Origin: an uncultured Pelagibacteraceae bacterium | GTDB taxonomy: Bacteria; Pseudomonadota; Alphaproteobacteria; Pelagibacterales; Pelagibacteraceae | DNA: 53,993 bases | NCBI GenBank assembly: GCA_902572345.1 | Contig: CACGEW010000007.1 | Location: forward strand, 1-53,993 | Reading direction: 5' to 3' | In this document: positions 1-53,993 of the stretch, piece by piece | How the letters are laid out: each line of letters opens with the position of its first letter | Position numbering within the stretch: the stretch's first letter is position 1 | Notes under the pieces: model-generated | The model's database searches: none | The model's input: the letters and a program-made list of their open reading frames with translations, nothing else | Told to the model about the DNA's origin: nothing | Made by a program: the position numbers and the translations under genes

Positions 1-1871
1 ACCATTTTTTGCTTTAGGCTTTTCTCATTAAACCTAATTAATAATCTTGATCTAAATTTCTTTTTAATCTTCAGTAAAGGCGAGTCTACAGGGCCCATGA
101 TTTCTAAACCATTAATCTTACTAAGACGTGTTTTAATTTCTCTAGCTCCTTCAATACTTAAAGATTGATTATTAGATGATATGATTATTGCAATAAGTCT
201 ACAAAAAGGAGGTAGGGAATTTTCTTTTCTCAAAATAAGCTCTTTTTTTAAAATTTCATCAGGATTATTTTTTATCAACTCATTTAAAGTAATGTTCTCA
301 GGAGATAATGTTTGGTAAACAATTAAAGACTCAGAGCTAAATCTACCAGCTCTTCCACTTAATTGATTATACAATTGAATATTTTTTTCAGTAGTTCTTA
401 AGTCGTAACCTCTTCCTGAAAAATCTGCATCAATTACAACTATGCAATTTAGTTTAGGAAAGTTAAAACCTTTTGAAATCATCTGAGTTCCAACTAAAAT
501 GTCTACCTGATTATTTCTGATTCTGTTAAATAAGGAATTCGTGTGATCCTTTTTTTTCATATAATCACTAGAAAAAATTTCTATTTTGCTAGTTGGAAAT
601 AATTTATTCACTTCCTCATAAATTTTTTCAACACCTGGTCCGTACATTATAAAATCACAATTTTTTTCATCTTTACATTTATTTAATATTTTTTTTTCAG
701 AAGAACAATGATGACAGACAGCTTTGTTTTTACTTTTGTGAAATGTTAAATACATCGAGCAATTATTACAGATCTGTTTATATCCACAATTTTTACAAAT
801 TAAATATGGAGCATAACCTCTTCTATTTAAAAAAAATAAAACTTGTTCCCCTTTCTCAAGAAATTTTTTAACAATTTCAATGCTTTCATCAGGAACAAAG
901 CTATTTTTTATTTTTTTTAAATTTAAGTTGACAATTTTTGTTTTTGGTAAAGGATAGTCGGCATATCTCTTATTAATTTTAAAATGTCTGAATTTTTTAT
1001 TTTGAATATTATTAAAAGTTTCTAGTGATGGTATGGCGCTGACTAAATGGATTGGTATTTTTTCAAAAGAAGCTCTCGCTATTGCCATGTCTCTTGCATG
1101 ATATATTACACCTTCATCTTGCTTGTAAGAAGTATCATGTTCTTCATCAACAATTATAATTCCAAGTTTTTTAAAAGGTAAAAGTAAAGAGGATCTTGCC
1201 CCAACGACTAATTTAATATTATTATTAATTATACCATTCCAAATGATTCTTTTATTTTTTGGCGTTATTTTTGAATGCCAAATTGCAGGTTCAAAACCAA
1301 AGAATTCATAGAACCTCTTCTTAAATTCATTAGTTAAAAAAATTTCAGGAAGTAAAACTAAAGCTTGTTTATTTTCAGCAATAATTTTTTTTATTCTCTC
1401 AAAATATACAAGTGTTTTACCTGAGCCAGTTGTTCCTTGAAGGACAGAAACATCAAATATATTATTTTTTGAATTTAAAAATTTTAAAGCATCATTTTGC
1501 TCTTGATTTAATTTGAATTTTTTTGCTTTGATTTCTCTTAGGTCAAAATTTTTATCATTTTTAATAAATAAATTTTTATTACCTCCAATAACCATTTTAA
1601 GTACGAGCCCTACGGGTGTTACGTTGTACATTGCAAACCATTTCATAAAATTAATGAAATTTTTATTTAAAGAAATTTTCCCAATTTTTTTATGAATATT
1701 TTTAATTTTTATATCTTTTGGCGCAAATCTTTCGCTTGGCCACACAACACCAATCGCCTTTTCTTTCCCAAAAGGAACTTCAACGATATCGCCTGGGGTT
1801 AATTTTTCTTTTATTGTTTTGTATGTAAATGAAAAATTAAATATTTTAGGCAGCATTACTTGCGCTTTCAT
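1..1871 (-). CDS. priA: Primosomal protein N' (replication restart helicase PriA), 3' end cut by the window
   Basis: PriA recognises abandoned replication forks and reloads the replisome. I translated the minus strand from the ATG at 1871 and found about 623 open codons running off the window edge. They include the Walker A motif GTTGSGKT near residues 146-153, the DEEH helicase motif II near 242-245, and the zinc-binding CxxC series (CKNC, CNNC, CHHC) encoded at about 655-800 that is diagnostic for PriA. E. coli PriA has 732 residues; by comparison roughly the last 40 are missing here. The start MKAQVMLPKIF fits the usual short N-terminus. The gene lies 28 bp downstream of lpdA on the same strand, so it may be the last gene of the suc operon. 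The identification is firm; only the C-terminus is unseen. Confidence 0.93.
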   Translation of the reverse strand, partial: MKAQVMLPKIFNFSFTYKTIKEKLTPGDIVEVPFGKEKAIGVVWPSERFAPKDIKIKNIHKKIGKISLNKNFINFMKWFAMYNVTPVGLVLKMVIGGNKNLFIKNDKNFDLREIKAKKFKLNQEQNDALKFLNSKNNIFDVSVLQGTTGSGKTLVYFERIKKIIAENKQALVLLPEIFLTNEFKKRFYEFFGFEPAIWHSKITPKNKRIIWNGIINNNIKLVVGARSSLLLPFKKLGIIIVDEEHDTSYKQDEGVIYHARDMAIARASFEKIPIHLVSAIPSLETFNNIQNKKFRHFKINKRYADYPLPKTKIVNLNLKKIKNSFVPDESIEIVKKFLEKGEQVLFFLNRRGYAPYLICKNCGYKQICNNCSMYLTFHKSKNKAVCHHCSSEKKILNKCKDEKNCDFIMYGPGVEKIYEEVNKLFPTSKIEIFSSDYMKKKDHTNSLFNRIRNNQVDILVGTQMISKGFNFPKLNCIVVIDADFSGRGYDLRTTEKNIQLYNQLSGRAGRFSSESLIVYQTLSPENITLNELIKNNPDEILKKELILRKENSLPPFCRLIAIIISSNNQSLSIEGAREIKTRLSKINGLEIMGPVDSPLLKIKKKFRSRLLIRFNEKSLKQKM

Positions 1872-1899
1872 ATTTTAATAGTAGTTGAATTTTTTCTTT

Positions 1900-3306
1900 T
1901 TAAAAATGAATTGGTCTTTTATCAACAGCTAAAGCTGCCTCTTTTATTGCTTCTGTGTGCGTAGGGTGAGCATGACAAGTTCTAGCAATATCTTCAGAGC
2001 TCGCACCAAATTCCATCGCTAACGCCATCTCCGCAATCATATCACCGCAATGCGGTCCAATGATATGTACGCCTAAAACTTTATCTGTTTTACTATCAGC
2101 AAGTATTTTAACAAATCCTTCAGTTTCATTATTAACTTTTGCCCTTGAATTAGCTAAAAAAGGAAATTTTCCTGTTTTGTAAGATTTCTTTTCCTCTTTT
2201 AATTGTTCCTCTGTTTTACCAACAGTGGCTACTTCTGGAGATGTATAAACAACTCCAGGAATTACATCATAATTTACGTGTCCAGCTTGTCCTGCTAGTA
2301 TTTCAGCTACTGCAATACCTTCCTCCTCTGCTTTATGAGCTAGCATTGGCCCTTTAATAACATCACCTATTGCGTAAATATTACTTACGGAAGTTTGCAA
2401 TTTGTTATTAACTTCTATTCTACCTTTGTTGTCTTTTTTAATTCCAATTTTTGAAAGATTTAATCCCTCTGTATATGGTTTTCGTCCTACAGATACTAAA
2501 ACCTTATCAACTTCTAAAAATTCTTTTTTTAAACTTTTAACATTAGTGTAAGAAATTGAAACAGACTTACCTTTATCTTCAACGGACTCAACCTTTGATC
2601 CCATTTTAAATTTAATCCCTTGTTTAGATAATATTTTTTGAAATTCATTTGAAATTTCTCTATCCATTCCGGGAGTAATAAAATCTAAATATTCTATAAC
2701 AGTCACATCGGATCCTAATCTTGACCAAACTGATCCCATTTCTAAACCAATGTAGCCCCCTCCAATTACAGCTAACTTGGTAGGCACTTTGTCAAAAGAT
2801 AACGCACCTGTAGAAGAAACAACATTTTTTTCATTGATCTGAATGCCTGGCAATGAAGTTACTGTTGAGCCAGTAGCAATAACAATGTTCTTAGATTTTA
2901 TATTGGTTCTCTTGTTGTTGTTTTCATAAACAACAATATCATTTTTAGAAAGAAGAACTCCTTTGCCTTTAAAATATGTAACTTTATTTTTTTTAAATAA
3001 AAATTCTACTCCTTTAGTTAATACTTGAATTGACTTATTCTTGTTGGACATCATTTTTTCGATATTTAATTTTATGCCTTCTATTTCAATTCCTTGCTGA
3101 TTAAAATCTTTCTTAGCTTTATGATAGTTTTCAGATAAGTTTAATAAACTTTTTGACGGTATACATCCAACATTAAGGCAGGTTCCGCCTAGAGCTCCTC
3201 TTGACTCAACGCACGCAGTTTTTAATCCAAGTTGTGCAGCTCTAATTGCGCAGACGTATCCTCCTGGTCCACCGCCAATTATTACTAGGTCAAAATTATT
3301 TTCCAT
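1900..3306 (-). CDS. lpdA: Dihydrolipoyl dehydrogenase (E3)
   Basis: This FAD flavoprotein reoxidises the dihydrolipoyl groups of 2-oxoacid dehydrogenase complexes with NAD+. The 468 residues match the family length. Visible features are the N-terminal FAD motif GGGPGG at about 11-16, the redox disulfide in GGTCLNVGCIPSK (Cys43 and Cys48), a second Rossmann motif IGGGYIGLE for NAD, the FAD-binding YAIGDV, and the C-terminal catalytic HAHPT with Glu following at about 452. It starts 2 bp after the stop of sucB and is therefore the E3 of the 2-oxoglutarate dehydrogenase complex. In SAR11-like compact genomes a single E3 may also serve pyruvate dehydrogenase or glycine cleavage; that is inference. 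Confidence 0.97.
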   Translation of the reverse strand: MENNFDLVIIGGGPGGYVCAIRAAQLGLKTACVESRGALGGTCLNVGCIPSKSLLNLSENYHKAKKDFNQQGIEIEGIKLNIEKMMSNKNKSIQVLTKGVEFLFKKNKVTYFKGKGVLLSKNDIVVYENNNKRTNIKSKNIVIATGSTVTSLPGIQINEKNVVSSTGALSFDKVPTKLAVIGGGYIGLEMGSVWSRLGSDVTVIEYLDFITPGMDREISNEFQKILSKQGIKFKMGSKVESVEDKGKSVSISYTNVKSLKKEFLEVDKVLVSVGRKPYTEGLNLSKIGIKKDNKGRIEVNNKLQTSVSNIYAIGDVIKGPMLAHKAEEEGIAVAEILAGQAGHVNYDVIPGVVYTSPEVATVGKTEEQLKEEKKSYKTGKFPFLANSRAKVNNETEGFVKILADSKTDKVLGVHIIGPHCGDMIAEMALAMEFGASSEDIARTCHAHPTHTEAIKEAALAVDKRPIHF

Positions 3307-3308
3307 GG

Positions 3309-4631
3309 TTAAATGTTTAAGAATAACCTCTTAGGTTGTTCTAGTGACTCTTTTACTATTTTTAAAAATGATACCGCTTCTTTGCCATCAATTATTCTAT
3401 GATCATAAGATAGTGCTAAATACATTATTGGTCTAACCTGTACGTTGCCGTCCACTACAATTGGTCTTTGAATTATATTATGCATTCCTAACACTGCAGA
3501 CTGTGGTGGATTTAAAATTGGTGTTGAAAGCATCGATCCATAAATTCCACCATTCGTAATTGTAAATGTTCCACCTTGTAAATCTTCAATTGTAATTTTT
3601 CCTTCTCTAGCCTTTTGACCAAGATCACCTATATTTTTTTCAATATCAGCAAAAGACATTTCGTCTGTTTCTCTGAGAACTGGCACTACAAGTCCTCTAT
3701 CTGTTCCTACAGCAATACTTATATTGTAATAATTTTTATAAACTATTTCTTCACCTTGAATTTCTGCATTAACCGCAGGGTAATTTTTTAATCCAATAAC
3801 ACAAGCTTTTACAAAAAATGACATAAACCCTAATTTAACCCCATATCTGGTTTGAAATTCCTCTTTGTATTGACTTCTCATTTTCATCACTTCGCTCATA
3901 TCAACTTCATTGAAAGTTGTAAGCATTGCAGCGTTCTCTTGAGCTTCTTTTAATCTTTTGGCTATCGTTAATCTCAGCCTAGTCATTTTAACTCTTTCCT
4001 CTGGACCATGCTTAATTTTTCTCTCTGAAGGAGATGGTTTGGAGCCCATTAAGCTCATGATGTCTTCTTTTAAAATTAAACCATTTTTTCCAGTTCCATC
4101 TACAGCATCTAAATTTATTTTTGCTTCAATGGCCATTTTCCTAGCAGCTGGAGACACTTCTTTGTTTTCTTTTTGAACTATTTTTTCTTCATGAGCTTGG
4201 TCCAAAATCAATGGTTCTTCATCCTCTAATTCATCGTCTAATTTAAGAGCAGTTTCTTCAATTTTTTTTTGTTTAATTTTTTTTGGTTTTTTAATTTTTT
4301 CCTCTTTGAAAATTTTTGGTTGGATTTCTTTTTTTACCTTGTTAGGCGGGTTGTAAGTGTTAACTTCGTCTGTACTGCTACCTTTCGTGCTTGCTGAGAT
4401 ATCTACAGTACCTAGTAAAGAGCCTACGTTTACTGTTTCTCCTTCTTTTACAGAAATGCTTCCCAATACTCCATTTGTAGGTGAAGGAACTTCTACGTTC
4501 ACTTTATCTGTCTCTAATTCAACAAGAGGTTCATCAGCTGAAACTTTGTCTCCTTGTGATTTGAGCCACTTAGATACTGTAGCTTCTGTGACTGATTCAC
4601 CGAGCGTTGGAACTGTAATTTTTTCTGCCAT
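3309..4631 (-). CDS. sucB: 2-oxoglutarate dehydrogenase E2, dihydrolipoyllysine succinyltransferase
   Basis: The E2 core transfers the succinyl group from lipoamide to CoA. The 440 residues show one N-terminal lipoyl domain with the modified lysine in [10 protein letters not shown] (Lys43), a long Lys/Glu-rich linker at about 85-155, the E3-binding domain starting near SPAARKMA (about 160-195), and the C-terminal catalytic domain with the active-site SYDHRIIDG (His411 and Asp415). A single lipoyl domain and the HRIIDG context point to the succinyl rather than acetyl type. Its start directly follows the sucA stop and lpdA begins 2 bp after its own stop, so translation of E1-E2-E3 is probably coupled. 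Confidence 0.97.
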
Positions 4632-7526
4632 TTAATCTTTAAGTATCTTTTCCAATATTTCTTTTTGTTGTGCAAGATGTTTGTTAAGATTTCCAGTCGC
4701 AGTGGAAGAAGCTGCTTTTCTACCAACATATTTTACAGACTTATCACCAAAATTTACTATTTCTAAAGTTCGATCAATATAATTTCTTACTGTATTCCAA
4801 GCACCCATATTCTGTGGCTCTTCTTGACACCAAATAAATTCTGCTTTCGTATATCTTTTTAAAATATTTGCTAAAGTTTTTGCAGGAAAGGGGTAAAGTT
4901 GCTCTATTCTTATAAATGTTACTTCATTATTTTTGTATTTTTCTCTTGCCTCAATAAGATCATAATAAATTTTTCCTGAGCACATGATTACTTTTTTAAT
5001 TTTTGCATCTCTTTTTTTTAACTCAAGCAAATTTTTTATATTCGAATACGCGTCATCCTCTAACACTCTATGGAAGGTACTTTTTTTAGAGAACTCTGAA
5101 ATATTTGAAACACATTTTTTATGTCTTAATAGTGATTTTGGAGTCATAATAACCAGAGGTTTTCTAAACTCTCTATGCATTTGACGTCTTAAAACATGAA
5201 AATAATTTGAAGGTGTAGTGCAATTAACTACTTGAATGTTTTCTCCAGCACAAAGTTGTAAAAATCTTTCCAACCTTGCAGAAGAATGCTCGGGTCCTTG
5301 GCCTTCATAACCGTGTGGTAATAACAATACTAAACCACTAGCTCTACCCCATTTTGACTCTGATGATGAAATAAATTGATCGATTATTATTTGTGCTCCA
5401 TTAGCAAAATCTCCAAATTGTGCCTCCCATAAAACAAGTGTTTCAGGTTCAGACAATGAGTATCCAAATTCAAACCCTAAGACTGCTAACTCTGAAAGAA
5501 GACTGTCAATTATTTCAAAATTTTTTTGGTTACCTGAAATATTATTAAGTGGGATATATCTTTGATGATTATCCTGGTTTCTTAAAACAGCATGTCTTTG
5601 GCTAAATGTCCCTCTACCTGAGTCCTGTCCAGATAATCTTACCGAAAATCCTTCGGTGAGCAGTGTTCCAAATGCTAAACTTTCTGCAGTAGACCAATCA
5701 ATAGATTTTCCATCTAAAATAACTTTCATTCTTAAATCAAATATTTTTTTTAAGGTTTTGTGGACACTAAAGTCTTGAGGGATCTCAGAGATTTTTTTTC
5801 CTATGTTGATTAGTTTATTCTTATCAACACCGCTAACACCTCTTTTATCTTTGCCAAGATCTGGTTTAAATCTTGACCATACTCCATCATACCATTTTAA
5901 TTCTGATTTATAATTTTTTGATGACTCAAATTCTTTTTCTAAAAACTTCTTAAAATTTGTTTTCTCTTTTTGCAAATTAGTTTCAGAAGTCAGTCCTTCT
6001 TCACTTAATTTTTTTCCATAAATTGAAAGAGTTGTAGGATGAGATTTAATTTTTTTATACATAATTGGTTGAGTAAAAGAAGGCTCATCTCCCTCGTTGT
6101 GACCGAATCTTCTATAACAGACCATATCAATAACAACATCTCTATTAAATTTTTGTCTATACTCAGTCGCAATTTTAGCACAGTGAACTACTGCTTCAGG
6201 ATCATCTCCATTAACATGAAATATTGGTGCTTGAGCTGTCTTTGCAACATCTGATGGATAAGGCGAAGATCTTGCAAATCTCGGAGCAGTGGTGAAACCT
6301 ATTTGGTTATTAACTATTATATGGATCGTTCCACCAATGTTATGTCCTGGAAGACCAGACATAGCGAAGCATTCTGCAACAATGCCTTGACCCGCAAATG
6401 CTGCATCTCCATGCATAAGAACAGGAATAACTTTTTTTCTACCTTTATCCTTATGAAAAAATTGTTTCGCTCTAACTTGACCTAAAACCACTGGATTTAC
6501 TGCTTCTAGGTGGGATGGATTATCCGTAAGACTTATGTGCACTGAATTGCCATCAAACTCTCGATTTGACGAAGCACCTAAATGATATTTAACATCGCCC
6601 TCAAAATCTTTACTTGTACTTACAGACTTTCCAAAAAATTCACTAAAGATAGCTTTAAAAGGTTTGCCCATTACATTAGCTAATACATTTAATCTACCGC
6701 GATGAGGCATACCAATTTTGATCTCCTTAGCGCCTAAATTTCCTCCTCTTTTTATTATTTGTTCTAAAGCAGGTATTAGTGACTCGCCTCCATCTAAGCC
6801 AAATCTTTTAGTTCCAACAAATTTAACATGTAAATACTTTTCAAAACCCTCTGCTTGTACGATCTTATTTAAAATTGCTTTCTTTCCATTTTCGGTGAAA
6901 GTTATGTTTTTTTCAGGACCTTCTATTCTATCTCTGATCCAAGCTTTTTCATCTGGATCTCCCATATGCATAAACTCATAACCGATATTTGAACAGTAAG
7001 TTTTTTTTAAAATTTTTAATATTTCGTTTAAATCAGCGTATTGTAAACCAAGAACACCATCTAAAAAAATCTTTCTACTAAAATCACTCTTCTTAAATCC
7101 ATAGCTCTCAGGCTTTAATTCTGGATGCTCTTCTTTTTTTTGAATTTCTAAAGGATCTAAAGTGGCAATCAAATGTCCTCTTATTCGAAAAGCCCTTATC
7201 AACATAATTGCTCTAACAGAATCTTTAGATGCTTGCTTTACAGAAGATGAATTCAAATCTACTGAAGCTTCTTCATGAATATTTTGTTTTTCAGTAAAAG
7301 ATCTTAGTTTTTTAATTTTTTTTTCTGGTGACCAGCTAGGTCCGTTCAAATCTTGATAAATTAATTTTTCATCATCACTTAATCCATCAAAAAACTTTCG
7401 CCAACTTTCAGGTAAAGAATTAGGATCTGAAATATAATCTGCATAAAATTCTTTGATAAATTCAGAATTATTACCAGCTAAAAAAGAGGTTTTTTTGTAA
7501 ACAATATTATTTTTTGATGAAGACAT
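4632..7526 (-). CDS. sucA: 2-oxoglutarate dehydrogenase E1 component
   Basis: The thiamine-diphosphate E1 decarboxylates 2-oxoglutarate and succinylates the E2 lipoyl group. At 964 residues it has the size expected for the homodimeric E1o family. Motifs include the N-terminal E2-binding stretch with FIKEFYADYISDPNSLPESW, a conserved GMPHRGRLNVL, the ThDP site GDAAFAGQGIVAE, and the C-terminal transketolase-like half with HGYEGQGPEHSSARLERFLQ. It lies 31 bp after sucD and abuts sucB, in the standard alphaproteobacterial order sucCDAB-lpd. There is no sign of truncation. Confidence 0.98.
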   Translation of the reverse strand: MSSSKNNIVYKKTSFLAGNNSEFIKEFYADYISDPNSLPESWRKFFDGLSDDEKLIYQDLNGPSWSPEKKIKKLRSFTEKQNIHEEASVDLNSSSVKQASKDSVRAIMLIRAFRIRGHLIATLDPLEIQKKEEHPELKPESYGFKKSDFSRKIFLDGVLGLQYADLNEILKILKKTYCSNIGYEFMHMGDPDEKAWIRDRIEGPEKNITFTENGKKAILNKIVQAEGFEKYLHVKFVGTKRFGLDGGESLIPALEQIIKRGGNLGAKEIKIGMPHRGRLNVLANVMGKPFKAIFSEFFGKSVSTSKDFEGDVKYHLGASSNREFDGNSVHISLTDNPSHLEAVNPVVLGQVRAKQFFHKDKGRKKVIPVLMHGDAAFAGQGIVAECFAMSGLPGHNIGGTIHIIVNNQIGFTTAPRFARSSPYPSDVAKTAQAPIFHVNGDDPEAVVHCAKIATEYRQKFNRDVVIDMVCYRRFGHNEGDEPSFTQPIMYKKIKSHPTTLSIYGKKLSEEGLTSETNLQKEKTNFKKFLEKEFESSKNYKSELKWYDGVWSRFKPDLGKDKRGVSGVDKNKLINIGKKISEIPQDFSVHKTLKKIFDLRMKVILDGKSIDWSTAESLAFGTLLTEGFSVRLSGQDSGRGTFSQRHAVLRNQDNHQRYIPLNNISGNQKNFEIIDSLLSELAVLGFEFGYSLSEPETLVLWEAQFGDFANGAQIIIDQFISSSESKWGRASGLVLLLPHGYEGQGPEHSSARLERFLQLCAGENIQVVNCTTPSNYFHVLRRQMHREFRKPLVIMTPKSLLRHKKCVSNISEFSKKSTFHRVLEDDAYSNIKNLLELKKRDAKIKKVIMCSGKIYYDLIEAREKYKNNEVTFIRIEQLYPFPAKTLANILKRYTKAEFIWCQEEPQNMGAWNTVRNYIDRTLEIVNFGDKSVKYVGRKAASSTATGNLNKHLAQQKEILEKILKD

Positions 7527-7557
7527 TAAAATTTATTCTAACATAAATTTATATAAA

Positions 7558-8433
7558 TCAACCATTAAGTTTTTGATAAAGTGTTAGGCCTATATCTGCT
7601 GGTGATTTTGAAATAGTAATTCCTGCTGATTTCATTGTTTCTATTTTATCCTCAGCTCCACCTTTGCCTCCTGAAATTATAGCACCAGCGTGACCCATTC
7701 TTCTTCCCGGCGGCGCTGTTAATCCGGCAATAAATCCTACCATTGGTTTTTTAATCTTTTCTCTCTTTAAAAATTCAGCGGCTTCTTCCTCTGCAGAACC
7801 CCCTATTTCTCCAATCATAACAATTGACTTAGTCTCTTCATCTTTTAAAAAAAGTTCTAAACAATCAATGAAGTTTGTACCATTGATTGGGTCTCCTCCT
7901 ATTCCTATACAAGTAGATTGACCAATTCCATTTGCAGTAGTTTGAGCCACTGCTTCATATGTTAATGTTCCAGATCTTGAAACTATTCCTACTGAACCCT
8001 TTTTATGAATATTCCCTGGCATAATTCCAATTTTACATTCATCTGGGGTAATGATACCGGGACAATTTGGGCCAATCAATCTTGAGCTACTTTTATTTAA
8101 AACTTTTTTTACCTTAAGCATGTCTACAATTGGAATTCCTTCTGTAATACAAACAATTAATTCTATTTTAGCATCTATTGCTTCCTCAATAGCTGCCCCA
8201 GCAAATTTTGGAGGAACGTAAATCATTGTTGCGTCTGCAGATGTTTTATCTTTTGCTTCTATAACGGTGTTGAAAACTGGAAGACCCAAGTGCTTTTGAC
8301 CACCCTTTTTTGGGGTAACGCCTCCAACTAGCTTAGTGCCATATTTTAAAGCTTGTTCAGAATGAAATGTTCCATGAGTACCTGTAAAACCCTGACAAAT
8401 TACTTTTGTATTTTTATCAACTAAAACTGACAT
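7558..8433 (-). CDS. sucD: Succinyl-CoA synthetase alpha subunit
   Basis: With SucC this subunit converts succinyl-CoA to succinate with substrate-level phosphorylation. The 291 residues are normal for the family. The CoA-binding Rossmann segment is at the N-terminus ([15 protein letters not shown]), and the phosphorylated histidine lies in MGHAGAI at about His248, followed by the glycine-rich [11 protein letters not shown]. The start codon shares one base with the sucC stop (TAATG), which suggests translational coupling to give equal amounts of the two subunits. Confidence 0.98.
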
Positions 8434-9596
8434 TACTTTATTGCCTCAACAATTTTTTTAGCTGCATCATTGAGATCAGACGCAGACAAAATTTTTAAGT
8501 TGGATTTATTCAATATTTCTTGTCCTTCTTTGAAATTTGTTCCAGCCAATCTGACTACTAAAGGTATCGACAAATTAACTTCTTTAGCAGCGTCAACTAC
8601 TCCTTGAGCAAGAACATCGCATCTCATAATCCCTCCAAATATATTAATTAAAATTCCTTTAACATTTTGATCTGATAATATTAATTTAAAAGCTGATGAG
8701 ACTTTTTCTTTAGTGGCTCCACCTCCAACATCTAAAAAATTTGCAGGTTCTTTTCCATAAAGTTTAATTATATCCATAGTTGCCATAGCTAATCCAGCAC
8801 CATTAACCATACAGCCAATTGATCCATTTAATTTAATATAAGCAAGGTCATGTTTACTCGCTTCAATTTCAGCAGGCTCCTCTTCATTTAAATCTCTTAA
8901 ATTCTTAATTTCAGGTTGTCTAAAGATAGCATTGTCATCAAAATTTATTTTTGCGTCTAAACAAATAATTTCATTATTCTTATTGATAATTAAAGGATTA
9001 ATCTCAATTAAGCTTGCATCTTTTTCTACTAATATTTTATAAAGACTCTTTATTAATTTTGTGGCTGTTTTTTTTTGAGTATTATCAAAATCAAATATGG
9101 AAATTATACTATCAATTTCTTTCTGATCTGGACCTGATTTGCTAAATTCTATTTTATTTGTTTTTATCTTATCCGGTGACTCTGATGCTACTTTTTCAAT
9201 ATCCATTCCACCCTCAGTGCTACTGATAAAAGCCACCTTTGAAGTTTGTCTATCAACCAAACAAGATAAATAAAATTCTTTAGAAATTTCTGAAGCCTCT
9301 TCGATATAGAGTCTTTTCACTTGTTTGCCCTCAATCCCCGTTTGATGAGTAACCAAAATTTTTCCCATCATTTTTTTGGCTTCAGTTTCTAAGTCTATTA
9401 AGTTATTTAATAATTTTACCCCACCTGCTTTTCCTCTGCCACCAGCGTGAATTTGGGCTTTTAACACATAATTCCGAGTTTTTAATTTTGTTATCTCTTT
9501 ATTTATGTTTTTTAAGTCAAAAATAACAACGCCGGTTGGGACTGGAGCTCCAAATTCTCTCAGAATCTGTTTGGCTTGGTGCTCATGAATATTCAT
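8433..9596 (-). CDS. sucC: Succinyl-CoA synthetase beta subunit (ADP- or GDP-forming)
   Basis: The beta subunit carries the ATP-grasp nucleotide site and binds succinate. The 387 residues begin with the typical [16 protein letters not shown] and contain the ATP-grasp [15 protein letters not shown] near residues 45-60, the nucleotide-binding EINPLI, and the C-terminal glycine-rich [11 protein letters not shown]. It is the first gene of sucCDAB-lpdA. Only 56 bp separate it from the divergent membrane glycosyltransferase gene, so its promoter must lie there. In most alphaproteobacteria mdh stands directly upstream; here a glycosyltransferase insert intervenes. Confidence 0.98.
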
Positions 9597-9652
9597 AAAA
9601 ATTATTATATTTTACTTGTATATAAGATAAAGTTACTGAACGATTAGTTACA
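9597..9652. promoter_or_regulatory. Divergent promoter spacer between sucC and the glycosyltransferase insert
   Basis: This 56-bp spacer must carry promoters for both flanking genes unless transcription comes from farther inside. On the minus strand a perfect TATAAT lies at 9609-9604, so close to the sucC ATG that a transcript from it would be almost leaderless. A TTATAT-like alternative lies upstream within 9615-9625. On the plus strand TATAAG or GATAAA at about 9620-9630 could serve the glycosyltransferase. I see no clear -35 box, and in DNA this AT-rich the matches are weak evidence. Confidence 0.35.
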
Positions 9653-11305
9653 ATGAAATTAAATTACAATAAACATAAAAATTCAATTTTTTTAATTTTT
9701 TTTTATTTTTTAGTATTTTTCATTACTTTTTTGAATATAAATGATTATGGAATTCACATAGAAGAGAAGTTTCATAGATTAAACGGTTTATTTTGGGTGA
9801 ATTATATTTTTGATCTTTTGGGTTTAAATAATTTAGCTGAAATTTCTCAAACAAAAATCGATCAGATATACGACTATACTTTAAACAGACCTTCATATTA
9901 TAATAAATATGGTGTTGTTCTAGATCTTCCAGTAGCATTTTTAGAAATTTTTTTATCAATAGATGATGTCAATAAAATTTATACACTTAAACATCTTTTG
10001 AGTTTTTTAATTTTTTTAATTAGTTCAATTTTTTTTTACAAACTTTTACTTTCTAGATATAATTTTTTTTTAAGTTTTGTCGGAGTTGCAATATTTATAT
10101 TTTCTCCAAGAATATTTGGAGATAGTTTTTTATATAAAGATGTATTATTTTTGTCTTTTGTTACAATTACCATTTATTATTTTAATAAATCTATAAATAT
10201 TTTCAATTATAGAAACATAATTTTGTTATCATTATTTTCTTCTTTATCAGTAAACCTTAGATTCTTCGCAATTATAATTCCATTTTTATTTATTTTTACA
10301 TCATTTATAAAAAAAGATAATTTAAATAATATTACTGATTTTTGTAAAAAGATTTCTTTTTACATTTTATTTTTTATATTCTTCTTAATAATTTTTTGGC
10401 CTTATCTATGGTCTGATCCTTTAAATAATTTTTTAAATCTATTTAAAAATCTTAGTAGAGACTTAGTTGATGTTAAAATACTTTACAATAATGAGTTTAT
10501 TTCAAATAGACTTTTGCCAAACACCTATATTTTAAATTGGATTGCTATTACTACTCCAGTATTACAATTCATTTCTTTTTTTCTTGGCTTCATTTTTTGT
10601 TTTTTAAGGTTAATAAAAAGATTTATAAACATAAAAGAAAAATCCATTTATAATGACTTTTGGAGAGGTAAAAATGAAGAAACAGATTTTATAATATTTA
10701 TTATATTTATTTCATTCTATTTTTTATTTATATTTTTTGAAGCACCGTTATATAATGGCTGGAGATTAGTTTATTTCTTTAATATATTTATTACATACTT
10801 TGTAATTTATTTTATCTCCATAATATTTGGTAAAGTAAAAAATATATTTACAAAAAGAACTCTTATTTTTTTTTCATTGATTATCGTTATGATAAATATA
10901 AATGCTGTTATAAAATTTCATCCATTTCAAAGTATATATTTTAATAAATTTTTATCTGAAAAAACAGTTAATGGGTATGAAGGTGATTATTATGGAATGG
11001 CTTCCAAACATTTTTTTAAAAAAATTTTATCAAAAAACGATAGTGATAAAATTTACGTAGCAGTAGCGAGTCACACTCCTCTTCAGAGAGGTATAGAAGG
11101 ATTACCAGCAAAAGATAGAAAAAAATTCATAATTGTGGGTCAGGAATATCAAATGGCAGATTATATTTTCAAAAATAATATTTCAGAAGTCAATAGTAGG
11201 CTAAATAAAAAATATGAAATTCCTGAAAATTTTAGTAAAGTTTATACATTTAAAGTTAATAAAATCATCGTATATGAGATTTTTAAAAAAGAACTAACCA
11301 GATGA
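9653..11305 (+). CDS. Multi-spanning membrane glycosyltransferase, GT-C / GT39-like
   Basis: The 550-residue protein has about 10-12 hydrophobic segments and a C-terminal soluble tail of roughly 130 residues. The first lumenal-type loop after TM1 contains acidic residues (DYGIHIEEKFHR), and later loops have SPRIFGDSFLYKD and FWPYLWSDP. This layout is typical of GT-C enzymes that use a polyprenyl-phosphate sugar donor (the PMT, ArnT or GT39 class). Its acceptor is unknown; in this context it probably decorates a cell-surface glycan or lipid. The next gene overlaps it by 4 bp (ATGA). It reads opposite to the flanking TCA genes, consistent with an inserted cassette. The GT-C superfamily call is fair; the exact family is not certain. 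Confidence 0.7.
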   Translation: MKLNYNKHKNSIFLIFFYFLVFFITFLNINDYGIHIEEKFHRLNGLFWVNYIFDLLGLNNLAEISQTKIDQIYDYTLNRPSYYNKYGVVLDLPVAFLEIFLSIDDVNKIYTLKHLLSFLIFLISSIFFYKLLLSRYNFFLSFVGVAIFIFSPRIFGDSFLYKDVLFLSFVTITIYYFNKSINIFNYRNIILLSLFSSLSVNLRFFAIIIPFLFIFTSFIKKDNLNNITDFCKKISFYILFFIFFLIIFWPYLWSDPLNNFLNLFKNLSRDLVDVKILYNNEFISNRLLPNTYILNWIAITTPVLQFISFFLGFIFCFLRLIKRFINIKEKSIYNDFWRGKNEETDFIIFIIFISFYFLFIFFEAPLYNGWRLVYFFNIFITYFVIYFISIIFGKVKNIFTKRTLIFFSLIIVMININAVIKFHPFQSIYFNKFLSEKTVNGYEGDYYGMASKHFFKKILSKNDSDKIYVAVASHTPLQRGIEGLPAKDRKKFIIVGQEYQMADYIFKNNISEVNSRLNKKYEIPENFSKVYTFKVNKIIVYEIFKKELTR

Positions 11306-11565
11306 AAATATTTTTTTACAAAGCTCTTTTAATTTTTATTTTTTTTCTTCTAGCATTCCACTTTTCTTTTAATTATGCTGTAAGAATTGTTAAACAAGAA
11401 TTAAATAATAATATTTCTAAAGAAAAAGTTGAAAGCATTAAATTAAAAATAAAAAATGAGATGAAGACTGCAATAAATAAAGAAAATTTCATAAAACCAG
11501 ATGATGCGATTCTAATAAATAAATTTTTAGATAAGATTAAATCAGATTTAGAAAAAAGAAATTAA
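11302..11565 (+). CDS. Small single-pass membrane protein of unknown function
   Basis: I do not recognise this 87-residue protein. It has one N-terminal hydrophobic helix (about residues 4-26, FYKALLIFIFFLLAFHFS) and then a charged, lysine- and glutamate-rich, probably helical or coiled-coil region to the C-terminus. Its ATG overlaps the stop of the upstream glycosyltransferase (ATGA), and the next glycosyltransferase begins 1 bp after its stop, so it is translated as part of the insert and may act with those enzymes. A role as a scaffold or partner of the membrane glycosyltransferase is only a guess. Confidence 0.65.
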   Translation: MKIFFYKALLIFIFFLLAFHFSFNYAVRIVKQELNNNISKEKVESIKLKIKNEMKTAINKENFIKPDDAILINKFLDKIKSDLEKRN

Positions 11566-11566
11566 A

Positions 11567-12412
11567 TTGAAAAGTATTAACCATGTAATTATTATTCCAG
11601 TTTACAATGATTGGGATTCTTTGAATAAGTTACTTTCAAAGATTGATAATATCTTTAAAAATCAACGATTTATCAAAAATAAAATTTTAATTATAAACGA
11701 TAATTCTTCTAAAAAAGTGCAATTAAGAAAAAAAAACAAAATTAATATTATCTTTTTAAAAAAAAACTTAGGTAGCCAAAAAGCAATTTCAATTGGTTTA
11801 GAATATTTAAAAAAGGTAAAAGGGGATTTTTATATTACCGTGATGGATTGTGATGGGGAGGACAATCCTCTTAAATTAAAAACAATGCTTATAAAGGCCA
11901 AACGTTTTAAGAATTCTATAATAACTTCAAATAGACTGCAGAGAGAAGAGTCGTGGATTGTGATTTTTTTCTACAAAATTCATTTAAATTTGACTTTTAT
12001 GTTTACGTTAAAATGGATCTCTTTTGGTAATTTTTCTACATTTCATAAAAGAAATTTACAAAAATTACTATCAAATAATTGCTCTTGGTATGCTCATTCA
12101 AGTGCTGTAATTAAAAATTGTGAAATAATAAGAACTTATTCTAAGAGAGAAAAAAGATATTTTGGAAAATCTAAATTAAGTTTTTTTTCTCTAGTCGAAC
12201 ATTCGTTAAGAGTAAACTCTGTTTTTTATAAAAATATTTTTTTTATGTCTATTTTTTACTCATTAGTTTCCGTAATTTTATTGCCCGCACTTTTTGAAAG
12301 CATTATAATAGCTTCAATTGTTTTTTTTAATTTTTGTGTATGTTTCATTAAATATAAACATAGGATAACTAATTTATCTGATAATAAAAAATATATAAAA
12401 AAAATAAGTTAG
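11567..12412 (+). CDS. Family 2 glycosyltransferase with C-terminal membrane helices (DPM1/GtrB-like)
   Basis: The N-terminal GT-A fold starts with INHVIIIPVYNDWDSL and has ILIINDNSS as the nucleotide-sugar strand. The metal-binding DxD equivalent is in VMDCDGEDNP at about residues 92-101, followed by SNRLQREES, as in dolichyl- or undecaprenyl-phosphate mannose/glucose synthases. Two hydrophobic helices near 215-260 would anchor it in the inner membrane. It may make the polyprenyl-phosphate sugar used by the neighbouring GT-C enzymes; that pairing is common but is inference here. The start is a TTG at 11567, 1 bp after the upstream stop, chosen because the conserved first beta strand follows at once. 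The 3' end overlaps the convergent gene by 4 bp. Confidence 0.78.
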   Translation: MKSINHVIIIPVYNDWDSLNKLLSKIDNIFKNQRFIKNKILIINDNSSKKVQLRKKNKINIIFLKKNLGSQKAISIGLEYLKKVKGDFYITVMDCDGEDNPLKLKTMLIKAKRFKNSIITSNRLQREESWIVIFFYKIHLNLTFMFTLKWISFGNFSTFHKRNLQKLLSNNCSWYAHSSAVIKNCEIIRTYSKREKRYFGKSKLSFFSLVEHSLRVNSVFYKNIFFMSIFYSLVSVILLPALFESIIIASIVFFNFCVCFIKYKHRITNLSDNKKYIKKIS

Positions 12413-13968
12413 TTAAAGCATTTTATTTCATAAATGAAAAATATTTCTTCTTCGATTAGATCATAGCAATTTTTGTCAATGTATGCTGTTATAGCTTTTT
12501 TTGAAATTTTTTCGTGTTTAAAAAAAAATATCTTTTTTATATTTTTTTTCTTTATGATGCTTATAAGAAAATTTTTATAATAATCATAATATTTATTATT
12601 TGATTTTGGCATACTTGCTCCATCAGTGGTGAATGATTTATTAGGATAATTTAAATTTTTTGACGAGATGCTTTGGAGAAATTGATAATGGGTTATTAAC
12701 ATAATATTTTCACTTCTTAACTCCTCAATTTTAGCTCTTCCTTTATTTATAATTTTTATTTCATCTAAAGGATTGCCAGAGAACTCAGGATTGATCCACG
12801 ATAGATCTTTGAATTTATCACTTATAAGTTCTGCGCTTATAGAATTTTTTAAATTTACTGATTTAAGTTCGTGAAATTTTCTAGTTTCATTAAATCTCAT
12901 ATGATATTTAAAAGTAACAAAGATCAATATTACAATTAATCCGTATGAAAAAAATCTTTTATACTTGATATTTATTTGATTGAGTTCAATTTCTATAAAG
13001 CCAAATAATAATGGAACTAAAAAATATATATAAACCTGATTTTTAGTCATTATTTGATGAAAAATAAATATTGTAACAAGTAATGTTAAAAGTAAAAAAT
13101 TTAATATTTCTTTATTTGTGAGTTTTTTTTTTTTCAATTTTAAAACCAAAATTATTAACAGTGGTATCAAAATAAATTTGAACTTATTAAAGAAACTGTT
13201 GAGTGAAAAATTTAGATTTTCAATTCTATTAGAGCCGATTGATAGTGGATAATCGATATATTGGATAAAGAAATTTTTAAAATTATAGTCTAGTATTAAA
13301 ATTACTAGAAATAAAATAATTATATTAAAAATTATACTTTTAATTAAAGATTTTAAAAAATAATATTTTTTTTCCAAAATTGAATAGATTAAAAAAATAA
13401 CACCATAGGCAATAATTGCATAAGCAGCTGGAACTTGTTTAGAAAAAAAACTTAAAAAAAAAGCAAAAACAATAATAAACCAAATGTAGTCTTTATTAAT
13501 TTCAATATTTTTGAGAATTAAAAATATTCCAATTAATAAAAAAAAAGCTGCATGATGATCTACAAAAGGTGTTCCAGATATAGTATAAGCTAAAAGTGAA
13601 AAAGTAAGACTGTATAAAAATGCTTTAAATTTTGCAATTTTATAACTCACAAAAAAAAGATAAATAAAAATTGTTAGTAAACTGTTAAAAATAGATGAAT
13701 GAATTATATAAGCTGTCCAATTAACACCAAATATTTTAAAAAAACCTGACTGTAAAAAATCAATGACCAATCCAGAAACTACCCAATAATCTCTTATTGG
13801 TAATTGACCAATGATAATTCTATAAGCGCTATCATAATGAAAAAAAGTATCAATTGGAAAAGTGCCTATCTTTGAATAATAGAAGTTTACAAAAAAAGAC
13901 GATATTAATAAAATTAATAATATTAAAAAATCTATATATAAATTTTTGTTTTTTGGTAAAATATGCAT
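12409..13968 (-). CDS. Multi-spanning membrane glycosyltransferase-like protein (GT-C / PMT-like)
   Basis: The 519-residue protein has about ten hydrophobic segments and a C-terminal soluble part of roughly 150 residues. The loop after TM1 holds a DTFFHYDSAYRII segment followed by GQLPIRDYW, a pattern common in bacterial GT39/PMT-2-like proteins, where acidic residues of this loop are catalytic. A VDHHAA motif lies near 135-140. The substrate is unknown. It is convergent with the GT2 gene (4-bp overlap) and divergent from the methyltransferase, so it is transcribed on its own. Function as a glycosyltransferase is likely but unproven; it could also be an O-antigen ligase/polymerase-like membrane protein. 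Confidence 0.62.
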   Translation of the reverse strand: MHILPKNKNLYIDFLILLILLISSFFVNFYYSKIGTFPIDTFFHYDSAYRIIIGQLPIRDYWVVSGLVIDFLQSGFFKIFGVNWTAYIIHSSIFNSLLTIFIYLFFVSYKIAKFKAFLYSLTFSLLAYTISGTPFVDHHAAFFLLIGIFLILKNIEINKDYIWFIIVFAFFLSFFSKQVPAAYAIIAYGVIFLIYSILEKKYYFLKSLIKSIIFNIIILFLVILILDYNFKNFFIQYIDYPLSIGSNRIENLNFSLNSFFNKFKFILIPLLIILVLKLKKKKLTNKEILNFLLLTLLVTIFIFHQIMTKNQVYIYFLVPLLFGFIEIELNQINIKYKRFFSYGLIVILIFVTFKYHMRFNETRKFHELKSVNLKNSISAELISDKFKDLSWINPEFSGNPLDEIKIINKGRAKIEELRSENIMLITHYQFLQSISSKNLNYPNKSFTTDGASMPKSNNKYYDYYKNFLISIIKKKNIKKIFFFKHEKISKKAITAYIDKNCYDLIEEEIFFIYEIKCFN

Positions 13969-14011
13969 TCTAAATTTTTATATAATTTAATAATAAATAT
14001 TACAATTTAAA

Positions 14012-14695
14012 ATGGAAAATTATCCTGAAACAGCTACAGAAAGATTTGATAAAGCAAATTTTCATATAAAATATTGTTTGACTAAAGTAAAAAAATATAT
14101 TTTGGGTGATGTTTTAGAAATAGGTGCAGGTTGTGGAAGTTTTACTAGAAATTATATAACAGCTCCAGAGATTGAAAAAGTTATTCTAACAGAAAAAGAC
14201 TCGATTAATATAAAAAAATTAAAAGAGAATTTTGAAAATAATCAAAAAATTAGCGTTACAAATAAATCGATTCAAAATATTGATGGTTATTATGATACAA
14301 TTTTATATTTCCATGTATTAGAACACATTGAAGACGATATAAAAGAAATAGAGGAAGCTAAGCTAAAACTTAAACCTAATGGTCACTTAATAATCATAGT
14401 CCCCGCACATCAAAAAATGTATGGAAAATTAGATAAAGCCATAGGACATTTCCGAAGATACGACAAAAAATTCTTTAAAGATTTTGATCAGCTCAATTTA
14501 TTAAAATTACAATTTTTAGATACAATGGGATACATGTTGTATTTTTTTAATAGAATTTTTTTTAAAAAAGAAACTTTTCCTTCAAGTATAAAAATATTCA
14601 TTTGGGATAAAATATTTACTCCATTCACAATTATTATTGATTTTATTACGAACTACAATTTTGGAAAATGCATAATAGCTATTTATAAAAAATAG
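14012..14695 (+). CDS. Class I SAM-dependent methyltransferase
   Basis: The 227 residues show a Rossmann-like methyltransferase fold. Motif I is LEIGAGCGSF at about 37-46, the acidic residue after beta-2 is in LTEKDS, and motif IV is YFHVLEHIEDD near 93-103, followed by LKPNGHLIIIVPA. The segment AHQKMYGKLDKAIGHFRRYD is typical of methyltransferases that sit in polysaccharide and glycosyltransferase clusters. It is the last gene of the insert and ends 1 bp from the convergent mdh stop. The methyl acceptor cannot be read from sequence; a sugar or lipid intermediate is plausible from context. Confidence 0.82.
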   Translation: MENYPETATERFDKANFHIKYCLTKVKKYILGDVLEIGAGCGSFTRNYITAPEIEKVILTEKDSINIKKLKENFENNQKISVTNKSIQNIDGYYDTILYFHVLEHIEDDIKEIEEAKLKLKPNGHLIIIVPAHQKMYGKLDKAIGHFRRYDKKFFKDFDQLNLLKLQFLDTMGYMLYFFNRIFFKKETFPSSIKIFIWDKIFTPFTIIIDFITNYNFGKCIIAIYKK

Positions 14696-14696
14696 T

Positions 14697-15656
14697 TTAG
14701 ACTAATTCTGGATCAATTTTTTTTGCTGCATCAAACAATTCTTTCACAGCTTTAATTGAATTATCAAAATTTTTTCTCTCTTCTTTAGACAATTCTAATT
14801 CTACTATTTTTTCAACTCCTTTAGAGCCAATAATAACTGGTACACCAGCATATATATTTTGTGTTCCATATTCTCCATTTAAATGAACAGCGCATGGAAT
14901 TTTTTTCTTTAAATCACTTAAATAACATTCTGCCATTTCAACGCCTGATGCAGCGGGTGCGTAAAATGCTGATCCTTTTTCAAGATATTTGACAATTTCA
15001 GCTCCACCTTTTTTCGTCCTATCAACTATTTTATCTAATTTTTCTTGAGTTAATTTTCCTTCTCTTACTAAATCCATTATTTTTTTTCCTTCAATTTCAG
15101 TAGAACCCAACATGGCTACCATGCTATCGCCATGACCACCGAGTACAAATGACTTTATTTTTTGTACTGGAACTCTTAGTTCTTCTGACAAAAAATAAAT
15201 AAATCTGGACGAATCCAATATCCCAGCCATTCCAACAACTTTATTTTTTGGTAACCCAGAGTATTTCTGAAGAGCCATTACGATTACATCCAACGGATTT
15301 GTAATGCATATAACAAATGCATTGGGTGAGGTTTTTTTAATTCCCTCTGCTACCTGTTTAATTATTTTTAAATTAATACCAAGTAAATCGTCTCTGGTCA
15401 TACCTGGCTTTCTTGGAACCCCGGCTGTAATTATTATTACATCAGAGTTTTTTGTATCTTCATAATTATCTGTTCCTGTTAAATTCACATTGAAACCAGA
15501 AACAGGTGAGGATTGAGCTATATCCAAAGCTTTACCTTTTGCAATCCCTGCTGCAACATCAAACAATACCACGTCAGCTAATCCTTTTAATGCTATTAAA
15601 TGAGCTAAAGTTCCACCGATTTGTCCAGCTCCTATTAAAGTAATTTTTTTTTTCAT
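14697..15656 (-). CDS. mdh: Malate dehydrogenase
   Basis: The enzyme oxidises malate to oxaloacetate with NAD+. The 319 residues are of the LDH-like MDH type used by alphaproteobacteria. Visible are the Rossmann motif GAGQIGG at about 9-15, the substrate-binding arginines in [11 protein letters not shown] (Arg82 and Arg88) and LDSSR (Arg151), and the catalytic histidine in GGHGDSM (His175). Arg82 instead of Gln is the malate-specific signature. It is the last gene of the 14-gene minus-strand series and lies 13 bp after mmsA. The sucCDAB genes that usually follow directly lie about 5 kb away beyond the insert. Confidence 0.97.
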
Positions 15657-15669
15657 TATGTCCTTTTGT

Positions 15670-17163
15670 TTATTTCATGGTTGGCATCACAAACTCAGGG
15701 TCAGATCTTAGTCCTGATGGCCATCTTGAAGTTATCGTTTTTAATTTTGTATAAAATCTGACACCTTCCGGGCCGTGCATGTGTTGGTCACCGAATAAAG
15801 ATCTCTTCCAACCCCCAAAACTATGAAAAGCCATTGGCACAGGAATCGAAATATTTATCCCAACCATTCCAATTTTAGCTTTATTTGAAAATGTTCTTCC
15901 TGAGTCTCCGTCTCTTGTAAAAATGCTCACACCATTTCCAAATTCGTGATCATTAACTAACTGAAGTGCATCATTAAAATCTTTTACTCTTACAACAGAC
16001 AAAACAGGTCCGAAGATCTCTTCTTTATAAATCTTCATATCCTTTTTAACATGATCAAATAAGCATCCACCGATGTAATATCCTTTTTCATAACCTTGTA
16101 ACTTAAAATTTCTGCCATCTACAACTAATTTGGCTCCTTCTTTCTCGCCAATATCCACGTAACTTTTTACTTTTTCTAAATGTTCTTTAGTTACTAGTGG
16201 TCCCATTTCAGATTGCTTATCCATACCAGGGCCAACTTTTAATGCCTCAACTTTTTTTGCTAAAGAGCCTACTAACTTGTCTCCTATATTGCCAACTGCT
16301 ACTGCTACCGACTGAGCCATACATCTTTCTCCAGCTGATCCGTAAGCTGCTCCCATTAATCCATTAACAGCTTGATCCAAATCACAATCAGGCATTACAA
16401 CACAATGGTTCTTAGCGCCACCAAGAGCTTGAACTCTTTTTTCATTTTTTGCACAGCTCTCATAAATATATTTGGCAATTGGTGTTGAGCCAACAAAGCT
16501 CACAGCAACTACATCTTTATTATTAATTAAGGCATCAACTGCTTCTTTATCTCCGTTCATTACATTAAAGACACCATCTGGCAGTCCAGCATCTTTCAAT
16601 AACTCTGCTAATCGCATCGAACATGATGGGTCTTTTTCTGAAGGTTTTAAAACAAAAGTGTTTCCACACGCTATTGCCATTGGAAACATCCACATCGGAA
16701 CCATAGCAGGAAAATTAAAAGGAGTAATTCCAGCGCAAACTCCTAAAGGTTGTCGTACAGACCAGCTATCAACATTTGTACCAACATTTTCTGTAAACTC
16801 GCCCTTAAGCATTTGAGGAATGCCACAAGCGTACTCGACTACTTCCAAGCCCCTTGTCAACGAACCTTTGGCATCCTCATAAACTTTTCCATGTTCAGCT
16901 ACTATAATTTTTGTAAGCTCGTCAGAATTTTTTTCAATTAATTCCTTAAATTTAAACATTATTCTTGCTCTTTGAAGGGGAGGTGTATTTGCCCAGGGTT
17001 CGAAGGCTTTCTTGGCATTATCGACTGCTTGATTTACATCTTTTGTCGAAGCAAGTTTTACCTCTGAACTTTGTTCGCCTGTAGCTGGATTGAATACTTT
17101 ACCTGTTTTTTTCGAGTCCCCACTAAATGATTTACCCCCAACAAAGTGTTCAATAGTTTTCAT
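15670..17163 (-). CDS. mmsA: Methylmalonate-semialdehyde dehydrogenase (CoA-acylating)
   Basis: MmsA converts methylmalonate semialdehyde or malonate semialdehyde to propionyl-CoA or acetyl-CoA, linking valine, thymine and beta-alanine breakdown to central metabolism. From the ATG at 17163 the protein has 497 residues, normal for the family, with [12 protein letters not shown], the catalytic cysteine in AGERCMAQS (Cys281), and the C-terminal [12 protein letters not shown]. The frame is open upstream to 17253, but that extension is lysine-rich, overlaps sdhB and has no counterpart in the family, so I reject it. Placement between sdhB and mdh is unusual and suggests shared expression with the lower TCA cycle. 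Confidence 0.93.
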
Positions 17164-17186
17164 GCTGATATTGAATAAATAAGCTT

Positions 17187-17963
17187 TTAACTTGTTGCAA
17201 GCATTTTTTTTATAGATCCAATAGCTTTTGCTGGATTTAATCCTTTTGGACAAGAATTAGTACAATTCATTATTGTATGGCATCTGTATAATTTTAATTC
17301 GTCAGCAACTTTTCTTAATCTCTCTTTTTTATCACCATCTCTGCTATCATTGATCCAACGGTAAGCTTGTAATAAGACTGCAGGTCCTAGGTATTTATCA
17401 CCATTCCACCAATAGCTTGGACAAGAAGTTGAACAGCAAGCACATAATATACATTCATAATAACCATCTAATTTTTCTCTGTCTTTTTGAGATTGTTTGA
17501 TTTCCTCTTTTTCTTTTCCTGTTTGCTCTGTTTGCAGCCACGGTTTGATTGACTCATACTGTTTATATAGTGTAGTCAAATCTCCGATTAGATCTTTAAC
17601 TACTTTTAAATGAGGTAAAGGGTACACGTTTAAATCTCCATTAATATCTGTATGAGATTTAATGCATGCTAAGGTATTTACTCCATCTATATTCATCGCA
17701 CATGAGCCACAAACCCCATGAGCACATGATCTTCTGAATGTAAGTGAAGGATCTATTTCATTTTTAATTTTAAATAAAATATCTAAAACTTTTGGACCAC
17801 AATTATTCATATCAACTTCAAAAGTATCAACTCTAGGATTCTGTTTTGTAGATGGGTCCCATCTATAAACATTTACCCTTTTTAAATTTTTTGAATTTGT
17901 CTCGTCTTTGTAATACTTACCAACTTCTATTTTTGAACTTTGTGGTAAGTTGAATTGAACCAT
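17187..17963 (-). CDS. sdhB: Succinate dehydrogenase iron-sulfur subunit
   Basis: SdhB passes electrons from FAD in SdhA to ubiquinone through 2Fe-2S, 4Fe-4S and 3Fe-4S clusters. The 258 residues contain the 2Fe-2S ligands in [19 protein letters not shown], the 4Fe-4S motif [12 protein letters not shown], and the C-terminal cluster cysteines in [14 protein letters not shown]. It follows sdhA by 2 bp and precedes mmsA by 23 bp. Nothing is missing. Confidence 0.98.
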
Positions 17964-17965
17964 TC

Positions 17966-19741
17966 TTAATAAACTCTTTCCTTTGGTGGGAAGTATTGAA
18001 CGTCGTTCGTTAGTGTTCTTGAGTGAACATCTCTGTATTTAATTTCTACTTTTTTGTCACTTTGCCAAGCCAATGTGTGCTTCATAAAGTTTTTATCATC
18101 TCTCTTGCTATAATCCTCTCTTGCATGAGCACCTCTGCTCTCTTTTCTGCTATAAGCTGAGTCCATAGTCGTAAGAGCTTGTCTTATTAAATTATCAAAC
18201 TCCAGAGTTTCAACTAATTCTGTATTAAAAAGAAGAGATTTGTCTTTGACTGAAATATCTTGCATACCTTCATAAGGCTTTCGTATTTGATCTACACCTT
18301 CTTTTAATGTTTTTTCAGTTCTAAACACGGCACATTTTGATTGCATTGTTTTTTGCATATTTAATCTTAATTCAGCGGTCTTAGTAGCCCCTCCAGAGTT
18401 TCTAATTTTATCAAATCTATCTAAACATTTATCCGTCTCTGAACTCGAAACTTCTTCATGAGCCATACCTGGTTTTACAAGTTCTGCTGCTCTTTTAGCA
18501 GCCGCTCTTCCAAATACCACAAGGTCAATTAATGAATTTGAACCTAATCTGTTAGCCCCATGAACTGATACGCATGCTGCTTCCCCGATAGCCATCAGCC
18601 CGGGTACTGTTTTTTCTGAACCGTTTAAAGTTAAAACTTCTGCTTTATAATTAGTTGGAATACCGCCCATATTATAGTGAACCGTAGGTACAACTGGGAT
18701 TGGTTGTTTGTTCACATCAACATTTGCAAAAGTCTTTGCGGCTTCGGTTATGCCTGGAAGCCTTTCTTCTAAAACCTCTTTATCTAAATGATCTAAGTGC
18801 AAATTAATATGATCTTTATCTTTACCGACACCTCTGCCCTCATTAATTTCCATCTCCATTGATCTGCTTACTACATCTCTAGAAGCTAAATCTTTTGCGT
18901 TAGGTGCGTAACGCTCCATAAATCTTTCACCTTTACCGTTTACTAAAAATCCTCCTTCTCCTCTTGCACCCTCTGTTATTAAGCATCCTACTCCATAAAT
19001 TCCAGTTGGATGGAATTGCACAAACTCCATATCTTGTAAGGGCAATCCAGCTCTTAATACCATTGCATTACCGTCACCAGTACAAGTATGCGCTGAGGTA
19101 GCTGAATAATAAACTTTTCCATAACCACCTGTTGCTATTATTGTAATGTGTGATCTAAACCTATGAATAGTGCCATCAGTTAAATTCCAAGCTATAACTC
19201 CTTTGCACTCTCCATTTTTCATTATTAGGTCTAATGCAAAGTATTCGATAAAAAATTCTGTATTGTGTTTTAGTGCTTGACCATAAAGAGTGTGTAAAAT
19301 TGCATGGCCAGTTCTATCAGCAGCAGCACATGTTCTTTGTGCTGTTCCATTTCCATAATTTTTTGTCATTCCACCAAAAGGTCTTTGATAAATTTTTCCA
19401 TCATCTGTTCTGCTAAATGGAACACCATATCTCTCTAATTCAACAACTGCTCTTGGAGCTTCTTTACATAAATATTCTATAGCGTCCTGATCGCCTAACC
19501 AGTCAGAACCTTTGACGGTATCGTACATGTGCCATCTCCAGTCATCCTCTCCCATATTTCCAAGAGCTGCCGAGATGCCTCCTTGAGCTGCAGATGTATG
19601 ACTCCTTGTTGGAAATACTTTTGAAATACAAGCTGTTTTTAATCCAGCTTCTGATAGGCCAACGGCGGCTCTAAGACCAGACCCTCCTGCTCCTAAAACT
19701 ACAACGTCATATTCATGATCAATAATTTTATATGCGCTCAT
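17966..19741 (-). CDS. sdhA: Succinate dehydrogenase flavoprotein subunit
   Basis: SdhA oxidises succinate to fumarate with covalently bound FAD. The 591 residues show the dinucleotide motif [12 protein letters not shown], the covalent FAD histidine in [11 protein letters not shown], the substrate-site HPTGIYG, and the catalytic-arginine region TEGARGEGG. The C-terminal helical domain ends with the typical PPKERVY. Its first base overlaps the sdhD stop by 1 bp, so the complex II subunits are probably coupled in translation. Confidence 0.98.
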
Positions 19742-20067
19742 TATGATAAATTATATATACCTGTAATAGTTATTAAAGGCATAATTATAGCAAATATATT
19801 CAAAACTTTATTTGCGACATTTTTGATTTTTTGATCTTTTATATAATCCTCGAATATCTCACTTATGGTTAAAGCTGAAAAAAAGAAAGCTATTACTATA
19901 AATATTGAAAATAAAATTCTTGTTGGTTGTTGAGCAAAGAAAAAAAGCACTGTTTGATAATCATTCTCATAAATAGAAATAAAATTTAAAATAAACCAAA
20001 TCATTAAGGGAATAAGTAAAAAAGAACTTATTTTTGTAAATAACCATTTTTTTGTAGAAACATGCAT
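19741..20067 (-). CDS. sdhD: Succinate dehydrogenase membrane anchor subunit SdhD, lacking the heme histidine
   Basis: This 108-residue protein has three hydrophobic helices and lies between sdhC and sdhA, so it is SdhD by position and size. The EDY motif at 73-75 corresponds to the quinone-site Asp-Tyr (TDY) of E. coli SdhD. The heme b axial histidine normally lies ten residues before that motif; here the position is Phe63 ([10 protein letters not shown]). The only histidine in the whole protein is residue 2. SdhC keeps its own histidines. Either heme b is bound by one ligand only, another residue substitutes, or the heme is absent. Confidence 0.85.
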
Positions 20068-20068
20068 A

Positions 20069-20455
20069 TTAAAAAATATTTTTTCCTATTAAATAAAATG
20101 TAATTGTAAGTACAAATGATCCAACTAAAGCTAAAACTCCAGTGACCTTCGAAATCTTTAAATCGAAACCATACCCTAAATCCCAAAATAAATGACGTAA
20201 TTCATTTAAAATATGAAAACTAAAAGTCCAACAAAGTCCAACAGCTACAAATTTTCCAAAAAAACTTTTTAGGAAATTATTTATAATTAAGTAGCTCTCT
20301 GCTCCAAGAAATAAAGACAAACTCCAGAAACAAATTATCGTAATAGCTAAAATATTTATCACTCCAACAATTCTATGTGTAATGGAAAGTAAAGAAGATA
20401 TTTGCCATCTATAAATTTGAAGATGAGGGCTTAAAGGATTATTTTTTTCTTCCAT
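20069..20455 (-). CDS. sdhC: Succinate dehydrogenase cytochrome b556 subunit
   Basis: SdhC is the large membrane anchor that binds ubiquinone and heme b. The 128 residues have three transmembrane helices. The N-terminal SPHLQIYRW is typical of the family. The quinone-site motif SITHR (Ser24, His27, Arg28) matches the E. coli Ser27/Arg31 motif, and FHILNELRHLFWD holds His81 and His88, the first being the heme ligand equivalent. It starts 20 bp after asd and ends 1 bp before sdhD. It is first in sdhCDAB. Confidence 0.95.
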   Translation of the reverse strand: MEEKNNPLSPHLQIYRWQISSLLSITHRIVGVINILAITIICFWSLSLFLGAESYLIINNFLKSFFGKFVAVGLCWTFSFHILNELRHLFWDLGYGFDLKISKVTGVLALVGSFVLTITFYLIGKNIF

Positions 20456-20475
20456 ATAAGATTTATAAACTAAAG

Positions 20476-21468
20476 TTATAATTTTTTCACTAAGTGCTCA
20501 GCGATCTGAACAGTGTTTAAAGCCGCCCCTTTTAATAAGTTATCAGATACGACCCATATATTTATAGCCTTTACATTTGAATTATCTTTTCTGATTCGAG
20601 AAATGTAAGTTGTATAATCTCCTTCTGCTTCAATTGGTGTAATATACCCACCGTCTTTTCTTTCATCGATAACTTTACATCCTGGTGCATTACTTAAGAT
20701 TTTTATAACATTTTCAAAATCATATAAATTATCAAATTCAATATTTATAGACTCAGAGTGTCCGGTTCTAACCGGTACCCTTACGCATGTTGCGGTAACA
20801 TCAATTTCGTGATCAAGAATTTTTTTTGTCTCATTTGTCATTTTTAATTCTTCTTTTGTGTATCCATCTTTATCAAAAGTATCGATGTGTGGTATTAAAT
20901 TAAAAGCAATTTGTTTAGTAAAATTTTTTGAATTAATTTTTTTATTTTCTAAATATTTTTGAGTTTGTTCAAATAATTCATCCATTGGGGCTTTACCAGC
21001 ACCGGATACAGCCTGATAAGTCGAAACAACAACTCTGTTTATTTTATATTCGTCATGTAAAGGTTTAAGTGCGAGAACCATCTGCATTGTTGAACAATTA
21101 GGATTTGAGATAATGTTGTTATGCTTATTTAATGCTTCAGCGTTTACTTCAGGAACAACTAAGGGAATATCTGATTGCATTCTGAAATAACTAGAATTAT
21201 CGATAACTATAGTTTTTTTTGCAGCTTTAGGGGCCCACTCTTTAGCAATTTGGCTACCTGCAGCAAAAAAAGTTATTTGAGCTTTTGAAAAGTCATAGTT
21301 TTCTAAATTTTCAATAACAATTTCTTCTCCTCGAAATTTAATTTTTTTACCAGCGCTTTTTTCAGAGGCAACTAAATATAGCTCTTTAAATGGAATTTTA
21401 GATTTCTCTAATATTTCAATTGTTTTTCTTCCTACGTTTCCTGATGCTCCGATAATTGCAAAATTCAT
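20476..21468 (-). CDS. asd: Aspartate-semialdehyde dehydrogenase
   Basis: Asd reduces aspartyl phosphate to aspartate semialdehyde, the branch point to lysine, diaminopimelate, threonine and methionine. The 330 residues begin with the NADP motif IIGASGNVGR. The catalytic cysteine is in SNPNCSTMQM (Cys125), and the catalytic histidine follows in RVPVRTGHSES. It lies between leuB and sdhC with gaps of 12 and 20 bp, so it appears to be transcribed with both. Together with dapF at 27869 it supplies diaminopimelate for peptidoglycan. Confidence 0.97.
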   Translation of the reverse strand: MNFAIIGASGNVGRKTIEILEKSKIPFKELYLVASEKSAGKKIKFRGEEIVIENLENYDFSKAQITFFAAGSQIAKEWAPKAAKKTIVIDNSSYFRMQSDIPLVVPEVNAEALNKHNNIISNPNCSTMQMVLALKPLHDEYKINRVVVSTYQAVSGAGKAPMDELFEQTQKYLENKKINSKNFTKQIAFNLIPHIDTFDKDGYTKEELKMTNETKKILDHEIDVTATCVRVPVRTGHSESINIEFDNLYDFENVIKILSNAPGCKVIDERKDGGYITPIEAEGDYTTYISRIRKDNSNVKAINIWVVSDNLLKGAALNTVQIAEHLVKKL

Positions 21469-21480
21469 ATAACTATTACT

Positions 21481-22587
21481 TTATTTTAATTTTGCTATAA
21501 TTGCATCACCCATGACAGAGGTGGAGACCTCTTTCATGTTTTTTGACATAATATCTTTGGTTCTTAACCCATCATCAAGAACACTTTGAACAGCTTTATC
21601 TAATTGTTCTGCCTCTTTATCAAGGTCTAGAGAATATTTTAATGCCATTGATAAACTTAAAATTGTAGCAATAGGGTTAGCAATATTTTTCCCAGCAATA
21701 TCTGGTGCAGACCCATGAACAGGTTCGTACATTGATCTAATTTTACCGTTTTTGTCTTTAGCTCCTAAAGAGGCTGATGGTAGTAGACCCAAGGACCCGG
21801 TTAACATCGCAGCTTCATCAGAAAGAATGTCACCAAATAGGTTATCAGTAACAATTACATCAAATTGCTTTGGATCTCTTAATAACTGCATTGCACAATT
21901 GTCTGCCAGCATATGGCTTAATTCAATTCTTTTATATTCTTTATCTTTAAGTGCCTGCACTTCTTCTCTCCATAAAATACCAGCTTCCATTACATTAGAT
22001 TTTTCACAAGAAGTTACTTTATTTTTTCTTTTTTTTGCTAAATCAAAAGCTACCCTTGCCACCCTCTGTATCTCGCTAGTGGTGTAGGTATGAGTATTAA
22101 CTCCTTTTCTCTCATTGTTTTCGATTGGTTCTATACCTCTAGGTTCTCCAAAATAAATTCCACCCGTGAGCTCTCTCACAATCATTATATCTAAACCAGA
22201 TATTATTTCTGGTTTAAGTGAAGATGCTTCTACTAATTGTTTAAAACATATTGCTGGTCGTAAATTTGCAAATAACTTTAATTCTTTCCTAAGTTTTAAT
22301 AGGGCTCTTTCTGGCCTCTTTGAAAATTCTAAATTATCATACTTAGGTCCTCCAACAGCACCTAGAATTACAGCTTCACTCTCAAGTGCCTTATAAAAAA
22401 CTTCATCTGTAATTGGATTTTTGTGTTTATCGTAAGAAGCTCCACCAACAAGACCTTCTTCAATTTTAAAGTCTAATGATTTATTTTTATTAAACCATTC
22501 AATTATTTTTCTTACTTCTCTGATAACTTCTGGCCCAATACCATCGCCAGGTAGCAATAGTAATTTTCGATCCTTAACTTTAATCAT
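21481..22587 (-). CDS. leuB: 3-isopropylmalate dehydrogenase
   Basis: LeuB oxidatively decarboxylates 3-isopropylmalate in leucine synthesis. The 368 residues contain [11 protein letters not shown] at the N-terminus, the substrate-binding arginines in [13 protein letters not shown] and [12 protein letters not shown], and the metal-site aspartates in [10 protein letters not shown]. The start overlaps the leuD end by 8 bp. The leuCD-leuB order with asd next is a usual alphaproteobacterial arrangement. Confidence 0.97.
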
Positions 22588-23188
22588 TATTAATCAACCA
22601 TGGTTTATTGACTTCTAATTTTTTTTCAAAATCATCAATAAAATTTATTTTTTCCATAGATAATCCAATGTCATCTAACCCCTCAACCAAACATTTTTTT
22701 TTAAAAGAATCTATTTCAAATTTGATAACTTTATTTCCAAATTTAATTTCTTGTTTTTGAAGATCTACTTCAACCTCTTCTTTTCTTTTTGAATACTCTG
22801 ATAGCTCTAATACTATTTGCTCACTAGTTTTAATTGGTAAAATACCATTTTTAAAACAATTGTTGTAAAATATATCTGCAAAGCTCGAGCTGATAATACA
22901 TTTTATGCCAAAATCAGATAATGCCCATGGAGCGTGCTCTCGAGAAGAGCCGCATCCAAAGTTTTTACCTGCTAATAAAATTTTTGATTTATTGTAAGGC
23001 TCATTATTTAAAGTAAAATCCTTTATAAGATTTCCATTTTCGTCATATCTCATCTCATAAAATAAACTTTTTCCCAAACCTGTCCTTTTTATAGTTTTAA
23101 GGAATTGTTTTGGAATAATCATGTCCGTATCGATATTCTGTAATGGTAAGTATGACGGGATGCTCTTTAAGTTTAAAAATTTTTCCAT
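22580..23188 (-). CDS. leuD: 3-isopropylmalate dehydratase small subunit
   Basis: LeuD is the swivelling small subunit of isopropylmalate isomerase. The 202 residues are normal. The start region has [18 protein letters not shown], and the core signature [14 protein letters not shown] lies near 75-90. It shares one base with the leuC stop and overlaps leuB by 8 bp, so the pathway genes are tightly coupled. Confidence 0.97.
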
Positions 23189-24588
23189 TATTGTATCTTT
23201 CTCACATCAGCTAAGTGTCCATTTACTGCTGCTGCAACAGCCATACCTGGACTAACTAGATGTGTTCTTCCACCACGACCTTGTCGTCCCTCAAAATTTC
23301 TATTAGATGTCGATGCGCATCTTTCTTTGGGTTTTAATTTATCCGCATTCATTGCAAGACACATTGAACAACCAGGCTCTCTCCATTCAAAACCAGCTTC
23401 TTTAAAAATTTTATCTAGACCTTCTTCTTCAGCTTGAGCTTTAACCAAACCGGATCCGGGGACTACAATGGCGCTTACATTTTTTGCTACTTTCTTGCCT
23501 TTTAATAAATTTGCAGCATTCCTCAAATCTTCAATTCTACCATTAGTACAACTTCCGATAAAAACTTTATCTATTTTAATATCTGAAATTTTCGTATTTG
23601 CTTTTAAACCCATATAAGTAAGCGATCTTTCCATTGCAGCTTTTCTATCTTCGTTAGACTCTTTGCTAGGATCTGGAACATTACTTGTTACAGAAGCAAC
23701 ATCTTGAGGCGATGTCCCCCAAGTCACTAGAGGCTCAATTTCTTTTGCATCAATATTAATTTCTTTATCAAATTTGCAATCTTTATCGGAATATAATTGT
23801 TTCCAATAAGTTAAAGCTTTTTCCCAATTCACTCCTTTAGGCGACATAGGTTTATTTTTAAAATATTCAAAAGTTTTTTCATCTGGTGCTATAAGTCCTG
23901 CTCTTGCACCGGCCTCGATGGTCATATTGCAAACAGTCATTCTCTCTTCAATACTTAGATTTCTTATGACTTCACCTGCAAACTCTATAACAAATCCAGT
24001 ACCACCAGCTGTTCCAATTGTTCCAATAATTTTTAAAATTACATCTTTAGCAGTAACACCTATTGGTAATTTGCCGTTTACATTTATTCTTAAATTTTTT
24101 GATTTTTTTTGAATCAGAGTTTGAGTAGCTAAAACATGCTCAACTTCAGAAGTTCCAATTCCAAATGCCAAAGCTCCGAAAGCTCCGTGCGTTGCTGTAT
24201 GACTATCGCCACAAACAATAACAGTTCCCGGTTGAGTAAAACCTTGTTCTGGTCCTATAATGTGAACAATACCTTGTCTTTTGTCATTAACATCAAAAAG
24301 ATTAATGCCAAATTCTTTACAATTATTTCTTAAAGTATCTACTTGAATTTTAGACTCTTCATCGTCTATTCCCTTTGATCTATCTGTAGTTGGAACATTA
24401 TGATCTGGAACAGCTAAAGTTAATTCAGGTTTTCTTACTTTTCTTTTTTGCATTCTTAAACCTTCAAATGCTTGGGGACTTGTAACTTCATGAATTAAGT
24501 GTCTATCAACATAAATTAATGAGGTACCGTCGTCCTGTTCATGGACAAGATGGTTTTCCCATATCTTATCATATAGAGTTTTTGACAT
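23188..24588 (-). CDS. leuC: 3-isopropylmalate dehydratase large subunit
   Basis: LeuC carries the 4Fe-4S cluster that isomerises 2-isopropylmalate to 3-isopropylmalate. The 466 residues show [18 protein letters not shown] at the N-terminus, [18 protein letters not shown], and the cluster cysteines in [13 protein letters not shown] and in [12 protein letters not shown]. It begins only 7 bp after the stop of rplS, which is an unusual join between ribosomal and leucine genes. Confidence 0.97.
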
Positions 24589-24595
24589 TAAAATT

Positions 24596-25111
24596 TTATT
24601 TTTTTTCTTTAGCCGGTTTTTCGTTTTTAACTTCTGGCGAAGTTTCTTTCTTTTCGACAGCTGCTTCTTTTTCAGCAGTTGTCTCGACTTTATCAGGTTC
24701 AGCTACCTTTTTAGGCTCTTCTGCTTTGACAGATACATCAACACCAATTTTTTTTTTGATTTTTTCTGCGATTCTGGCAGATTTACCTTTTCTATCTCTC
24801 AAGTAATAAAGTTTTGCTCTTCTGACTTTTCCTGATCTTATAACTTTAATTGAGTCTACATTTGGACTATATAGCGCGAAAGTTCTTTCAACTCCCTCAC
24901 CAAAAGAAATTTTTCTTACTGTGAAAGAAGAATTTAAGTCTCTGTTCTTTTTTGCAATACAAACACCTTCAAAATATTGAATTCTTTCTCTTTTACCTTC
25001 AACGATTTTTACACCAACTTTAATAGTATCCCCTGGAGAAAATTCTGTAATTTTCTTGTTGGCTGTTATTTTTTGAATTGCAGCTTTATTTATATCTTCA
25101 ATGTTTTTCAT
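24596..25111 (-). CDS. rplS: Ribosomal protein bL19 with a charged C-terminal extension
   Basis: bL19 sits at the 30S-50S interface. Residues 1-120 form the conserved protein, with [30 protein letters not shown] and the terminal [19 protein letters not shown]. The family is usually about 115-125 residues long. Here about 50 more residues follow, rich in Lys, Glu, Ala, Pro and Val and probably disordered. bS16 in the same cluster has a similar tail. The start overlaps the trmD end by 14 bp. Confidence 0.96.
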
Positions 25112-25799
25112 TTTTTTTCTCTAAGTATTTTTTCCAAAGATCAGGTCTTTGGCGTTGTGTTATAGCCTCAGATTGAGCTAAACGCCACCCCTTTATTTTA
25201 GCATGATCACCAGAAAATAGGACTTCTGGCACCTTTTTACCCTCCCAATCTCTCGGTTTAGTGTATTGAGGATACTCCAAAAGATTATTCTCAAAACTTT
25301 CATCTTTAGCAGAATTTGCATTGCCTAAGACATCTGGAAGAAGTCTTACTAACGCATCAACGAATACAAATGATGCGCTCTCACCTCCAGATAAAATAAA
25401 ATCTCCTATACTATATTCTTCAATATTTCGTGTCTCTAAAAGTCTTTGATCAACTCCTTCAAAATGACCACACAAAATATTTATTTTCTTTAGCTTACTC
25501 AAAGATTTTACTTCTTGTTGATCTAGTCTTTTGCCTTTAGGAGATAAGTAAATTATTTTTTCTTTAGCTTTTATGTTTTTATCTAAAGCAGATGCTACGA
25601 CATCTGGTTTTAATAACATGCCACTTCCACCACCAAAAGGTGTATCATCAACCGTCCGATTATCATCAAAAGCATAGTCTCTAATATCTATAATTTTGAG
25701 ATTCCATTTTTGTTTTTCCTTAGCTTTCTTATAGATGCCCACATCTAAAAGCCCAGGATATAAATCCGGATACAAAGTAAATATTTGTACTTCGAGCAT
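25098..25799 (-). CDS. trmD: tRNA (guanine-N1)-methyltransferase
   Basis: TrmD methylates G37 of tRNAs, which prevents +1 frameshifting. The 233 residues belong to the SPOUT class and contain [12 protein letters not shown], the trefoil-knot SAM site with [11 protein letters not shown] and [10 protein letters not shown], and [10 protein letters not shown]. It follows rpsP by 11 bp. The usual order is rpsP-rimM-trmD-rplS; rimM is not here, and the gap is too small to hide it. Confidence 0.97.
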
Positions 25800-25810
25800 T
25801 TTTTAAAACC

Positions 25811-26338
25811 TTATTTTTTATCTTTTGGCTCTTCCTTTTTAGGCTCTTCCTTTTTGGCTTCTGCTTTAGGTTCTTCCTTTTTAGGCTCTTCCTTTTTAGC
25901 TTCTGCTTTAGGTTCTTCCTTTTTAGGCTCTTCCTTTTTAGCTTCTGCTTTTGGCTCTTCTTTTTTAGCTTCTGCTTTAGGTTCCTCTTTTTTACCTTCT
26001 GTTTTAGGTGCTTCTTTAGTTTCTTCAGCACTTTTTTTTCTGTCCTTTTTAGGAATAGCTTTTTGAGGATTGTTTCCCGGCTTCGGCATTGGCATTATTT
26101 GGAGCTCACCTAAAAGCCTAGAAACTCTAAGAGTTGGTTGAGCACCTTTACTCATCCAATATTTTACTCTCTCAGCTTCTATCTTTATTCTTTCTTTTTT
26201 ATCTTTTGGAAGCAATGGATTGTAAGAACCAATTTTTTCAATAAATTTACCGTCTCGTGGATATCTTCCATCAGCGATAACTATTTTGTATATCGGTCTT
26301 TTCCTTACTCCTCCCATTGATAATCTTATTCTTAACAT
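25811..26338 (-). CDS. rpsP: Ribosomal protein bS16 with a repetitive KKEEP/KAEA C-terminal tail
   Basis: bS16 is a small-subunit assembly protein. The conserved part (about residues 1-85) has LRIRLSMGGVRKRPIYKIV, RDGKFIEKIGSYNP and ERVKYWMSKGAQPT. The protein is 175 residues long, roughly twice the common length. From about residue 100 the tail is Lys/Glu/Pro/Ala only, built of tandem units KKEEPKAEA and KKEEPKKEEPKAEA. Tails on bS16 are known in several alphaproteobacteria. The exact unit structure here reflects a DNA tandem repeat that may vary in copy number between strains. An AAAGG Shine-Dalgarno lies before the start. Confidence 0.96.
   Translation of the reverse strand: MLRIRLSMGGVRKRPIYKIVIADGRYPRDGKFIEKIGSYNPLLPKDKKERIKIEAERVKYWMSKGAQPTLRVSRLLGELQIMPMPKPGNNPQKAIPKKDRKKSAEETKEAPKTEGKKEEPKAEAKKEEPKAEAKKEEPKKEEPKAEAKKEEPKKEEPKAEAKKEEPKKEEPKDKK
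25823..25993. repeat. In-frame tandem repeat encoding the bS16 tail
   Basis: The DNA encoding residues 116-172 of bS16 is a degenerate tandem repeat. In the coding sense it is two 27-bp units (KKEEPKAEA), then two 42-bp units (KKEEPKKEEPKAEA), then a final partial unit ending KDKK. Adjacent copies differ mostly at third codon positions. All unit lengths are multiples of three, so expansion or contraction would keep the frame. The opposite strand is also open because of the repeat, but that frame is a shadow. Confidence 0.85.
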
Positions 26339-26348
26339 GTTTTACCTT

Positions 26349-27701
26349 TCATTTTAGTTTATTGAGCATTTCATCTGGGATCATTCCAGATGGAATTTTT
26401 TTTCCTTGTGACATCTTTTTCATCATATCTGACATCATTTTAAATTGTTTAAGTAACTTATTTATTTTGGAAACATCTACTCCAGCGCCTTGAGAAATTC
26501 TTTTTCTTCGAGAACCGCTAATGATTTTTGGATTTTCTTTTTCATTTTTTGTCATAGATAAAATGATAGCCTCATTTTCAATTAGCATTCTTTCATCTAT
26601 GTTAGCTTGATCCATTTTAGCTTTCATTTTATTTACGCCAGGTAACATAGACATGACTCCTTCCATGCCTCCCATTTTTTTCATTTGTCTCAATTGTGAA
26701 AGGTAAGAGTCCATAGTAAAAATACCCTGTTTAAGTTCTTCCTCAGTTTCTTTAATTTTTTCTTCACTTAAATCTTGCGCTGCTTTTTCAACAAGTGTAA
26801 CCACATCACCCATACCAAGAATTCTATTAGCTAACCTGTCAGGGTGAAAAATTTCAAAGTCAGAAACTTTTTCTCCAACACCAATATATTTTATAGGTTT
26901 ACCTGTAATGTGTTTCATACTCAACGCAGCTCCACCTCGTGCATCACCATCAACTCTAGTTAAAATAATTGATGAAAGGTTAACTGCTGTATCAAATTCT
27001 TTTGCAACGTTTACAGCTATTTGACCGGTTAAAGAATCGGCAACTAGAATAGTTTCGGCTGGTTTGGTTAAATCTTTAATTTGTTTAATCTCAGACATCA
27101 TTGGTAAATCTATTTGCGTTCGACCAGCGGTGTCAAAAATTATGACATCTGAACCACTTAGATTTGCAGCGTTGAGTGCTCTTTTAGTAATATCAATAGG
27201 TTGTTGTTTTTCTATGATCGGTAAATTTTGTATATTATTTTTTTCTGCTAATAATTTTAATTGTTCTTGAGCAGCAGGTCTGTAAACGTCCAAGCTTACA
27301 AGCATAACTTTTTTTTTATGATTTTTTTCAATTAACTTAGCTAATTTTGCGGCTGAGGTTGTTTTTCCTGAGCCTTGTAAACCTACCAATAATATAGAAA
27401 CTGGTGGAACTGCTTTAAGATTGATCTCCTCATTCTTAGAACCAAGTATGTTTACTAATTCATCGTAAACAATCTTTACTATCATTTGACCAGGTGAAGT
27501 TGATCTAATAATCTCTTGGCCAATAGCTTTTGGTTTTACATTTTCAACGAAATCTTTAACAACTGGCAGCGCTACGTCGGCCTCTAATAAAGCTAAGCGT
27601 ATTTCTTTAAGTCCAGAGTCCACTTGTTCTTCCGTTAAGGAAGGAGCACTTTTTAGTTTAGAAAAAATATTTTCTAATTTATTTGTTAAGTTTTCAAACA
27701 T
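26349..27701 (-). CDS. ffh: Signal recognition particle protein Ffh
   Basis: Ffh is the SRP54-type GTPase that binds signal sequences and SRP RNA and delivers ribosomes to FtsY. From the ATG at 27701 there are 450 residues: the N domain (MFENLTNKLENIF onward), the G domain with P-loop GLQGSGKTT near 103-111, DTAGR and the TRVDGDARGG motif, and the methionine-rich M domain with SRRKRISQGAGVDVSKIN for RNA binding. The frame is open 18 bp further to a GTG, but the family start is MFEN. It heads the 14-gene minus-strand series and is preceded by a hairpin-rich leader. Confidence 0.97.
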   Translation of the reverse strand: MFENLTNKLENIFSKLKSAPSLTEEQVDSGLKEIRLALLEADVALPVVKDFVENVKPKAIGQEIIRSTSPGQMIVKIVYDELVNILGSKNEEINLKAVPPVSILLVGLQGSGKTTSAAKLAKLIEKNHKKKVMLVSLDVYRPAAQEQLKLLAEKNNIQNLPIIEKQQPIDITKRALNAANLSGSDVIIFDTAGRTQIDLPMMSEIKQIKDLTKPAETILVADSLTGQIAVNVAKEFDTAVNLSSIILTRVDGDARGGAALSMKHITGKPIKYIGVGEKVSDFEIFHPDRLANRILGMGDVVTLVEKAAQDLSEEKIKETEEELKQGIFTMDSYLSQLRQMKKMGGMEGVMSMLPGVNKMKAKMDQANIDERMLIENEAIILSMTKNEKENPKIISGSRRKRISQGAGVDVSKINKLLKQFKMMSDMMKKMSQGKKIPSGMIPDEMLNKLK

Positions 27702-27719
27702 TTTTATAACGTCCAACAC

Positions 27720-27830
27720 CTATCGCACTAGTGGGCGAACCTTCGCTGACTAGTGTCGACACTCTTGTTTTCAAGAGCACCGCAAAAACTTAAGTATTTG
27801 CGGAAAGTTTGTGGAAACTACAATTTGGGG
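27720..27830 (-). ncRNA. Candidate structured leader RNA of ffh, four tandem hairpins
   Basis: Between the ffh start and the divergent dapF start lies an island of unusually high G+C for this genome, made of four consecutive perfect stems. These are 27726-27732 with 27749-27755 (CACTAGT/ACTAGTG) enclosing an inner GCGA/TCGC stem; 27762-27767 with 27772-27777 (CTCTTG/CAAGAG, four-base loop); 27780-27786 with 27797-27803 (CCGCAAA/TTTGCGG); and 27806-27810 with 27815-27819 (AGTTT/AAACT). A TATAAT on the minus strand at 27855-27850 would start a transcript just upstream, making this the ffh 5' leader of about 140 nt. I recall that a structured RNA near ffh has been proposed for Pelagibacter by comparative genomics, but I cannot confirm a match here. 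It lacks the conserved apical loop of SRP RNA. The strand is inferred from the promoter-like site and gene order. Confidence 0.6.
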
Positions 27831-27840
27831 TTTTAAAAGT

Positions 27841-27868
27841 CAATGAATAATTATACTAATCTACTAAT
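27841..27868. promoter_or_regulatory. Divergent -10 elements for ffh and dapF
   Basis: The minus strand has TATAAT at 27855-27850, placing a start near 27843 and giving a leader of about 140 nt to ffh. On the plus strand the overlapping TATACT at 27852-27857 could start dapF with a leader of only a few bases. The two boxes overlap, so the promoters might compete. I see no good -35 hexamer for either; TTGACT occurs on the minus strand at about 27842-27837 but lies downstream of the TATAAT. Confidence 0.4.
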
Positions 27869-28699
27869 ATGCCTTTGATTAAAGCTTTTAGAATGGATGG
27901 TTTAGGTAATAGATTTATTATCATAGATAGAAGAGAAAAATCCATAAATATACCTAAAGAAAAAATAATTCATTTGGGAAATTTAAAATCTTTTCATCGT
28001 AACATTGAATTTGATCAAATTATATTTATTGAAAAAGAAATTAATAATACTTTTCCCATAACCATTTTTAATCCAGATGGAGGCGAGGTAAGTGCATGTG
28101 GAAATGGAAGTAGGTGTGTGGCTTACTTGTTAGGTAAAGACTTAAATAATAAAGAAATTAAGTTAAAAACAAATAATAGAATGCTTAATGCAAAAATTGT
28201 TGGGAAGTCAGATGTTCAACTGGAAATGGGGAAACCTGTATTTGAGTGGAATAAAATTCCATTAAAAGAAAAGGTAGATCACAAAAATATAACTCTAGAT
28301 ATTGATGGTAAAAAATTTACCGATGGATTTAGCCTCAATGTTGGAAACCCACATATAATTTTTTTTGTTAAAGATTGTTTTGAATATGATCTAAAAATAT
28401 TAGGACCAAAAATAGAGACTCATGAATTATTTCCTGAAAGAACTAACGTTACTTTTGCACAAATAGACGACGAAAATAATATTATAGTCAATGTTTGGGA
28501 ACGAGGCGCAGGATTAACAAAAGCTTGCGGAACAGCAGCTTGTGCTACTGCTGTTGCAGCATTTATCAAGAAGTTAACAAAAAATGATATCAATATTAAA
28601 TTTGAAGAAGGAAGTTTAAATATTAAAATCGATTCAGATCTTAATATATTTATGAGAGGTCCAGTTTCAGAAATAAAACATACTAGCCTTGAAATCTAA
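27869..28699 (+). CDS. dapF: Diaminopimelate epimerase
   Basis: DapF interconverts LL- and meso-diaminopimelate for lysine and peptidoglycan synthesis. The 276 residues carry the two catalytic cysteines in SACGNGSRCVAY (Cys77) and KACGTAACATA (Cys220), and the conserved NVGNPHIIFF. Immediate adjacency to ftsY (stop followed directly by ATG) shows an operon. In many alphaproteobacteria a tRNA methylthiotransferase gene lies between dapF and ftsY; it is absent here. Confidence 0.97.
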   Translation: MPLIKAFRMDGLGNRFIIIDRREKSINIPKEKIIHLGNLKSFHRNIEFDQIIFIEKEINNTFPITIFNPDGGEVSACGNGSRCVAYLLGKDLNNKEIKLKTNNRMLNAKIVGKSDVQLEMGKPVFEWNKIPLKEKVDHKNITLDIDGKKFTDGFSLNVGNPHIIFFVKDCFEYDLKILGPKIETHELFPERTNVTFAQIDDENNIIVNVWERGAGLTKACGTAACATAVAAFIKKLTKNDINIKFEEGSLNIKIDSDLNIFMRGPVSEIKHTSLEI

Positions 28700-29620
28700 A
28701 TGGGTTTATTTGATAAATTTAAGATAGGATTAGGTAAAAGTTCAGATGGGCTAACTACCGGCTTTAAAAATATATTTTCCAAAAAAAAAATTGATGAAAA
28801 TGTCCTTACAGAATTTGAAGAATTAATTATAACTTCTGATGCAGGAGTAGAAGTTGCAAAAGAACTAAGAAAAGATTTTGAGAATTTCAAAGTTGATAAA
28901 AAATTAGAAGATCATAAAGAAATTTTAAAACTGATAGCGGATAAATTAGCAATTAATCTTCAAAAGTACGAAAAAGATCTAAGCCTAATGGGAAATGCAA
29001 AGTCTGCTGTGATAGTTGTATCCGGAGTAAACGGGGTTGGAAAAACAACTAGTATTGGAAAACTTGGGAAGTATTTTAAAGACAATAATAGATCTGTGGT
29101 TTTTGGAGCTGCGGATACTTTTAGAGCAGCTGCCATAGATCAACTGCAAGTTTGGGCTGCGAAAGTCAAAGTTGATATTATTAAATCTGAAATCAATAGT
29201 GATCCAGCTTCTGTGGCTTTTAAGACTGCTGAATTTGCAAAAAAAAATGAAATTGATGTAGCTTTGATTGACACAGCGGGCAGGCTTCAAAATAAAAAAA
29301 ATTTAATGGAAGAGTACAAAAAAATTATAAATGTCCTTAAAAAAATCGACCCTTCTTATCCTAACGAAGTAATTCTTGTCTTAGATGCAACTACAGGTCA
29401 AAATGCACTTAATCAAGTTGAAGAATTTAGTAAGATACATGATTTGACAGGTTTAATTGTTACCAAACTTGATAGTACTGCTAAGGGAGGAGTTGTTTTA
29501 GCAATCTGTAAAAAATTTAAACTTCCAATTGTTGCTGTAGGAATGGGTGAGAAGGAAACTGATCTACAACCCTTTAATGCTGAATATTTTTCAAAAGCTT
29601 TATTAGGAATTGAAAATTAA
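28700..29620 (+). CDS. ftsY: Signal recognition particle receptor FtsY
   Basis: FtsY is the membrane-associated GTPase that receives SRP-ribosome complexes. The 306 residues contain the N domain and the G domain, with P-loop GVNGVGKTTSIGKL near 109-122, FGAADTFRAAA, IDTAGRLQNK and TKLDSTAKGG. The long acidic A domain of E. coli FtsY is absent, as in many small genomes, and the N-terminal amphipathic MGLFDKFKIGLGKS probably gives membrane contact. Both SRP GTPases (ffh and ftsY) thus flank the same spacer. It overlaps the convergent hydrolase gene by 4 bp. Confidence 0.97.
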   Translation: MGLFDKFKIGLGKSSDGLTTGFKNIFSKKKIDENVLTEFEELIITSDAGVEVAKELRKDFENFKVDKKLEDHKEILKLIADKLAINLQKYEKDLSLMGNAKSAVIVVSGVNGVGKTTSIGKLGKYFKDNNRSVVFGAADTFRAAAIDQLQVWAAKVKVDIIKSEINSDPASVAFKTAEFAKKNEIDVALIDTAGRLQNKKNLMEEYKKIINVLKKIDPSYPNEVILVLDATTGQNALNQVEEFSKIHDLTGLIVTKLDSTAKGGVVLAICKKFKLPIVAVGMGEKETDLQPFNAEYFSKALLGIEN

Positions 29621-30417
29621 AGTTTATTGATAAAATTTTTAATCTTAGAGAGTAATTCTTCGTTATACTCCATCATGTGATCATCGTTATCAGGAAAATA
29701 ACTAAATTTGGGATTATTAGCTTTTTCAAAAAGTTCTAGTCCCATTATTTGGGGCACGATATTATCTTTTTTTCCGTGCATAATTAAAATTGGAGAATTA
29801 ATTTTTTTGATTTTATTTTTAGAGTCATATCTATCTTTAAGTAGTAAATTAATCGGTAAGTATGGATAATAGATTTTTGCTGCATCAGCTATTGAAGTAA
29901 ATGGAGATTCTAAAATAACTCCGGCAAATTTATTATTTGAGGCTAGTTCGGTAGCTACACCAGTTCCTAAAGACTCTCCATATAAAATAATATCATTTTT
30001 ATTTATTCCTTGTTCATTAAGCCATTCAACAACCCTATTACCATCGTGATAGAGGTTTTTCTCTGAGGGTTTGCCCTTATTTCCACTAAAACTTCTCCAT
30101 GAAATCAATAAAATATTTACATCAAGTTTATTAAGCTCATTAAGTTTATGTACTCTATTTAAGAGATTTCCAGCATTTCCATGAAAAAAAAGTATTGTTT
30201 TAAATTTAGATAAATCTTTTTTTATAAACCAAGATTTAAGTGAAATATTTTCATCTGTATTAATAAATAATTCTTCATATTCAAAAATAATTTTGTCGTT
30301 TAGATAATTATTTTCACTGGGGTGATATAATAAATTTCTTTGATAAAAATATATAAAAATAGTTATTCCGATATAAGCTAAGATTATTGAGCTTGCTGCT
30401 AAATAAAAATATTTCAT
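29617..30417 (-). CDS. Alpha/beta hydrolase with N-terminal membrane anchor (BEM46/ABHD13-like)
   Basis: One hydrophobic N-terminal helix (about 5-25) precedes an alpha/beta hydrolase domain. The oxyanion motif is FFHGNAGN near 78-84, the nucleophile is in YGESLGTG (Ser149), the acid is probably Asp218 in HGKKDNIVP, and the histidine is His247 in DDHMMEYN. FHGNAGN and GxSxGTGVA are hallmarks of the ABHD13/BEM46 group. The substrate is unknown. It starts inside the last 4 bp of the EamA gene and ends overlapping ftsY, so it is the last gene of the dctPQM-amidase-EamA series. Confidence 0.85.
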   Translation of the reverse strand: MKYFYLAASSIILAYIGITIFIYFYQRNLLYHPSENNYLNDKIIFEYEELFINTDENISLKSWFIKKDLSKFKTILFFHGNAGNLLNRVHKLNELNKLDVNILLISWRSFSGNKGKPSEKNLYHDGNRVVEWLNEQGINKNDIILYGESLGTGVATELASNNKFAGVILESPFTSIADAAKIYYPYLPINLLLKDRYDSKNKIKKINSPILIMHGKKDNIVPQIMGLELFEKANNPKFSYFPDNDDHMMEYNEELLSKIKNFINKL

Positions 30418-31319
30418 GATTTAATCTTCCTTGCTAAATATACACCAGCGAAGACAAAAGCTGCTCCAAAATAATGGAAATTTAAAAGAGCTTCATCGAA
30501 AAGTATAATGCCATAAATAGCAGAATAAATTGAAAAAATATAAAGAGTAAAACCAGTTAATGAAGCTCCCAAATATTTTTGCACTTTAGTATATAAAGTA
30601 AAAGCAATGATGCCCGGCGATATAGCTGCGAACAATACCCAAAATATAAAATTAATGTTGAAGCTAGTATTAAAATAAAAAACTTCTTCTAAAATATAAA
30701 AAGGAAACAAAGATATAGCCCCAAACATTGCTATTAGAGTAAATCTAGCCATCAAACTAAATTTACTTTTCCAATTTAAAAGATAGATCGAATAGATCGC
30801 CCATCCCATCGCAGCTCCTATCATCCATAAGTCCCCAGATGTAAATTTAAAATTTATTAATAAATCTAAGTTTCCTTTACTAATAATTGCAAGAACACCA
30901 ATGAGACATAAAACCAAACCTAAAATTCTTGAAAAATTTATTTTATCCTTGAAAAACATTACCGACAGAATAATTATAAAAACTGGTGATGAAGTATAAA
31001 TAATACCCATATTCGCCATCGTAGTTGACATTCCAGCTATGAAAGGAAATGCACCACAAACACCGCAACCCATCGACCCAAGAAAAAACAGTTTCCAGAA
31101 CTCTTTATTTATAAATTTTTTATTTGAAAGAATTTCACTATAGAAAAAAGGCAATAAAATTAAAAATACAGTTAGCCATCGCCAAAAAGCTAAAGATACT
31201 GGAGGTACATACTCTACTCCCCCACGCGCAACTATAATATTTGTTGCCATAAAGATTGGCTGAATGAATAATAATAAATAAGGAAAGTAACTATTATTTT
31301 TTGTCAATGAAGGCTTCAT
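30414..31319 (-). CDS. EamA/DMT-family transporter
   Basis: The 301 residues form about ten transmembrane helices in two EamA repeats. The second repeat starts with the charged loop and SGDLWMIGAAMGWAIYSIYL near 165-185. Members of this family export or import small metabolites and amino acids; the substrate here is unknown. It overlaps the downstream hydrolase by 4 bp and the upstream 59-residue gene by 26 bp, which supports co-translation with the amidase-TRAP genes. Confidence 0.85.
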   Translation of the reverse strand: MKPSLTKNNSYFPYLLLFIQPIFMATNIIVARGGVEYVPPVSLAFWRWLTVFLILLPFFYSEILSNKKFINKEFWKLFFLGSMGCGVCGAFPFIAGMSTTMANMGIIYTSSPVFIIILSVMFFKDKINFSRILGLVLCLIGVLAIISKGNLDLLINFKFTSGDLWMIGAAMGWAIYSIYLLNWKSKFSLMARFTLIAMFGAISLFPFYILEEVFYFNTSFNINFIFWVLFAAISPGIIAFTLYTKVQKYLGASLTGFTLYIFSIYSAIYGIILFDEALLNFHYFGAAFVFAGVYLARKIKS

Positions 31320-31473
31320 AAAACATCATTACAATTACCATGCCCATTAAAATGTAAACAGGAAGCACATCAAAAAAACCTATCATCATTGATCTAGTTA
31401 ATGTCGTAGCTAGACCAATTAAAAAAAACGTACAGAGTGCAACTCCAATAATTATTGTAACTTTATCCTTCAT
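31294..31473 (-). CDS. Small two-helix membrane protein, 59 residues, unknown function
   Basis: I read this by hand in the gap between the amidase and EamA genes. It starts with ATG at 31473 inside the amidase 3' end (11-nt overlap) and stops with TAA at 31294-31296 inside the EamA start (26-nt overlap). The protein begins MKDKVTIIIGVALCTFF and ends FYEAFIDKK. Two hydrophobic segments at about 4-24 and 36-52 are joined by a short loop containing Arg and Asp. I do not recognise a family. The overlaps on both sides and the membrane-like composition argue for a real gene rather than a random open frame, though composition bias in AT-rich DNA favours such frames. Confidence 0.6.
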   Translation of the reverse strand: MKDKVTIIIGVALCTFFLIGLATTLTRSMMIGFFDVLPVYILMGMVIVMMFYEAFIDKK

Positions 31474-32797
31474 CTTTGCAATTTTTCTCTAGCCAGTTCG
31501 CTGTTCCCAAGAATCTTAAGTCATCTAGTTTGTCGCCAACTACCTGAACGCCTAATGGTAGGTCATTTTCACCTGTAAGTAAAGGTAAGGAAATTGTGGG
31601 TAATCCAAGGTATGTCCAAATTTTTTGGAAGTCTGCACTACCTGTAGATTTCAATCCCTTATCTGCTACTCCGCTTGATGAAGGAGTAATAATTCCATGA
31701 TAGTCCTCAAAAACTTCTTTGTAAGATTCATAGCTTTGCTTCATAAAATCTGCAGCATCTCCATATTCTTTTGCGGAATATTTTAATCCTCTGGAAATAG
31801 CTTCTCTCATTTCTTTTGATAGTTTTGTTTTATCTTTTTTATAATAAACCTGAAAATTATTTGCCATATCAACTTCATGAATTATTTGATGATACTTTGG
31901 AATATCTTCAAAATACGATGGTGTATCAAAGACCTCAATATTCTTTTTAAAATTTTTAATTAAAAATTCAAAAGCCTGTTGAGATTTCTTATTGATATTT
32001 TTCCAATTCTTTGTTTTGTAAAAAATAAACTTAGGATCAAAAACAGGGCCTTTCTCACATTCCTCCACCATCTTTTCTGCAGCAAAATAAACCGTTGAGG
32101 GATCGTGTAAATCTTTTCTAATTAGTGACTTAGCAAGTAAAGCAACATCTTTTACAGTTTTACCAAACACACCCATTGTATCTAATTTATCTGAAACTTT
32201 TAGAACACCATTTCTTGAGATCAATCCATAAGAAGGTTTATAGCCAACAACTCCGCAATATGATGCTGGTCTAATTACTGAACCTCCAGTTTGAGAACCA
32301 ACCGATAAAGGCGCCATATGTGCAGCAACTGCAGCTGCTGATCCGCTTGATGAACCTCCCGGAGTTCTTGCATAATCATGAGGATTTTTTGTTTTAGAGG
32401 GGTGTATGTAAGCAAGTTCACAAGTAACAGTTTTACCCATTATTATTGCACCCGAGTTTTTTAATAAGTTAACAATTTCAGAGTCCTGTGAATTAGACAT
32501 TTTTTTTCTAAATACTGTCCCACATTCAGTCGGCATGTCATAAGTTCCTATAATATCTTTTATTGCAACTGGCATCCCGTGCAATGGTCCTAGAGGTTTT
32601 CCAGATTTTCTATAAGTATCCGCTTCTTCAGCTTTTTCTATTAAAAGTTTCTTATCTATAAATTGCCAAGCTTGAACATCTTTTTCAAATTTTTTTATTC
32701 TATCTAAATATGCTGTGCAAAGATCGACGGATGATATTTCACCTGAATAAAGTTTTTGAGATAACTCGTATGCACTTAAAGATGTAACGTCTATCAT
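31463..32797 (-). CDS. Amidase (amidase signature family)
   Basis: The 444 residues carry the Ser-cisSer-Lys triad of amidase-signature enzymes. The lysine is in GMPVAIKDI (Lys80), the glycine/serine-rich motif is PGGSSSGSAAA near 146-156, and the nucleophilic serine is in GSQTGGSVIRPA (Ser173). The family includes amide hydrolases and GatA, but there is no gatB or gatC partner here, so a catabolic amidase is likelier than the transamidosome subunit. It lies 9 bp after dctM and may act on the compound imported by the TRAP system; that is inference. Confidence 0.88.
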   Translation of the reverse strand: MIDVTSLSAYELSQKLYSGEISSVDLCTAYLDRIKKFEKDVQAWQFIDKKLLIEKAEEADTYRKSGKPLGPLHGMPVAIKDIIGTYDMPTECGTVFRKKMSNSQDSEIVNLLKNSGAIIMGKTVTCELAYIHPSKTKNPHDYARTPGGSSSGSAAAVAAHMAPLSVGSQTGGSVIRPASYCGVVGYKPSYGLISRNGVLKVSDKLDTMGVFGKTVKDVALLAKSLIRKDLHDPSTVYFAAEKMVEECEKGPVFDPKFIFYKTKNWKNINKKSQQAFEFLIKNFKKNIEVFDTPSYFEDIPKYHQIIHEVDMANNFQVYYKKDKTKLSKEMREAISRGLKYSAKEYGDAADFMKQSYESYKEVFEDYHGIITPSSSGVADKGLKSTGSADFQKIWTYLGLPTISLPLLTGENDLPLGVQVVGDKLDDLRFLGTANWLEKNCKDEG

Positions 32798-32806
32798 TTA
32801 AATTTA

Positions 32807-34168
32807 TTAATTAGCAAATAAAGTATCTGGCAACCAAAGAGCTATTCCCGGGAAGAGATACATTAAAAACATAGCTAATATAACTATACCTAGAAAAGGC
32901 ATAATACCTTTAAATATTTCCATTAACTCTACATTTTTACTTTGTACACCTTTTAAATAGTACGCGGACATGGCCATGGGTGGAGTTAAAAATGAAGTTT
33001 GTAAATTTAAAGCAATTAACATTGCAAAAAAGTAAGGGTTAACTTCAAAAAATGCCACTAAAGGTAAAAATATTGGTACAAAAATGATTAATATCTCTGT
33101 CCACTCTAATGGCCAACCCAGCAAGAAAATTATAATTTGAGTAATGACCAAGAACTGCCAAGGTTGTAGATTCATTGATTTAAAGAAATGTTCAAATACT
33201 TCGTGTCCACCTAAATAAGAGAAAACTGAAGCAAAGGTCCATGATCCTATAAACAACCACATAATCATGGCAGTCGTTTTTGCAGTTAAAAATACCGACT
33301 CTTTAAAATTTTTCCACTTAAGCGTTTTATAAAAATATGAGAGCACTAATGCTCCAAATGCTCCAACGGCTGCAGCTTCTGCAGGAGTTGCAAGTCCTCC
33401 TAAAATAGTTCCTAAAACTAAAATTATTAAAGAAAAAAGTGGTAAGAAAGAAACCATTACCTCTTTTAGAATAACTGATCTTGGCGGAATATCTTCTTTA
33501 GGTGGTTTAGGTGCGATCGAAGGATTAAAATAAGCTAAAGTTACCGCATAACCTATATATAATCCTGCTAATAATAATCCTGGAAATATTGCTGCAGCAA
33601 ATAATCTTAAAGGAGAGAGTTGAGCAATTACAGAATAAACGATTAACATAATGCTTGGTGGAATTAAGATCCCTAAACAACCTCCAGAACAAATTACTCC
33701 AGATGCAAATTTTTTATCATATCCCGCTCTGATCATCGCAGGCCAAGCAAGAAGCCCCATTAAAGTTACCACGGCTCCGATAATTCCAGTCGCTGTAGAA
33801 AATAAAGCACAAGTAACTAATGCAGCTACTGCCATTGAAGCTGGTAGTCTGTGTGAGGCTAGTCTAATCGCAAAAAATAATCTTGAAACTATTCCAGCTC
33901 TTTCAACTAAATACCCCATAAACAAAAAGAGTGGAACCGCGGTCAAAACTGTATTGTCCATAACGGTATAAGTATTTTGGACGAATAATTGGAAGATTCT
34001 ATTATCAAGAAGGTGTTCCATTCTTGTTGGGTCAAAGTAAGCGTAATAACCAAAACCAACTCCCATTGCCATTAATGTAAATGCTATTGGGAATCCAAGT
34101 AGCACTGCAAACAGGAATATTCCCATCATTAAAATTGCTATTTCAGGATTTGTTAAACTAAATAACAT
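32807..34168 (-). CDS. dctM: TRAP transporter large permease subunit (DctM-like)
   Basis: DctM is the ion-coupled permease of a tripartite ATP-independent periplasmic transporter. The 453 residues have about 12-13 helices, with the conserved TGIIGAVVTLMGLLAWPAM, GGCLGILIPPSIMLIVYS and ATPAEAAAVGAFGAL. The long form and sequence fit the FcbT3/mannitol-chloroaromatic group rather than the C4-dicarboxylate prototype. It overlaps dctQ by 11 bp. Confidence 0.93.
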   Translation of the reverse strand: MLFSLTNPEIAILMMGIFLFAVLLGFPIAFTLMAMGVGFGYYAYFDPTRMEHLLDNRIFQLFVQNTYTVMDNTVLTAVPLFLFMGYLVERAGIVSRLFFAIRLASHRLPASMAVAALVTCALFSTATGIIGAVVTLMGLLAWPAMIRAGYDKKFASGVICSGGCLGILIPPSIMLIVYSVIAQLSPLRLFAAAIFPGLLLAGLYIGYAVTLAYFNPSIAPKPPKEDIPPRSVILKEVMVSFLPLFSLIILVLGTILGGLATPAEAAAVGAFGALVLSYFYKTLKWKNFKESVFLTAKTTAMIMWLFIGSWTFASVFSYLGGHEVFEHFFKSMNLQPWQFLVITQIIIFLLGWPLEWTEILIIFVPIFLPLVAFFEVNPYFFAMLIALNLQTSFLTPPMAMSAYYLKGVQSKNVELMEIFKGIMPFLGIVILAMFLMYLFPGIALWLPDTLFAN

Positions 34169-34742
34169 CTTTTTGATCCTCGTCTTGTGAAGTTCTCATT
34201 AACATTTTTTCTGTCTCTTCTGCTACAACCATCCGAGCAGGCCAATGACCAGTTTGAATGCAAATGATTGCTCTACATACTTCGCTGATACCTTGTATCG
34301 TTAATAAAATTCCTGCAGCAGGAATTAAAGATTTAGCCATATAAATTTGAATTTGTGCAGGACTATTCCAACTTGTTTCTTTAATTTTCCATGCAAGCGA
34401 AGCGTACTCGTAGCCATAAAACGCGAGAGCAAGCACACCTGGAAAGAAAAATATAAAATATAAAACTAAATCGATGTAACCCTGAGTTCTGGGTTTAAAA
34501 AGTCTGTAAATTACATCACCTCTCACATGAGCCTCTGTAGAGAGAGTGTACGCGCCTGCCATCATAAAAATCGCACCGTACATTTGTAAACTGAAATCAA
34601 AATTCCATAAGGTAGGGGCATTAAATGCATATGCCATAACTACTTCGTAGCAAGTTCCTCCCATTAAAATTACAATACACCAAGAAAATGCCTTTCCAAC
34701 GGAAGTGCTTAAAGTGTCTGCAAAGTGAATAAATCCCCTCAT
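34158..34742 (-). CDS. dctQ: TRAP transporter small permease subunit (DctQ-like)
   Basis: The 194-residue protein has four transmembrane helices as expected for DctQ. The central TLSTEAHVRGDVIYRLF motif is typical of the small subunit in the COG4665-type TRAP systems. It pairs with the adjacent large permease. It is separated from dctP by 85 bp that contain a strong hairpin, so the permease genes may be expressed at a lower level than the binding protein. Confidence 0.92.
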   Translation of the reverse strand: MRGFIHFADTLSTSVGKAFSWCIVILMGGTCYEVVMAYAFNAPTLWNFDFSLQMYGAIFMMAGAYTLSTEAHVRGDVIYRLFKPRTQGYIDLVLYFIFFFPGVLALAFYGYEYASLAWKIKETSWNSPAQIQIYMAKSLIPAAGILLTIQGISEVCRAIICIQTGHWPARMVVAEETEKMLMRTSQDEDQKDVI

Positions 34743-34780
34743 GAAATTTTAAACTATTCTAATTTTTTTGTTATTTCCAT

Positions 34781-34812
34781 AAAAAAAGGGGGCGATAAAT
34801 CACCCCCTTTTT
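34781..34812 (-). terminator. GC-rich hairpin with T tract between dctP and dctQ
   Basis: Five G at 34788-34792 pair with five C at 34803-34807, flanked by seven A before and five T after, so the stem can extend through A-T pairs on both sides with a 10-base loop. On the minus strand the stem is followed by a run of seven T, the form of a rho-independent terminator. Because dctQ-dctM lie beyond it, it probably acts as an attenuator and/or 3' stabiliser that keeps dctP mRNA in excess, a common arrangement for binding-protein genes. Confidence 0.8.
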
Positions 34813-34827
34813 ACGTTTAAAATATAA

Positions 34828-35976
34828 TTAAATTTTAACTTTAGCTATAGAGCCAAATTCATTCTCGTAAGCCAACTTATAATTTGGTTGGTTCATGAGT
34901 AAGTATTTCATAACTCTTTTCGCGTAAGCTTTTTGTGAATCTACAATCTTTTTAAAGAATGGATCTTTCTTATTGAAGTCTCCGATTACTTTATCCCAAC
35001 CTTTTAATTGTTGAGCTAAGATCGCATCAGATGTTTGATACACATTTACTTTGTGCTGGTTCATCAATTTAGATAAGTCAGCAGAGTATCTTACTAATGC
35101 TTTAAAGTAGTTATCACTGTTTGCAGCATAAGCAGCATTTTTTAGAATAGCCTGATGCTTAGGCGATAATCCATTAAATGTCTTCTTATTTACTGGAATT
35201 TCAAACATCTCTTGTGATTGGTGGAAGCTTCCTAAGTGATAATGCTTAGAAACGTCTTGCATACCAAACTGAGAGTCTGATGTTGGGTTGTTAAACTCAG
35301 CAGCTTCAATCAAACCTGTCTTCATTGCAGGCTGAATTTCACCACCTGGTAATTGTCTTACAACCATTCCCATTGCTGTTAATACGTTAGTAGCTAAACC
35401 TACTGTTCTGTACTTCATACCTTTTACATCAGATACTTTTGTTACGTTCTTTTTGAACCAACCAAAAGGCTGTGCAGGCATTGGCATATGGAAGAAACCA
35501 ATATAATCGAAACCTACTTTTGCAAGAGTTTCATCATAAAGTTTTCTACCTCCACCATACTCTATCCATCCCATAATTTCTTGAGATGACATTCCGTATG
35601 ACGGACCAGTACCGAATAGAGAAGCTGCTGGATTTTTTCCATACCAGTAAGCTGTTACCCAGTGTCCCATATCAAGTACACCTGAACTTACTGCTTGTCC
35701 AATTTCCGAAGTTTTTACTACAGCTCCAACTGGCTGAAGATCAATTTTTAATTCACCTCCAGACATGTCGCTTACCATTTTTGCGTAGTCGCCAGCCATT
35801 TCAAAGAAAATGTTAGCGCCTGACGGCCAAGCCGCTTGCATCTTTAAAGTCTGAGGAGCACCTAATGCAATGTTTGGCATTGCAACAGTTGCTGCCGCTG
35901 CAGCACCCGTAGCTGCTGCTGCTTTAAAGAACTTACGTCTTGATGGAGTTTTTACTCCCTTTATTTTTTTTGACAT
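34828..35976 (-). CDS. dctP: TRAP transporter substrate-binding protein (DctP/TakP-like)
   Basis: The periplasmic receptor captures an organic acid and hands it to DctQM. The 382 residues start with a twin-arginine signal, SRRKFFKAAA, then an alanine-rich hydrophobic stretch to about residue 39. The mature part contains GMKYRTVGLA, where the arginine is the conserved carboxylate-binding residue of TRAP receptors, and AAEFNNPTSD. The family resembles the COG4663 (FcbT1/TakP) group, which includes 2-oxoacid binders. A 2-oxo- or 2-hydroxyacid ligand would fit the neighbouring glycolate genes but is unproven. A GGAGG Shine-Dalgarno lies at 35985-35981. Confidence 0.93.
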   Translation of the reverse strand: MSKKIKGVKTPSRRKFFKAAAATGAAAAATVAMPNIALGAPQTLKMQAAWPSGANIFFEMAGDYAKMVSDMSGGELKIDLQPVGAVVKTSEIGQAVSSGVLDMGHWVTAYWYGKNPAASLFGTGPSYGMSSQEIMGWIEYGGGRKLYDETLAKVGFDYIGFFHMPMPAQPFGWFKKNVTKVSDVKGMKYRTVGLATNVLTAMGMVVRQLPGGEIQPAMKTGLIEAAEFNNPTSDSQFGMQDVSKHYHLGSFHQSQEMFEIPVNKKTFNGLSPKHQAILKNAAYAANSDNYFKALVRYSADLSKLMNQHKVNVYQTSDAILAQQLKGWDKVIGDFNKKDPFFKKIVDSQKAYAKRVMKYLLMNQPNYKLAYENEFGSIAKVKI

Positions 35977-35980
35977 ATGT

Positions 35981-35985
35981 CCTCC
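35981..35985 (-). promoter_or_regulatory. Strong Shine-Dalgarno of dctP
   Basis: The minus strand reads GGAGG four bases before the dctP ATG. Most genes in this window have only weak or no Shine-Dalgarno sequences, so this site fits the high expression expected for a periplasmic binding protein and supports the chosen start. Confidence 0.75.
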
Positions 35986-36067
35986 GTTGTTAATTAACTA
36001 AAATATTTAAACATAAACTGATTTCAGAGTCTTCATATATTTTTAGAATTATTTTAAAGTAAAATTA

Positions 36068-36084
36068 TTTAGATTCAATCTAAA
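36068..36084 (-). terminator. Possible weak terminator after the 2-hydroxyacid dehydrogenase gene
   Basis: TTTAGATT at 36068-36075 is the inverse of AATCTAAA at 36077-36084, giving a stem of about six pairs with a five-base loop 7 bp after the stop of the upstream gene. On the minus strand it is followed by AATAATTTT. The stem is AT-rich and weak. It is the only structure I see in the 114-bp gap before dctP, which otherwise must hold the dctP promoter. Confidence 0.35.
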
Positions 36085-36090
36085 GGTGTA

Positions 36091-37044
36091 TTAGTTTACC
36101 TGATCTTGTGGTTTTTTCCCGGAAAAGAAATCTTGCAAATTTTTTGTAGCTCGATAAGCCATGTCCCATCTCGTTCTTTTAGTCGCACTACCTAAATGAG
36201 GTAATAAAAAGATATTTTTTAATTTAAGATATTCAGGGTGAATTTTTGGCTCACCATTATAAACATCTAATCCATATGCAAACACTGTTCCATTTTTAAT
36301 TGCCTCTACCATGGCGTCATCATCAACAATATCTCCTCTAGCAGCATTGCCAATAACAGTATTTTTTTTTAAGTAGCTAAGAGTTTCTTTATTTACAATT
36401 TTTGTGGTTTCAGGAGTTGCTGGACAATTCAAAGACAAAAATTCACTTTGCTCAAAAAGATCTTTAATAGTTTTATGATAAATTGCTCCATCCTCTAAAT
36501 CTGAGGATAATTTAGATCTGTTGTGGTAGTGAATTTCCATACCAAAAGCTTTAGCTCTTTTTGCAACAGCTCTTCCAATTCTACCCATTCCTAAAATACC
36601 TAATCTTTTATTAGACATTTGTTTACCTAGTAAAAAGTCCCAAGACCATTTCCAGCTTTGTGTTTCTGCTGCTATTCTTCCCTCGTATGCCTTTCTAGAG
36701 GCGCCTAATAAAAGTAAAATTTGAATATCTGCAGTCGCATCAGTAAGAACATCCGGTGTGTTTGTTACGGTAATACCTTTTTCGCGAGCAGCTTTGATAT
36801 TAATATTTCCAAAACCTACTGCACCATTAGCAATAATTTTAATAGAGCTTGATAGCTTAGAAATTGTTTCGGAATTAATTGGATCTGTTACAGAACTCAA
36901 AATTCCATCAAAATTTTTTGATCCTTCAATAATTTCTGCCGCAGAATAAATTTTGTCATCTGGATTGAGCTTTACATCGAATAATTCTTTTAACTTTTCT
37001 TCATTTTCTTTTAAAAGTTTTCGTGTAACAAATATTTTTTTCAT
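36091..37044 (-). CDS. D-isomer-specific 2-hydroxyacid dehydrogenase (glyoxylate/hydroxypyruvate reductase-like)
   Basis: The enzyme reduces a 2-oxoacid such as glyoxylate or hydroxypyruvate with NAD(P)H. The 317 residues have the Rossmann motif GILGMGRIGRAVA near 149-161 and the catalytic set Arg236 (AARGDIV), Glu265 (YNGEPKIHP) and His283 (LPHLGSAT). An arginine after the second beta strand (HNRS) hints at NADPH preference. It lies 2 bp after glcF, so it may recycle or consume the glyoxylate made by glycolate oxidase. Glyoxylate versus other 2-oxoacids cannot be decided from sequence. Confidence 0.88.
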   Translation of the reverse strand: MKKIFVTRKLLKENEEKLKELFDVKLNPDDKIYSAAEIIEGSKNFDGILSSVTDPINSETISKLSSSIKIIANGAVGFGNINIKAAREKGITVTNTPDVLTDATADIQILLLLGASRKAYEGRIAAETQSWKWSWDFLLGKQMSNKRLGILGMGRIGRAVAKRAKAFGMEIHYHNRSKLSSDLEDGAIYHKTIKDLFEQSEFLSLNCPATPETTKIVNKETLSYLKKNTVIGNAARGDIVDDDAMVEAIKNGTVFAYGLDVYNGEPKIHPEYLKLKNIFLLPHLGSATKRTRWDMAYRATKNLQDFFSGKKPQDQVN

Positions 37045-37046
37045 AA

Positions 37047-38345
37047 TTAAAGATTTTGTAATTTATTGGGTTTTGGCCCTCCAGTAAACCAGTCCAGAAG
37101 TTCTACGGTATGTATAATCGGTATCCTTGTGCCTGTAGAAATTTGTGTGATACATCCGATGTTACCAGTTGAAATAAAATCTGGAGATACTTTTTCAATA
37201 TTCTTCACTTTGTTTCTTAAAAGTGATTTAGCCATTTTTTGATGTAAAATATTGTAAGTGCCTGCTGAACCACAACATAAATGACCTTCAGGAATTTCTA
37301 AAACTTCATTACCAGTATTGGAAATTAATTCTTTGGGTTGACTATGAATTTTTTGACCATGTTGCATAGAGCAAGCTGAATGATAGGCTACCTTATATTT
37401 TTTTTCTTCATCATTTTTGAAATTTAATTTAAGATTTTCATGCAAATACTCTGTTACATCTTTTGTAAGCTCAGAGATTTTTTTAGCCATTTTTTTAAGC
37501 TCTTTATCATGTTTAAAAATATGTCCATAATCTTTAAGAGTTGTTCCACATCCAGATGTGTTGCTTATAATTGCATCAAGTCCATTAGATAAATATTCTT
37601 CGTGCCAACTTTTTATATTTTTTACAAATGAACTTTTAGCTAGATCTTTTTTTCCTAAATGATGGTTTAGCGATCCACAACATTCAATATCAGGCATAAC
37701 CACTACTTCGACATCGTGTCTATTAAGTAATCTGATAGTTGACTCATTTATTTCAGGTGAAATAACTCTTTGCACGCATCCTGTTAAAAGAGCTACTCTA
37801 GAAATTACTTTACCACTTTGTGGAGTGTAGACTTTTTGTACCTTCAATTTTTTTGAAGGTATCTTATCTGGCATTAACTTAAGTGAATTTTTAAAGAATC
37901 GAGGTAATAAAAAACTAAAAGGCTTTATTATTTTTGAAACTAAAGCTAACATTAAAAAAACTTTTGGCCTTGGAAGCACAAAAGATAAAATAGATCTAAA
38001 AGTTCTATCTAAAAAAGGTCTTTTATATGTTTCTTCAACATAATTTCTTCCATGATCTATCAGGTGCATATAGTTCACTCCTGATGGACAAGTTGTCATA
38101 CAAGAATAACAAGATAAACAGCTATCAATGTGTCGGGCTATTTTTTTATTTGCTGGCTTGTTATTTTCAAGCATGTCTTTAATTAAGTAAATTCTACCTC
38201 TAGGACCCTCTAACTCATCACCGTTAATTCCATAAGTTGGGCATGTGGCATTACACATTCCGCAATGAACACATTTTCTTACAATGCTCTCGCTCGTTTT
38301 ATTGTCTTTATTTTCAAGTTGTTTATCTGAAAAAGATGTTTGCAT
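37047..38345 (-). CDS. glcF: Glycolate oxidase iron-sulfur subunit
   Basis: GlcF passes electrons from the flavoprotein subunits to the quinone pool. The 432 residues have two 4Fe-4S motifs (CVHCGMCNATCPTYG near 25-39 and CLSCYSCMTTCPSGV near 72-86) and two C-terminal cysteine-rich CCG domains (IECCGSLNHH and GHLCCGSAGTYN). It shares one base with the glcE stop. GlcDEF in SAR11 is known to be linked to use of glycolate in place of glycine. Confidence 0.96.
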   Translation of the reverse strand: MQTSFSDKQLENKDNKTSESIVRKCVHCGMCNATCPTYGINGDELEGPRGRIYLIKDMLENNKPANKKIARHIDSCLSCYSCMTTCPSGVNYMHLIDHGRNYVEETYKRPFLDRTFRSILSFVLPRPKVFLMLALVSKIIKPFSFLLPRFFKNSLKLMPDKIPSKKLKVQKVYTPQSGKVISRVALLTGCVQRVISPEINESTIRLLNRHDVEVVVMPDIECCGSLNHHLGKKDLAKSSFVKNIKSWHEEYLSNGLDAIISNTSGCGTTLKDYGHIFKHDKELKKMAKKISELTKDVTEYLHENLKLNFKNDEEKKYKVAYHSACSMQHGQKIHSQPKELISNTGNEVLEIPEGHLCCGSAGTYNILHQKMAKSLLRNKVKNIEKVSPDFISTGNIGCITQISTGTRIPIIHTVELLDWFTGGPKPNKLQNL

Positions 38346-39604
38346 TATATTCCTGAATACATTTTACCCGGGTTAAAAATCCTTTTTGGATCAAAACTTT
38401 TTTTAATTTTTTCTGATATTTTATACTTGATTGGATCAATAGTAAAAATATCTGCTGAGGCCTTGAGGTCCTCCTCGACTTTAATTATTGTATAGTAACC
38501 AGAATGTTCTTGGGCAATTTCCTTTATTTCTCTAAGTGTTTTTAAATTTATTTTTTCTAGTTCTAACCAGATCAGACTACCTCCCCAGTCCAAAAAGTAA
38601 TTTACATCAAAAGTTTTAAGTTTTTGAATTACATTTAAAGTTTCACTTACAGGAACTACAATTCTCAATAAATTACTTTTGCTATTTGAAAATACCTCTA
38701 AATTTTTTGCTTTATTCCAAAAAATATTTGTTTGTACTGACTCTAAAATAGAAAATTCATTCTCAAGAAGACTTAATTCTTTAATTAATCGTTTTATCCT
38801 TTCGTCTACTGAATTTGATGGACCTTCTATTCTAATAGCAGTTAGAGCACCTTTATGAGTTAAATCGTTGAATGTAAAATTATTATCAAATTTTTCTGGG
38901 TAAAAAACACCTCCTGATGGATCTGTAGATGAAGAAAGTGCAATTCCTAAATACTCTAAAGCTTTTTTTAAATGAGGATTATTTATTATAAGAGTCTTAC
39001 TGTTTTCAGGCTTAGGTAAAACTTTAACTGAAAGATCTGTTAAAACTGTTAGCGTACCAAATGACCCTGAAAGGAGTTTACATAAATCATATCCTGTTAC
39101 ATTTTTTACCACTGTTCCACCAGATTTTATAATTTCTCCCTTACCATTAATTCCTTGAAAACCTAACAAATGATCTCTAGCACTTCCAACTTTAAATCTT
39201 CTTGGGCCAGCAAAGTTTGATGAGACTACACCGCCAATAGTTCCTGCATCGCTTGATCCTTTAAATAGGAATCCAAAATCAATTGGCTCAAAAGCAAGTT
39301 GCTGATTATTTTTATCTAGCTCAGTAACAATATCTTTAACGGGTGTTCCTGCCTTAACTTTTATATATAGTTCTTCAGGTTTATATTCGATTATTCCAGA
39401 ATACTTTGAAAGACTTAAAGTTTTTTCAGACTGAAAATTTCTTCCAATTTTATTTTTTGATTTCGTGCCGTTTATCTCTAACGGAATATTTTTTTTGTAA
39501 CAATCTTTTATAATCTCAACAATCTCTTCTCTAGTTGATGGATTAAAAGTGCTCTGATTAAAATCTAGGAATGTCTGGGAATTTTGTTTTTCCTCCATGG
39601 ACAT
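38345..39604 (-). CDS. glcE: Glycolate oxidase FAD-binding subunit
   Basis: GlcE is the smaller FAD-binding PCMH-type subunit of glycolate dehydrogenase. It shows EINGTKSKNKIGR near the N-terminus and the flavin-binding AGTIGGVVSSNFAGPRRF near 130-148. The C-terminus ends with FDPKRIFNPGKMYSG, as in GlcD-like proteins. I chose the ATG at 39604 because a GGAAGGAAGG Shine-Dalgarno lies just before it; an open frame extends to a GTG at 39625, and an ATG at 39598 is also possible. The start lies inside the glcD 3' end, with about 47 bp of overlap. Confidence 0.93.
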   Translation of the reverse strand: MSMEEKQNSQTFLDFNQSTFNPSTREEIVEIIKDCYKKNIPLEINGTKSKNKIGRNFQSEKTLSLSKYSGIIEYKPEELYIKVKAGTPVKDIVTELDKNNQQLAFEPIDFGFLFKGSSDAGTIGGVVSSNFAGPRRFKVGSARDHLLGFQGINGKGEIIKSGGTVVKNVTGYDLCKLLSGSFGTLTVLTDLSVKVLPKPENSKTLIINNPHLKKALEYLGIALSSSTDPSGGVFYPEKFDNNFTFNDLTHKGALTAIRIEGPSNSVDERIKRLIKELSLLENEFSILESVQTNIFWNKAKNLEVFSNSKSNLLRIVVPVSETLNVIQKLKTFDVNYFLDWGGSLIWLELEKINLKTLREIKEIAQEHSGYYTIIKVEEDLKASADIFTIDPIKYKISEKIKKSFDPKRIFNPGKMYSGI

Positions 39605-41054
39605 GAACCCTTCCTTCCTCAGCACATTTTCTAAGAATTGGATATACCTTTCCAGGATTTAAAAGAGAATTAGGATCTAGTGCAACTTTAATTGTAAGTT
39701 GTTGTTGAATATCTTTATCATTAAATGCTTCACACATTAATTCTCTTTTTTCGATTCCAACTCCATGTTCTCCGGTTAAAGCTCCGCCAACTTTCACACA
39801 ATACTTTAATATATCTGCACCAAATTCTTCACATTTTTTAAGTTCTTCAGGATCATTAGCGTCAAACATAATTAGAGGATGAAGATTTCCATCTCCTGCA
39901 TGAAAAGCATTGGCCACCGGCAAATTATATTTTTTTGACAATTTTGTTATCTCGTTCAACACTTCTGCCAATTTTCCCCTAGGTATAGATCCATCCATGC
40001 ACATATAATCTGGTGCTAAAACTCCGCAAGCAGGAAATGCAGCTTTTCTTCCTGCCCAGAATTTCAATCTTTCATCATTAGATTTACTAATTTTTAAACT
40101 CGAAGAATTGTTTTTCTCAGCAATATTTTTTACTTTTTCAATATAAGCATTTACCTCGTGTTCTGTGCCATCGAACTCTACAATCATCATTCCCTCTGCA
40201 TCCGTAGGGTAGCCAGCTTTAGAGTAATCATTAGTAGCTTTGGTTAAAGCTTTATCCATTATTTCCATGCCGGCGGGGATACATCCTTGAGCAATAATTT
40301 CTGCAACACAATTTCCAGCATCTTCAATTGTAGGAAATCCAATCAACGCTGCTTTAACAACTTCGGGTGTTCTTAAAATTTTTACTGTTACTTCTGTTAT
40401 CACACCAAGTAAACCTTCGGAACCTGTCATCAATCCAAGAAAATCATAACCCTCTGAGTCCATGGCTTTACCGCCAAATCTTGTTATTGTTCCATCCATG
40501 AGAACCACCTCTATACCAAGTAAATTATTTGTTGTTGCTCCATACTTTAAAGAGTGAACGCCTCCAGAATTTTCAGCAACATTACCTCCAATTGAACATG
40601 CTATCTGACTTGATGGGTCAGGTGCATAATAAAAACCTTTATCTTGAACAGCTTGTGTAATAGCTAAATTAGTAACACATGGCTGAGTAACCACACATCT
40701 ATTTTCATAATCTAATTCTAAAATTTTGTTGAATTTTCCCATTGCCAATAAAATACAATCTTCCAATGGCAACGATCCACCAGATAAACCAGTTCCCGCG
40801 CCTCTAGGTACTATTTTTATTTTATTATCATTACAGTATTTTAAAATCTCACTAACCTCTTTCACTGTTTCAGGTAAAACAACGAGTAAAGGAGCTTGCT
40901 TGTATGCCGCTAATGCATCAGTTTCATAAGGCCTGATTTCATCTGTGTGTGATAGTACATTTTTCGGATCAATGATTTTTTCAATATCCGAGAGAATCTT
41001 ATCTTTGTTAGATAAGATTGAACTATCAACTTTTGGCATTTTTAAACTGCTCAT
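39558..41054 (-). CDS. glcD: Glycolate oxidase subunit GlcD (FAD-linked)
   Basis: GlcD is the catalytic flavoprotein that oxidises glycolate to glyoxylate. The 498 residues have the FAD PCMH motif VPRGAGTGLSGGSLP near 85-100, SIGGNVAENSGGVHSLKYG, and the C-terminal HAGDGNLHPLI with GEHGVGIEK. It is the first gene of glcD-glcE-glcF and the adjoining reductase. D-lactate dehydrogenases share this fold, but the adjacent glcE and glcF settle the call. A promoter-like site lies upstream. Confidence 0.96.
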   Translation of the reverse strand: MSSLKMPKVDSSILSNKDKILSDIEKIIDPKNVLSHTDEIRPYETDALAAYKQAPLLVVLPETVKEVSEILKYCNDNKIKIVPRGAGTGLSGGSLPLEDCILLAMGKFNKILELDYENRCVVTQPCVTNLAITQAVQDKGFYYAPDPSSQIACSIGGNVAENSGGVHSLKYGATTNNLLGIEVVLMDGTITRFGGKAMDSEGYDFLGLMTGSEGLLGVITEVTVKILRTPEVVKAALIGFPTIEDAGNCVAEIIAQGCIPAGMEIMDKALTKATNDYSKAGYPTDAEGMMIVEFDGTEHEVNAYIEKVKNIAEKNNSSSLKISKSNDERLKFWAGRKAAFPACGVLAPDYMCMDGSIPRGKLAEVLNEITKLSKKYNLPVANAFHAGDGNLHPLIMFDANDPEELKKCEEFGADILKYCVKVGGALTGEHGVGIEKRELMCEAFNDKDIQQQLTIKVALDPNSLLNPGKVYPILRKCAEEGRVHVHGGKTKFPDIPRF

Positions 41055-41062
41055 AAATTTAC

Positions 41063-41089
41063 TTTATAATTTTAATTGTTTTTGGTCAA
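41063..41089 (-). promoter_or_regulatory. Possible sigma70-type promoter of glcDEF
   Basis: On the minus strand TTGACC at 41089-41084 and TATAAA at 41068-41063 are separated by 15 bases, slightly shorter than ideal, and end 8 bases before the glcD ATG at 41054. The transcript would have almost no leader. The hexamers are good for this AT-rich DNA, but the spacing is short, so confidence is modest. I see no riboswitch-sized space here. Confidence 0.4.
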
Positions 41090-41103
41090 AATACTTAAAT
41101 ATC

Positions 41104-42267
41104 CTACTTGAGCATTTTTCCTATTTTTTCGAGGGCTTTTTGAATGTTGTCTCTAGATGCGGCAAAACTGAACCTCACAAAATCTATAGAAGTTTTACCA
41201 AAAGCAGTTCCTGGCACAATTGCTACTCCAGCTTCATGCATACATTTTTTCGAGAATTCTGATCCATTCATTCCCGTTCCGCTAACATTAGGAAAGGCAT
41301 AAAAGGCTCCTCCAGGCATACTACAAGTAACTCCCGGTAAATCATTTAAACCTTTGTGAATTAGTTTTCTTCTTTGATCAAATTTTTCCATCATATGATG
41401 AATAGAATCATCAGGTCCGTCAAGCGCGGCTATACCGGCAAATTGTGAAGGTGCGTTCACACAAGAAAAACTATTAATAGCTAGTTTTGTTACGTGAGGA
41501 ATTAATTTTTCTGGCCACACACTCCAACCCATTCTCCAACCTGTCATAGAATAAGCTTTGCTCCATCCGTCAAGCACTATTAATCTTTCTTGTAAATCAG
41601 GGTAATTAAAAAAAGTTGGCATTTCTTTTCCATCAAAAATTTGTCTACTATAAATTTCATCACTCAATATGTAGACATGCGGATGTTTCTTTAAACCCTC
41701 AGCAAGAAAATCTATTGCAGGTTTTTCTACAAAACTTCCTGTTGGGTTATTTGGATTAATTAAAATTACTAATCTTGTTTTATCAGTTATTGAAGATAAA
41801 ATTTTTTCTGGATCAAACTTTAAATCTTTTTCTTTTGTTAAATCATAGGGTACAGCTTTAGCACCGGTATAATTTATCATCGACTCATAGATTGGGAATC
41901 CAGGTGTAGGATGAACTATCTCTGCGCCAGGTTCACCAATCATTTGAATAGCATAATACATTGTAGGTTTTCCTCCTGGCATAATCATAATTCTCTCTGG
42001 ATCTACATCTTTTTTGTATAAACTTTTAATTTTTCTAGAAACAGCTTGTCTGCATTCTGTAATTCCGTTTGCTAAAACATATCCATGATGTCCATCATCA
42101 ATGGCTTTTTTTGCTGCATCCATAATATGCTGAGGTGTTTTAAAGTCAGGTTGACCCAATCCTAAATGGATCATTTCTTTTCCTTGTGCTTCTAGTTTTT
42201 TAGCTTCTGCTAAAACGCTAAAAGCAGTCTCGGTTCCTAATCTATCTAAATTTTTCGCCAGTTTCAT
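41104..42267 (-). CDS. Class I/II PLP-dependent aminotransferase
   Basis: The 387 residues are of fold type I. Visible are GLGQPDFKTPQHI near the N-terminus, the PLP-stacking and binding NPNNPTGSF and LSDEIYSRQIF, the Schiff-base lysine in DGWSKAYSMTGWRMGW, and the carboxylate-binding arginine in VRFSFA near the C-terminus. It belongs to the aspartate aminotransferase I-gamma-like group; amino donor and acceptor cannot be told. Next to glycolate oxidase it might convert glyoxylate to glycine, which would suit organisms that need glycine; that is inference. Confidence 0.9.
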   Translation of the reverse strand: MKLAKNLDRLGTETAFSVLAEAKKLEAQGKEMIHLGLGQPDFKTPQHIMDAAKKAIDDGHHGYVLANGITECRQAVSRKIKSLYKKDVDPERIMIMPGGKPTMYYAIQMIGEPGAEIVHPTPGFPIYESMINYTGAKAVPYDLTKEKDLKFDPEKILSSITDKTRLVILINPNNPTGSFVEKPAIDFLAEGLKKHPHVYILSDEIYSRQIFDGKEMPTFFNYPDLQERLIVLDGWSKAYSMTGWRMGWSVWPEKLIPHVTKLAINSFSCVNAPSQFAGIAALDGPDDSIHHMMEKFDQRRKLIHKGLNDLPGVTCSMPGGAFYAFPNVSGTGMNGSEFSKKCMHEAGVAIVPGTAFGKTSIDFVRFSFAASRDNIQKALEKIGKMLK

Positions 42268-42308
42268 AATACAAGTTTATTTTAATTAAAATTATATCTC
42301 AAATTCGC

Positions 42309-42333
42309 AAATTGCATCACCTATATGCAATTT
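42309..42333. repeat. Perfect 9-bp inverted repeat overlapping the lldD-like stop codon
   Basis: AAATTGCAT at 42309-42317 and ATGCAATTT at 42325-42333 form a perfect stem around a seven-base loop. The stop codon of the alpha-hydroxyacid dehydrogenase lies at its edge and the aminotransferase start is 42 bp away. It could act as a weak bidirectional terminator or mRNA end structure, but no long T tract follows on the minus strand. The remainder of this 49-bp gap shows nothing else. Confidence 0.4.
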
Positions 42334-43465
42334 TCGAGCTATTAAGCTCTTTTATGCTTTTACAGCCTAATAAAATCATATCTCTTCTTATTTCTTCTCT
42401 CATTCTTTTTAAAATTTGCTCCACACCAGCTTGGCCGCCAGCACCTAAGGCAAATAAAAAACCTTTTCCAAAACTACAAGCTGTTGCACCTAATGATAAC
42501 GCTTTTAAAACATGGGTGCCTCTTCTTATTCCTCCATCTAAAATTATTTCTAATTTATCTCCAACTGCTTCTTTTATTACTGGCAGTTGATCGAAGGGTG
42601 ATCGTGAACCATCAAGTTGTCTTCCGCCGTGATTGGATAATAAAATTGCAGAAGCTCCAATATCAATTGCTCTCTTTGCATCTTCGACCGACATAACACC
42701 TTTTAATGCAAATGGTCCTCCCCATTTTTTTACAACATACTCAGCATCTTTCCAGCTCATAGCTGGATCATATTGTTCGTTGATATAATCCATTACTCCT
42801 TTTGCGATACTAGATCCTTTTTTTGTCCAATGAGAAACATTTGCTAACTCAAATTTTTTATTAGTTAAATAATTTAATGCCCATTTAGGATGCATTGCAA
42901 AACTCATAATACTTTTTAAAGTTAATTTTGGTGGCGTGGTAAAACCCCATTTATGATCTCTTTCTCTGTTTCCTGCTACAACTGTATCAACAGTTAAACA
43001 CAAAGATTTAAATCCTGCTGTTTTACATCTGTCTATTAAATTATCTGTTAAACCTTGATCTTTGTGAATATAGAGTTGAAACATCTTAGGTCCGCTTGCA
43101 ACATTGGCTATTTCCTCAATAGAAGAAGTTGCCATAGTCGACATACTATAAAAGGTTCCAAATTTTTCTGCAGCTCTCGCGGATGCTTTGTCTCCATCGT
43201 GATGGTATAATCTTTGCATTGCAGTTGGTGCCAAAAATAAAGGCATATCAATTTTTTGACCAAAAACAGTTGTTGAAAGATCAGGTTCTCCAACACTAGC
43301 AAGTATGTTAGGCACCAAATCACATTTTAAAAATGACTCCGTATTTCTTTTTAAGGTAGTTTCATCATCAGAGCCTCCGTCTATATAATGAAAAATTGGG
43401 GCTGGTAAATTTTTTTTTGCTAATCTTCTAAAATCTTCAAAATTATAGCAATCTTCAAGACTCAT
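42317..43465 (-). CDS. lldD: FMN-dependent alpha-hydroxyacid dehydrogenase (L-lactate dehydrogenase-like)
   Basis: The enzyme oxidises an L-2-hydroxyacid, probably L-lactate, and gives electrons to quinone or oxygen. The 382 residues form a TIM barrel with IFHYIDGGSDDE near 25-35, LFLAPTAMQRLYH, the FMN phosphate and catalytic segment LSNHGGRQLDG (with the active-site histidine), and ILDGGIRRGTHVLKAL. Family members act on lactate, glycolate, mandelate or other hydroxyacids, so the lldD symbol is the best fit rather than proof. It lies 5 bp after the PagL-like gene. Confidence 0.88.
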   Translation of the reverse strand: MSLEDCYNFEDFRRLAKKNLPAPIFHYIDGGSDDETTLKRNTESFLKCDLVPNILASVGEPDLSTTVFGQKIDMPLFLAPTAMQRLYHHDGDKASARAAEKFGTFYSMSTMATSSIEEIANVASGPKMFQLYIHKDQGLTDNLIDRCKTAGFKSLCLTVDTVVAGNRERDHKWGFTTPPKLTLKSIMSFAMHPKWALNYLTNKKFELANVSHWTKKGSSIAKGVMDYINEQYDPAMSWKDAEYVVKKWGGPFALKGVMSVEDAKRAIDIGASAILLSNHGGRQLDGSRSPFDQLPVIKEAVGDKLEIILDGGIRRGTHVLKALSLGATACSFGKGFLFALGAGGQAGVEQILKRMREEIRRDMILLGCKSIKELNSSKIAYR

Positions 43466-43470
43466 TATTA

Positions 43471-43974
43471 TTAAAATTTTTTCGAAAATGTTATGTGTTG
43501 ATTATCTGTCCCTGGATTAGTATCACCCCAGTCATTATTTGAAATATGACTGTAACTGTAACTTAATTTAGAATTTTCGAAAATATCCAGACCTACTTTA
43601 ACTTCACTTTTAAATTCTAGTACACTACCTAAATCTTTTCCGTCGCCTTTCTCATAATAACCAGGGGTAAAACTCGGCAAAATTTTTAATGGACCAATTC
43701 CATACTGTCCTTCTATCCCTGTGTAAAGATAAACTGAACTATTTCCTGTCATAAAAGCTCCAGTAACAGGTTTGAACTTTCCAAGAATAGTATCCCTAAA
43801 TAAGTTTGGATTTTTGTGTTCTATTCCAAATAGAGTGGTTTGATCATCCCCTTCCTTATCTATTACATCGAAAGTACCAGTGTAAAATGAGATATCTGCA
43901 TCTCCCTGTTCTGCTTGTGCATGAACAAACGTAATGAAAGTGAATAATAAACTTATTAGCAGTTTGAATTTCAT
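43471..43974 (-). CDS. PagL-like outer-membrane lipid A deacylase (acyloxyacyl hydrolase family), catalytic Glu replaced by Asp
   Basis: A signal peptide (about residues 1-21) precedes a beta-rich protein of 167 residues ending in Phe, the usual outer-membrane barrel terminus. Near the C-terminus YSHISNNDWGDTNPGTDNQ resembles the PagL active-site segment. His143 and Ser145 match the PagL His126/Ser128 pair, and the acid position 14 residues after the histidine, Glu140 in PagL, is Asp157 here. PagL removes the 3-O acyl chain from lipid A. The barrel and the H-x-S-N motif support the family; activity with Asp is uncertain. It could alternatively be an unrelated small porin-like barrel. It sits between the ccm operon and lldD. 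Confidence 0.62.
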   Translation of the reverse strand: MKFKLLISLLFTFITFVHAQAEQGDADISFYTGTFDVIDKEGDDQTTLFGIEHKNPNLFRDTILGKFKPVTGAFMTGNSSVYLYTGIEGQYGIGPLKILPSFTPGYYEKGDGKDLGSVLEFKSEVKVGLDIFENSKLSYSYSHISNNDWGDTNPGTDNQHITFSKKF

Positions 43975-44023
43975 ATAAAAAAATACAACTAAATGTTTAA
44001 TATGTACAGTTTCCTTTAGTGCC

Positions 44024-44383
44024 TTATTGTCTTTTTTTTAGAAAAGAGAAAATGAAAAACCCTCCAAAAATTAGTGCTATATAAGGCAAAATCCATAACA
44101 AGGAATTTTGAGTATTAAATCGAGGTTTAAACACAATCCAATCTCCATATTTATCAGACATAAATTCATAAATTTCATCTTCTGTTTTGCCCTCATCAAT
44201 TAAATCCTTCACGACTAATTTTATTGTCTGCGCAAAATCAGAATTTGAGTCTGATATAGATTGACCCTGGCAAACTAGACAGCGTAAATTTTTATGAATT
44301 AAATTTGGATCAACAGTCTTCTCTACTGCAAAAGAAAATTTTGAAAAAAAAATAAATAATAATAAAAAAAAATTTAATTTCAT
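44024..44383 (-). CDS. ccmH: Cytochrome c-type biogenesis protein CcmH (thiol oxidoreductase)
   Basis: CcmH reduces apocytochrome c in the periplasm before heme ligation. The 119 residues have a signal peptide, the redox motif in LRCLVCQGQS (Cys35 and Cys38), and a C-terminal membrane helix at about 95-116. This is the short alphaproteobacterial form (CycL); no CcmI/CycH TPR protein is fused or adjacent. It is the last gene of the ccm operon, 2 bp after ccmG. Confidence 0.95.
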   Translation of the reverse strand: MKLNFFLLLFIFFSKFSFAVEKTVDPNLIHKNLRCLVCQGQSISDSNSDFAQTIKLVVKDLIDEGKTEDEIYEFMSDKYGDWIVFKPRFNTQNSLLWILPYIALIFGGFFIFSFLKKRQ

Positions 44384-44385
44384 AA

Positions 44386-44901
44386 TTACTCTATAATTTT
44401 TATAATATTGTTATAATCCTCAAATGATAGTGGGCCTACAAATTTTTGAATTATCATTAAGTCTTTGTTAATTAATATACTTTCTGGAATACCGTAAACA
44501 CCAAATCTAACTGATTGCTTCCCATTTTTATCTTTTGCTAATAAATCGTATGGATTGCCTAGCTCACTCAAAAAAGTTTTAGCTTGGGGCTCTTTATCCT
44601 TAAAATTGATACCTAGTATCACTAAATTTTTAGTTTGAGATAATTTCATTAATATAGGATGTTCAATTTTGCAAGGAGCACACCATGACGCCCAAAAATT
44701 TATTAGTGTGTAATTATTTTTTTTTATATCATCTCTTGTAAAGAAGTTTGAATTATCAAAAGAAATAATCTTAAATTCAGGCGCCTCCTTATTTGTTAGA
44801 CTTGAGGTATTATAATTTGTGTCTCTTGTTAGACTTATGTAAAATATGCCTATCACAAATAAAAAAATGAATAAAATTGTTATCTTAATTATTTTTTGCA
44901 T
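44386..44901 (-). CDS. ccmG: Thiol:disulfide interchange protein CcmG/DsbE
   Basis: CcmG is a membrane-anchored thioredoxin-like reductase for the cytochrome c maturation pathway. The 171 residues have an N-terminal anchor helix (5-24), then a thioredoxin fold with NFWASWCAPCKIEHP (Cys74 and Cys77) and the cis-proline in VYGIPES. It overlaps the end of ccmF by 17 bp. Confidence 0.95.
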   Translation of the reverse strand: MQKIIKITILFIFLFVIGIFYISLTRDTNYNTSSLTNKEAPEFKIISFDNSNFFTRDDIKKNNYTLINFWASWCAPCKIEHPILMKLSQTKNLVILGINFKDKEPQAKTFLSELGNPYDLLAKDKNGKQSVRFGVYGIPESILINKDLMIIQKFVGPLSFEDYNNIIKIIE

Positions 44902-46765
44902 TACTAAATAGTCTTATAGAGCCACCAACAACAATCATAATTACTGATATCCAAATCCAAGCCATTAATGGTTTTTTTTGAAACTTAATGTTGTAGTAAT
45001 CTGATCTATCAATATTGCTCATAGTTAAATAATAATCTTTAATTAGACTAGTTTTAATAGCTGCTTCATAGGTTAAAGTTTTAGGCTTATCGTAGATTCT
45101 TATCTCAGGATTTAAAATATTAGTGTGATTTGAATTTATATTTTTTATTTCCAATTTTCCAATAACTGCTTGATAATTTTTATAATTTTTTAATTCTAAA
45201 TTCTGTAACTGAATAGAGTAATTATCAAATTTTTTTGTTTCCCCTAATTTAATATTATAGTCTTTTTCCAACGAGAAAATATCATTCAATCCAATGAATA
45301 AAACTAAAAAACCAAAAGACGTGTGTGAAATAATTCTAGCAAAATCTAATTTATTTTTTTTAAGAGCTTTTGCTATATCCATTAAAGAGGAAATAATCAA
45401 AAATAGAGCGCTGATAATAATAAAATTAGATAATAGGGAATAGCTTTTTAAGAAAAATATTATTGCTACATTCAAACCAATCGCGCCGGTAAGTATTAGA
45501 ATATAAATTCTAATATTTTCAAATTTGTTTTTTATCCATTTTGCTCTGGGTCCTAAAGCCATAAATAGAAGAAATACAACAACGACTGGAAATATAATTG
45601 CGTTGTAAAAAGGTGGGCCTACCGAAATTTTATTATCTGTTAAAGCATCAGTAAAAATTGGGTAAATGGTCCCCAGCAAAACAGTAATCAAGTAAAACAT
45701 CATAAACCAGTTATTAACTAAAATGAATGTTTCTTTACTGTTCCGATTTAAATCATAATTTTCTTTTTTATACTTTTGAAAAAGGAGAAAAATAGATCCA
45801 AATATCATTAAACTTAAAAATATTAATATATAAATCCCCCTAGTTGGATCGCTTGCAAATGTGTGAACAGAATTTAAAATCCCAGATCTAACTAAAAAGG
45901 TGCCTGTAACACTTAAAGTAAATGTTATTAAACAGAGAATAATAACCCAAAAATAAAATAGATTTCTTTTTTCGAAAACAATTAATGAATGAAATAAAGC
46001 AGTCATAGCAAACCAAGGTAACAAAGAAGCGTTTTCAACTGGATCCCAAAACCAAAAGCCTCCCCAGCCTAATTCATAGTAAGCCCATATAGATCCAACA
46101 AGAATTCCAAGTGTTTGAAAGCACCAAGATATTAAAACCCAATTTTTTATAGAAAGAGAAAATGATTTCTCTGAATAATTCGTAATTAATGATGCTATTG
46201 CTGCTGAAAAATAAATAGATGCACCAACAAAACCTACATAAAGTAATGGAGGATGAATAGCTAAAGCGGGATCTTGCAGTATTGGATTTAAACCTAAACC
46301 TTCTGATGGAATTGGAGAAATTTTACTGAAAGGATTTGAATTAAAAAGAATAAAAAAAAGAAAACCAAGTATTAAAATATTTTGAATTATTAAAGTTAAA
46401 AGTCTAAATTTTTTTGGGTGATTTTTATTGTAAACTAAAAATAAAAAAGAAAATATTGAGAGGATGATTGCCCAAAGCAACAGGCTTCCTTCATGATTTC
46501 CCCATGTTCCTGCGATCTTATAAAATAAAGGCTTCAAAGAATGCGAGTTTTGATAAACTGTAATTAAAGAAAAATCTGATACAATAAAAGCAGCTATCAA
46601 TACAAAAAAGCAAATAATTATTGAGGTGCTCTGGATTAAACTTAGTTGAAAAATATTTTTATCTACTCCTCCAGATATTTTTAGATTTCTGTTAGCGGCA
46701 TAAATAATACTTAAACTTAAGATTACATTTAAAAATAATAATATATTTCCTAGGTTACTTAGCAT
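44885..46765 (-). CDS. ccmF: Cytochrome c heme lyase subunit CcmF
   Basis: CcmF, with CcmH, attaches heme to apocytochrome c. The 626 residues have about 13-15 helices and the tryptophan-rich WWD motif in GWGGFWFWDPVENASLLPW. The conserved KIAGTWGNHEGSLLLW and HPPLLYVGFVG segments carry heme-ligating histidines. It overlaps ccmE by 11 bp and ccmG by 17 bp. Confidence 0.97.
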   Translation of the reverse strand: MLSNLGNILLFLNVILSLSIIYAANRNLKISGGVDKNIFQLSLIQSTSIIICFFVLIAAFIVSDFSLITVYQNSHSLKPLFYKIAGTWGNHEGSLLLWAIILSIFSFLFLVYNKNHPKKFRLLTLIIQNILILGFLFFILFNSNPFSKISPIPSEGLGLNPILQDPALAIHPPLLYVGFVGASIYFSAAIASLITNYSEKSFSLSIKNWVLISWCFQTLGILVGSIWAYYELGWGGFWFWDPVENASLLPWFAMTALFHSLIVFEKRNLFYFWVIILCLITFTLSVTGTFLVRSGILNSVHTFASDPTRGIYILIFLSLMIFGSIFLLFQKYKKENYDLNRNSKETFILVNNWFMMFYLITVLLGTIYPIFTDALTDNKISVGPPFYNAIIFPVVVVFLLFMALGPRAKWIKNKFENIRIYILILTGAIGLNVAIIFFLKSYSLLSNFIIISALFLIISSLMDIAKALKKNKLDFARIISHTSFGFLVLFIGLNDIFSLEKDYNIKLGETKKFDNYSIQLQNLELKNYKNYQAVIGKLEIKNINSNHTNILNPEIRIYDKPKTLTYEAAIKTSLIKDYYLTMSNIDRSDYYNIKFQKKPLMAWIWISVIMIVVGGSIRLFSNAKNN

Positions 46766-47186
46766 TTTTTTTCATCATATCTTTTAATTCTGGAGGCATG
46801 TAATTTTCATCGTGTTTTGCTAAAATTCTATCAGCAATAAAAAAAGTCTTATCTTGTAATTTTCCTTCAGCAACAACACCTTTTTCCTCTGAAAATAAGT
46901 TTGGAACTGTACCGCTAAAGCTAATATTTAGCTCATTATTAAAATCAGTGATTATAAACTTTATTTCTTCCTCTTTAATTATTAATGAGTTTTTTTTGAC
47001 CATTCCGCCTACTCTAATTTTTTTATCAAAATTAATATTTTGATTATTTTTTATATCTGTAGGAGATTTAAAATATAAAATATTTTTGTTTAATGATTGA
47101 AGTATAAAGAATATTCCAATTACCGATATTAGTAACGTTATGGCTAAGAGTGATGCTCTTTTTTTTACTTTTTTTGGAAGCATCAA
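46755..47186 (-). CDS. ccmE: Cytochrome c maturation protein CcmE (heme chaperone)
   Basis: CcmE binds heme covalently in the periplasm and carries it from CcmC to CcmF. The 143 residues show an N-terminal membrane anchor (about 12-32), an OB-fold beta barrel, and the heme-binding motif AKHDENYMPPE, with His125 and Tyr129. The first gene downstream, ccmF, overlaps it by 11 bp. Confidence 0.96.
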   Translation of the reverse strand: MMLPKKVKKRASLLAITLLISVIGIFFILQSLNKNILYFKSPTDIKNNQNINFDKKIRVGGMVKKNSLIIKEEEIKFIITDFNNELNISFSGTVPNLFSEEKGVVAEGKLQDKTFFIADRILAKHDENYMPPELKDMMKKNAK

Positions 47187-47191
47187 CTGCT

Positions 47192-47425
47192 TTAAATAGT
47201 TTTACTAGATGAGGATAGAACTTGTGAAGCTATTTTTGAATTCTCGATAACTATTTTCTTTCTCTCCGCTGAAAGCTCGTTAATCTCTTTTGCAAAATCT
47301 CTTTCGTACTTTTTAAGTGTTTTTAATGTTTTGTAGTAAAGCAATCCACATGCAATAAAAGTAATTGCGAAAGATCCCCATACAAATAATCCATAACCGC
47401 TCATATTTAAAAAATTTTGAATCAT
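47192..47425 (-). CDS. ccmD: Heme exporter protein CcmD
   Basis: This small membrane protein helps release holo-CcmE from the CcmC complex. The 77 residues have one N-terminal helix with the typical GYGLFVWGSFAITFIACGLLY start, then a charged helical tail. CcmD proteins are poorly conserved, so position between ccmC and ccmE is the main support. It overlaps ccmC by 4 bp. Confidence 0.88.
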   Translation of the reverse strand: MIQNFLNMSGYGLFVWGSFAITFIACGLLYYKTLKTLKKYERDFAKEINELSAERKKIVIENSKIASQVLSSSSKTI

Positions 47426-48129
47426 GTTCTTTTTAAGTTTTTTTTCTTTATTCTAATGATTTCTGTCTTGTATTTCATCAGAAAAATTAGCGCACAATAC
47501 AATATTAAGACAAAAAACATTAACAATAATGGCATTAACATAGAAGAGTGAATTGAGCTCTCTCCTGTTAACTTAATACTGGCAGGTTGATGAAGCGTAT
47601 TCCACCAATCAACGGAGTACTTAATTATAGGAATATTGATTAAACCTATTATCGCAATAATACTAGAAATTTTGTTCGCTTTGTTTTCATCTGAAATAAA
47701 TTTATGAGTTGAGATAAATCCAATATAAAAAAGAGCAAGGATCAACATTGATGTTATTCTAGCATCCCAAGCCCACCATGTCCCCCATGTTGGTTGGCCC
47801 CAAATAGAACCTGTAACTAATGCTAGGCAGGTAAACATTAATCCTATCGGAGCGATGCTTTTAGTTATTAATTTAATATTTTTAATTTTAAAAATAAAAT
47901 GAGCAATAGATAATATTGCAATTGAAGAAAAAGATGCTAAGCCAATCCATGCTGAAGGAACATGTACATACATTATCCTTACGCTATCTCCCTGCAAATA
48001 ATCGGGCGGTGAAAAAATTAAAGCAAAAGAAAGTGCAACCAAAAGCAAAATAAAAAAGATTGAATTAATAAATCCTATTAATTTCTCAATCCAATAAAAT
48101 ATATTGCTTAGGTTTAAAATTTTAAACAT
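47422..48129 (-). CDS. ccmC: Heme exporter protein CcmC
   Basis: CcmC delivers heme to CcmE. The 235 residues have six transmembrane helices, the WWD motif in WGTWWAWDARITSML, and flanking histidines (MYVHVPSAW and WNTLHQPAS) that coordinate heme. It is the first gene of the local ccm operon. ccmA and ccmB, which often precede ccmC, are not here. A structured element lies in the leader. Confidence 0.96.
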   Translation of the reverse strand: MFKILNLSNIFYWIEKLIGFINSIFFILLLVALSFALIFSPPDYLQGDSVRIMYVHVPSAWIGLASFSSIAILSIAHFIFKIKNIKLITKSIAPIGLMFTCLALVTGSIWGQPTWGTWWAWDARITSMLILALFYIGFISTHKFISDENKANKISSIIAIIGLINIPIIKYSVDWWNTLHQPASIKLTGESSIHSSMLMPLLLMFFVLILYCALIFLMKYKTEIIRIKKKNLKRT

Positions 48130-48306
48130 CAGACTTTAACTACTATAATATTTTTTTTATGGGAAGTTATATTATGGGCCCAACTGAGAATTAGGAGGGA
48201 GTATAACTAAAGAAGTTTATCCTCAATTGGGCTAAAACATAAAAATTATATAGATTCTCTGTGTCTGAGGTTTGAATAAAAATTGTTAAATTTTAGGCAG
48301 TAAATA
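48130..48306. other. Noncoding spacer between hspQ and ccmC
   Basis: This 177-bp gap contains the hairpin element described separately (48176-48233) and AT-rich flanks. TATTATA-like sequences on the minus strand at about 48153-48145 could be the ccmC -10 region. The part from 48235 to 48306 shows no convincing gene, tRNA or terminator; it is probably the 3' untranslated end of hspQ. Confidence 0.5.
48176..48233 (-). promoter_or_regulatory. Structured inverted-repeat element upstream of ccmC with anti-Shine-Dalgarno-like strand
   Basis: GCCCAA at 48178-48183 pairs with TTGGGC at 48227-48232, and after one mismatch TGAG at 48185-48188 pairs with CTCA at 48222-48225. Inside, AACT at 48205-48208 pairs with AGTT at 48214-48217 around a five-base loop. 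The whole forms one long interrupted hairpin of about 58 nt. One arm holds AGGAGGGAG at 48193-48201 on the plus strand; the minus-strand transcript therefore carries CTCCCTCCT, close to the 3' end of 16S rRNA. It could be a leader regulating ccmC, a processing site or the 3' structure of hspQ mRNA. It matches no riboswitch I recognise, and no T tract follows. Confidence 0.45.
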
Positions 48307-48630
48307 TTAGTTGGATATTTTGAGGTAACTTGAGCCTTTTTTTCCTGAAAAGATCTCTTCTATAAGCGGGTGCTTAACTGGTTCTTTTGATTGATCCAAA
48401 AGAAGATTTTGTTCAGAAACATAAGCTTCATATGTAACGTCATTGCTCTCAGCAAGTAAATGGTAAAATGGTTGATCCTTTCTTGGTCTCACTTCCTTCG
48501 GGATAGACTGATACCATTCCTCTGAATTATTGAATTCAAAATCCACATCATAAATTACGCCTCTAAAATCGAAATGCCTGTGTTTAACGACTTCACCGAT
48601 TGAAAATTTAGCTGTATTATTTGCACCCAT
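48307..48630 (-). CDS. hspQ: Heat shock protein HspQ (YccV-like, hemimethylated-DNA-binding domain)
   Basis: The 107 residues match the HspQ/YccV domain with FSIGEVVKHRHFDFRGVIYD at the start, DQPFYHLL, and the acidic VSEQNLLL region. In E. coli HspQ modulates the Lon protease and protein quality control. It is a single-gene unit divergent from yciB. The match is strong in pattern and length. Confidence 0.92.
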   Translation of the reverse strand: MGANNTAKFSIGEVVKHRHFDFRGVIYDVDFEFNNSEEWYQSIPKEVRPRKDQPFYHLLAESNDVTYEAYVSEQNLLLDQSKEPVKHPLIEEIFSGKKGSSYLKISN

Positions 48631-48706
48631 ATCAAATAGTTAGTAATTTTTATTCAGAAATCAATATCTAATTTAATAAAATTTTATTATATGCTAATAA
48701 TTGTTT

Positions 48707-49252
48707 GTGAATAAGTCGTTTTTGAAATTTATTACAGACTTTGGCCCATTATTAATTTTTTTTACTATTTACTATAAAAGTGGCAATAACTTAAGTGCAG
48801 CTATTCCTCCATTAATAATTTCAACATTAATAGCAGTGGTTATCATGTATTTTGTTGAAAAAAAAATTCCATATGTACCGTTAATTGGTGCTGTAGTGAT
48901 CTCATTATTTGGTGGATTGACATTATATTTTAATAATCCAATTTTTATTTACATGAAACCAACAATAGTAAATTTAATATTTGCAGCTATTCTTTTAATT
49001 AGTAAATCTTTTTTCAATAGAAATTTTTTAAAACTATTTTTGCAGACCGCGTTTCAATTAAACGAAGAAGGATGGGGAAAACTTAATTCAAGATGGGCTT
49101 ATTTTTTTATATTTTTAGCTTTATTAAATGAAGTTGTCTGGCGAACTCAGCCTGAAGCAACTTGGGTTAACTTTAAAGTTTGGGGAATGTTGCCAATTAC
49201 AATAATTTTTACTGCGATGCAGTTGCCGCTAATAAATAGATATAAGTTATGA
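48707..49252 (+). CDS. yciB: Inner membrane septation protein A family (YciB/IspZ)
   Basis: This integral membrane protein family affects cell-envelope synthesis and division. About five helices are visible in roughly 180 residues, with ITDFGPLLIFFTIYY at the N-terminus, KKIPYVPLIGAVVISLFGGLTL, FLQTAFQLNEEGWGKLNSRW, and LNEVVWRTQ. I chose the GTG at 48707 (MNKSFLKF); a TTG at 48701 is the alternative. The stop overlaps the next ATG by 4 bp. Confidence 0.93.
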   Translation: MNKSFLKFITDFGPLLIFFTIYYKSGNNLSAAIPPLIISTLIAVVIMYFVEKKIPYVPLIGAVVISLFGGLTLYFNNPIFIYMKPTIVNLIFAAILLISKSFFNRNFLKLFLQTAFQLNEEGWGKLNSRWAYFFIFLALLNEVVWRTQPEATWVNFKVWGMLPITIIFTAMQLPLINRYKL

Positions 49253-49596
49253 ATAAAATAAGACTAGTAATTAATAATGAGTCTAAAAGGAATGAAAAAG
49301 AAAAATTTTTTATTAAAAAAGAATTACAAAGTATTTTAAATTTGTATGCAAAAATGGTTTCAAACGGTTCATGGAAAGATTATTCGTTTACCTCTAGTAT
49401 AAAAGAAGTTTCATTCGATGTTTATCAAAGAGCTTCTGAGAAACCTGTCTTGAGAATTTTAAAGAATCTAAAACCAAGATACTTTAATGAAAAATATCTC
49501 ATCAAGGATAAAAACGGAGCAATTCTAAAAAAATCTGAAAATTTAAATCTGCTGATAAGTAAAACTAGTTGGAATAAATTAAAATTAGTTAAATAA
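49249..49596 (+). CDS. DUF2794 family protein
   Basis: The 115 residues match a family found in alphaproteobacteria by the segments FFIKKELQSILNLYAKMVSN and GSWKDYSF, with SEKPVLRILKNLKPRY. No function is established. It has no signal peptide or membrane segment and is rich in lysine, so it is likely cytoplasmic. It overlaps yciB by 4 bp (ATGA) and is one base short of the convergent Bax-inhibitor gene. Confidence 0.85.
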   Translation: MNKIRLVINNESKRNEKEKFFIKKELQSILNLYAKMVSNGSWKDYSFTSSIKEVSFDVYQRASEKPVLRILKNLKPRYFNEKYLIKDKNGAILKKSENLNLLISKTSWNKLKLVK

Positions 49597-50349
49597 TTAT
49601 CTTCTTTGACCGAAAAGTCTTAAAAGCATTATAAATAGATTTATAAAGTCTAAGTATAATGTTAGGGCACCCATGACAGCTTTTTTACCCATCATCTCTC
49701 CGCTGTCACTTACTAAATACATGTTTTTTATTTTCTGAGTGTCGTAAGCTGTCAAACCTACGAAAACCAGCACACCAATTATAGAAATAACAAAGTACAT
49801 CATAGTAGATTTCATAAAAATGTTTACCAATGATGCTATTATAATTCCGAAAAGACCCATCATTAAAAAAGATCCTAACTTAGTTAAATCTCTTTTGGTA
49901 GTGTAGCCGTAAATACTCATTGCACCAAATGTTCCGGCAGTTATGAAAAAAACTCTAGTTATACTTGCTCCTGTATACATTAAAAATATTGATGAAAGCG
50001 ATGCACCCATTAACGCTGCAAATATCCAAAAGGTTGTTTGAGCTTTAGCTGCAGACATTTTTGCAATTCCAAAACTCATATAAAAGACTACTGCTAAAGG
50101 AGCTAACATGATCACCCATTTAAGTCCCGAAGCGTAAATTGTATTTCCAAAATTTGTTAAACCAATGATTTGTCCTTCGCTTGAAGTTACAACAGCCATT
50201 TTAAAAAATGCTAGAGCTATAAAACCAGTCAACAAAACACCCGACGCCATGTAGTTATAGACTTTTAGCATGTAAGAACGTAAGCCCTGATCTATAATTG
50301 CTTCAGAAGCTGATGATCTTACAGTCGATGTTTGTTTGTTAGATTCCAT
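49597..50349 (-). CDS. Bax inhibitor-1/YccA family membrane protein
   Basis: The 250 residues form seven hydrophobic helices after a short soluble N-terminus, with the family's conserved segments LGLTAYDTQKIK-like (VGLTAYDTQKIKNMY) near 205-220 and ALTLYLDFINLFIMLLRLFG at the C-terminus. Homologs include E. coli YbhL and YccA and the calcium-leak channel BsYetJ; YccA inhibits FtsH proteolysis. The exact role here is unknown. Confidence 0.95.
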   Translation of the reverse strand: MESNKQTSTVRSSASEAIIDQGLRSYMLKVYNYMASGVLLTGFIALAFFKMAVVTSSEGQIIGLTNFGNTIYASGLKWVIMLAPLAVVFYMSFGIAKMSAAKAQTTFWIFAALMGASLSSIFLMYTGASITRVFFITAGTFGAMSIYGYTTKRDLTKLGSFLMMGLFGIIIASLVNIFMKSTMMYFVISIIGVLVFVGLTAYDTQKIKNMYLVSDSGEMMGKKAVMGALTLYLDFINLFIMLLRLFGQRR

Positions 50350-50427
50350 ACTTTATATATATGTTTTTTTAAAAACTTTTCAATAGTCAAAAATTGACCT
50401 AAAAAAGAGCGATAAATATTAATTTTT

Positions 50428-51465
50428 ATGAAATTTAGAAAACTTGGAACCACAGATATTGATGTAAGTTTAATTTGCCTCGGTACAATGACATGGGGAA
50501 CTCAGAATACTGAAAAAGATGCTTTTGAGCAGATGGACTACGCGGTAACGCAAGGAATAAATTTTTTTGATACTGCAGAAATTTACTCTGTACCGCCAAC
50601 TTCTGACTCTTACGGCAAAACAGAGGTAATGATTGGCAATTGGTTCGAAAAAAGAAAAAATAGAGATAAAATTATTTTAGCTTCTAAAATTGCTGGGCCA
50701 GGATGTGACTGGATAAGAGGTGGAGGTAATAATTTTGATGAAAAGAAAATTGGCGAAGCTATTGATGGTAGCTTAAAAAGATTAAAAACAGATTATATTG
50801 ACTTATATCAACTACATTGGCCTGAACGTTCAACAAACTTCTTTGGAAGAAGAGACTATCTATTTAATAATAAAGAGGGAAATTGGAATAGTTTTGAAAG
50901 TATACTTGAAGCTTTAGAAAAATATATTAAGAGTGGAAAGATTAGGCATATCGGTATGTCTAATGAAACACCATATGGATTATCTAGGTATCTTGAAATC
51001 TCAAAAAATAAAGGTGCTCCAAGAATGATGTCAGTACAAAATCCATATAATTTAGTGAACCGAACTTACGAAATAGGTATGTCAGAAATTTCTATTAGGG
51101 AGAAATGTGGCTTACTCGTCTATTATCCTCTTGCGGCAGGAGGATTATCTGGAAAATATAGGAATGGTAAAATGCCTAAAGACTCAAGAATGGCACTGTT
51201 CAAGGGTTGGGAGAGACATTTGAATCCTTTGGCAATGAAAGCCTATGATAAATATTTTGAACTTGCTAAAGATTTTAATCTAACAATGGTTCAACTGGCT
51301 CAATCCTTTGTTAATTCTAGACCGTTTGTAACAAGTAATATTATTGGAGCAACCACAATGGATCAACTTAAAGAAAACGTTGAAAGCATAAACATAGAAT
51401 TTACGGATGAAATGATGGAAAGAGTGAATGAAATTCACAACAACAACCCAAATCCATCACCTTAA
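50428..51465 (+). CDS. tas: Aldo/keto reductase, Tas-like
   Basis: The 345 residues closely follow the pattern of E. coli Tas (346 residues), with LGTMTWGTQN, FFDTAEIYSVPP, YQLHWPERSTNFFG, SNETPYGLSRYL and GATTMDQLKENVESI. The catalytic tetrad can be read as Asp48, Tyr53, Lys87 and His130. These are NADPH-dependent reductases; the physiological substrate is not settled. It is divergent from the Bax-inhibitor gene across 78 bp. Confidence 0.93.
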   Translation: MKFRKLGTTDIDVSLICLGTMTWGTQNTEKDAFEQMDYAVTQGINFFDTAEIYSVPPTSDSYGKTEVMIGNWFEKRKNRDKIILASKIAGPGCDWIRGGGNNFDEKKIGEAIDGSLKRLKTDYIDLYQLHWPERSTNFFGRRDYLFNNKEGNWNSFESILEALEKYIKSGKIRHIGMSNETPYGLSRYLEISKNKGAPRMMSVQNPYNLVNRTYEIGMSEISIREKCGLLVYYPLAAGGLSGKYRNGKMPKDSRMALFKGWERHLNPLAMKAYDKYFELAKDFNLTMVQLAQSFVNSRPFVTSNIIGATTMDQLKENVESINIEFTDEMMERVNEIHNNNPNPSP

Positions 51466-51506
51466 TCGAGCGTTGAAATCAAATTAATTTAGTATAAAAA
51501 CGAATT

Positions 51507-52007
51507 ATGGTGGTCAAAAAAATATTCCTTATAATTGCTCTCGTAATCTTTTCATTTAGCGCCTTTGCTAATACACCAAGATCAACTGGTAAATATAAAA
51601 ATTGGGAAAGCTTTGTTGCTGAGACGGAAAAAGGTAAAATATGTTTTGCTCAAACTGTTCCAACAAAAAGAGCCCCTGGGGCAATTCAAAGAGATCAGTC
51701 TAAATTGTTTGTAACTTTTAGACCTGGAGAAAACATTAAAGATGAAGTTAGCGTTACAAGTGGTCATGATTATAAAAGTTCTACTGTTACGGCTAGCTCA
51801 GGGAAAAAAAGATATTCCTTTTTCTCGCAAAAAAATTTCGCTTGGCTGTTAGATGATCAAGAAGAAAGAAATTTTATTAAACTAATGAAAAGAGCAACAA
51901 ATCTTATTGTTAAAGCTAGAACAACAAAAGGTGCGGAAACTACAGATCATTATTCGATGATGGGATTTACAAAGGCATATAACACCGCAAAAAAAACCTG
52001 CGGCTAA
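51507..52007 (+). CDS. Secreted IalB (invasion-associated locus B)-like protein
   Basis: A signal peptide (about residues 1-21, ending SAFA) precedes a periplasmic domain of about 145 residues. It begins with WESFVAETEKGKICFAQT, contains RPGENIKDEVS, and ends TDHYSMMGFTKAYNTAKKTCG. This follows the IalB family found across alphaproteobacteria. Cys46 and Cys165 probably form a disulfide. The role in a free-living organism is unknown; the name comes from Bartonella. It abuts argG with no gap. Confidence 0.82.
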   Translation: MVVKKIFLIIALVIFSFSAFANTPRSTGKYKNWESFVAETEKGKICFAQTVPTKRAPGAIQRDQSKLFVTFRPGENIKDEVSVTSGHDYKSSTVTASSGKKRYSFFSQKNFAWLLDDQEERNFIKLMKRATNLIVKARTTKGAETTDHYSMMGFTKAYNTAKKTCG

Positions 52008-53192
52008 ATGAGAAAAATTGTATTAGCCTACTCTGGTGGATTAGATACTTCAATTATTCTAAGATGGTTACAGGAAAATTATAACGCAGAAGTAATTGCT
52101 TATACGTCAGACATTGGCCAAGAAATTAATAGAAAAAAAATTATAACCAATGCAAAACATCTTGGGGTTAAAAATATAATAATCGAAGATTTGAAAAATG
52201 TATTTGTAAAAGATTATGTATTTCCAATGATAAGAGCGCATGCTGTTTATGAAGGTGTCTACCTACTAGGCACTTCAATAGCTAGACCCTTGATAGCTAA
52301 AAGACAAATAGCTATTGCAAAAAAATTTAAAGCCTACGCAGTATCTCACGGAGCTACAGGAAAAGGTAATGATCAAGTTAGGTTTGAACTTGGTTATGCT
52401 TTTTTTGGTGGAAAAAAAATTAAAACCATTGCGCCATGGAGAGAGTGGAAACTACAATCTAGAGCAGACTTAATTAAATATGCTAAAAAAAATAATATTC
52501 CAATTCCAAAAGATAAAAAAGGTGCCCCACCTTTCTCTATTGATGATAATATCTTTCATACTTCTACTGAAGGAAAAGTATTAGAAAACCCTAAAAATTC
52601 TGCACCAGAGTTTATTTTTCAAAGAACCGTTTCACCAGAAAAAGCTCCAAACAAAAAAACAAAAGTAAAAATTACTTTTAAAAATAGTGATCCTGTTGCT
52701 GTAAATGGGAAAAAATTAAGGCCTGATAAACTTTTAAATAAATTGAATATTCTTGCTGGGAAAAATGGCATTGGAAGAGTAGATCTTGTTGAAAATAGAT
52801 TTATTGGTATTAAATCAAGAGGTGTTTACGAAACACCTGGTGGGACTTTGTTATATGCTGCACATAGAGCAATTGAGTCGGTAACTTTAGATAAAAAAAC
52901 AGCCCATGAAAAAGAAAGGGTTATGCCTGAGTATGCTGAATTAGTTTACAATGGATATTGGTTTTCAAAAAAAAGAATTAAACTTCAAAAAATAATTGAT
53001 AAAAAAAGAAATCAAGTTTCTGGTGAAATAGTTTTGAGCTTGTACAAGGGAAATATCACAATTCTTTCAAGGAAAACAAAAAATAAAGCCTATTCAATGA
53101 AAAAAGTTTCTTTTGAAGAAAACAAAACCTTTAATAAGAAAAAAGTTGAAAATTTTATTAAATTTCATTCTAAACAGTTAAATAAAGGTTAA
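52008..53192 (+). CDS. argG: Argininosuccinate synthase
   Basis: ArgG joins citrulline and aspartate with ATP in arginine synthesis. The 394 residues begin with the PP-loop motif AYSGGLDTS near 8-16 and contain SHGATGKGNDQVRFE, which binds aspartate and citrulline, and ETPGGTLLYAAHRAIES. Length and motifs match the common bacterial class. The ATG directly follows the IalB-like stop, so the two are translated from one mRNA, an unexpected pairing. Confidence 0.97.
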   Translation: MRKIVLAYSGGLDTSIILRWLQENYNAEVIAYTSDIGQEINRKKIITNAKHLGVKNIIIEDLKNVFVKDYVFPMIRAHAVYEGVYLLGTSIARPLIAKRQIAIAKKFKAYAVSHGATGKGNDQVRFELGYAFFGGKKIKTIAPWREWKLQSRADLIKYAKKNNIPIPKDKKGAPPFSIDDNIFHTSTEGKVLENPKNSAPEFIFQRTVSPEKAPNKKTKVKITFKNSDPVAVNGKKLRPDKLLNKLNILAGKNGIGRVDLVENRFIGIKSRGVYETPGGTLLYAAHRAIESVTLDKKTAHEKERVMPEYAELVYNGYWFSKKRIKLQKIIDKKRNQVSGEIVLSLYKGNITILSRKTKNKAYSMKKVSFEENKTFNKKKVENFIKFHSKQLNKG

Positions 53193-53214
53193 ATTTTTGA
53201 TACAATATTATTAA

Positions 53215-53601
53215 ATGAACAATTCGATTCGAAATATTCAGCTAGTTGCAGTTGTAGTTGTGCTTATCTCTACAATCATTGCTTTCTTTTTAGAGATGAG
53301 AGAAATGTACGTGAATAGAGATATTACATTAGCTGATCTACTTTTAATGTTTATTTACATAGAGGTTATCGGATTAGTCAGATCTTATTGGGAAACAAGA
53401 GCAGTAAGAATTACCTATCCTTTAGTAATTGCAATTACAGCTTTGGCACGATTTATTATATTGCAAGATAAAGAGAGTGACCCAACAAATTTAATTTATA
53501 TATCAGTAGCAATATTGATTGTGGCTTTAGCTACTGTAATAATTAGATTTAGAAATAGTAAATACTTAAAAATTGATAAATCAAAGTCTAACGAGCTTTA
53601 A
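53215..53601 (+). CDS. Phosphate-starvation-inducible PsiE-like membrane protein
   Basis: The 128 residues have four hydrophobic helices. The pattern [20 protein letters not shown] with [15 protein letters not shown] fits the PsiE family. In E. coli psiE is controlled by PhoB and CRP, but its function is unknown, and I see no Pho box here. It ends with a 14-bp overlap into the convergent folD gene and lies 22 bp after argG. Confidence 0.82.
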
Positions 53602-53993
53602 AACAGTCCAAAGTATTTTTTAGCAAGCAAGCAATAGTCATTGGTCCTACCCCGCCGGGAACCGGAGTTATAGCTTTGGATTTTTCTTTTACAGCATCAA
53701 AATCAACATCCCCTACAATTTTATCTCCCACTTTATTTATTCCAACATCAATAACTATTGAGTTTTTTTTTACCCAATCTTCTTTTACTAATTTAGCTAC
53801 TCCAACTGCAGCAACTAAAATATCAGCCTTTAAACACTCTAGTTTTAAATCTTTTGTCTTTGAATGGACAATAGTAACTGTACAATTTTCTTTTAAAAGT
53901 AATTGAGCCATAGGTTTACCATTTAAATTTGATCTGCCAATTATAACCGCATGTTTGCCTGATAAATTTTTTTCAACTTTTTTTATCAAATAT
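53588..53993 (-). CDS. folD: Methylenetetrahydrofolate dehydrogenase/cyclohydrolase FolD, 5' end cut by the window
   Basis: FolD interconverts methylene-, methenyl- and formyl-tetrahydrofolate. About 135 C-terminal residues are visible, out of roughly 280. They include the NADP Rossmann signature [31 protein letters not shown]-like GDVDFDAV, and [15 protein letters not shown]. The frame runs open to the last base of the window, so the start is outside; the first apparent start, a TTG at 53989, is only an internal leucine. The missing N-terminus would hold the catalytic lysine. Confidence 0.94.

Follow-up and report, generated by a model that had tools for sequence, protein, structure and literature searches.

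A probable replacement island for cell-envelope glycan modification inside the mdh-sucC operon of part of SAR11

The stretch of DNA analysed here (the window, 53,993 nt) carries a 5.1-kb gap between mdh and sucC that is filled by five AT-rich genes (9653-14695). To its left lies sucC (8433..9596, minus strand; Pfam ATP-grasp_2 and Ligase_CoA), heading sucCDAB-lpd, in which the names of the genes beyond sucC were assigned by eye; to its right lies mdh (14697..15656, minus strand; Ldh_1_N and Ldh_1_C). Starting from sucC, a 56-bp divergent spacer (9597..9652) is followed by C2, a predicted GT-C glycosyltransferase of 550 aa (9653..11305, plus strand), then by C5, an 87-aa protein that accompanies C2 (11302..11565, plus strand), and by C4, a GT2 of 281 aa with a TTG start (11567..12412, plus strand; Glycos_transf_2, 1.2e-13). 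The predicted anchor GT-C enzyme, C1 (519 aa; 12409..13968, minus strand), comes next, and C6, a SAM-dependent methyltransferase of 227 aa (14012..14695, plus strand; Methyltransf_23, 1.6e-12), completes the set, its end and that of mdh being convergent and one base apart. Labels such as C1 denote protein clusters (single-linkage BLASTP, E<1e-8, half of the longer protein). Because ORF calling took the longest ORFs and set a minimum of 70 aa, short genes may have been missed. The glycosyltransferase and methyltransferase insert reported by the first-pass annotation is thus real and, as also stated there, its genes mostly oppose the host operon (4 of 5), with the co-directional C1 as the exception.

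The insert has a GC content of 0.21 versus 0.32 in mdh and sucC; in 1-kb windows, values are 0.19-0.23 inside it (10001-14000), and 0.31-0.36 (1501-9500) and 0.33-0.38 (15001-20000) in the flanks. Compared with 12 flanking genes, the five insert genes are richer in Phe (11.8% versus 3.5%), Ile (14.5% versus 7.7%), Asn (7.9% versus 5.1%) and Tyr (5.8% versus 2.4%), and nearly equal in Lys (10.6% versus 10.2%), so that an earlier claim of a stronger bias to Phe, Ile, Lys and Asn is borne out for all of these but Lys. GC1 is 0.265 versus 0.462, and GC3 0.158 versus 0.208. The excess of Phe and Ile is ordinary for membrane proteins, as 12.1% Phe and 13.4% Ile are found in three further small membrane proteins encoded in the window (537 aa); the insert still differs from them in Lys (5.4% in these proteins), Asn (5.0%) and GC3 (0.207). 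A search of the whole window at the Rfam gathering threshold returned the ffh sRNA (27718-27770) and nothing else, hence no RNA element at the insert and no rRNA. A tRNA-linked island was likewise discarded, the window holding no tRNA, as were terminal repeats: among the longest 25 of 45 inverted pairs, matches are A/T-rich and of low complexity, and none links the two borders. Pfam detects no integrase or transposase among the five genes.

Neither C1 nor C2 matches a named Pfam or NCBIfam family above cut-off, the PMT_2 match of C1 (1.5e-4) falling below it, and neither matches a solved structure by sequence profile at E<=1. The predicted model of C1 (pLDDT 89.9) matches Pmt4 (Z 16.7), ArnT (Z 16.4) and PglB (Z 14.9), while that of C2 (pLDDT 83.3) matches ALG12 (Z 24.4), Pmt1-Pmt2 (Z 24.3) and ArnT (Z 22.5). 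Judged from these models, both proteins would belong to the GT-C superfamily, with a multi-helix membrane domain, an extracytoplasmic domain and a conserved acidic residue; the description of the two large ORFs as GT-C-like was therefore apt, because both are predicted to fold as GT-C enzymes. Alignments were made from ATG-start loci, with L171 omitted as a near-duplicate, and cover 31 of the 87 C1 proteins and 17 of the 30 C2 proteins. The C1 alignment has 24 invariant columns, with Asp60 and Asp70 invariant and Asp40 nearly so, even though 30 of its members are only 31-51% identical to the window's C1. As for C4, its PDB relatives are GtrB sll0501 (1.3e-9), ArnC (2.6e-7) and DPM1 (3.3e-5), which identifies it by homology as a putative GtrB-like polyprenyl-phosphate sugar synthase.

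The junction was surveyed in relatives from SAR11, the most abundant bacteria of the ocean, at one genome per species, 141 loci (L039-L178 and the window) yielding 120 with both mdh and sucC, of which 106 are distinct. Inserts of 0.9-8.5 kb occupy 88 of these 106 junctions, in 39 gene arrangements built from 21 protein clusters, and their GC is below that of mdh and sucC in all 88. The junction is closed in ten loci of eight other genera (g4-g9, g12, g13), with a gap of -1 to 89 bp, and a sucC-length ORF begins 40 bp or less from the mdh stop in 20 further g4 loci; mdh and sucC were not found in g10 and g14. The view that glycan-type genes interrupt an operon is upheld by this pattern, in which the same junction is closed in other SAR11 genera and variable in content among relatives. 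The window's exact five-gene set recurs at 4 of the 88 occupied sites, and gene trees depart from that of the core, contrary to what a set shared by most relatives and inherited with the core genome would display. What did not survive is the idea of one cassette that is present or absent: C1 is nearly constant, and its partners change instead. Nor does this survey of species support the first-pass annotation's view of the cassette as strain-variable: the state differs in 189 of 213 pairs at mdh+sucC identity 0.85-0.88 and in 13 of 27 at 0.88-0.95, but in none of 8 above 0.95. In several SAR11 genera, the occupied junction is therefore the same site with different genes of similar role.

C1 is found at 87 of the 88 occupied junctions and always reads in the direction of mdh and sucC. 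It also lies between sucC and mdh in G011, the sole g11 genome, which is not counted among the 106. Outside the family, a search of 240 genomes of the class gave a single match besides the genome of origin, and no displaced C1 was found in six genomes (0.7-1.1 Mb) that lack it at the junction, five with a closed junction (L128, L143, L124, L158, L177) and one with C8 only (L157). C1 does lie at a dcd-linked site in three g2 genomes whose junction is closed; in one of these, L181, a stop or frameshift interrupts it.

Partners occupy both sides of C1, in an mdh-side and a sucC-side slot, with near-fixed orientation, and comprise methyltransferases, GtrB/ArnC-like GT2 enzymes, C2 with its 87-residue companion, aminotransferases and a DprE1-like oxidase. 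C2 is present at 30 of the 88 sites, including all 20 that carry C5, and the sequence divergence of C5 tracks that of C2 (Mantel r 0.81, 19 loci). C4 occurs at 24 sites and C6 at 17. The DprE1-type C13 is found at 3 of the 88 junctions, one of which also has the DprE2-type C18; homologues of both lie at a second site in L179-L181, and the C13 homologue from there matches DprE1 structures at 6.8e-32. More generally, small islands made of the families found in the mdh-sucC insert occur beside other core genes.

The first-pass annotation also held that the insert forces sucC onto its own promoter. This does not apply in general, the gene adjoining sucC being co-directional with it in 45 of the 88 occupied sites. 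At 39 sites this neighbour is C1, in 35 of them spaced -4 to +39 bp from sucC, and read-through into sucC is therefore possible. In the window, going by the spacing pattern over the 88 sites, sucC likely uses its own promoter in the 56-bp divergent gap. A scan for consensus promoters was uninformative (57 sites versus 50.4 +/- 6.6 in shuffles) and listed none in 9597-9652.

The history of the insert may be read in several ways. Vertical inheritance with little exchange, in which proteins evolve very rapidly and each lineage loses its own genes from a large set present in the ancestor, would account for the identical state of all 8 nearest species pairs (mdh+sucC identity >0.95) and for the orientation, which is kept in almost all clusters. 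Within the 25 C3-bearing sites, C1 indeed follows the host (r 0.49, p 0.002), and part of the history is therefore vertical. Among the surveyed loci, distant hosts never shared near-identical cargo, so that no recent cross-lineage transfer has been caught. Set against this, C1 identity is bimodal at a single host distance: for 200 pairs at host identity 0.85-0.90, it is 0.25-0.40 in 161 and 0.55-0.80 in 27, while 7 pairs with host identity >0.95 keep 0.86-0.96. Over 79 thinned loci, C1 is uncorrelated with the host (Mantel r -0.01) and correlated with C3 (0.77), C6 (0.76), C4 (0.66) and C7 (0.60; p 0.001-0.005 for these), with lower values for C5 (0.35) and C2 (0.26); C4 and C6 are uncorrelated where they co-occur (r -0.05, 8 loci). 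For the presence of C3, C4, C6 and C7, the host tree, built from mdh and sucC, which may themselves be recombined, requires roughly double the changes of the C1 tree (18 versus 6, 18 versus 10, 14 versus 7 and 9 versus 4, respectively), with 5 versus 2 for C9, 17 versus 14 for C2 and 15 versus 12 for C5. Whole architectures take 42 changes on the C1 tree and 53 on the host tree, versus about 67 in shuffles on both. Partner content thus fits the C1 tree better than the host tree, and a mainly vertical history appears unlikely. Exchange is further suggested by the flanks. Given sdhA+sucD, in 37 of the 87 C1 loci, flank-cargo similarity on the mdh side is -0.06 for sdhB, 0.16 for ald, 0.24 for the 5' half of mdh and 0.39 for its 3' half, and on the sucC side 0.28 for the 5' half of sucC, 0.10 for its 3' half and -0.06 for sucA. 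The bootstrap interval of the contrast between halves excludes zero for sucC (5' minus 3', 0.024 to 0.308) and spans it for mdh (3' minus 5', -0.013 to 0.311), and no clear divergence peak marks the island borders relative to 22 no-island g4 loci. A likeness that fades away from the insert suggests, without proving it, that cargo is exchanged through homologous recombination in the flanks.

Delivery of cassettes to the junction by a mobile element or phage seems quite improbable. An IMG/VR contig with T4-like phage genes does end in part of a C1 gene, whose product shares 68% identity with a SAR11 copy across 191 aa; since this fragment lies at the contig end, the contig may be a chimera. Moreover, tblastn against 50,697 phage records returned no match to C1 or to this fragment, a pattern-based scan found no C2 in viral contigs, and the window offers no integrase or transposase gene, tRNA or border-pairing repeat, as described above. 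A phage origin, its support confined to one doubtful contig end, was accordingly rejected. Still harder to credit is a neutral trap, in which foreign genes would arrive at a permissive, AT-rich site and degenerate there without serving any selected function. Low GC in every insert and the stops that interrupt C1 in G107 and G112 would agree with it, but the recurrence of families, the near-ubiquity of C1, the fixed orientation, the tight spacing in a small genome and the invariant columns of C1 all argue against it.

We therefore consider it probable that, in part of SAR11, the mdh-sucC junction is a replacement island that lies inside an operon and serves to modify cell-envelope glycans. From family and fold, its role would be periplasmic glycan modification dependent on polyprenyl-phosphate sugars. 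A polyprenyl-phosphate sugar would be made or remodeled by C4 or, in some genomes, by enzymes resembling DprE1/E2. Methyltransferases and aminotransferases might decorate it, as might, with less certainty, acetyl- or formyltransferases, and C1 and C2 (with C5), as GT-C enzymes, would carry out its periplasmic transfer to a glycan or protein of the envelope. The insert may have arisen in the ancestor of the occupied genera and been lost in a few lineages, and its cargo may be swapped by homologous recombination within the conserved genes on either side; in this proposal, C1 and its partners would therefore move jointly, extra gains and losses of single modules being superimposed. A change of partners would then change the surface, plausibly under phage pressure. 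As the predicted sugar-coat genes vary by species around a constant GT-C enzyme, the core operon would thus double as a site of cell-surface change. We suggest more tentatively, with somewhat less than even confidence, that SAR11 bacteria of this group possess a dispersed "serotype" system, in which an anchor C1 family and the C2-C5 pair are combined with swappable sugar-modifying partners in small AT-rich inserts. These would sit within housekeeping operons or next to them (mdh-sucC, rpoD, nuo, dcd, gap, lepA, recG), at places that assure their transcription and whose conserved flanks act as handles for recombination.

In an earlier description (PMC2217521), SAR11 genomes keep their core conserved, and their variation is concentrated in four hypervariable regions; if the dispersed system is real, surface diversity would also come from many micro-islands beyond one of these, HVR2. 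The mdh-sucC site would provide a surface-type marker that is simple and countable, is readable from single-cell genomes or long reads, and could be set against pelagiphage host range. It also illustrates that the core energy operon of an approximately 1-Mb genome tolerates oppositely read inserts. The junction is not named in the titles or abstract starts among the literature matches listed, which is no proof of absence, and a word search of the main text of PMC2217521 did not return "succinyl". HVR2 itself resembles the mdh-sucC site in being hypervariable, in its surface-glycan genes and in the flank homologous recombination proposed for it, but spans about 48 kb between the 23S and 5S rRNA genes (PMC2217521, PMC7318151), whereas the site described here is flanked by mdh and sucC. 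Replacement flexible genomic islands (PMC4033161) likewise hold different genes at the same place, concern surface glycosylation (a predicted role here) and are proposed to be exchanged through their flanks. They are, however, typically 20-40 kb long, versus 1-8 kb at mdh-sucC, and what is swapped is complete gene clusters, the strains involved being closely related (ANI typically above 96%), while the mdh-sucC island sits inside a metabolic operon, keeps its anchor constant and changes partners piecemeal. At the protein level, C1 and C2 match ArnT, protein O-mannosyltransferases and oligosaccharyltransferases of the GT-C superfamily in predicted fold over most of the chain (Z of about 14-17 and 19-24, respectively), yet differ from them in sequence (6-13% identity), the PMT_2 match of C1 staying under the cut-off and C2 lacking any family match. 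Finally, the three-component Gtr seroconversion and GT136 pentofuranose systems, whose periplasmic glycosylation changes surface antigens, share with the mdh-sucC island the pairing of a GtrB-like GT2 with a GT-C enzyme and, at some sites, DprE1/E2-like enzymes (PMC11127046). The island differs from these systems in that C1 and C2 match no named family above cut-off and reside in core-operon inserts, and no GtrA-type flippase (PF04138) was found in the window's genome (92% complete), versus matches in 7 of 14 control genomes.

The genome from which the window derives (0.99 Mb, 92% complete) has its genes ordered leftwards as the sdh genes, an aldehyde dehydrogenase gene, mdh (14697-15656, minus strand), an insert, and then sucC (8433-9596, minus strand), sucDAB and lpd, all except mdh and sucC being named by eye. 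The 5,100 bp between mdh and sucC are filled by five tightly packed genes: a methyltransferase gene (protein cluster C6, 14012-14695) convergent with mdh, a 519-aa gene (C1, 12409-13968) in the direction of the operon, a GT2 gene (C4, 11567-12412) convergent with the latter, an 87-aa gene (C5, 11302-11565) and a 550-aa gene (C2, 9653-11305) divergent from sucC. The insert of glycan-type genes proposed in the first-pass annotation is real, with a GC content of 0.213 versus 0.321 for mdh and sucC together. Among the repeats listed for the window (for inverted pairs, the 25 longest of 45), none pairs the two insert borders. C1 and C2 are each present as one copy in this genome. Elsewhere in the window, an RF01793 (ffh sRNA) match at 27718-27770 lies directly upstream of an ffh-like gene, and a ribosomal protein S16-like gene (25811-26338, rpsP by eye) carries a long KAEAKKEEPK-type repeat tail; many relatives' contigs stop about 10 kb upstream of mdh, close to this gene, whose repeat therefore probably breaks assemblies.

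Among 147 family genomes searched for mdh, sucC, C1 and C2, the mdh-sucC gap is short in most genera and usually kilobases long in the window's own genus and in genera g2 and g3, as it is in the single g11 genome. Loci compared numbered 141 (60 regions taken by coordinate, 80 taken by mdh from named genomes, and the window); 120 hold both mdh and sucC, 106 of them distinct, and 88 of these junctions are occupied, with insert lengths between 919 and 8,477 bp (median 3,265). On the mdh+sucC tree, many forks of which are weakly supported, the occupied loci all belong to one part, where a few junctions are nevertheless closed. At these closed sites 0-23 bp separate the stop codon of mdh from the start codon of sucC, placing the insert exactly between both genes.

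Clustering sorts the 259 insert proteins into 21 groups, of which 17 have at least two members. C1 is found at 87 of the 88 occupied sites, without exception co-directional with the operon. Its partners hold one orientation wherever found, save for one of 24 C4 copies: C2, C3, C4, C5 and C6 run against the operon, and C7, C8, C9-C10, C11, C12 and C14 with it. Mostly, C3, C6, C8, C9-C11 and C13-C15 lie on the mdh side of C1, and C2, C4, C5, C7, C12, C16 and C17 on the sucC side. Spacing depends on orientation: genes in tandem or convergent order mostly overlap or lie almost end to end, and divergent ones are separated by roughly 20-110 bp. Content does vary between relatives, with 39 arrangements, including C1 alone (14 sites) and C3 with C1 (14 sites), and the window's five-gene set recurs at only 4 of the 88 sites (the window, L118, L120 and L044) rather than in most relatives. 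The variable cassette initially described is nevertheless more ordered than it looked, given its constant C1. At L061 (genome G107), G112:C53 and L181, C1 is interrupted by stops or frameshifts, making these candidate decaying anchors.

Structural models agree with the earlier reading of both large genes as GT-C-like: that of C1 (pLDDT 89.9) matches the GT-C enzymes Pmt4 (Z 16.7) and ArnT (Z 16.4), and oligosaccharyltransferases at Z about 14-15.6, and that of C2 (pLDDT 83.3) matches ALG12 (Z 24.4), Pmt1-Pmt2 (Z 24.3) and ArnT (Z 22.5). Neither hits a named Pfam or NCBIfam family above cut-off. The solved structures closest to C4 are GtrB, ArnC and DPM1, all of which make polyprenyl-phosphate sugars. 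Family hits point to methyltransferases (C3, C6, C7, of FkbM type, and C8), aminotransferases (C10, C15) and a GSDH-type protein (C11); C17 weakly matches formyltransferases and C12 looks acetyltransferase-like by eye. Domain searches assign FAD_binding_4 to C13 and SDR to C18; their homologues at a second site (L179) match DprE1/DprE2 models below NCBIfam cut-offs and DprE1 structures at 6.8e-32, although the SDR homologue resembles a general SDR model more than it does DprE2. Lipid-linked sugars are used by GT-C enzymes outside the cytoplasm, according to PMC11127046. The insert proteins therefore fit a putative periplasmic glycan-modification pathway, with an enzymology suggested by families and folds. 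A search of the window's 92%-complete genome yielded no GtrA-type flippase.

Junction state is the same in 8/8 pairs of loci with host (mdh+sucC) identity above 0.95, but differs in 13/27 pairs at 0.88-0.95 and in 189/213 at 0.85-0.88. At host identity 0.85-0.90, C1 identities fall into two groups, with 161 of the 200 pairs lying at 0.25-0.40 and 27 at 0.55-0.80, and such bimodality at one host distance suggests that C1 alleles were replaced and did not merely drift. Over 79 thinned loci, C1 and host identity are unrelated (r -0.01); among the 25 C3-bearing loci, however, C1 does track the host (r 0.49), which counts against pure replacement. C1 identity also tracks partner identity in 6/6 comparisons (r 0.26 to 0.77), most C1 genes cluster by partner on their tree (C3; C7; C8; C9-C10; C6), and for the presence of each of C2-C9 tested, the C1 tree requires fewer changes than the host tree, most strongly for C3 (6 versus 18); C11 changes twice on both. 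L056 (G027) shares 81% identity with the window in mdh but just 66% in sucC, off the trend of most loci with similar mdh identity; a joint replacement of sucC and its cargo, the rare C6-C13-C15-C1-C16 set that also occurs at L142, may account for this.

Exchange through flanking recombination is supported, but unproven. Conditioned on distal-gene identity (sdhA, sucD; 37 loci), the C1-flank correlation declines with distance on both sides, from 0.39 (mdh 3' half) to 0.24 (5' half), 0.16 (ald) and -0.06 (sdhB), and from 0.28 (sucC 5' half) to 0.10 (3' half) and -0.06 (sucA), as expected if flanks were co-transferred with the island. Against co-transfer, border flanks show no clear excess divergence relative to 22 g4 loci without insert, and zero falls within the bootstrap interval for the mdh 3'/5' contrast.

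Small AT-rich stretches elsewhere in family genomes also carry homologues of C1 or C2, accompanied by partners of the same types; these loci are a selection from the C1/C2 search hits, with neighbours named by eye from protein starts. They lie near dcd (L179-L181, in the three g2 genomes whose mdh-sucC junction is closed, carrying DprE1/E2-like genes, with yidC on the opposite side in L179 and L181), lepA (L184; L186, g4) or recG (L191, L194), or adjoin rpoD (L183, L187), nuoA (L182, L185) or gap, the glyceraldehyde-3-phosphate dehydrogenase gene (L188, L189, L192). The gap-linked stretch holds the C2-C5 pair alongside genes resembling aminotransferases and GT2 enzymes, and its content varies between the three loci. 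Beyond the family C1 is rare, with one match besides the window's own genome in 240 class genomes. In L217, a 12.9-kb IMG/VR contig that carries T4-like phage genes (MazG, DNA methyltransferase), a truncated stretch of C1 occupies one contig end (1-592); it is 68% identical to SAR11 locus L087 over 191 aa and is either a phage-borne copy or an assembly chimera.

Taken together, the mdh-sucC insert is probably a replacement island, a kind already known, lying within an operon and built around C1 as its constant anchor.
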